Part shown: in pieces, positions 1-32,199 of the stretch
Layout: every line of letters starts with the position of its first letter
Numbering within the stretch: the first letter of the stretch is position 1
NCBI GenBank assembly: GCA_031284225.1
Contig: JAITAH010000371.1
Coordinates: 1 to 32,199 of the forward strand
DNA length: 32,199 nucleotides
Reading direction: 5' to 3'
DNA from: Dysgonamonadaceae bacterium
GTDB lineage: Bacteria > Bacteroidota > Bacteroidia > Bacteroidales > Azobacteroidaceae
Translations under genes and position numbers: made by a program
The notes under the pieces: model-generated
The model's input: only the letters and a program-made list of their open reading frames with translations
The model's database searches: none
Told to the model about the DNA's origin: nothing

Positions 1-778
1 AAGCATACTGAAAAAATTCGTTCGCTTTATCCGGAGCAATACCGGCAAAACCTTTGTCGTAAGCTTCCTCGCCTTGAAACCCCAGATACTGGGTATATTT
101 GGCAATACAGCCGGCATACAGCATGGTACGCGACATTAAAGCGGCCGCCGTGTATTTGTTGGCGCGACCCGGATATTTTTTACCGGGATCATCCGTCATA
201 TTATCCATGGCAAACTGAAGGTCTTCCTGAATAAATTTCCATGAATCATATTCCGTCGCCCGGGGCGGTTGCAACGTTTCCAGCGGCTCTGTCGGATCTT
301 GCACTTCCGTTACAAGGGGGATTCCTCCGTAACGTTTAACGATACCGAAATAAAAGAAAGCACGAAGAAAGCGAGCTTCGCCCAACAAATTGTTATAGGC
401 GGCCACCGTATAGTTGTCTTTGTATTTCGGGAAATTTACAATAAACGTATTTACTTCGCGGATACGATCGTAAGGCCAATAGCTTGTTCCATTGTTCTGG
501 ACTTTCGTCCAGGTATTTACAAGTTCGTCGCAGGATTGTCCCAAAGAATTTTTGTAAGACTCCCAATAGTTTCCGGCACGATAGCCGCTATTGGCATAAT
601 AGTTGAAATCTTCTATGGGTAAATACATATAAAGGCGAGTAAAATATTTCTGCACACCGTATTCGTTACCGAATATTTCTGCTTCACCCAACTGTCCTTT
701 AGGCTCCAACGACAGGTCATGACAAGCCGCAACGGTAAAGCCTAAAATAACTGCGAATATTATCTGTTGTATTTTCAT
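1..778 (-). CDS. SusD-like glycan-binding outer-membrane lipoprotein (partial, C-terminus outside window)
   Basis: The frame is open from the ATG at 776-778 to the left edge, giving the first 259 residues; SusD proteins usually have about 500-600, so roughly half is missing. The N-terminus is a lipoprotein signal with lipobox TVAAC (lipidated Cys19), followed by the typical start CHDLSLEPKGQLGEAEIF. Further in are SusD-like segments such as NNLLGEARFLRAFFYFGIVK and KYTAAALMSRTMLYAG, which match the family's TPR-like helices. In this family the protein sits on the cell surface, binds oligosaccharides and acts as a lid over its SusC partner. The start lies 11 bases after the stop of the SusC gene, so the two are one operon. 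The family call is secure; the ligand cannot be deduced. Confidence 0.93.
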   Translation of the reverse strand, partial: MKIQQIIFAVILGFTVAACHDLSLEPKGQLGEAEIFGNEYGVQKYFTRLYMYLPIEDFNYYANSGYRAGNYWESYKNSLGQSCDELVNTWTKVQNNGTSYWPYDRIREVNTFIVNFPKYKDNYTVAAYNNLLGEARFLRAFFYFGIVKRYGGIPLVTEVQDPTEPLETLQPPRATEYDSWKFIQEDLQFAMDNMTDDPGKKYPGRANKYTAAALMSRTMLYAGCIAKYTQYLGFQGEEAYDKGFAGIAPDKANEFFQYA

Positions 779-789
779 AATTGTTTTTT

Positions 790-3700
790 TTAAAATTTAA
801 TGTTTATACCAACGGTGTACGTCTTATTTACAGGATAGCTATAAAAGTCGATATAATCCGACGAAGCGCCACCCGACGATCCGGGACGTTCGGGGTCTAT
901 TCCGTGCAGTCCGGAGAATGTCAAGAGGTTATATCCGTTCACATACAATCTTAAATTCTTAATACCTGCCTTGGACATCCATTTTTTAGGCAAAGTATAG
1001 CCGAGTTCCAATGTCTTCAGACGCAAATAGGAAGTATTGTTTACGTTGTTAGAAGCCTGCCTGCGTCCATCATGACCGGTAATAGGATAATATCCCTCCA
1101 CCCATTGCGTGCGGGAATCGAAAATATCCGCTTCGGGATCAACAGGATGCCATCGGTCCATAAACCAGGATAAGGTATTAGCGCCTCCAAACGATAAAGC
1201 TTCCACTAATACTTCGCCATACGCGGCATAAATCCCGTATGCGCCTTGAAAGTTTGCCGCCAAGTCCAGATTTCTCCAGCTTGCTCCCATATTGATACCA
1301 TAATTGAATACCGGCAATCCGTAAGTGGCATACGGATGATTGTCGTCGTCATTAACTATCCCATCGCCGTTCCAGTCTTCGCCCCACCAGTCGCCCGGCA
1401 CGGTACCCTGACCTTGCGGTAGATAGAAGTTGCGGATTTCATCGTATGAAGTAAACATGCCTCCCATCTGTCTTGTCCACCAAATATCGGTATAACGATT
1501 TGCACTACGATTTCGCCACTTGTCCATAGAGTTATTGGCCGGAGTTTCCAGCCAGTCGAGACGCATGTGCTTGGTGGCTGAAATCTGACTGCTGACATAA
1601 TAATTCAACTCCCGCCATCTGTTTTGATATTTTAACTCTACTTCCCAACCGAAATGTCGGTCGCTATTCAAATTTTCTTGCGGTAAAGAAGCGCCTACCG
1701 TACCGGGAACAACCGCCGAGCTTGTAGCGAGCAATCCTTTCCGGTCTCGTTTCCATAGCTCGAACGTACCGCTCAGGCTGTTTTTCAAAACTCCGAAATC
1801 CAACGCCAGATTATACATCTCGGTGGTGTACCAGGTCAGTTTTGAATTGGCGATACCCGGTATGTTATAACTTGTATTTATGCCATTCGCGCCATGAGTC
1901 AGTCCGGACGGTTCAAAAATCCACGCTCGATTGGAGTTTCCGCTATAAAAAACATAGGTAGAAGGATAATTACTTGCCGAACTATCATCTCCCATTTTTC
2001 CATAAGAAGCTCTTATTTTCAGGTTGGAAATAAAATCTAATTTATTTTTTATGAAACCTTCCTCACTGAGGCGCCATGCAAGCTGAAACGAGGGAAAGAA
2101 TCCCCAACGACTGCCCACGGGAAATTTAGAAGACCCATCGTAACGAAACAGGAACGTTCCCATGTATTTGCCGGCATAATCATAAGCAATGTTACCGATA
2201 AACGCTTGATTCAACCGTTCGCCCGGCGTTCCGCCGCCCCCTTTTTGGTTGGTTTCTTCACCGACGGAGATGTATTCGCTGTTAACCATTATTTCTCGCG
2301 AAGCATTGAAACCGCCGTCCCAAAAATTATACGCTTCTTCGAATAATAAAGTTCCGTTAACGTTATGTTCTCCGAACCGATTTTGATAATACAATCCCAA
2401 CTGCATATCGGTATCGTAGTTAAAACTTGTACTGCGGCTCGCACTGGCCGGAGAACCTTTGACTATTTCACTGTAATTGTCGGAAGCCGGATCGTATGAA
2501 AATAAACTATAGGTTTTACTGAAATTCTGACTGTCGGGAAGACTGAAATTATAGTCATACATCGCCTTTGCCGATAAACCCTTGATTTTTGGAACGTCGT
2601 ATGTCAAGGTCAACGAACCGTTCATCCTGCGTTGATGGGAAAGATTATAACCAACATATTGCTTTTGTGTCTGGATAACCGGGTTATTTCCATCCTGCAA
2701 CACATTTACATCTCCATTGGGATACAATGGGTTGTCGTTTGCATAAACCGAAGCTGTGGGTTTCATCAACCAGGCATATTTATACAGCGACCAGTCGCTA
2801 CGAGGATTCTGAGTCGTGTTCAAAATAGCGCCCAATGAAATACGGGCTTTTAAGCGGTTGGTAATCCGCGCATCGATGTTTGAACGCATATTCCACCGAT
2901 CTCCCCACATATCGTCGCTTTTCAACGAACCGTCCTGTTTTGAATAAGCAAGGCTGAAAAAATATCTCAGTCTATCGTTTCCGCCATTCACGCTGAGGTT
3001 GTGCTGTTGTTGCGGAGTCGTTTTTTTAAATACCTCATTTATCCAGTTATACGATTTCTTAGTTCCGTCAAGATAGGGTTGATATTGATCTTGAGTATAA
3101 CGCGCGTTACGATGAATCAGGTAGTTACCGCTGAAATCCTGCCAGTTTTGCTCGTTTATCAAATCCATCCATTCGGTAGCAGATATACCTTCCGGAACGT
3201 AAAGAAATTGTTGTGCGGTAAAATTACTGCTATAAGTAATATCTACCTTACCATTTTGAGAAGTACCGCTTTTTGTCGTAACAAGCAAAACACCGTTTGC
3301 CGCCCGCAAACCATAAATAGCCGCCGTACCATCTTTCAATATAGAGACGCTTTCGATTTCTTCCGGATCCATACGGGAGAAATAAGCCTGGTCGCGAGGG
3401 ACGCCGTCAATAACAAATAGCGGCGTGCCTAAACCTCGAATGTCGATTACCGTATTGTACGCGCCCGGTTGCGAAGTCTTTTGAGTAATACGAAGACCCG
3501 GTAATTTACCGGCCAAAGCATTAACAACGTTTTCGTTCTTGGTAACCACAATGTCTTTGCTGGATACCGTTGAAACAGAACCCGTCAAAGTTGATTTCTT
3601 CTGAGTCAAATAACCGGTACTAACAACTACTTCCTCTAAAACTTCCTCATTTATTTCCAGATGGACGTCGAAGGTCGTTTTGTTTCCAATGTTTACTTTT

Positions 3701-3972
3701 TGGGGAATATAGCCCAAATAAGTAATCGTAAGGGTTTCATTTGGCGAGGCTTCCAAAGAAAACTCGCCATTAACGCTTGTCGCTGTTCCCCGCTGAGTGC
3801 CGGTAACAGTAACAGATGCGCCAATAATCGGCTCGTTAGTAGAAGCATCGGATACTACGCCTTTGATTGTTTTTGTTTGCGCAAATCCCGATACTGCCAT
3901 CCCAAAACAGATAACTACGGTGAAAAATGCCCGCATTATCCTACTTTTTTCTTTCAATCTGTTTTTTTTCAT
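790..3972 (-). CDS. SusC/RagA-family TonB-dependent outer-membrane transporter
   Basis: A 1060-residue protein, the usual length for SusC. A signal peptide covers about residues 1-32 and ends VSGFAQ; MRAFF at residue 13 is a possible shorter start. Residues about 34-115 form the carboxypeptidase-D-like regulatory domain (KTIKGVVSDASTNEPIIGAS). The TonB plug follows at about 120-235, including VVSTGYLTQKKSTLTGSVS, PGLRI, TPLFVIDGVP and the SILKDGTAAIYGLRAANGVL segment typical of SusC. The rest is a large beta-barrel ending in TVGINIKF. Family knowledge: it imports oligosaccharides across the outer membrane using TonB energy, in complex with SusD. It is followed by the susD-like gene and preceded, across a 192-base gap, by the GH92 gene on the same strand. 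I see no convincing promoter box in that gap. Confidence 0.97.
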   Translation of the reverse strand: MKKNRLKEKSRIMRAFFTVVICFGMAVSGFAQTKTIKGVVSDASTNEPIIGASVTVTGTQRGTATSVNGEFSLEASPNETLTITYLGYIPQKVNIGNKTTFDVHLEINEEVLEEVVVSTGYLTQKKSTLTGSVSTVSSKDIVVTKNENVVNALAGKLPGLRITQKTSQPGAYNTVIDIRGLGTPLFVIDGVPRDQAYFSRMDPEEIESVSILKDGTAAIYGLRAANGVLLVTTKSGTSQNGKVDITYSSNFTAQQFLYVPEGISATEWMDLINEQNWQDFSGNYLIHRNARYTQDQYQPYLDGTKKSYNWINEVFKKTTPQQQHNLSVNGGNDRLRYFFSLAYSKQDGSLKSDDMWGDRWNMRSNIDARITNRLKARISLGAILNTTQNPRSDWSLYKYAWLMKPTASVYANDNPLYPNGDVNVLQDGNNPVIQTQKQYVGYNLSHQRRMNGSLTLTYDVPKIKGLSAKAMYDYNFSLPDSQNFSKTYSLFSYDPASDNYSEIVKGSPASASRSTSFNYDTDMQLGLYYQNRFGEHNVNGTLLFEEAYNFWDGGFNASREIMVNSEYISVGEETNQKGGGGTPGERLNQAFIGNIAYDYAGKYMGTFLFRYDGSSKFPVGSRWGFFPSFQLAWRLSEEGFIKNKLDFISNLKIRASYGKMGDDSSASNYPSTYVFYSGNSNRAWIFEPSGLTHGANGINTSYNIPGIANSKLTWYTTEMYNLALDFGVLKNSLSGTFELWKRDRKGLLATSSAVVPGTVGASLPQENLNSDRHFGWEVELKYQNRWRELNYYVSSQISATKHMRLDWLETPANNSMDKWRNRSANRYTDIWWTRQMGGMFTSYDEIRNFYLPQGQGTVPGDWWGEDWNGDGIVNDDDNHPYATYGLPVFNYGINMGASWRNLDLAANFQGAYGIYAAYGEVLVEALSFGGANTLSWFMDRWHPVDPEADIFDSRTQWVEGYYPITGHDGRRQASNNVNNTSYLRLKTLELGYTLPKKWMSKAGIKNLRLYVNGYNLLTFSGLHGIDPERPGSSGGASSDYIDFYSYPVNKTYTVGINIKF

Positions 3973-4162
3973 AAAACTTTAGATTTGTTTGTGTTTAGAT
4001 GGATAATTTATAACTAAAAAATGTTAACAACAAAGTTGTACATTGCGGAATGAACTCATCCTTTTTAAGGGCTGTTGTTTTTAATGTGATTTTTCATAAC
4101 AATCTGACTTTAATGATAAATATGTATCTGAATACCGAATGATTTTTTTTCGAACGCAAAAC

Positions 4163-4185
4163 CGTCATTGCGAACCGAGCGAAGC
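4163..4185 (+). repeat. Copy of a dispersed GTCATTGC...GAAGC repeat overlapping the GH92 stop codon
   Basis: The plus strand reads CGTCATTGCGAACCGAGCG and then AAGC. The same core (CGTCATTGC followed by CGAAGC) occurs inside the inverted repeat at 24375-24521, and its reverse complement closes that element. On the minus strand this copy encodes the final GH92 residues ASLGSQ and the TGA stop (4165-4167). Similar short palindromic repeats are common in intergenic DNA of Bacteroidota. That it inserted into the gene end is inference. Confidence 0.5.
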
Positions 4186-6471
4186 CATGGTCTCCGAAGA
4201 AGGGGGTACATTTTCAAGAGCGCTACCCCATTTCTCATTGGCCTTGTCGCCCATTACTAATACTAATTTTCCACCCTTGGCAATATCTTCATGGCTGAAC
4301 CAAGGTTTGTTCCATTCAACGCCATTCAAGACGGCCGATTGAATATATTTGTTTTCGTCGGAACAGTTTTTTGCTTCAATTTCAAACGTTTTCCCGTTCC
4401 CCAATCTTATTTTGACCGTGCTGAACAGCGGACTTCCAATGTTGTAGGTCGGCGATCCGGGAGTAACCGGATAAAATCCCATGGCCGAGAATACGACAAA
4501 TGCCGACAGGCCTCCCCCGTCTTCATCCCCCGGAACGCCCATCAAATCGTTGCGGAACCATTGTTTTAGCAACATACGGATGCGCTTTTGTGTTTTCCAA
4601 GGTTGTCCGGCATAATTATACAGATAGGGAATATGCAGCGAAGGTTCGTTAGCCATTGAAAACTGACCCACATTTCCGGTTTGATCGGGAAGTTGTGAAT
4701 AAAAAGAAGATTTTCCCCGTCCTAAAGGTTCGCGGAACGTTTGATCCAGATTTTTCACAAAATTATCTGCCGAACCCATTAAGGCAATCAAATCGCCGGG
4801 ATTGTGGGGAACGTCCCACCGGTAAGTCCAGGCATTATTTTCATCGTAATAATCTCTTGCGCCTGCTCCGCCCGAAAACTTGTAATCGAAAGGAACGATA
4901 AAGTTTTCTTTCATATCTTTCGGGTGGAAAAAAGCCGTTTCGGAATTGAATAAATTACGGTAATTGTAGGATTGTTTCAGAAAATAACGATAATCCTCTT
5001 CCTTTCCCAATTGACGGGCAATTTGAGCAATGCACCAGTCGTCGTAACAAGTTCCGAGCGTTACAGCCACCGATTGGCGTTTTTCAAAACTATTTACCTC
5101 GGCAATGTATTCCTTTTCTCCTTCTTTCAACGACGGATAAAATCCTTTTTCGCGATAAAAAATGTCCAACTCCGTATTGGGAACCTTACGCCACGGGAGA
5201 AGCGATTTCTCGGTCAACGCCGCTTTACAGGCTTGGTATGCAGCTTCCAGATCGAAGTCTTTCAATCCTTTGCTGTATGCTCCCAAAATCACGGAAACGG
5301 CGTGATTACCGTTCATACGGTGAGAATCGCCGGTAATTTCCGGGAAAGTCGGCATCCATCCGTCTTCGCTCTGTTGCGCCATACGGATATAGGAACGTAT
5401 CATATTCACTTCCTGTTCCGGCTCTATCAACACCCGCAATGGATGGGCTGCGCGATAAGTATCCCAAATCCAATCGTCGGTATAAAAAGGTCTGCCTTCG
5501 TCGCTGTGAACCTGCCCGTCGGTAGCGCTATAATAATTACCGTCTTCGGAGATGTTAATCATTCGCTCGTAAATCCGGTAAAGCGAAGTGTAAAAAATAG
5601 ATTTATCGTTTTCGCTACCGCCATCTACCAGAATCTTACCCAGAGACTCATTCCATTGGTCGCGTCCGGCTTTGGCCACTGCGTCGATGCTGTAAGTTTT
5701 TATTTCCCGTTGCAGGTTTTTGCGGGCTTGCTCGCTACTTATAAACGAGATACCATAACGAACATGGATTTGTTTTTCCTTAAAATCCATGACCAGAGAA
5801 CTATTCCGGCCTTTGGCCGTATTTTGCGTATAATCAATAGTTCGATTCAATCGTCCGACGCCGGCGGGTTTTTGTTCGGTTTCAAGATAAAGATAAACTT
5901 TTGTCGGTCCCCTGCCAATCAGTTGATAACCGGAAATCGCATTCCCGTTTGCCTCCAATTCTCCATTCCGAGTATTAATAATCAAACGATTATTTTCATT
6001 TTCAAATGAGAAGCCATAAACTCCCGATTGGTGCGAGGGGGCATAATCGACTGTAATTTTTGCTTCATCCAAATAAACCGAATATCGGTATGGTTTGATT
6101 TTTTCGTTATCGTACGAATAATTGATAACCGTTCCCAATTCTGCCTTTTCCTGAGAAACCGGGCTGATATTGAAAGCCGTACTCCCCCGATGGCTCGTAA
6201 CGACAACCGGTAATCCCCGAAGTAAATCCGAAGTAAAATCGTCCCGTTCGGGATACACTCGAAGCATACTGTTCGGTAAATGAATGGTAGGATAAGTCGG
6301 CACCAATAAATGGCTAATATTTCCCATATACGGATTAATATAATCTACCGGAGTTTTTACCGCCGTTCTTGCTCCGCAATGACAGGAACTAATCAGAACA
6401 ATATATATTAAGGAAATAGAAAGTATCCAACCTTGTAGCGTGAATCCTGTTTTTTTATTTGCATGAACCAT
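4165..6471 (-). CDS. GH92-family alpha-mannosidase-like lipoprotein
   Basis: Glycoside hydrolase family 92, whose members are calcium-dependent, inverting exo-alpha-mannosidases. The start used here gives 768 residues. The frame is open further upstream (to 6537), but a TAnnTTTG box at 6512-6519 would start transcription after that codon. The start at 6471 gives a 30-residue lipoprotein signal ending in lipobox LISSC. Family segments include VDYINPYMGN near the N-terminus, DDWIWDTYRAAHPL, the NEP motif in SMANEPSLHIPYLYNYAGQP (the family's general-acid region) and PGDEDGGGLSAFVVFSAMGF (carrying the paired Asp of the family's base). Odd: the last eight codons and the stop lie in a dispersed repeat (4163-4185). 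The gene lies between an exported hypothetical protein and SusC/SusD. Activity on mannosides is a family inference; the linkage is unknown. Confidence 0.92.
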   Translation of the reverse strand: MVHANKKTGFTLQGWILSISLIYIVLISSCHCGARTAVKTPVDYINPYMGNISHLLVPTYPTIHLPNSMLRVYPERDDFTSDLLRGLPVVVTSHRGSTAFNISPVSQEKAELGTVINYSYDNEKIKPYRYSVYLDEAKITVDYAPSHQSGVYGFSFENENNRLIINTRNGELEANGNAISGYQLIGRGPTKVYLYLETEQKPAGVGRLNRTIDYTQNTAKGRNSSLVMDFKEKQIHVRYGISFISSEQARKNLQREIKTYSIDAVAKAGRDQWNESLGKILVDGGSENDKSIFYTSLYRIYERMINISEDGNYYSATDGQVHSDEGRPFYTDDWIWDTYRAAHPLRVLIEPEQEVNMIRSYIRMAQQSEDGWMPTFPEITGDSHRMNGNHAVSVILGAYSKGLKDFDLEAAYQACKAALTEKSLLPWRKVPNTELDIFYREKGFYPSLKEGEKEYIAEVNSFEKRQSVAVTLGTCYDDWCIAQIARQLGKEEDYRYFLKQSYNYRNLFNSETAFFHPKDMKENFIVPFDYKFSGGAGARDYYDENNAWTYRWDVPHNPGDLIALMGSADNFVKNLDQTFREPLGRGKSSFYSQLPDQTGNVGQFSMANEPSLHIPYLYNYAGQPWKTQKRIRMLLKQWFRNDLMGVPGDEDGGGLSAFVVFSAMGFYPVTPGSPTYNIGSPLFSTVKIRLGNGKTFEIEAKNCSDENKYIQSAVLNGVEWNKPWFSHEDIAKGGKLVLVMGDKANEKWGSALENVPPSSETMASLGSQ

Positions 6472-6511
6472 ATTTTTTATGCACTTAAAGTTATACATGT
6501 GTTTTTCGAGG

Positions 6512-6519
6512 CAAAAATA
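6512..6519 (-). promoter_or_regulatory. Candidate -7 promoter box for the GH92 gene
   Basis: The minus strand reads TATTTTTG, a match to the Bacteroidota -7 consensus TAnnTTTG. A TTG lies 15 bases upstream, closer than the usual -33 spacing. Transcription would begin near 6506, leaving about 35 bases before the ATG at 6471 and ruling out the upstream in-frame ATG at 6537. Confidence 0.4.
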
Positions 6520-6571
6520 ACCGCGTGGATTTAACAATTATCTTAATAAAAATATTAATTTTCCAAAAAAA

Positions 6572-7237
6572 TTACTGAAGCGAGCAAGAATAATGAACAA
6601 TTGCCTTCACATCTTCAATCGCATTAAAATTTGTTTTATTTTCTTTTGAATATGCTTCAATCTCCGCTTGATGAGATTTGAAAAGTTTTATTAAACTCTT
6701 CAACGAATTGATTTTTTCAAATTTTTTCCCATTTTTGACGAACACAGACGATTCGTCAACACCTTCTATCTTTTCTTCAGGACCTAACAAATACAAATTT
6801 CCGCTGTTATTTGTAACTACCAATCCGCTTACCGAAGCCGTTTGGGAATAACCTCCGTAACCGGAGGCTTTCCCTTTGGAGAGAACTCTGGTTTTATGAT
6901 TAATATAATACTCCTTATTTCCGGTTTCAATCCGTTCATAAAAAGCGTGGTTTCCGACGGGGAAGAATGAACGTTCTCCGATGACCACCATCGTAACGGC
7001 AGTTGCATCAAGTTCATTCACAACATCTTCTGTATCGATGTATAATATTCTTTCTTCCGTCAAATCGTAGTTGAGTTGTGCCGATAAACGGGCGTTTCCC
7101 TCTTTCAGTATGACATATCCTTTTTCAAATTGTGAAAAAAGAAACATTTTCACAGAATCGCCATCATCTGCTTTCGCACCGACAAACGAGATTGCGAAGA
7201 GGAATGAAGTAGAAATAAAAATCAATATTTTTCTCAT
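6572..7237 (-). CDS. Exported protein of unknown function (221 aa)
   Basis: I do not recognise the family. An N-terminal Sec signal peptide is clear (MRKILIFISTSFLFAISFVG, cleavage probably after GAKA at about residue 23), with no lipobox, so the product is likely periplasmic. The mature part begins with strand-like segments (KGYVILKEGNARLSAQLNYD, ILYIDTEDV). A central Gly/Ser/Tyr-rich stretch (KASGYGGYSQTASVSG) follows, then a lysine-rich helical C-terminus ending HYSCSLQ. It lies 122 bases after the stop of the LamG/kelch-SARP regulator and before GH92 on the same strand, with its own -7 box at 7278-7285. That position suggests a role linked to the regulator or glycan use, but no function can be assigned. 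Confidence 0.8.
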   Translation of the reverse strand: MRKILIFISTSFLFAISFVGAKADDGDSVKMFLFSQFEKGYVILKEGNARLSAQLNYDLTEERILYIDTEDVVNELDATAVTMVVIGERSFFPVGNHAFYERIETGNKEYYINHKTRVLSKGKASGYGGYSQTASVSGLVVTNNSGNLYLLGPEEKIEGVDESSVFVKNGKKFEKINSLKSLIKLFKSHQAEIEAYSKENKTNFNAIEDVKAIVHYSCSLQ

Positions 7238-7277
7238 GGCATTATGCGTTTACATAAAAAAATTTACTGCGTGTTCA

Positions 7278-7285
7278 CAAAATTA
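7278..7285 (-). promoter_or_regulatory. Candidate -7 promoter box for the 221-aa exported protein
   Basis: The minus strand reads TAATTTTG, a full match to TAnnTTTG, about 40 bases before the ATG at 7237. No good -33 TTTG is visible; TTTC lies 16 bases upstream. It implies the gene can be transcribed apart from the regulator. Confidence 0.45.
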
Positions 7286-7359
7286 ATTAACCTTTATTAA
7301 TGAAAGTCCTAATAAAAGGCTTAATAGAAGGAAAGAAATGTAAGAATTTTGCTCGAAAC

Positions 7360-9939
7360 TCAAGAAATTATTTGTTCGAACGAATAATTGTAATTTACTC
7401 TAAGTAAAATTTGGTAATGTTTCACAAAAGAGTCATAGGTTGTTTTAGCTAAGCCGTTTTTTCCCATTTTAACCAATGCTTTGCATTTGAGTTTCAATGC
7501 GTCGTCGTTTAACGTATCATGGATTAACAATGTGTCTGCCAAATAAATAAGTTCGGCAGGTGAAAAAACAGGTTCATTCTGTTCGCTGATATTGGTCAGT
7601 AAATCAATCAGTTCGTTTGTAAAATTCGATTTAAAAATATCCACCCATTCGATTTGCACATTCGGTAACAGCTCGCCGAACGACACAATATTCAGCAACT
7701 TCATTATTTCGTCCTTGTTCCATCTGTTTTTTCTCTTTATCCCTTGTATTAACCGGAGCGCCTCACGATAGTCGCAATAGATTTCATCGCCCAACTTTAC
7801 CACCCAATACGAATTAAAACTTTCAATATTTATGGCGCCAACATTTTCGAATACTTGGCGTATTTTAGACATCATTACCGAACGATTGTTTTTGGCGCTG
7901 TCATGGGTTTTATCCGGCCATAAAGTATCTTCGAGTTTCACGGACGAGATTCCTTTGCCTTCTTCTTTAAGGGTGTTCAATAGAATTATCAGGAATAATT
8001 GCTTCGATATAGGCGAAAATTCGCCGGTAACATCATTGCCGTTTTTGTCTTTTACCTGAAAGCCTCCAAAAAGGAAAATAGCCTGTTCTTTCTTCCGTTC
8101 GTTAATTTGCTTGACTTCTTTAAGTTCTTTGTCGAGCAGTTTATTAAAATGATCGTTATCTATCTCATTATTAATTTTTTTCTTCTTTCGTAAAAATCGG
8201 TAAGCAATCATTGCTACAATCAGCAACAAAACAGATATTCCGATTTTTAAGGAATTCATACTGCTTTCATTATCAACTAATTGATTTATATATGTTTCAG
8301 AAACAGGCGGATAAGACAGCCTATAAATAGACGCCGACGATAATGAATCGGTAGGCAAAGACGAATAAGTAATGGCATATAACTCTCCGGTTTCCTGATT
8401 TTGAAATAAATCGGCGTAAGATAATATATCGTTGAAATAAAAAGGAATACTGTTTGAAACTATCTCATATTCAGGTTTTTGCAAAGAAAATTTTGTGAGA
8501 AAAAGCGAAGTTTCATACTGATTTTGCGGAAAACAGAGGGCATAAAAACAGTTATTAATGGTATCCACTATCATGGAATTTGAGACAACAAAATGATTGA
8601 CAGACGGTTTTATCTCCCAAAGTTTGCTTACGCTTAAATCGGGCAGATTTACTTGATATAAATCGTAATAATTTTGAGGTGATAAAAACTGCAAACCGCT
8701 GTTACTTCCATAGCCTCCAAAAAGGATAATTCGTTTTTCATCAATAACCCCCAATCCACTTAAATAGCGCGGAGCGATGGTCGATTTCTCGTTGTTATGG
8801 TATTGTAAACGTTCCCATTTTCCGGTTTCAAAAGAATATTTATTAACAATATTTTTATATTTATGCTGTCCGTATCCTCCGAATAAATACAAGCAATTTT
8901 CTTTCCGCGAAACAAACCGGTTATGATGCCAGTATTCATCGCCAAATTCTCTTATATTGGTATTACTCCATGATTTATTTTTAAAATCGTATGCCGCTAT
9001 ATCCCGGGGTTCCATATTATAGAAACAATAGGAGTAGTAAGTACTATCCAATGGATTATAAATCATCTGATTGGGTCCTCTGCTATGAATAAATCCGGAT
9101 GTATTCGGGGTATTGTCCAGTTTGTGAGTATTCAGGTTGTAAATATAAAAATTCTTTCTGTCGGCAACCGCAATCGTTTTTTCATCGGGATTGTACGCAA
9201 TTTGAGGATTTATTAAAGTCTTAAAACTGATTTCTTTATTCCAAAAAGCATGATCGTCTAACAGCCATTGGGGGTTTTCGACTTTAGCAAACGAATTTTT
9301 CAGTTCGTCATAAACGCCGCCTTTGGCGTGTTTGGATAGTTTCCAATAGTAAATCGCATCGCCCCTGACATTGTGGATACGAATATCTTTGATGATTATT
9401 TTTGGAACGTCGCTCGTTTGAAACAGAGGATAATCGCATCGCCCGAAAATAATGTTTACATTCTTGAAATCTTTTAATGATGAAACCACGGGAGAAAATG
9501 TCTTTTCCCCGATGGCGATATTCAATAAATTATTTTTTATATCCAATTGTATGGAAAAGGGCAAAGGATAAAATGCGGAAAAATTATTGCTTGTTTCCGA
9601 TAATGAACATTCAACCAAGACCTGATCTTCAGAATATACTACATTTATTTTATCCGGATCAATTAAAAAGTCTATGTGATGACCATTCTCTCCGATAATG
9701 CGAAAAATATATCCAAAATTATATTCGGGCGCAGATTGAAAAAGCACATTGAAAGACAACGAGAAACCATTGGAAAATGCAAAAGCCTTCGAAGGCGACA
9801 AGTTTAAACTTGTCCGCTTTTCTTGCACTACTTCAAACGAACTAAATTCAAGCCCGTATCTCAAATTTTGTGCAATAACAGATAGCGTATTAATTATCAA
9901 AAGACAAAAAACGATCTTTATTTTAAATGTGTCTTTCAT
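7360..9939 (-). CDS. Membrane-spanning one-protein regulator: LamG-like and kelch-like sensor with cytoplasmic SARP-type winged helix
   Basis: An 859-residue protein. Residues 1-24 are a signal sequence ending SVIAQ. About 25-200 looks like a LamG/concanavalin-type jelly roll (GFSLSFNVLF, KIIIKDIRIHN). About 240-555 is a beta-propeller-like region with two clear kelch motifs (NCLYLFGGYG and KRIILFGGYG). A single membrane helix spans about 562-582 (IGISVLLLIVAMIAYRFL, then RKKKK, positive inside), followed by a charged linker. From about 616 comes a winged helix of the OmpR/SARP type (AIFLFGGFQVKDKNG, PISKQLFLIILL, LEDTLWPD, NRSVMMSKIRQVFENVG). The last 140 residues are helical, like a BTAD/TPR domain. 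I infer that it senses a ligand in the periplasm and binds DNA directly, without kinase or receiver domains. No other regulator is seen in the locus, so it probably controls the flanking enzymes. Its promoter is almost leaderless. Confidence 0.85.
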   Translation of the reverse strand: MKDTFKIKIVFCLLIINTLSVIAQNLRYGLEFSSFEVVQEKRTSLNLSPSKAFAFSNGFSLSFNVLFQSAPEYNFGYIFRIIGENGHHIDFLIDPDKINVVYSEDQVLVECSLSETSNNFSAFYPLPFSIQLDIKNNLLNIAIGEKTFSPVVSSLKDFKNVNIIFGRCDYPLFQTSDVPKIIIKDIRIHNVRGDAIYYWKLSKHAKGGVYDELKNSFAKVENPQWLLDDHAFWNKEISFKTLINPQIAYNPDEKTIAVADRKNFYIYNLNTHKLDNTPNTSGFIHSRGPNQMIYNPLDSTYYSYCFYNMEPRDIAAYDFKNKSWSNTNIREFGDEYWHHNRFVSRKENCLYLFGGYGQHKYKNIVNKYSFETGKWERLQYHNNEKSTIAPRYLSGLGVIDEKRIILFGGYGSNSGLQFLSPQNYYDLYQVNLPDLSVSKLWEIKPSVNHFVVSNSMIVDTINNCFYALCFPQNQYETSLFLTKFSLQKPEYEIVSNSIPFYFNDILSYADLFQNQETGELYAITYSSLPTDSLSSASIYRLSYPPVSETYINQLVDNESSMNSLKIGISVLLLIVAMIAYRFLRKKKKINNEIDNDHFNKLLDKELKEVKQINERKKEQAIFLFGGFQVKDKNGNDVTGEFSPISKQLFLIILLNTLKEEGKGISSVKLEDTLWPDKTHDSAKNNRSVMMSKIRQVFENVGAINIESFNSYWVVKLGDEIYCDYREALRLIQGIKRKNRWNKDEIMKLLNIVSFGELLPNVQIEWVDIFKSNFTNELIDLLTNISEQNEPVFSPAELIYLADTLLIHDTLNDDALKLKCKALVKMGKNGLAKTTYDSFVKHYQILLRVNYNYSFEQIIS

Positions 9940-9943
9940 ATTG

Positions 9944-9973
9944 CAAAGATATAATTTTCTTTAAAAAATCAAG
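9944..9973 (-). promoter_or_regulatory. Promoter of the LamG/kelch-SARP regulator, apparently (near-)leaderless
   Basis: On the minus strand, TATCTTTG (9944-9951) matches TAnnTTTG fully, and CTTG (9970-9973) lies 18 bases upstream as a -33-like element. Only four bases (CAAT) separate the -7 box from the ATG at 9939. The expected start point is therefore at or next to the A of the start codon. Confidence 0.5.
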
Positions 9974-10073
9974 GCAACTGCTCTAAAAATTAATGTTTTT
10001 TAGCGATTAATTATAAATCATCTTTTTTGAATTCCTCTGATTTTTCAGATTGCCGCTATCTTTAATGACACTC

Positions 10074-10151
10074 ATCCTTGCAAACCGACAAGCAAAACCA
10101 TCCGGCGTATTGATTTTCAACCGAATGCTTCGTTTGTCGGTTCACAAGGAT
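10074..10151. repeat. Long imperfect inverted repeat (arms about 31 bases, loop 15)
   Basis: The left arm (10074-10105) begins ATCCTTGCAAACCGACAA. The right arm (10121-10151) has as reverse complement ATCCTTGTGAACCGACAA..., so the outer 18 positions differ at only two. The inner parts pair with a bulge and finish CCGG/CCGA. The loop is CGTATTGATTTTCAA. It lies between the stop of the GH35-like gene (10186) and the regulator promoter on the same strand. No U-tract follows, so it is more likely a palindromic repeat or mRNA 3'-end hairpin than a classic terminator. Confidence 0.6.
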
Positions 10152-10185
10152 AACGCAAATGCTCTTGGAAAACAAGCCCCGTTAT

Positions 10186-11868
10186 TTATTTTACCTGATC
10201 AAAAATATTCCGGTTCGAATAAGTCGAATTTTCAACGGGAATCACTCGGATTATCACGGTGGATACCCGGTTCTGCGTTGCATCTGCTCCAAGATAGACA
10301 GGTGGCAGCTTGACTCCGCCAACGCCTTGCATCGCTTCGTCCCCGCCCAGATATTTTGATGTATTCCAAACGCCATTGATAAAATAACCTTCGCGAATCG
10401 TGCCGTAACTTATCCCGGTCAGGGATTCTTTTTTGGAACGAAAAGAGATATCGACTCCGTTCCCCGAAACTAAAAATTCATCGTCCGATAAACGGATAAC
10501 CAAACCATATCCGGGATAGGGATAATTATAATTCATGAACATTTCATAATCGCCGAAATCTATTTTACCGCGCTTACTTTCCTGTTGCATAAATCCACGC
10601 ATGTTGCCTGTACCCTGATGTTTTACAATCAACGGCGTCAGGTTATTCAAGACCCGGTAGGCGTCTTTTAAGGGATGATTTTCGTCATACGCCGGGTTGT
10701 CAATAGCAAAAGGGGAAAAACCAAGCGCATTGAACTCGCCCAATGTATAAAACGCTTTTGCGGGACCGCTCCACTTTTCGCCGCGCCAAAGAGCCACAGC
10801 TTCCGGAACGAATATCGGATTGCCGTTTCGGTCAAATTCCTTTAACTTGGACCCATAATCATCATTGTAATTATCCGGCGCAATAAAATCTACGGAAGGA
10901 GCCGCCAATTGATAAATATCCAACATGCGAGCGTTAGGGCCTCCGCTGGGATAGTTACCGGGGACAGGATCTTTGGGATAAATTGTCCAAGCATTGACAT
11001 ATAGCGGTATCGGATAGGCTTTCTTGCCTTCGGCGGCTACTTGATTGATAAACGTTGCATAATACCATCCCATAAACAATTCATCAGCAAGGTTATGACT
11101 TTCGTTTCCAAACAATTCAAGCCAATTGCCCCTGCTTTTTTTACCTCTGGCTTTCCACTGTTCAATGATTTCCGGCAGAATTTGTTTTTCGTTTTTTTGA
11201 AGATATTCTATCAGAGGAACGGGAACTTCTTTTGTAAACAATGTTTCTGCCTGTAACGAACGATCTCGGCTATCACCCAGCAATCCGACTTCGTTTTCAA
11301 TTTGAACCATGAGAACGGTACGTTCTTCGCTATCTATTTTTTTTATGTATTTCATCATGGCTCCGAAAGCTTTTGCATCCGCTTTCGCCAACTCGTCTGA
11401 GAAATTTGAGAGGAAAGGCCGATTTTCCCCGTTTTTTGTCTGCATACGGGGAAAACGTTTCGTATCGCGCATCACCCAGTGGGGCGCATATCCAGATGAA
11501 CCGTTTTTCCAACTGCCAAACCAAAGAAAGATTAGTTTAATATCTTGTTTCCTTGCTTCTTTTATAAGTCCAACGACAATGGAAAAATCGTATTGTCCTT
11601 CTTCCGGTTCTATCTGCTCCCAGGAAACGGGAAGCAGGAGGGTGTTCAGGTTGAGTTTTTTTAATTTTTCCCACTGGGGCGCCATGCTTTCCAGCGTAGA
11701 TGCGCTGGAATTCATGACTTCGCCGGCTAACATGATAAATGGTTTGCCATCCGCTATCAGTTGCATCACTCCCTGATGATTCTGCTCCAAGCGGGGAATT
11801 TCTTTTGCGGATAATACGCTTATAGAAAGAAATATGGACAGTATCAAGAAAAATTGTTTTCCATTCAT
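10186..11868 (-). CDS. GH35-like glycoside hydrolase (DUF5597-type beta-galactosidase-like)
   Basis: A 560-residue protein with a Sec signal peptide (about 1-21, ending SVLSA). The catalytic TIM barrel begins DGKPFIMLAGEVMNSSAS and contains NLNTLLLPVSWEQIEPEEG, as in GH35/GH42-type clan GH-A enzymes. The likely acid/base is Glu193 (QIENEVG) and the likely nucleophile Glu356 (PIFVPEAVAL). The C-terminal part (about 400-545) is the beta-sandwich usually annotated DUF5597 (FGDYEMFMNYNYPYPGYGLV, REGYFINGVWN). Family knowledge: retaining beta-galactosidase-type exo-enzymes, probably periplasmic here. It starts 42 bases after the GH95 gene on the same strand, so the two form an operon. The exact sugar removed is uncertain, because many relatives remain untested. 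Confidence 0.88.
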   Translation of the reverse strand: MNGKQFFLILSIFLSISVLSAKEIPRLEQNHQGVMQLIADGKPFIMLAGEVMNSSASTLESMAPQWEKLKKLNLNTLLLPVSWEQIEPEEGQYDFSIVVGLIKEARKQDIKLIFLWFGSWKNGSSGYAPHWVMRDTKRFPRMQTKNGENRPFLSNFSDELAKADAKAFGAMMKYIKKIDSEERTVLMVQIENEVGLLGDSRDRSLQAETLFTKEVPVPLIEYLQKNEKQILPEIIEQWKARGKKSRGNWLELFGNESHNLADELFMGWYYATFINQVAAEGKKAYPIPLYVNAWTIYPKDPVPGNYPSGGPNARMLDIYQLAAPSVDFIAPDNYNDDYGSKLKEFDRNGNPIFVPEAVALWRGEKWSGPAKAFYTLGEFNALGFSPFAIDNPAYDENHPLKDAYRVLNNLTPLIVKHQGTGNMRGFMQQESKRGKIDFGDYEMFMNYNYPYPGYGLVIRLSDDEFLVSGNGVDISFRSKKESLTGISYGTIREGYFINGVWNTSKYLGGDEAMQGVGGVKLPPVYLGADATQNRVSTVIIRVIPVENSTYSNRNIFDQVK

Positions 11869-11910
11869 CTCACTTTTTTTAATTCATTTCTGTAATTTAT
11901 TGACTATGCA

Positions 11911-14313
11911 TTAAAATTTATTCAACTTAACGGATTTTCCCGGTTTTACACGGACGGTTTCTGTTTTTTCCTTATATCTTACCGGAACAGATTCTGCTCC
12001 GTTGATATTCTTTATTTCGGCGGAAACCAATTTTCCGTCTTTCCAATCCATACTGACTTCATATCCGCCGCGAGCGCGGAGGCCGGTAACGGATCCTGTT
12101 TGCCATGTTTCGGCCAAGGCGGGAAGCAATATGATTTCCCCTGTATGACTTTGGATCAATGATTCGGCTATACCGGCAGTATATCCGAAGGTAGCGTCGA
12201 TCTGGTTATTGCGACCATCCCGATGCAGGTTGTTCGCTACGCTTTTGGCTCCGGCAGTAATTAGCGGAGCGGTTTTGTCGCCCCGTTCAAGCCGCGACCA
12301 CATGCAAATATCCCAGGAAGCCGGAAATCCGCCGCCGATACGCCTTCCATCCATCCAGTGTCGGGTAGCTTCGACCAATGGAGCGTCGTTTGCACGTCGG
12401 AGCTGGATGGATTTTCCCGGGAAAAACGGGAAGTTGGCCGAGAAATTATGTCCGCCCGGTCCGTTTTCAAAGTCTTCGACCCATTCCTGTAAATTGCCCA
12501 GACGGTTTATTTTGTATGGGGGAAGTTTTTCCAACGCTTCCTGCAGTTGGGTGCGGAAAGCAGCGTCTTCGCCCAAAATTTCACTGAATTGAATTGCATA
12601 GGGAAACAGTTCGCGCAGGATACCGACATCCATGGTTGGAGCGGGAGAAACGTAACCGGTTTTCTTTACATTGCCGTCCATATACTGGAAGCCATGTTCG
12701 GGCGACATGGAGAATGGGGTTACCTGATATCCGAGCCGGGGATGTTCGACCAAAAGATTAAGCAGAAACTCGGCGGATCCTTTTACCACGGGATAATATT
12801 TTTTCAAAAATTCGATATCCCGGCTGTAATTGTAGTGTTCACAAATATGTAATGCCAGCCAGGCGCCGCCTACCGGCCACATTCCAAAGCGGGAGGCATC
12901 GACCGGAGCAGATCCTCTCCAAAGGTCGGTATTATGATGAGTTACCCAACCTTTGTCTATGCCGTAATAGACTTTGGCCGTTTTATGACCGGTTTCCGAT
13001 AAATCCTGAACCATATCGAAGAGCGGTTGCGCACATTCGGCAAGGTTGGTTACTTCGGCCGGCCAGTAATTCATTTGAATATTGATGTTTATCGTATATT
13101 TACTGCCCCAGGGAGGAAGTAAATCCTGATTCCAGATACCTTGCAAGTTAGCGGCCTGTCCTCCTGCACGGCTGGCGGACGCCAGCGCGTAACGGCCAAA
13201 TTGGAAAACAAGCGCTTCGAGGGTAATATCTTTTTCGCCGGCTTTAAGGGCAATGATCCGCCGGTTGATCGGCTGGGTCTGCATTTCCGTCCGGTCATTG
13301 GCCAGGGTGAGATGAACCCTTCCCATCAGGCTGCTGAAATCTTTGACATGGGTTTGGCGTAAATCTTCGTATTTTTTCCCGGCAATGGCAGCGAGCGTTT
13401 TGGCTGTCCGTTCGGCAGGATCGGCGCCGACGTCGGTGTATTTAACGTAACTTGTAGCTGCCGAGAGAATGAATGTAACGGCATTGGCGCCGCCGATTTC
13501 GATTTTTTCACCGGAAACCTCGACCGTACCGCCTTCGGCGGCAGCTTTCAGTACGGTTTCAAACCGCAATCCTTTTCCATTGGATCCGGCTATCAACCAG
13601 TTCCAACTGTTGGCTTCGGGATTCGGATTTTTCCATGTGCCGTCAATAATTAACTCTCCCTGTCCACCGGCAGTAATGGCGTCGGTAAATGCGGTTTTTA
13701 TGCTTGCCTGCATATTCAGACAATTTTTCTTATCGGTCGAAACCCGCACAACCATCACCTTGTCGGGATAAGAAACAAAGGTTTCCCGCCGATAGGTAAC
13801 GCCTCCCGACTGGTAGGTAACGGAGGCGATTCCGGTTTCCATGTCCAGTTCGCGGCGATAATTCGAAACATTTGCCGTATCCACATCGGGAAAATCGAGC
13901 AACAGGTCGCCCAGCGGCTGGTATGCCTGTTGAGCGGCAGGAATTCCATAGAAATTTTTGTCAATAAAATCGCCCGTTTCGGCATATTTGCCGGCAAAAA
14001 TCTGCGCTTTAATGTATTCAAAATGGGAACCGGCATTCGGATCGTCGTAATCATGAGGTTCGCCCGACCAAAAACTGGATTCATTCAATGCGATACGTTC
14101 CTGTCCGGTTTTTCCAAACACCATGCCGGCCATTAACCCGTTGCCGACGGGAGAGGCGTCCAGCCATTGCTCAGCCGGCCGGTCATACCACAATACCATA
14201 TCGCCCCGCAATTTGTTTTTTCCTGCCTGACAGGACGGCATAACTATGAAAAACAGGGCTGTCGTCACCGTTACTGCAATTGTTTTCAAAAAATTTGTTT
14301 TCATGCTATTCAT
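11911..14313 (-). CDS. GH95-family alpha-L-fucosidase/L-galactosidase-like lipoprotein (divergent)
   Basis: An 800-residue protein with a lipoprotein signal (lipobox VMPSC near residue 28); a second in-frame ATG at 14304 is an equally good start. The N-terminal GH95 domain begins LWYDRPAEQWLDASPVGNG. The (alpha/alpha)6 barrel follows, with QAANLQGIWNQDLLPPWGSK and [13 protein letters not shown]. Expected catalytic residues are present: the Asn pair in NIN, Glu610 in LQEW and Asp706 in NQIDATFGY. GH95 enzymes are inverting and release alpha-1,2-L-fucose or L-galactose. Odd: where the second GH95 in this window has [14 protein letters not shown] and [14 protein letters not shown], this one has GGHNFSANFPFFPG and GGGFPASWDICMW, so its substrate pocket probably differs. 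It heads the minus-strand operon with the GH35-like gene. Confidence 0.92.
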   Translation of the reverse strand: MNSMKTNFLKTIAVTVTTALFFIVMPSCQAGKNKLRGDMVLWYDRPAEQWLDASPVGNGLMAGMVFGKTGQERIALNESSFWSGEPHDYDDPNAGSHFEYIKAQIFAGKYAETGDFIDKNFYGIPAAQQAYQPLGDLLLDFPDVDTANVSNYRRELDMETGIASVTYQSGGVTYRRETFVSYPDKVMVVRVSTDKKNCLNMQASIKTAFTDAITAGGQGELIIDGTWKNPNPEANSWNWLIAGSNGKGLRFETVLKAAAEGGTVEVSGEKIEIGGANAVTFILSAATSYVKYTDVGADPAERTAKTLAAIAGKKYEDLRQTHVKDFSSLMGRVHLTLANDRTEMQTQPINRRIIALKAGEKDITLEALVFQFGRYALASASRAGGQAANLQGIWNQDLLPPWGSKYTININIQMNYWPAEVTNLAECAQPLFDMVQDLSETGHKTAKVYYGIDKGWVTHHNTDLWRGSAPVDASRFGMWPVGGAWLALHICEHYNYSRDIEFLKKYYPVVKGSAEFLLNLLVEHPRLGYQVTPFSMSPEHGFQYMDGNVKKTGYVSPAPTMDVGILRELFPYAIQFSEILGEDAAFRTQLQEALEKLPPYKINRLGNLQEWVEDFENGPGGHNFSANFPFFPGKSIQLRRANDAPLVEATRHWMDGRRIGGGFPASWDICMWSRLERGDKTAPLITAGAKSVANNLHRDGRNNQIDATFGYTAGIAESLIQSHTGEIILLPALAETWQTGSVTGLRARGGYEVSMDWKDGKLVSAEIKNINGAESVPVRYKEKTETVRVKPGKSVKLNKF

Positions 14314-14432
14314 TATTAATTGGAATTTTCAACAAATAATCCTGATTTCCTCCGGCAAAACATTATTTGCCTGACATTTACTGCTCGTTATATGTTTAAC
14401 CGGACGTTTGTGATTTTTATTTTTTAATACTG

Positions 14433-14440
14433 CAAAGTTA
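14433..14440 (-). promoter_or_regulatory. Candidate -7 box for the GH95/GH35 operon
   Basis: The minus strand reads TAACTTTG, a full TAnnTTTG match about 120 bases upstream of the ATG at 14313. No correctly spaced -33 TTTG is visible. It lies in the 295-base divergent region, which is otherwise AT-rich and contains no gene. The leader would be about 115 bases. Confidence 0.45.
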
Positions 14441-14510
14441 AAATTATCACAAAACGAATGGCTTAAAAAATCAATTAATAAATTTTTTTTTTGTATTAAG
14501 TCTGATATTA

Positions 14511-14542
14511 ATTGTTTTGTTAATAACAGGCGGTTAAGTTTG
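14511..14542 (+). promoter_or_regulatory. Promoter for the plus-strand enzyme operon
   Basis: TAAGTTTG (14535-14542) matches TAnnTTTG, and ATTG (14511-14514) sits 20 bases upstream, the usual -33 spacing. The ATG of the GH43-ceramidase fusion is 66 bases downstream. Together with the box at 14433-14440 it forms a divergent promoter pair, a natural site for one shared regulator. Confidence 0.5.
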
Positions 14543-14608
14543 TACGTCTATCTGAATAATTTTTCATCGTGAAAATTCATTAATTGTTATTCTTAATTTT
14601 TCAATAAT

Positions 14609-16801
14609 ATGAAACAAATCGTTTTTTTCTTGTTTTTTGTGTCTTCTGCCGTATTCGGACAGAACAATCCGTTCATTAAACATATTTATACGGCAGATCC
14701 TTCGGCGCATGTTTGGTCGGATGGCAGACTGTATGTTTATGCTTCTCACGACATTGATCCGCCGCGCGGTTGCGACCTGATGGATGAATATCATGTTTTT
14801 TCAACCAGCGATATGGTTAATTGGGTTGATCATGGCGAAATCTTGCGTGCCAGCCAAGTTCCCTGGGGCGAACCGCTCAGAAATAACGCCAAACTCATGT
14901 GGGCGCCCGACTGCGCATACAAAAACGGTAAATACTATTTCTATTTTCCGCATCCGAACAAAGATCCCTGGGGTAGAAACTGGAAAATCGGAGTTGCCGT
15001 AAGCGATAAACCCGCTTCAGGATTCAAAGTACTTGATCATCCGATGCTCGGACTGCCCGAAAGCGGCCAGATCGACCCTTGCGTATTTGTGGATACCGAC
15101 GGTAAAGCCTACTTTTATTACGGCGGCGGCGGCAAATGTTTCGGCGCCAGGATGAAAGACAATATGTACGAAATCGACGGGGAACTGATACAGATGGAAG
15201 GCCTGGTAGATTTTCACGAAGCGACTTGGGTACATAAAAGGAACGGGATTTATTATCTTTCCTATTCCGACAATCACGACGAGGGGAATGATAAGGAAGG
15301 CGTCGCCGGCGATAACCGGATGAGGTATGCCACCAGCAAAAGTCCCCTGGGACCTTGGGAATATAAGGGAATCTACATGGATCCGACCGACAGCTATACC
15401 AATCACGGTTCTATCGTGGAATATAAGGGTCAATGGTATGCTTTTTACCATAACAGCGAACTATCGAAGCAAAACGGCAAATTCAACGACTGGACACGTT
15501 CCGTCTGCGTCGATAAACTGTATTACAATCCCGACGGTACCATCAAAAAAGTAAATCAAACCGACGGCCGGTTAAAAGCGGGCACGGCAAAGATAGACAT
15601 TTCGCCAACCAACCTCGCCAATAACCGTACCGTTCACGATCCGCTGTATGCGCGAAGTTTGATTTTGCAAATACAGGATACCCGTATCGCTTTTCTCTCA
15701 CTCGATTTGGGAGGATACACCAATCCGGCGCTGCTCAACAAGCTCAAAAAAGATTATGATTTGGACGAACTGTATTTCTGCCCTTCGCACACCCATTCGG
15801 GAGCGACCGACCGGAATACTATCGAAGAAAAACTGACGGCCATCATCCAAGAAGCGTCCGACAATCTGTTCGAAGCCAAATTATCGGGAGGAAACCGCCC
15901 TACCCCGCAATTGACGTTCAACCGGCTGATTATCCGCGACGATGGCCATGCTCGCGAAGCCTGGTACGCCGATCCGGAAGAGCATTTCCGCTACCTGAAC
16001 AAGGAACGGATTCCGTTCGGACCGGTTGATCCCTCTGTCGGAGTAATCCGCATTGACGACGCCAAGGGCAATCCTCGTGTCCTGATCATGAATTTTGCCT
16101 GCCATCCGGACGCTCTGGTAGATGTGCGATCCGTAGTTTCGGCAGATTACGTAGGCTATGCCACAAAATATGTCGAAAACGCTTTCGACAACAAGATAAA
16201 TTGCCTGTTTGTACAAGGCGGAGCCGGTAACCAGTGCTCGCTCTTCAAAACGCCCACCGACGGATCCGAACCTGAAAAGTTTTTCGATATGGTCGGACGA
16301 ATGGGAAAACTGCTTGGCATAGAAGCCGTCGCATTAGCAAAAGAACTCTATCCCAATCCTCATGAAAAACCAGGTATCCTGTTGAAAACCGACTCATTAG
16401 ATTTACCCAGCCGTTTCGAAAAAGATGTAGCAAGAATCCATTTTTCAACCATCCTGATCAATGATAAATACGCAATTGCCACTTTCCCCGGCGAACCGTT
16501 CATTAAATTCCAACTCGACTGGAAACGGGAAATAGGTCCTTACGCTGTGCCTTTCTTCTTCGGTTATGCCTGGAACGGCGGTCAATGGCCAACCTATGTA
16601 CCCGACGTCCGCTCGGCGGCTTTAGGCGGTTATGGAGCCGACTGGGGACCGGTTCGCGCGCCGGGTGGAGGCGAAGCCGTTATGACAAAACATTTGAATA
16701 ACTATTACGTAATCAAAGACCTTATGCGCACGACACAAGGTCCCGGCGATCATCGTCTCGACGACGGTACCATTATTTGGAAACCCGATTGGCAAAAATA
16801 A
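14609..16801 (+). CDS. Fusion of a GH43 glycoside hydrolase and a neutral ceramidase-like amidohydrolase
   Basis: A 730-residue protein with a signal peptide (1-18, ending VFGQ). Residues about 19-318 are a five-bladed GH43 propeller. The three family acids are visible: base Asp30 ([10 protein letters not shown]), pKa-modulating Asp156 ([11 protein letters not shown]) and general acid Glu204 (FHEATW). GH43 enzymes act on arabinose-, xylose- or galactose-type links. From about 322 (LKAGTAKIDISP) the protein is neutral/alkaline ceramidase-like. His394/His396 lie in PSHTHSGA, His499 in NFACHPDAL and Glu629 in FPGEPF, matching the zinc-ligand motifs of that family; GGAGNQCS (Ser544) corresponds to the nucleophile loop. 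Neutral ceramidases cleave the N-acyl bond of ceramide, but the substrate here is unknown. It is the first gene of the plus-strand operon. The GH43 part is paralogous to that of the gene at 20995. Confidence 0.87.
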   Translation: MKQIVFFLFFVSSAVFGQNNPFIKHIYTADPSAHVWSDGRLYVYASHDIDPPRGCDLMDEYHVFSTSDMVNWVDHGEILRASQVPWGEPLRNNAKLMWAPDCAYKNGKYYFYFPHPNKDPWGRNWKIGVAVSDKPASGFKVLDHPMLGLPESGQIDPCVFVDTDGKAYFYYGGGGKCFGARMKDNMYEIDGELIQMEGLVDFHEATWVHKRNGIYYLSYSDNHDEGNDKEGVAGDNRMRYATSKSPLGPWEYKGIYMDPTDSYTNHGSIVEYKGQWYAFYHNSELSKQNGKFNDWTRSVCVDKLYYNPDGTIKKVNQTDGRLKAGTAKIDISPTNLANNRTVHDPLYARSLILQIQDTRIAFLSLDLGGYTNPALLNKLKKDYDLDELYFCPSHTHSGATDRNTIEEKLTAIIQEASDNLFEAKLSGGNRPTPQLTFNRLIIRDDGHAREAWYADPEEHFRYLNKERIPFGPVDPSVGVIRIDDAKGNPRVLIMNFACHPDALVDVRSVVSADYVGYATKYVENAFDNKINCLFVQGGAGNQCSLFKTPTDGSEPEKFFDMVGRMGKLLGIEAVALAKELYPNPHEKPGILLKTDSLDLPSRFEKDVARIHFSTILINDKYAIATFPGEPFIKFQLDWKREIGPYAVPFFFGYAWNGGQWPTYVPDVRSAALGGYGADWGPVRAPGGGEAVMTKHLNNYYVIKDLMRTTQGPGDHRLDDGTIIWKPDWQK

Positions 16802-16832
16802 TTAAAATTTAATAATAAATAATTCTACAAAA

Positions 16833-18146
16833 ATGAAAACAGCAAAGATAATTTTTTCGATAATGGTCTTCTTTCTGGCATCCGCTCCGGCAATAGCCCA
16901 AAGAAACGTAACCATCAAACCTTTCCCCGAATCGCCCGACGTGGTTTCCGTTCTGGATTTCGGAGCCAAAGGCGACGGAAAAACCGACGATACGCAAGCC
17001 TTCCAAAAAGCGCTTGATTCTTTTGGAACACAAGGGGGAACCGTTTATGCTCCCAGAGGAACTTACTATTTCAAAGGAAGCCTGAACCTGCCGCAAGCGG
17101 TTACGCTGAAAGGCGCATTTGAATCGGTTCCTTCTCACAACGGTATCCGTAATGCCGGTTTGCCGAAACCGGGCGACGATGGCACTACCTTCTTAGTAAC
17201 CGGAGGACAGGGCAACGAACAGGCTACTCCTTTCATCACGCTTAATACAAACAGTACTTTACGCGGGGTTTTAATGTACTGGCCTACGCAAGATCCCGAA
17301 AAAGTTCCCGAAGCTTTTCCCTGGGCAATTGCTATGAGAGGAAAAAATCCGGCTGTACTTGATGTTGAATTACTTAATCCCTACAATGCTATCGACGCTT
17401 CAAAAAACGAGCGCGCCTTGATTCGCAATATCACCGGACAACCGCTGAGACGGGGCATCTTCGTCGATGGAATTTACGACATCGGCCGCATCGAAAACGT
17501 ACACTGGAATCCTTGGTGGAGTATGAAACCCGCCTTGTTCAACTGGCAAAAAGAAAACGGCGAAGCATTTATTTTTGAACGTACCGACTGGCATTATGTA
17601 CTGAATACTTTTTGCTACGGCTACAAAGTGGGCTACAAATTCGGAGCAAGTTCCGGAGGTACGGGAGCTTGTAACGGTAATTTCCTCGGTATCGGAGCCG
17701 ACGCCTGCCACAATTCGATTTTGGTTGAACAAAGCGCCTCTTTCGGGCTTCTCATTACTAACGGCGAATTTGTTGCAATGAACGGCGAAGACCCGACCAT
17801 GGTGGTTGTAACAAACTTTAACCGCGGAAATGTTCGCTTTGTAAATTGCGCTTTCTGGGGGCCTTGCAATCAGAACGCCAAAATTGACGGCCGCGGAACC
17901 GTTGGATTCTCCGACTGTATTTTCGTTCAATGGGACAGGAACAAAGAAAACAGGGCAGCTATTCAGGCTGTCGGAGGCTCTCTGCTCGTTCGCGGATGCG
18001 ACTTCGGAAGCTTGGCGCCCCAGGTTTCTATCGGGGAAAATGTTCAAAAAGCTATTGTTTCGGAAAACACAATGCGCGGTAAGGTAATTATCGACAACAA
18101 AGGTAAAAACACTTACATACAGGGGAACCTCGGAACGGAGCAATAA
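16833..18146 (+). CDS. Secreted right-handed beta-helix protein (pectate lyase superfamily type)
   Basis: A 437-residue protein with a signal peptide (about 1-22, ending PAIAQ). It then shows the hallmark start of the pectate_lyase_3 / parallel beta-helix superfamily, VSVLDFGAKGDGKTDDTQAF, followed by GGTVYAPRGTYYFKGSLNLP. Repeated beta-helix-like turns continue (RGNVRFVNCAFWGPCNQ, VGFSDCIFVQWDR, GSLLVRGCDFG). Relatives include polysaccharide lyases, rhamnogalacturonan- or polygalacturonan-acting enzymes and non-catalytic tailspike-like folds, so the reaction cannot be fixed. No classic GH28 catalytic Asp set is obvious. It lies 31 bases after the GH43-ceramidase gene, consistent with one transcript. 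It is probably periplasmic or surface-exposed and acts on a chain fragment of the same glycan. Confidence 0.82.
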   Translation: MKTAKIIFSIMVFFLASAPAIAQRNVTIKPFPESPDVVSVLDFGAKGDGKTDDTQAFQKALDSFGTQGGTVYAPRGTYYFKGSLNLPQAVTLKGAFESVPSHNGIRNAGLPKPGDDGTTFLVTGGQGNEQATPFITLNTNSTLRGVLMYWPTQDPEKVPEAFPWAIAMRGKNPAVLDVELLNPYNAIDASKNERALIRNITGQPLRRGIFVDGIYDIGRIENVHWNPWWSMKPALFNWQKENGEAFIFERTDWHYVLNTFCYGYKVGYKFGASSGGTGACNGNFLGIGADACHNSILVEQSASFGLLITNGEFVAMNGEDPTMVVVTNFNRGNVRFVNCAFWGPCNQNAKIDGRGTVGFSDCIFVQWDRNKENRAAIQAVGGSLLVRGCDFGSLAPQVSIGENVQKAIVSENTMRGKVIIDNKGKNTYIQGNLGTEQ

Positions 18147-18244
18147 ACGCTCCCCAACGACCGTTATGTTATTGCGATTGGATAATTTACACAAATTTAA
18201 CTCAACACGAATAAACAATACCATAATTAATTAATTATTTATTT

Positions 18245-19459
18245 ATGAACAGATTACTTTTATTATCAACTCTTGTGTTTCTATGCGTCAATGCAAGCGC
18301 CCAGAAATACGATTCGTATAAAGGCCTGGTTATGGCAGGTTATCAAGGCTGGTTCAGTTGTCCCGGCGACGGTTCCGACCGCGGCTGGTATCACTACTGC
18401 GGACGGGACGGTTTATTCCAACCTGGAATCTGTACCATCGACATGTGGCCCGACGTTTCGGAATACCCGAAAACCTATAAAACCGCATTTACATTCGCCG
18501 ACGGAAGTCCTGCCTACGTGATGAGCGAATACGATGAATCGACGGTAGCAACTCATTTCCGCTGGATGAAGGAATATGGTATCGACGGCGTTTTTGTACA
18601 ACGTTTTGTGGCCGAAATCAAACGTCCTCAAAGTTACAATCAACTGAACAAGGTGTGGCAATCGGCCATCGGCGCCGCAAATGCTAACGGCCGCGCCATC
18701 AGCATCATGTACGACCTCAGCGGTATGGTTCCGGGCGATGAACAGTTAGTCCTCAGCGACATAGACGCTATCGCCGCTAAATATGACCTCCGGGAGCGAA
18801 AAAAGAATCCGTCTTACCTTCATCATAACGGTAAACCTTTGGTTGCCGTTTGGGGCGTCGGATTCAACGACCGCCGCCGGTATGGTTTCAAGGAAGCGGA
18901 AATCATCATTGATGCGCTCATCCAACGGGGATTCAGCATCCTCATCGGCGTTCCGACCTATTGGCGCGAGTTTGGCAACGATACAATGAACGATCCCGAA
19001 CTACATCGCCTCATCAAAAAATGTGACATCGTTATGCCTTGGTTCGTAGGACGTTACAACGAAGAAGGTTTCCCGCCTTTTGAAAAATTGGTGAAAGACG
19101 ATATTGCCTGGTGCAAGACAAACAAGGTCGATTATGCGCCGCTGGCTTTCCCTGGTTTTTCGTGGGTAAACATGAATAAAAATTCCCGTCCGATTCCTCG
19201 CAATCGCGGCAGTTTCTATTGGAGGCAACTATCGAGCCACATTGCCAATGGAGCAGAAATGATTTATTTGGCCATGTTTGATGAAATCGACGAAGGAACT
19301 GCCATTTTCAAATGTGCAACCAACGTTCCCGTCGGCGAAAGTTTTTTCCTGCCTCTCGATGCGGATTTAGGAAACGATTATTATCTTTTCCTGGCAGGCT
19401 CGGCCGGTAAAATACTGAAAAAGGAATTGCCGCTGACGACAACTGTTCCGACAAGATAA
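18245..19459 (+). CDS. GH71/GH99-like glycoside hydrolase
   Basis: A 404-residue protein with a signal peptide (1-20, ending NASAQ). It begins YDSYKGLVMAGYQGWFSCPG and contains VATHFRWMKEYGIDGVFVQR, ISIMYDLSGM and KPLVAVWGVGF, as in proteins annotated GH71/99-like. Near the C-terminus the motif MFDEIDEGTAIFK places Glu347 and Glu350 three residues apart. That is the spacing of the two catalytic glutamates in GH99 endo-alpha-mannosidases; the equivalence is my inference. GH99 acts inside alpha-mannosides, and GH71 on alpha-1,3-glucan. Endo-mannosidase activity would fit the GH92 gene in the same locus. It follows the beta-helix gene after a 98-base AT-rich gap with no obvious promoter and is 19 bases upstream of the tandem hydrolase gene. 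Confidence 0.84.
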   Translation: MNRLLLLSTLVFLCVNASAQKYDSYKGLVMAGYQGWFSCPGDGSDRGWYHYCGRDGLFQPGICTIDMWPDVSEYPKTYKTAFTFADGSPAYVMSEYDESTVATHFRWMKEYGIDGVFVQRFVAEIKRPQSYNQLNKVWQSAIGAANANGRAISIMYDLSGMVPGDEQLVLSDIDAIAAKYDLRERKKNPSYLHHNGKPLVAVWGVGFNDRRRYGFKEAEIIIDALIQRGFSILIGVPTYWREFGNDTMNDPELHRLIKKCDIVMPWFVGRYNEEGFPPFEKLVKDDIAWCKTNKVDYAPLAFPGFSWVNMNKNSRPIPRNRGSFYWRQLSSHIANGAEMIYLAMFDEIDEGTAIFKCATNVPVGESFFLPLDADLGNDYYLFLAGSAGKILKKELPLTTTVPTR

Positions 19460-19478
19460 CATAAAAAAAATCAGTATC

Positions 19479-20993
19479 ATGAATTTATTATTTCAAAAAA
19501 ATCTGAATACCTGGGGAAAACGGTTTTTGGTTTTCCTGTCTATCATCCTTTTCGCCGGATTTTCAAGCCATGCGCAATCATTTACCGGAGAAAAAACATC
19601 GTGGCACGGTTTCGATCGTTACGATTTTGTCATTAACGAAAAAACGCTGCAAATCAAGCCGGTAAAAGCGACGCAACGCGAAGGTAACGGCGTAGCTAAT
19701 CCTGAAAAAGGAACCAGACGCTGCATTATAGTTGTTCCGAAACAGGCTGCGAAAGGAAATCCCTGGTCGTGGCGCGGTTGCTATTGGGATCATCAGCCTC
19801 AGGCCGAAATAGAACTCCTGAAAAGGGGATTCCATATTGCTTTCATCACTACCGATCCCGATGAAACATGGGACGTCTGGTACAAGTTCCTGACCGAAGA
19901 ACACGGTCTATCGCCCCGCCCGGCATTCATCGGCATGAGTCGGGGCGGCGCCAATGCTTTCACCTGGGGAACCGGTCATCCCGACAAAGTTTCAGCCATC
20001 TGTGCCGACAATCCGGGTCTTTCACAAAAAAGTTTGATGAGCATGGATTTACTTGCGGCAAATGATGTTCCCCTCTTGAATATCTGCGGAAGCATCGACC
20101 CGATACTGAACAATACTTATTCCATACAAGGCATTTACCACGGAAACGGAGGACGCATGTCGGTTCTTATCAAAGACGGTTCGGCGCACCATCCTCACAG
20201 CCTGCAAAATCCCAATGTTATTGCCGATTTTATTGAGCAAAGTTTTAAGGAAACTCCAGCGGAAAAACCGGCTTTTGTACCCGAAAGATTCAAACGCACT
20301 CATTTTTACAGCACAACGCCGCGTTATGCCTATGCCAAGGACGAAAAATTATGGATTACATCGTGGGGACCCTATTTCACAGGAAACTACCAGAGGTACG
20401 CCTTTTCGCTGCAAGGCGTGGAAGGCTCCGTTACGGTCATTACGCCCCAACAGGCAGCCCAAGGCAATCCGTGGATTTTCCGTTGCCAGCAACAGGACGG
20501 CCATTCGGCAGTCGATTTGGAACTTCTGGCACGCGGATTCCATATCGTGGTAGCGCCCGTACCTTACAATGCAGACGGGCCTCTGTTCAACCAATGGACC
20601 AGTGTTTATAACTATTTGACGGAAAAAGGATTTTCACAAAAACCGATCCTGGCAGGAAGCGGAGCCGCCACCGGAGAAGTCTATGCCTGGGCTATTGAAA
20701 ACCCTGATAAAGTTTCGGGAATTTACGGCGAAAATCCCATTCTGCGGTCGTCGCTTGCAAAAATTCAACCTTTGGATAATCTGAAACCGCTGGCTACCGC
20801 GAAAATACCTATACTGCACGCTTGCGGAAGCCTCGATCCGAATCTCAAATCGCAAACAAACGAAGTAAAAAAACGCTATTCGGGAAAAATGACCGTTATT
20901 CTTGATGCGGGAAGAGCGCATTACCCGATGGAACCGAACGACCCGCAAAAAATAGCAGGATTGATTGAAAATATGATAAATAATTCCAGATAA
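19479..20993 (+). CDS. Tandem alpha/beta hydrolase; second domain lacks the catalytic serine
   Basis: A 504-residue protein with a signal peptide (about 1-33, ending SSHAQ). It consists of two homologous halves (about 34-260 and 270-504). Shared landmarks are KGNPWSWR versus [19 protein letters not shown] versus [20 protein letters not shown] versus [16 protein letters not shown] versus CGSLDPN and DGSAHHPHS versus [10 protein letters not shown]. Half 1 has the nucleophile elbow GMSRGG with Ser154. In half 2 the aligned stretch is GSGAATG, putting Gly395 where Ser should be, while the Asp and His loops remain. So half 1 is probably an active esterase-like enzyme and half 2 a pseudo-enzyme or binding domain. 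One base separates its stop from the next ATG, indicating translational coupling. Deacylation of glycans is plausible but not shown. Confidence 0.85.
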
Positions 20994-20994
20994 A

Positions 20995-23900
20995 ATGAAA
21001 AAATCATCCATTCTTACCGTACTCGCAGTTTTATTTGTAAACATCTGTATCGCACAGAACAACCCTTTTGTCAGAGATTTATACGTCGCCGATCCTTCGG
21101 CGCACGTTTGGGTGGACGGACGATTGTACGTCTATCCGTCTCATGATGTTGACCCGCCGCGCGGTTGCGATTTGATGGATCGCTATCACGTCTATTCTAC
21201 CGACGACATGACGAACTGGACGGATCACGGCGAAATCCTCAACTCCTCGCAAGCGCCTTGGGGACGCAAGGAAGGCGGTTTTATGTGGGCGCCCGATTGC
21301 GCCTACAAAAACGGCGTTTACTATTTTTATTTTCCCCATCCGAGCGGAACTGATTGGAACAATACCTGGAAAATCGGAGTGGCTACCAGCAAAAGCCCCG
21401 TCAGCGATTTCAAGGTTCAAGGGTATTTTGCCAATATCGATTCGTTTGCCATGATCGATCCCTGCGTATTTGTCGATACCGACAAACAGGCTTACTTCTA
21501 TTATGGCGGAGGAGGAAAATGCAAAGGCGGAAAACTGAAAGACAATATGGTGGAATTGGATGGCAATTTACAGGACATGACCGGTTTGGACGATTTCCAT
21601 GAAGCCGCCTGGGTATTCAATCGTCAGGGAAAGTATTACTTGATGTATGCCGATAATTTCCGGGGACATAACCGCCTGCAATACGCCGTGAGCAACCATC
21701 CGCTGGGACCCTGGACGTCAAAAGGAGTGATTTTAGACCCCGTAAGCTCGGATACCAGCCACGGCTCTATCGTGGAATACCGGGGCGAATGGTATCTTTT
21801 CTACCATACTTGCGACATTTCGGGACAGGGAAACCTTCGTTCGATTTGTTATGATAAGCTCTATTTTAATCCCGACGGAACGATTCGGAAAGTCAAACAA
21901 ACGCAGAATCTGCCGGCAAGCCTCCGGAAAAATGCCATTTCCGCCAACTGGTCGGATCGCGCGGTTTTCGACGGAGAAAACGGAACGGTTCCGGTCGGCA
22001 AAAACTTGCTTTGGTATCGTCAACCGGCCAAAGTTTGGGAAGAAGCCCTTCCGATTGCCAACGGACGCTTAGGCGCTATGGTTTTCGGCGGCGTTGCCGA
22101 CGAACGCATCCAGTTGAATGAAAATACGCTCTGGGACGGTCGTCCTCTCGATCCCAACAATCCGGAAGGATTGAAAGCGCTGCCGGAAGTACAACGCCTT
22201 TTATTCGAAAATAAAAACAACGAAGCCGTAAAATTAGCCGAACAAACGATGATGGGAAATCCTAACCGGGTGAAATCGTATCAAACGCTGGGCGAATTAT
22301 GGTTCGATACGCCCGAAGTTGCGGTCGGAAACTATATTCGCCGCCTCGACCTGTCCACCGGAATAACGACGGTTCAGTATTCTTCGGGCGGCGTAAATTA
22401 TACCCGCGAATATTTTGCTTCGGCGCCGGACAATGTAATAGTGGTCCGCATTACCGCCGACCGGAAACAGAAAATAAATCTCTCGCTGACCTTGCGCCGG
22501 GAACGGGACGCTCGCGCCCTGCCGGTTCCTTCCGATCCGAATTCCCTGCTCCTGAGCGGGAGAATTTCGCAGGGGAACAGGGGCGGAAGAGAGCAATCGG
22601 CAGCCGGCAACCGGACGGCGTGGAAAGGCTTGGATTTTGCGGCGCAAGTGAAAGCGGTTGCAGAAAACGGTAGCGTTACGGTTGACAGCGATCCGTTTTC
22701 CCATACCAACCGGTTGACGGTGGAAAGCGCCGACGCGCTTACGCTTTATATTACCGGCGCAACCGATTATCCCGGCATGGAGAATCTGGCAAAAGGCGTC
22801 GTTGCGTTTTCCGGCGACCCGAAGAAAAAATGCGAAGAAACCCTTGCCAAAGCGATTTCGCTATCGTATAAATCCTTGAAATCGGCTCATATTGCCGACC
22901 ATCAAAACTTTTTCAACCGGGTATCGCTCGATTTGGGAACGGTTCCGGCGGCAATCGAGGCGCTTCCTACCGACGAAAGGCTTGCCTTAGCGCGCAAAAC
23001 AGGCTATCCGGACTTGGGGTTGGTGGAAACTTATTTCCAGTTCGGACGTTATTTGCTGATCGGTTCGTCTCGCCCCGGCGGAATGCCCGCCAATTTACAG
23101 GGTCTTTGGTGCTGGCAGTTGAACGCTCCCTGGAACGCTGATTTTCATACCAATATCAATTTACAGATGAATTATTGGCCGGCCGAAATCGCTAATCTTT
23201 CGGAACTTCATACCCCGCTTTTCGATCTGATCGACATGCTCGTCAAACCCGGCGAGAAATCGGCAAAAACTATTTACGGCGCCCGTGGATGGGTAGTTCA
23301 CCACCTGACCGACGCCTGGGGCTTTACCGCTCCGGCCGACGGCCCGCAAGGTATCTGGCCGATGGGATCGGCCTGGCTCGCGCTGCATCCCTGGGAACAT
23401 TATGTTTTTACCGGCGATACGGCGTTCCTCGCCCAACGCGGATACCCGATAATGAAAGGCGCCGCTCGGTTTATTCTGGATTTTCTGGTCGATGCGCCGG
23501 CCGGAACGGCTTATGCGGGAAAGCGGGTTACCAATCCGTCGTATTCGCCGGAAAACTCGTTTATTCTTCCTAACGGCGAACATTCGGTTTTTACTTACGG
23601 CGCTACTATGGATTTGGAAATTATTCATAACCTGCTCACAAACTGTATTGCCGCAAGCAAAGCGCTAAATACGGACAAGGATTTTCGGGCGGAATGTGAA
23701 AAAACGCTGAAACGGTTACCCGCTATCCAAATCAGCAAGACAAGCGGACGGATTCTCGAATGGGCGGAAGATTATCAGGAAGTCGAGCCTCGCCACCGCC
23801 ACACGTCCCATCTTTTCGGGCTTCATCCGGGCAATCAGATCACCGCGGCAGGTACGCCCGCGCTGGCCGAAGCGGCACGCAAAACGCTCATTGCCCGCGG

Positions 23901-24360
23901 AGACGACGGCACCGGTTGGGGACTCGCCTGGAAAATCAATATGTGGAACCGGCTTCACGACGGCGATCACGCCTACCAGTTGCTTTCTGTCCTGCTTAGC
24001 CGCAAAACCTTGCCGAATTTGTTCGACGACCACCCGCCTTTCCAGATCGACGGAAACTTCGGCGCCACGGCCGCCATCGCCGAAATGCTCTTGCAAAGTC
24101 AGTTACAGACTCGCGACGGCCGGTTCGAAATCCAGTTGCTTCCTGCATTGCCGGCGGCTTTTGCATCGGGTTCGGTTAAAGGATTGCGCGCCCGGGGCGG
24201 TTATGAAATCAATATCGACTGGAAAGACGGAAAATTAGTTTCTGCCGAAATAAAGAACATTAACGGGAAAAAATCGCTTCCCGTCCGCTATAAAAACTCG
24301 GTAAAAACCGTTTCCGTTTTGCCCGGAGCATCCGTCCTGATTCCGGCGGAAGCGTTCTGA
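20995..24360 (+). CDS. Two-enzyme fusion: GH43 plus GH95 (alpha-L-fucosidase-type)
   Basis: A 1121-residue protein with a signal peptide (1-21, ending CIAQ). Residues about 22-303 are GH43, with Asp33 ([10 protein letters not shown]), Asp155 ([10 protein letters not shown]) and Glu203 (FHEAAW) as the three expected acids. After a short linker, about 338-1121 is a complete GH95 enzyme. It begins [20 protein letters not shown] and has [20 protein letters not shown], the Asn pair in [12 protein letters not shown], general acid Glu922 (RILEWAEDY), [14 protein letters not shown] and Asp1019 (FQIDGNFG). GH95 removes alpha-L-fucose or L-galactose; GH43 usually removes arabinose- or xylose-type residues. 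The fusion suggests both sugars lie close together on the substrate. The GH43 half is a close paralog of that at 14609 (53 of the first 69 mature residues identical). It is the last gene of the operon. Confidence 0.93.
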
Positions 24361-24374
24361 ACTTCTCTCTGCAT

Positions 24375-24521
24375 AAGAGGCTGTGTCAAAAGTAACAGAA
24401 CCGTCATTGCAAGGGCGTTTCGCTCGAAGCAATCCATTGATAATTAATAATCTGGTTTGTTTCCTGCTTCGTTCCGTGTAGTTCGCAATGACGAAAAATC
24501 GACCTTTTGACACACCCTCTT
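24375..24521. mobile_element. MITE-like nested inverted repeat (147 bases, no coding capacity)
   Basis: The terminal 18-base arms AAGAGGCTGTGTCAAAAG (24375-24392) and CTTTTGACACACCCTCTT (24504-24521) are inverted copies with one mismatch. Inside, CGTCATTGC (24402-24410) pairs with GCAATGACG (24485-24493), and CGAAGCA (24425-24431) with TGCTTCG (24465-24471), so the whole can fold into a long hairpin. There is no ORF. The structure fits a non-autonomous miniature element or a large palindromic repeat; it may also end transcription of the enzyme operon. No clear target-site duplication is visible. The rest of the 348-base gap (24522-24708) holds only the promoter of the DUF4492 gene. Confidence 0.6.
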
Positions 24522-24676
24522 GGGCGTTATATCTCCCGTTTTGAATATTTCTTCGATCACGCTCAAAGGCTAAAAGCGACAATCCGACTGGGAGTATTTC
24601 AATCAATTGATTACTTAATTTTCATGCTTTTGCAGGAAATTTTTATCTATCTATGTGAAGTATGAAAAATTTCATT

Positions 24677-24684
24677 TATATTTG
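24677..24684 (+). promoter_or_regulatory. Candidate -7 box for the DUF4492-cydAB operon
   Basis: TATATTTG is a full TAnnTTTG match 24 bases before the ATG at 24709. The -33 position holds only a weak GTG-type element. Confidence 0.45.
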
Positions 24685-24708
24685 TGAAAAATTTTCAATT
24701 GTATTATC

Positions 24709-24966
24709 ATGGAAAATATCCGATCCTTTCGCGGTTTCGTAGCCTTGTATGTGGACGGTTTCAAACACCTCACCTGGGGCAAACCTTTGTGGGTATTGAT
24801 TTTCATTAAGCTATTTATCCTGTTTGCCGTACTCAAAGCGTTTTTCTTTCCCAATATCCTTAACAGCCGTTTCAAAACCGAGCAAGAAAAAAGCAATTAT
24901 GTTTTTGAAGAGTTAATGGAAAAACAGCATACAAACAAAAAATCTATTACCAATGAGTCAAACTGA
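24709..24966 (+). CDS. DUF4492 small membrane protein upstream of cydAB
   Basis: An 85-residue protein with one membrane helix at about 27-47 (PLWVLIFIKLFILFAVLKAF). An amphipathic N-terminus (FRGFVALYVDGFKHLTWGK) and a charged C-terminus flank it. This matches the DUF4492 family, known to lie directly before cytochrome bd genes in Bacteroidota and some Campylobacterota. It overlaps cydA by 14 bases, so the two are translated together. By analogy with the small CydX subunit of proteobacterial bd oxidase it may stabilise or help assemble the oxidase, but that is inference; the sequence is not CydX-like. Confidence 0.85.
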   Translation: MENIRSFRGFVALYVDGFKHLTWGKPLWVLIFIKLFILFAVLKAFFFPNILNSRFKTEQEKSNYVFEELMEKQHTNKKSITNESN

Positions 24967-26494
24967 TTTACTTTTAGTCGATTGGTCGCGGGCGCAATTT
25001 GCCCTGACGGCCATTTATCATTGGGTCTTCGTACCGTTGACGCTGGGTTTGGGGTTGATTATGTCGATCATGGAAACCCTTTATTACCGTACAAAAAACG
25101 AAAAATGGAAACGAACTACCCAATTTTGGATGAAACTGTTCGGGATCAATTTTGCCGTAGGCGTAGCTACGGGCATTATCCTGGAATTTGAATTTGGCAC
25201 CAACTGGTCGAATTACAGTTGGTTTGTGGGCGATATTTTCGGCGCGCCTTTGGCCATCGAAGGTATTTTTGCTTTTTTCATGGAAGCAACGTTTATCGCC
25301 GTCATGTATTTCGGGTGGAACAAAGTAAGTCCCCGTTTTCACCTGGCGTCCACGTGGCTAACGGTGGGCGGCGCCACGCTTTCCGCTTTATTTATACTGA
25401 TAGCGAATGCGTGGATGCAGTATCCGGCCGGCATGCACTTCAATCCGGATACCGTGCGCGGGGAAATGAGCGATTTTTGGGCAATCGTATTCTCGCCGGT
25501 CGCCATCAATAAATTCTTACACACCGTTCTGTCGTCATGGACGTTGGGAGCCGCATTTGTAATCGGTATCAGTTCCTGGTTTTTGCTCAAGAAACGCGAG
25601 AAAGTATTTTCCTTAGACAGTATCAAAGTGGCTTCGATCGTCGGCGTAGCAGGGATTTTGCTTTCGTGGTGGACGGGCGACGGTTCGGCGCATCAGGTAG
25701 CGCAAAAGCAACCGATGAAATTGGCGGCTATGGAAGGCCTTTACGAAGGCGGCTATGGCGTGGACTTGGTAGGGTTTGGTATTCTTACGCCCGGCAAGCA
25801 GTATAATGATGATAAAGATCCGTTTATTGTCGATATTCCGATTCCGAAAATGTTGTCATTCCTGGCTGTACGGGATTTCAACGGATACGTGCCGGGCATC
25901 CGCGATATTATCAAGGGCGGTTATGATACGCCCGACGGCAAAGCGCTCTCCGTCGAAGAAAAAATGGCGAAAGGCCGCCTCGCTTTCGATGCGCTGAAGA
26001 AATACAAAGAAGCCAAACGCGCCAATCAACCGGAATTACAGGCCGAAAGCTGGAAACGGCTCGACGAAAACATCAAGTATTTCGGATATGCTTATTTCGA
26101 TTCGCCGGACGATGCGATTCCTCCGATACCGCTGGTCTTTTACGCTTTCCGGGTAATGGTCATTTTAGGCGGTTATTTTCTGTTGTTTTTTGCGGCGATA
26201 GCCGTTTGGGCATTCAGAAATAAATTCGATAACAAGCGTTGGATCCAGTGGATTGCTTTACTTTCTATCCCCTTGGCATATCTCGCTTCGCAGGCCGGTT
26301 GGGTCGTAGCTGAAGTAGGACGTCAGCCTTGGGCGATTCAAGATCTTCTTCCCGTATCGGCGGCGGTTTCCGATATAGAAACCTCGTCGGTACAAATCAC
26401 ATTTTTCATCTTTCTGGCGTTATTTACTGCTTTTCTGGTGGCCGAAATCGGTATCATGATAAAGCAAATCAAAATAGGGCCGGATAAAAATTAA
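24953..26494 (+). CDS. cydA: Cytochrome bd ubiquinol/menaquinol oxidase subunit I
   Basis: A 513-residue polytopic membrane protein carrying the haem-binding subunit of cytochrome bd, which passes electrons from quinol to O2. The haem ligands can be placed: His23 (AIYHWVFVPLTLGL, equivalent to E. coli His19), His190 (NKFLHTVLSSWTLG, His186) and Met402 (FRVMVILGGYF, Met393). Glu-rich helix 3 (LEFEFGTNWSNYSWFVGDIF) and the VAEVGRQPWAIQD signature are intact. The quinol (Q) loop follows QPMKLAAMEGLYEG. All key residues are present, so it should be active. In anaerobic Bacteroides this enzyme serves for growth in traces of oxygen. It overlaps the DUF4492 gene and lies six bases before cydB. Confidence 0.97.
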   Translation: MSQTDLLLVDWSRAQFALTAIYHWVFVPLTLGLGLIMSIMETLYYRTKNEKWKRTTQFWMKLFGINFAVGVATGIILEFEFGTNWSNYSWFVGDIFGAPLAIEGIFAFFMEATFIAVMYFGWNKVSPRFHLASTWLTVGGATLSALFILIANAWMQYPAGMHFNPDTVRGEMSDFWAIVFSPVAINKFLHTVLSSWTLGAAFVIGISSWFLLKKREKVFSLDSIKVASIVGVAGILLSWWTGDGSAHQVAQKQPMKLAAMEGLYEGGYGVDLVGFGILTPGKQYNDDKDPFIVDIPIPKMLSFLAVRDFNGYVPGIRDIIKGGYDTPDGKALSVEEKMAKGRLAFDALKKYKEAKRANQPELQAESWKRLDENIKYFGYAYFDSPDDAIPPIPLVFYAFRVMVILGGYFLLFFAAIAVWAFRNKFDNKRWIQWIALLSIPLAYLASQAGWVVAEVGRQPWAIQDLLPVSAAVSDIETSSVQITFFIFLALFTAFLVAEIGIMIKQIKIGPDKN

Positions 26495-26500
26495 ACAGTT

Positions 26501-27601
26501 ATGGAATCATTTTATCAACATTATTGGTGGTTTTTGATTGCCTTGTTGGGAGGCATCTTGGTTTTTCTGTTGTTTGTACAAGGCGGCCAATCGCTGATTT
26601 ATGCCTTGGGAAGGAAAAAAGAAGAAGATTTGAGCCTCCTGGTCGGTTCGCTGAGTAAAAAATGGGAATTGACTTTTACAACCTTGGTTACGTTCGGAGC
26701 GGGCTTTTTCGCATCGTTCCCGCTGTTCTATTCAACCAGTTTCGGCGGCGCCTACTGGGTTTGGATGCTGATTTTATTTAGTTTTGTGATTCAAGCCGTT
26801 TCTTACGAATTTATTTTCAAAAAAGGAAATTTGCTGGGTAATAATACTTACAAAGCGTTTCTGTTCCTGAATGGATTGTTGGGGCCGATTTTGCTGGGAG
26901 CGGCTGTTTCGACCCTGTTTTACGGCGCTGAATTTATAGTGAACAAGGATAATTTAACGACTGTTCATCCGGTGATTTCTTCGTGGCAAAACCCGTGGCA
27001 CGGTTTGGAAGCGGTGGCCAATCCTTGGAATGTGATTTTGGGATTAGCCATTTTCTTTCTGGCGCGTTGTTTGGGTAGTTTGTATTTTATCAACCAGATC
27101 GACCGGGACGGTATCCGGAAACAATCGCAAAAACAGTTATTGATCAATGCTATCGGCTTTTTGGTCGCTTTCCTGCCGTATTTAATCCGGTTATTGTTGA
27201 AACAAGGAATGACCGAAGATCCGGTTACAAAAGTTATCAGTATCGAATCTTTCAAATACTGGCACAATTTAATAGCCATGCCCTGGGCGTTGATCATTTT
27301 ACTAATCGGAGTTGTATTAGTGCTTTACGGATTCGGTCGAAGCGTTTTTGACGGCAAATTCACAAAAGGAATCTGGTTTGCGGGAACGGGAACGATTTTG
27401 GTAGTTACCACTCTCTTGCTGATAGCTGGTTACAATCATACAGTCTATTATCCCTCATTGTCGGATATGCAAAGTTCGCTGACGATTACCAACAGCAGTT
27501 CAAGTTTGGTTACGTTAAAGGCAATGTCGATTGTATCCTTGTTTATACCGGTGGTTATCGCTTACATCTGGTATGTATGGCGGGCGTTGGACAAGAAATA
27601 A
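26501..27601 (+). CDS. cydB: Cytochrome bd oxidase subunit II
   Basis: A 366-residue protein with about nine hydrophobic helices. It starts MESFYQHYWWFLIALLGG and has the typical CydB segments LFVQGGQSLIYALG, WELTFTTLVTFGAGFFASFP and GLLGPILLGAAVSTLFYGAE. CydB is the structural partner of CydA in the inner membrane and does not bind haem itself. The six-base spacing from cydA shows one operon. It converges with the PAP2 gene, only five bases separating the two stop codons. A strong hairpin at 27630-27660 may end the transcript. Confidence 0.96.
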   Translation: MESFYQHYWWFLIALLGGILVFLLFVQGGQSLIYALGRKKEEDLSLLVGSLSKKWELTFTTLVTFGAGFFASFPLFYSTSFGGAYWVWMLILFSFVIQAVSYEFIFKKGNLLGNNTYKAFLFLNGLLGPILLGAAVSTLFYGAEFIVNKDNLTTVHPVISSWQNPWHGLEAVANPWNVILGLAIFFLARCLGSLYFINQIDRDGIRKQSQKQLLINAIGFLVAFLPYLIRLLLKQGMTEDPVTKVISIESFKYWHNLIAMPWALIILLIGVVLVLYGFGRSVFDGKFTKGIWFAGTGTILVVTTLLLIAGYNHTVYYPSLSDMQSSLTITNSSSSLVTLKAMSIVSLFIPVVIAYIWYVWRALDKK

Positions 27602-27606
27602 CGCTT

Positions 27607-28356
27607 TCAAAAAGTACAAGACAAATGGATTCCCCAAGCTCCCTCGCTGTAGCTGGGGAAGAGGAGCGTATGAGTCTTTTTTCTACTTTTACCGACGACT
27701 TCCTGCAACCGGGGATACGCCCAGTAAACGATTTTTGTAGATAAAATACCGACTCCCGCGCCGGCGATGACGTCGCTTACCCAGTGCCTGTTGTTGTAAA
27801 CACGGGATACTCCAATAAGCGACGCCATGCCGTATCCGCCTACGCTTATCCAAATCGATTGATCTTTGTATTCCTGATGCAGAAATTCCGCCGCAACAAA
27901 AGCCCTTGAAGTATGTCCCGAAGGAAAAGATTGGCGATCCGAATAGTCGGGTCGCTCGCGGGCGATCATCCGTTTTGTTCCTTCCGCCATTCCGACATTG
28001 AGCAGGTTACTAAGCGCATACAAAATAGCCATATCTATGGTTTTGTGAGCGCTCGGCATTCCGCCTATTTTCAGTCCGAAAGCAGCGACCGCCGGGGAAT
28101 ATGTCATATAATCGTCCCAATGTTGGTTCCACAGCGCATTCTTTGCAATCAGATGATCCCGAACGGAATAATCCAGATTTCGAACACCATTGTCGCCCAG
28201 CGAGATAACGCCATACGCAATCAAGGCGGAAGGGAGGACGATCCCAACAATTTTTTCTGTTTGCTTACATGAAATACTGTCGTTTTTCTGTGCATATCCG
28301 AAAGAATAGGAAAAAATCATTAAAACAACCGCTATATAAACGTTCAATTTTTTCAT
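27607..28356 (-). CDS. PAP2-family phosphatase (undecaprenyl-pyrophosphate or lipid phosphatase type)
   Basis: A 249-residue protein. The start chosen is MKKLNVYIAVVLMIFSYSFG at 28356, which gives a signal peptide ending GYAQ. The frame is open upstream to 28716, but that extension crosses the promoter and lies antisense to the kinase gene. All three PAP2 signatures are complete: Lys128-Pro136 (KRMIARERP), PSGH at 145-148, and Ser184-Arg185 to His191/Asp195 (SRVYNNRHWVSD). These enzymes remove phosphate from lipid (pyro)phosphates at the outer face of the inner membrane. The signal peptide and the neighbouring kinase point to undecaprenyl or phosphatidate recycling. Exact substrate uncertain. 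Confidence 0.9.
   Translation of the reverse strand: MKKLNVYIAVVLMIFSYSFGYAQKNDSISCKQTEKIVGIVLPSALIAYGVISLGDNGVRNLDYSVRDHLIAKNALWNQHWDDYMTYSPAVAAFGLKIGGMPSAHKTIDMAILYALSNLLNVGMAEGTKRMIARERPDYSDRQSFPSGHTSRAFVAAEFLHQEYKDQSIWISVGGYGMASLIGVSRVYNNRHWVSDVIAGAGVGILSTKIVYWAYPRLQEVVGKSRKKTHTLLFPSYSEGAWGIHLSCTF
27630..27660. terminator. Candidate hairpin terminator between convergent cydB and the PAP2 gene
   Basis: TTCCCC-A-AGCT (27630-27640) and AGCTGGGGAA (27651-27660) form a ten-base-pair stem with one bulged A and a ten-base loop. It sits 29 bases past the cydB stop and inside the last codons of the PAP2 gene. A T-rich run follows on the minus strand (ACTTTTTG); on the plus strand TCTTTTTTCT comes about 15 bases later. 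It may serve both directions. Confidence 0.4.
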
Positions 28357-28377
28357 ATAGATATCTTTTTGAAAACA

Positions 28378-28385
28378 CAAAGATA
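28378..28385 (-). promoter_or_regulatory. -7 box for the PAP2 gene
   Basis: The minus strand reads TATCTTTG, a full TAnnTTTG match, 21 bases before the ATG at 28356. It faces the plus-strand box at 28399-28406. Confidence 0.5.
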
Positions 28386-28398
28386 GCTTAATTTTTGA

Positions 28399-28406
28399 TA
28401 TCTTTG
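28399..28406 (+). promoter_or_regulatory. -7 box for the diacylglycerol/undecaprenol kinase gene
   Basis: TATCTTTG, a full TAnnTTTG match, lies 26 bases before the ATG at 28433. The two divergent boxes are only 13 bases apart, so RNA polymerase probably cannot occupy both at once. Confidence 0.5.
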
Positions 28407-28432
28407 CCCAAGTATTGTAGAAATCAACGGAT

Positions 28433-28822
28433 ATGAAACAGGGGAAAATTTCATTAAAAAAACGCATATTGAGCTTCAAATATGCTTTTAACGGGCTAAA
28501 AATTATGTTCCGGGAAGAACCGAATGCCCAAATACATCTTTTCATAACATTGTGCGTTTTGATAGCGGGATTTGCGTTCCGAATTTCCGGCAACGAATGG
28601 ATAGCCGTCCTTCTCTGCATCGGTTGGACGCTTTCGTTGGAAGCCGTTAACTCCGCTGTGGAAAATCTCGCAGATTTTGTTTCGCCGGACAAACATGAAA
28701 TCATTAAGAAAGTCAAAGATTTAGCGGCAGGGGCTGTGGGGATGGGGGCGCTTGTTTCTGCGTTTGTCGGATTGATTGTCTTTGGACCTAAAATCGTTAA
28801 AATATTGACAAATTGTTTTTAG
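28433..28822 (+). CDS. dgkA: Diacylglycerol/undecaprenol kinase family protein
   Basis: A 129-residue protein, the usual length for the small membrane kinase family. A basic N-terminus (ISLKKRILSFKYAFNGLKIM) is followed by three membrane helices (IHLFITLCVLIAGFAF, WIAVLLCIGWTLSLEAV, GMGALVSAFVGLIVFG). The family's active-site signature EAVNSAVENLADFVSPDKHE is followed by IKKVKDLAAGAV. Enzymes of this family phosphorylate diacylglycerol in Proteobacteria and undecaprenol in many Gram-positives; which applies here cannot be read from the sequence. The divergent PAP2 phosphatase catalyses the opposite kind of step. tRNA-Pro follows 39 bases later under its own promoter. Confidence 0.92.
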   Translation: MKQGKISLKKRILSFKYAFNGLKIMFREEPNAQIHLFITLCVLIAGFAFRISGNEWIAVLLCIGWTLSLEAVNSAVENLADFVSPDKHEIIKKVKDLAAGAVGMGALVSAFVGLIVFGPKIVKILTNCF

Positions 28823-28839
28823 TTTCCGGAAAAAATCAC

Positions 28840-28847
28840 TACCTTTG
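28840..28847 (+). promoter_or_regulatory. -7 box for tRNA-Pro (and possibly ruvA)
   Basis: TACCTTTG, a full TAnnTTTG match, ends 14 bases before the tRNA. No other promoter is visible before ruvA, which begins 18 bases after the tRNA. Confidence 0.5.
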
Positions 28848-28861
28848 CGCGCCGCAAAAAT

Positions 28862-28936
28862 CGAGGTGTAGCGCAGTCCGGTTAGCGCACCTGCTTTGGG
28901 AGCAGGGGGTCGTGGGTTCGAATCCCGCTACCTCGA
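28862..28936 (+). tRNA. tRNA-Pro (anticodon UGG)
   Basis: A 75-base cloverleaf. Acceptor arm CGAGGTG pairs with TACCTCG, with one G-T pair, and the discriminator is A. The D arm is GCGC...GCGC. The anticodon stem CCTGC/GCAGG encloses the loop TTTGGGA, giving anticodon TGG. The T arm is GTGGG-TTCGAAT-CCCGC. No CCA is encoded; the following bases are CAA. It probably reads all or most proline codons. Confidence 0.96.
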
Positions 28937-28954
28937 CAATTCATCCAACGTAAT

Positions 28955-29542
28955 ATGCTGGACTATATTCAAGGAGAAATTGTTGAACTGACGCCCGCTT
29001 CGGTCGTTATCGAAACCGGCGGCTTGGGTTACATCGCTCATATTTCATTAAACGCCTATTCCGCGCTTTCCGGAGTCAAACATTGCCGGTTATTTGTGTA
29101 TGAAGCCATTCGGGAAGACGCTCATCAGTTGTTTGGGTTTGTCGAAAAACGCGAACGCGACTTGTTTCTGCTGTTGATTTCCGTTTCGGGCGTAGGCGCC
29201 AATACGGCGCGTATGGTACTGTCGTCGCTGGCGGTATATGAACTGGAAGGCATTATCTCGACCGGAAACGCCTCGGCCTTGAAAACCGTTAAAGGTATTG
29301 GCAACAAAACCGCCGAACGGATTATTATCGATCTGAAAGATAAAGTGAAACCCGGCGCCGGCCCGGCCGAACCGACCGAAACCACGGCGGCGCAATCGGA
29401 AGTGGCCAAAGAAGCCATCTCGGCGCTGACTATGCTGGGCTTCAATCAACCGGCTTCGCAAAAAACAGTGAGCAAGATTGTCAGAGATAATCCTAATCTA
29501 ACGGTAGAGCAGATAATCAAAAACGCTTTAAAAATCCTTTAA
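28955..29542 (+). CDS. ruvA: Holliday junction DNA helicase subunit RuvA
   Basis: A 195-residue protein, close to the family's usual 200. The N-terminal OB fold is MLDYIQGEIVELTPASVVIE. The two helix-hairpin-helix motifs are SVSGVGANTARMVLSSL and TVKGIGNKTAERIIIDLKDK. After an acidic/Pro-Thr linker (about 130-145) comes the RuvB-binding domain III, EAISALTMLGFNQPASQKTV. RuvA binds four-way DNA junctions and loads RuvB for branch migration in recombinational repair. It lies 18 bases after tRNA-Pro, so the two may share a transcript. Its stop overlaps that of the convergent oxidoreductase gene by two bases. Confidence 0.97.
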   Translation: MLDYIQGEIVELTPASVVIETGGLGYIAHISLNAYSALSGVKHCRLFVYEAIREDAHQLFGFVEKRERDLFLLLISVSGVGANTARMVLSSLAVYELEGIISTGNASALKTVKGIGNKTAERIIIDLKDKVKPGAGPAEPTETTAAQSEVAKEAISALTMLGFNQPASQKTVSKIVRDNPNLTVEQIIKNALKIL

Positions 29543-30516
29543 CGGTAACTTTCTTCCGCTAAGCGGCATACCGTATCTAAAACTTGCATCAGCTCGATAG
29601 AAAATTGCAGCGGCAGGTTCGGACTTTCCGTCAATCCCTGGTCTAAACACGCCATTACTTCCGCCGCTTCGTAATTGTAGCCGTTGCCTACCGAAGGAGT
29701 AGGAATTTCCGTTTCTTCCCCTTCGTTGAGCGTTACCGACAGACGGGTCGGAATATGGAACATCCGGTGTAATTTCAGATATCCGCCCTCGCCGTACAAA
29801 CGAGCTTCGTTGCTGAGATTCATTTCAAAAGAAGAAACCAACAGACTGATTTCCTTTCCCGGATGCTTAAGCAGGATGGAAGTCGTCCAATCGGTTCCCG
29901 TAGGCGCAGGTACCGATGTTACTTTTATTTCGACCGGCACGCCGAATAAATACAGGGCGGTAAACAGGGGATAAATCCCGATATCAGGAACCGAACCGCC
30001 TCCCAGTTCCGGATTATAGACTCGGCGCTCCGGATCGAACGGAGCAATGAATCCGAAATCGCATTGCAACAGCAAAGGTTTACCGATGGTTCCCTGCTGC
30101 ATTTCCGCTTTGAATTGCATCATGCTGGGCAGAAAACGGCTCCATAACGCTTCCATTAAAAAAACGTTTTTTTCCCGCGCTTGGGCGACCATTTGCTGTA
30201 CCTGTTCCGGATTGGAAGCAAACGGTTTCTCGCACAAAACGGCTTTTCCGGCTTCCAGACACATAATCGTATGTTTGAAATGCAGGTTATTGGTGGTGGA
30301 AATATAAACAATATCCACCGCCGGGTCGGCCAGCATCTCTTCGTAAGACCCATAGGCCTTTTCAAACCCATGTCTTTCCCTGAATGTTTCGGCACGTTCC
30401 CGCGAGCGGGCGGCGATGGCGTAACATTTGGCGTTAGATAATTCCTTCAGGCCGGCGGCAAATTGGTTGGCAATGCGCCCTGCGCCTATAATTCCCCAAT
30501 TATACGTTGTTTCCAT
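29539..30516 (-). CDS. Gfo/Idh/MocA-family NAD(P)-dependent oxidoreductase
   Basis: A 325-residue protein from METTYNWGIIGAGRIANQFA, which places the Rossmann nucleotide-binding motif GAGRIA at the very N-terminus as the family requires. The frame stays open to 30681, but the extra residues are unrelated and cross the promoter, so I reject that start. The family's catalytic EKP motif is at 96-98 (AVLCEKPFASN). The C-terminal domain carries GGGSVPDIGIYPL. It resembles the dihydrodiol dehydrogenase-like branch that oxidises or reduces sugars and polyols; the substrate is unknown. The gene is convergent with ruvA and divergent from clpC. Confidence 0.92.
   Translation of the reverse strand: METTYNWGIIGAGRIANQFAAGLKELSNAKCYAIAARSRERAETFRERHGFEKAYGSYEEMLADPAVDIVYISTTNNLHFKHTIMCLEAGKAVLCEKPFASNPEQVQQMVAQAREKNVFLMEALWSRFLPSMMQFKAEMQQGTIGKPLLLQCDFGFIAPFDPERRVYNPELGGGSVPDIGIYPLFTALYLFGVPVEIKVTSVPAPTGTDWTTSILLKHPGKEISLLVSSFEMNLSNEARLYGEGGYLKLHRMFHIPTRLSVTLNEGEETEIPTPSVGNGYNYEAAEVMACLDQGLTESPNLPLQFSIELMQVLDTVCRLAEESYR
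29543..29573. terminator. Weak candidate hairpin at the ruvA / oxidoreductase 3' ends
   Basis: The outer pair CGGTA (29543-29547) / TACCG (29569-29573) encloses an inner pair CCGCT/AGCGG (29556-29566). It begins one base after the ruvA stop and lies within the last codons of the convergent gene. There is no U-tract, so termination is only a possibility. Confidence 0.25.
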
Positions 30517-30559
30517 GTCGTTTTTATTTACTATTTTTGTATCGATTTTTTTTAAGTTG

Positions 30560-30567
30560 CAAATATA
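30560..30567 (-). promoter_or_regulatory. -7 box for the Gfo/Idh/MocA oxidoreductase gene
   Basis: The minus strand reads TATATTTG, a full TAnnTTTG match 43 bases before the ATG at 30516; this supports that start over the upstream one. Confidence 0.45.
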
Positions 30568-30605
30568 AAGAAAAATATTGGAATACGATTCCCTGTGTCT
30601 GCCAT

Positions 30606-30639
30606 TTTGAACCATATTCTTCAGCTGGCATATTATTTG
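30606..30639 (+). promoter_or_regulatory. Candidate promoter of clpC
   Basis: A -33-like TTTG (30606-30609) and ATTATTTG (30632-30639), one mismatch from TAnnTTTG, are 22 bases apart. The ATG at 30684 is 44 bases downstream and is preceded by AAGAAGGA, one of the few Shine-Dalgarno-like sequences in the window. Confidence 0.35.
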
Positions 30640-30683
30640 ACAATAAAAAAGATAACTAAAATTAAAAAAGAAGGACAACAATC

Positions 30684-32078
30684 ATGAAGAAGAACTTTTC
30701 AAGTACGGTAAAAGAAATTCTGATGTTCAGTCGGGAAGAAGCCGGCCGCCTGCATAATCCCAACGTGGGCGTCGAACATATCCTTTTGGGGATATTGCGG
30801 AACAATCGGAACGACGCTCTTGCCATCATTCAATTCCTGGGCGTGGACGCCGACGAGTTGAAACAAACCTTGGACAAGGAAATGTACCGGGAAGGCAATT
30901 ATATTTCTGAAAATCAATTAACTATCGATAAAAGCGTAGAACATCTGCTCCGCTTGAGTTTGCTGGAATCCCTCGGCTTGAACAGCGAGGAAACCGATAC
31001 CGAACACCTGCTGCTGGCAATGCTGAAAGATTCCCATTCCCTGGCATACCGGATTCTGACCGCTTACGAGATCGATTACCAGCGGGTGTATAACACAATT
31101 GTGGAACGGAAAGGAATTAATAAATCCCAATCGATTCCGCAAATGGGCGCCACGTTCTCGGAAGAAGACGATGAAGAAGACGATCAGTTCTCCGCCTCCC
31201 GGAAAAAAGAAGTTACCCGCAACAGTTCAAACGCGAAAAACAGCGATACGCCGGTCATTGACAACTTTGGAACCGATTTGACGCGCGCGGCGGAAGAAAA
31301 CCGCCTGGATCCGATTGTCGGCCGTGAAAAAGAGATCGACCGTCTGGCGCAAATCCTGAGCCGCCGTAAAAAAAATAATCCCGTTCTGATCGGAGAACCC
31401 GGAGTAGGAAAATCCGCCATTGTGGAAGGCTTAGCTTCCCGCATCGTTCAGCGGAAAGTATCGCGCGTGCTGTTCGACAAACGGGTGATCAACTTGGATA
31501 TGGCCTCGATTGTGGCCGGCACTAAATACCGCGGACAGTTTGAGGAACGAATCAAGGCGATTTTGAATGAATTGGCCAAAAATCCGAACATCATCTTGTT
31601 TATCGACGAAATCCATACGATTGTCGGAGCCGGCGGCGCGAGCGGATCGATGGATGCCGCCAATATGCTGAAACCCGCTTTGGCGCGGGGCGAAATCCAA
31701 TGTATCGGCGCAACCACGCTGGACGAATACCGGAAAAATATCGAAAAAGACGGCGCGTTGGAACGCCGTTTCCAAAAGGTAATCGTCGATCCGACCACCG
31801 CCGAAGAGACCCGCCGGATTCTGGAAAACATCAAACCGAAATACGAAGACCATCACAATGTGATTTATACGGAAGAAGCCCTGGATCTGTGCGTGAAGCT
31901 GACCGACCGCTACATCAGCGACCGGAATTTCCCGGACAAAGCCATTGATGCGCTGGACGAAGCCGGTTCGCGGATGCATATTTCAAATATCGTCGTTCCG
32001 AAAATTATCGAAGACCTGGAAGCCCAGATCGAAGTCCTCAAACAACAGAAATCGCAGGCCGTGAAGTCGAAGAATTAA
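30684..32078 (+). CDS. clpC: ClpC-type AAA+ protease-partner ATPase, interrupted by an in-frame TAA
   Basis: 464 residues up to the TAA at 32076-32078; intact ClpC proteins are about 800-850. The Clp N-domain repeats occupy about 1-150 ([40 protein letters not shown]), followed by an acidic linker. The first AAA+ module has Walker [10 protein letters not shown] (237-245) and Walker [11 protein letters not shown] (Glu309). The frame then enters the coiled-coil middle region ([12 protein letters not shown]) and stops. The bases after the stop continue the ClpC sequence in the same frame. ClpC unfolds proteins for ClpP using ATP. Without the second AAA+ module, which carries the ClpP-binding loop, a 464-residue product could not feed ClpP normally. 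This may be a real nonsense mutation or a sequence error. Confidence 0.9.
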
Positions 32079-32199
32079 GAACTGGCCGCCAGTTTCCGCG
32101 AAAAAGGTCGCGAATTGGAACTGCAACTGGAATCAGACCAAATCATATGGGAAAAAGAATTGCAACAAAAGCGCCAAATTGTGGACGGCGATACGGTGG
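32079..32199 (+). pseudogene. clpC: Continuation of the clpC frame after the TAA (middle domain), runs off the window
   Basis: Forty codons stay open in the clpC frame, reading ELAASFREKGRELELQLES and then a Trp-Glu-Lys-rich stretch ending KRQIVDGDTV. This is the UVR-like/middle-domain sequence that in ClpC follows an aromatic residue, here replaced by the stop codon. No start codon or ribosome site is seen for an independent gene. Whether the second AAA+ module follows lies outside the window. Confidence 0.7.

Follow-up and report, generated by a model that had tools for sequence, protein, structure and literature searches.

The window, i.e. the whole stretch of 32,199 nucleotides analysed here, carries on its minus strand a gene (7360..9939, stop codon included) for an 859-residue protein, which we refer to as the regulator. 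Downstream of it on the same strand lies a run of four genes, opened by one for a 221-aa exported protein that matches no Pfam family at E ≤ 1e-5 (6572..7237) and continuing with a GH92 gene (4165..6537), a SusC-type TonB receptor (790..3972) and a SusD gene that is incomplete at the window edge (2..778). A gene 74% identical to the 221-aa gene adjoins a regulator fragment, on its downstream side, in another locus of our collection (L027). The plus strand carries a second run (14609..24360) that encodes GH43, pectate-lyase-like, weakly GH99-like and weakly alpha/beta-hydrolase-like proteins and a GH43-GH95 fusion, the last with both domains in one polypeptide (20995-24360). In the first gene of this run (14609-16801), GH43 is followed by a stretch that matches the neutral ceramidase N-terminal domain just above the cut-off.

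From its N-terminus, the regulator comprises a signal peptide (residues 1-24; 9868..9939), predicted from a hydrophobic stretch at residues 4-27 and ending in ...VIAQ at a presumed cleavage site; a jelly-roll-like domain (25-228; 9256..9867); a kelch propeller (229-547; 8299..9255); a membrane helix (557-584; 8188..8271); a linker (585-611; 8107..8187); and a SARP module made of a winged helix (612-716; 7792..8106) and a BTAD-like helical part (717-859; 7363..7791), all encoded on the minus strand. An earlier note on this DNA had read the same architecture from the letters alone, and this reading holds in the Pfam matches, the AlphaFold2 model and the structure comparisons. The model, computed from an alignment of 97 sequences (the query and 96 of 120 listed homologues), has a mean pLDDT of 87.3 and consists of a beta-rich part (about residues 30-221), a propeller (234-541), a long helix (557-584) and the C-terminal module; between the helix and this module, residues 586-608 are poorly ordered (pLDDT below 50). 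The kelch assignment comes from both directions, with Pfam placing kelch repeats between residues 261 and 443 and structure comparison recovering the propeller fold. The jelly-roll-like assignment is weaker, with the domain model taken only from the whole-protein fold and Laminin_G_3 matching at E ≤ 1 in 5 of 63 members (a set drawn from 85 references). A PDB sequence search with the N-terminal profile gave zero matches; hhalign relates the domain to kelch-less siblings of the regulator at a probability of 91.8% (four sequences). The proposal that it corresponds to the LamG domain of other sibling regulators found no support, the hhalign probability being 3.9%.

Every one of the 97 members of the alignment has a hydrophobic membrane stretch, which agrees with the single helix that the earlier note had placed at about residues 562-582; net positive charge is higher behind this stretch than ahead of it in 94/97, and an N-terminal hydrophobic stretch occurs in 80/97 by a threshold that we set ourselves. 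The charge bias together with the two hydrophobic stretches predicts that the sensor lies outside and the C-terminus inside. A single membrane helix would hence stand between the sensor and the DNA-binding domain, and Pfam at E ≤ 1 finds no kinase or receiver domain in the regulator, as had been claimed before. The label that the gene carries in the source, 'two-component SAPR family response regulator', fails for the same reason, and an NCBIfam search returned no family for the protein.

The C-terminal module was placed by structure comparison because a PDB search with its sequence profile was uninformative, yielding one unrelated match at E 1.3. In the predicted fold, an OmpR-type winged helix is followed by a BTAD helical domain, the order that defines the SARP fold, and the module as a whole matches AfsR and EmbR; the winged helix that had been expected past residue 616 is thus found by structure, with the BTAD-like part behind it. 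At the sequence level, the BTAD profile matches 13 of 68 members at E ≤ 1 (a set drawn from 87 references). When the eight contact residues of AfsR are mapped without gaps from a shared Trp, W is kept in 68/68 members, R94 is present as R or K in 68/68 and S91 is kept in 39/68, while five of the eight are not kept as such in these 68 members.

A genome scan retained 79 loci out of 192 stretches encoding relatives. These loci come mostly from metagenome-assembled genomes of Bacteroidales, including Azobacteroides, Symbiothrix and Tannerella types, which we take to be termite-gut lineages, and the family also occurs in Pedobacter, Mucilaginibacter, Dyadobacter, Fulvivirga and Agaribacillus. Of 395 genomes drawn evenly across the phylum, at least 11 have a family match at E ≤ 1e-30, a lower bound since at most two candidates were scored per genome; one genome carries seven copies of the regulator. 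Two variants deserve mention. In one locus (L150, genome G147), a family member is split over two adjacent open frames of 349 and 364 aa, counted from the start codon of each, one holding the kelch part and the other the SARP part; the copy is broken, or else the family exists here as two genes. In another (P0122, locus L152), a 465-aa beta-helix protein has a membrane helix and a C-terminal winged-helix part only, without BTAD, and has three relatives among the matches listed.

The earlier note had expected homologues of the regulator to sit beside SusC/SusD genes, which they do more often than control genes but not in every case. SusC or SusD lies in the flank of 44/79 loci, many flanks ending at contig ends. 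To quantify the association, we used 57 random control windows from the same contigs, which represent only 15 genomes, whereas the 89 regulator loci come from more; gene starts and neighbours were assigned by a simple longest-ORF script. Within 6 kb, SusD accompanies 15 of 25 regulators (15 genomes) against 13/57 random windows (p 0.002), and SusC or SusD accompanies 17/25 against 22/57 (p 0.017). Immediate neighbours give the sharper test: SusC, recognized by its TonB plug domain, was found in 29/154 positions (22/78 downstream and 7/76 upstream neighbours) against 2/109 control neighbours (p 8.5e-6), a contrast that weakens to p 0.035 if the control count sums SusC-type and SusD domains (10/109). 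Left out of the neighbour counts were L062 (1/79 downstream) and two each of L147 and L148 (4/113 control). GH92 is the neighbour twice downstream and six times upstream (2/109 in controls); further neighbours are GH2 (4), GH3 (4), GH99 (2 and 4) and sulfatases (5). The link between regulator and glycan genes is therefore strong yet not universal, because 8/25 regulators (15 genomes) have neither SusC nor SusD inside 6 kb.

We scanned for short direct repeats upstream of SusC genes that adjoin a regulator (28 regions, then 27 with spacings of 7-35). Here and in the counts of TTAA pairs, upstream regions shorter than 60 bp were left out, and shuffled sequences keep dinucleotides, with a fallback to single bases on failure. 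Spacings of 11 and 12 stand out, with 115 and 93 repeats against about 28 and 27 in shuffled sequences; 9, 10 and 21 are not raised and 22 is mildly so. Other SusC genes likewise show a raised period 11 in their upstream regions (94 vs 33 shuffled), as do control genes (435 vs 206), where 7, 8, 9, 14 and 21 are raised as well and period 12 is little raised (276 vs 203). The core of the repeats is TTAA, usually with A before and T after, the core itself having been imposed by the search. Of the 27 SusC regions, 19 contain a TTAA pair at spacing 11 and 11 contain one at spacing 12 (shuffled 2.2 and 2.5); for the 355 control regions the numbers are 28 and 10 (shuffled 15.1 and 13.8). A pair at 11 or 12 bp precedes 38/47 codirectional downstream neighbours of the regulator, compared with 35/355 control genes, as well as 22/35 divergent upstream neighbours and, shared divergent regions included, the regulator itself in 30/79. 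The remaining 14 position classes in regulator loci have TTAA pairs in 0-38% of their regions (eleven classes at 17% or less), non-adjacent SusC genes in regulator loci in 11/22, and SusC genes in control windows in 4/14. These TTAA arrays are probably the operator of the regulator, to which they are tied by position, because they concentrate in promoters beside its gene, and not by sequence alone.

Where a promoter element follows, the arrays also tend to keep a fixed distance to it. Leaving out regions shorter than 90 bp (including 30 bp of gene), 64/82 neighbour regions have an array and 18/82 have none; TAnnTTTG follows the array in 23 of the 64 and is not found after it in the other 41, and in 17/23 the last TTAA starts exactly 15 bp ahead of this element. 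According to passages of PMC7366714, the primary sigma factor of Bacteroides has TAnnTTTG at -7 as its reported consensus. When both strands of whole loci are scanned for a composite of repeat pair, gap and TAnnTTTG, the 15-bp distance is found at 30 sites, spread over 26 of the 89 regulator loci (1.43 Mb for all 89), and at a single site in the 57 control windows (0.83 Mb). Other distances in regulator loci give 2 sites at 14 bp, 5 at 16 and 0-4 at most others, apart from a second peak of 11 sites at 26 bp, which fits one repeat further upstream. Of the 37 composites at 14-16 bp, 21 point towards the neighbour gene of the regulator and 10 towards other genes; for the remaining 6, the locus contains no gene in that direction. 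Passages of PMC10936776 describe SARP operators with repeats 11 or 22 bp apart, the 3' repeat lying 8 bp from the -10 element; a heptamer that starts at TTAA leaves 8 bp to TAnnTTTG, the same distance. In their sequence, with repeats at 11-12 bp and the last beginning 15 bp before the element, the arrays thus have the layout of a SARP operator.

The window itself contains three composites at 14-16 bp, all at 15 (7278-7312 and 6512-6546 on the minus strand, 14508-14542 on the plus strand), and a third repeat upstream extends each to a predicted operator and promoter. The first (7278..7324, minus), upstream of the 221-aa gene, has TTAA, TTAG and TTAA in 12-bp steps, the last repeat beginning 15 bp ahead of TAATTTTG; the second (6512..6558, minus), ahead of the GH92 gene, has three TTAA repeats and TATTTTTG; and the third (14496..14542, plus), ahead of the GH43/GH95 run, has three TTAA repeats in 12-bp steps and TAAGTTTG. 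The strict form with three TTAA has two matches in the window and 0 in 100 shuffles. The 221-aa gene, the GH92 gene and the plus-strand run are accordingly listed as predicted targets. Since the listed TTG start of GH92 falls within the second operator, its true start is probably the ATG at 6498 or 6471. The 195 bp that precede SusC contain no TTAA array, and neither do the 249 bp that precede the regulator.

Taking the architecture, topology, SARP-like fold, neighbour association, repeats and phasing computed here together, we consider it likely that the regulator is a one-component activator of the inner membrane that acts through its SARP module on neighbouring operons by way of the TTAA arrays. 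We infer that it binds these repeats and activates transcription from them, and that it does so in response to a ligand, be it a sugar, a SusC/SusD partner or another molecule. The jelly-roll and kelch domains would lie in the periplasm, one helix would cross the inner membrane, and the winged helix and BTAD part would contact DNA inside. A glycan fragment imported by SusC/SusD, or a partner protein that reports the fragment, would bind the periplasmic part and alter how the SARP modules pair, so that two or three of them could sit side by side on direct repeats 11-12 bp apart; with the repeats ending 15 bp ahead of the -7 element, the bound modules would recruit RNA polymerase. The targets would be the neighbouring operons and, in the window, the promoters of the 221-aa gene, of GH92 (with SusC and SusD behind it) and of the GH43/GH95 run. 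The earlier note had inferred direct signal transfer from periplasmic sugar binding to DNA: for direct action on DNA, phased repeats of SARP type beside the regulator, also in the divergent region 14314-14608 that it had singled out and that holds the third operator, speak in favour, while the ligand and the activation are what we propose on top of it.

It is possible, at a tentative estimate, that the periplasmic part senses a protein such as SusC/SusD or the 221-aa protein and not a sugar: kelch propellers often bind peptides, the best fold matches of this propeller are, by the titles of their structures, LZTR1 with RAS proteins and KLHDC2 with degrons, both with protein ligands, and SusC is often the next gene, whereas sugar-binding jelly rolls and glycan-degrading neighbours suit a glycan ligand. 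A different route, in which signalling cleaves the regulator and a soluble SARP fragment acts, we regard as unlikely. Soluble SARP proteins need no membrane for their action, and the poorly ordered residues 586-608 would lie just where such a cut is called for; yet no protease gene is seen repeatedly in the list of the 25 most frequent neighbour families, and SusR is described, in passages of PMC11216935 and PMC10936149, as spanning the membrane.

How specific the arrays are bears on whether they belong to the regulator. In 25 genomes with the family, the two-repeat composite is matched 71 times and its reversed pattern 39 times. The strict three-repeat form has 35 matches, in 30 of 390 genomes of the phylum, and 14 when reversed; three of these 30 genomes (G001, G251, G400) are among the 11 that carry a family match. 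At the genome-wide scale, the pattern shows weak specificity and modest enrichment. By our reading, 18 of the 35 strict matches contain TTAACA, whose repeats look to us like PhoB-type boxes. Such TTAACA repeats, in 11-bp steps and 15 bp from TAnnTTTG, are also seen in genomes without a family match, at most two candidates having been scored per genome, and activators in Bacteroidota may generally sit at this 15-bp distance. Proteins of the OmpR fold, PhoB-type regulators among them, also use direct repeats near 11 bp. With this shared geometry, the PhoB-like matches at the same promoter distance and period 11 raised upstream of control genes, the arrays could belong to another regulator, of PhoB-type or otherwise of the OmpR family, the membrane protein acting elsewhere or not on DNA. 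We hold this to be quite improbable, as the arrays concentrate at promoters adjoining the regulator gene, the 15-bp composite occurs 30 times in the regulator loci and once in the control windows, and no other regulator recurs beside the family among the listed Pfam families (LacI 4/78; response regulators 2/78 and 2/76). Two LamG-type siblings (L090 and L091) have neither TTAA/TTAG triples nor 14-16 bp composites in 20 kb each, which limits the operator evidence to the kelch subfamily and not the whole superfamily. That the regulator represses instead is very improbable, for the repeats stop 15 bp short of the -7 element, where SARP activators sit according to passages of PMC10936776.

Which regulator reads which glycan is a main gap in predicting the diet of Bacteroidota. 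With a membrane-bound SARP activator of this kind, the sensor, the membrane passage, the DNA module and a nearby operator can all be read from the sequence, which makes the glycan question testable locus by locus. On balance we favour the view that Bacteroidota possess a further class of regulators of glycan loci, namely SARP activators tethered to the membrane whose beta-rich sensors can be exchanged (jelly roll with kelch, jelly roll without it, LamG, perhaps also beta-helix). In this class, the code of the kelch subfamily, with TTAA repeats spaced by 11-12 bp and stopping 15 bp short of TAnnTTTG, would give the adjacent targets.

Regulators of the ToxR/CadC type have a winged helix inside, a sensor outside and one membrane helix between them. 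The earlier note had likened the regulator to these, and the principle fits, but the layout differs: the order is opposite, with the sensor here N-terminal and the DNA module C-terminal, and the latter, with its BTAD part, resembles a whole SARP domain more than an isolated OmpR winged helix. SusR of Bacteroides thetaiotaomicron is the nearer functional precedent by its description; in passages of PMC11216935 and PMC10936149, it is a single regulator spanning the inner membrane that couples periplasmic sensing to control of Sus genes, as ours would, so that direct control of a Sus operon from membrane to DNA is not new as a principle. Its motifs differ, since in passages of PMC3878776 the predicted sites of SusR-like regulators are 67 or 77 bp apart, against 11-12 bp here. 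The same passages recognize three types of regulators in Bacteroidetes (SusR-like, HTCS, and ECF sigma/anti-sigma), of which the HTCS control polysaccharide loci, have a large periplasmic sensor as here and use motifs with a long spacer, but contain a kinase and a response regulator, whereas Pfam finds no such domain in our regulator. The words SARP, kelch and one-component are absent from the main text of PMC3878776, and our search of the open-access literature, outside which most subscription papers fall, found no glycan-locus regulator that combines SARP with kelch or LamG; the SARP module, the make-up of the sensor and the operator code appear to be new. With the SARP regulators AfsR of Streptomyces and EmbR of Mycobacterium, the regulator shares the predicted fold of the whole module, direct repeats about one helical turn apart and an equal distance to the promoter element. 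Unlike theirs, its repeats have a TTAA core and a spacing of 11 or 12 bp, and its module occupies the C-terminus, preceded by a periplasmic sensor and a membrane helix, where AfsR and EmbR are fused to NOD-TPR and FHA domains (passages of PMC10936776). An activator fold familiar from soluble actinobacterial regulators appears here within a transmembrane sensor.
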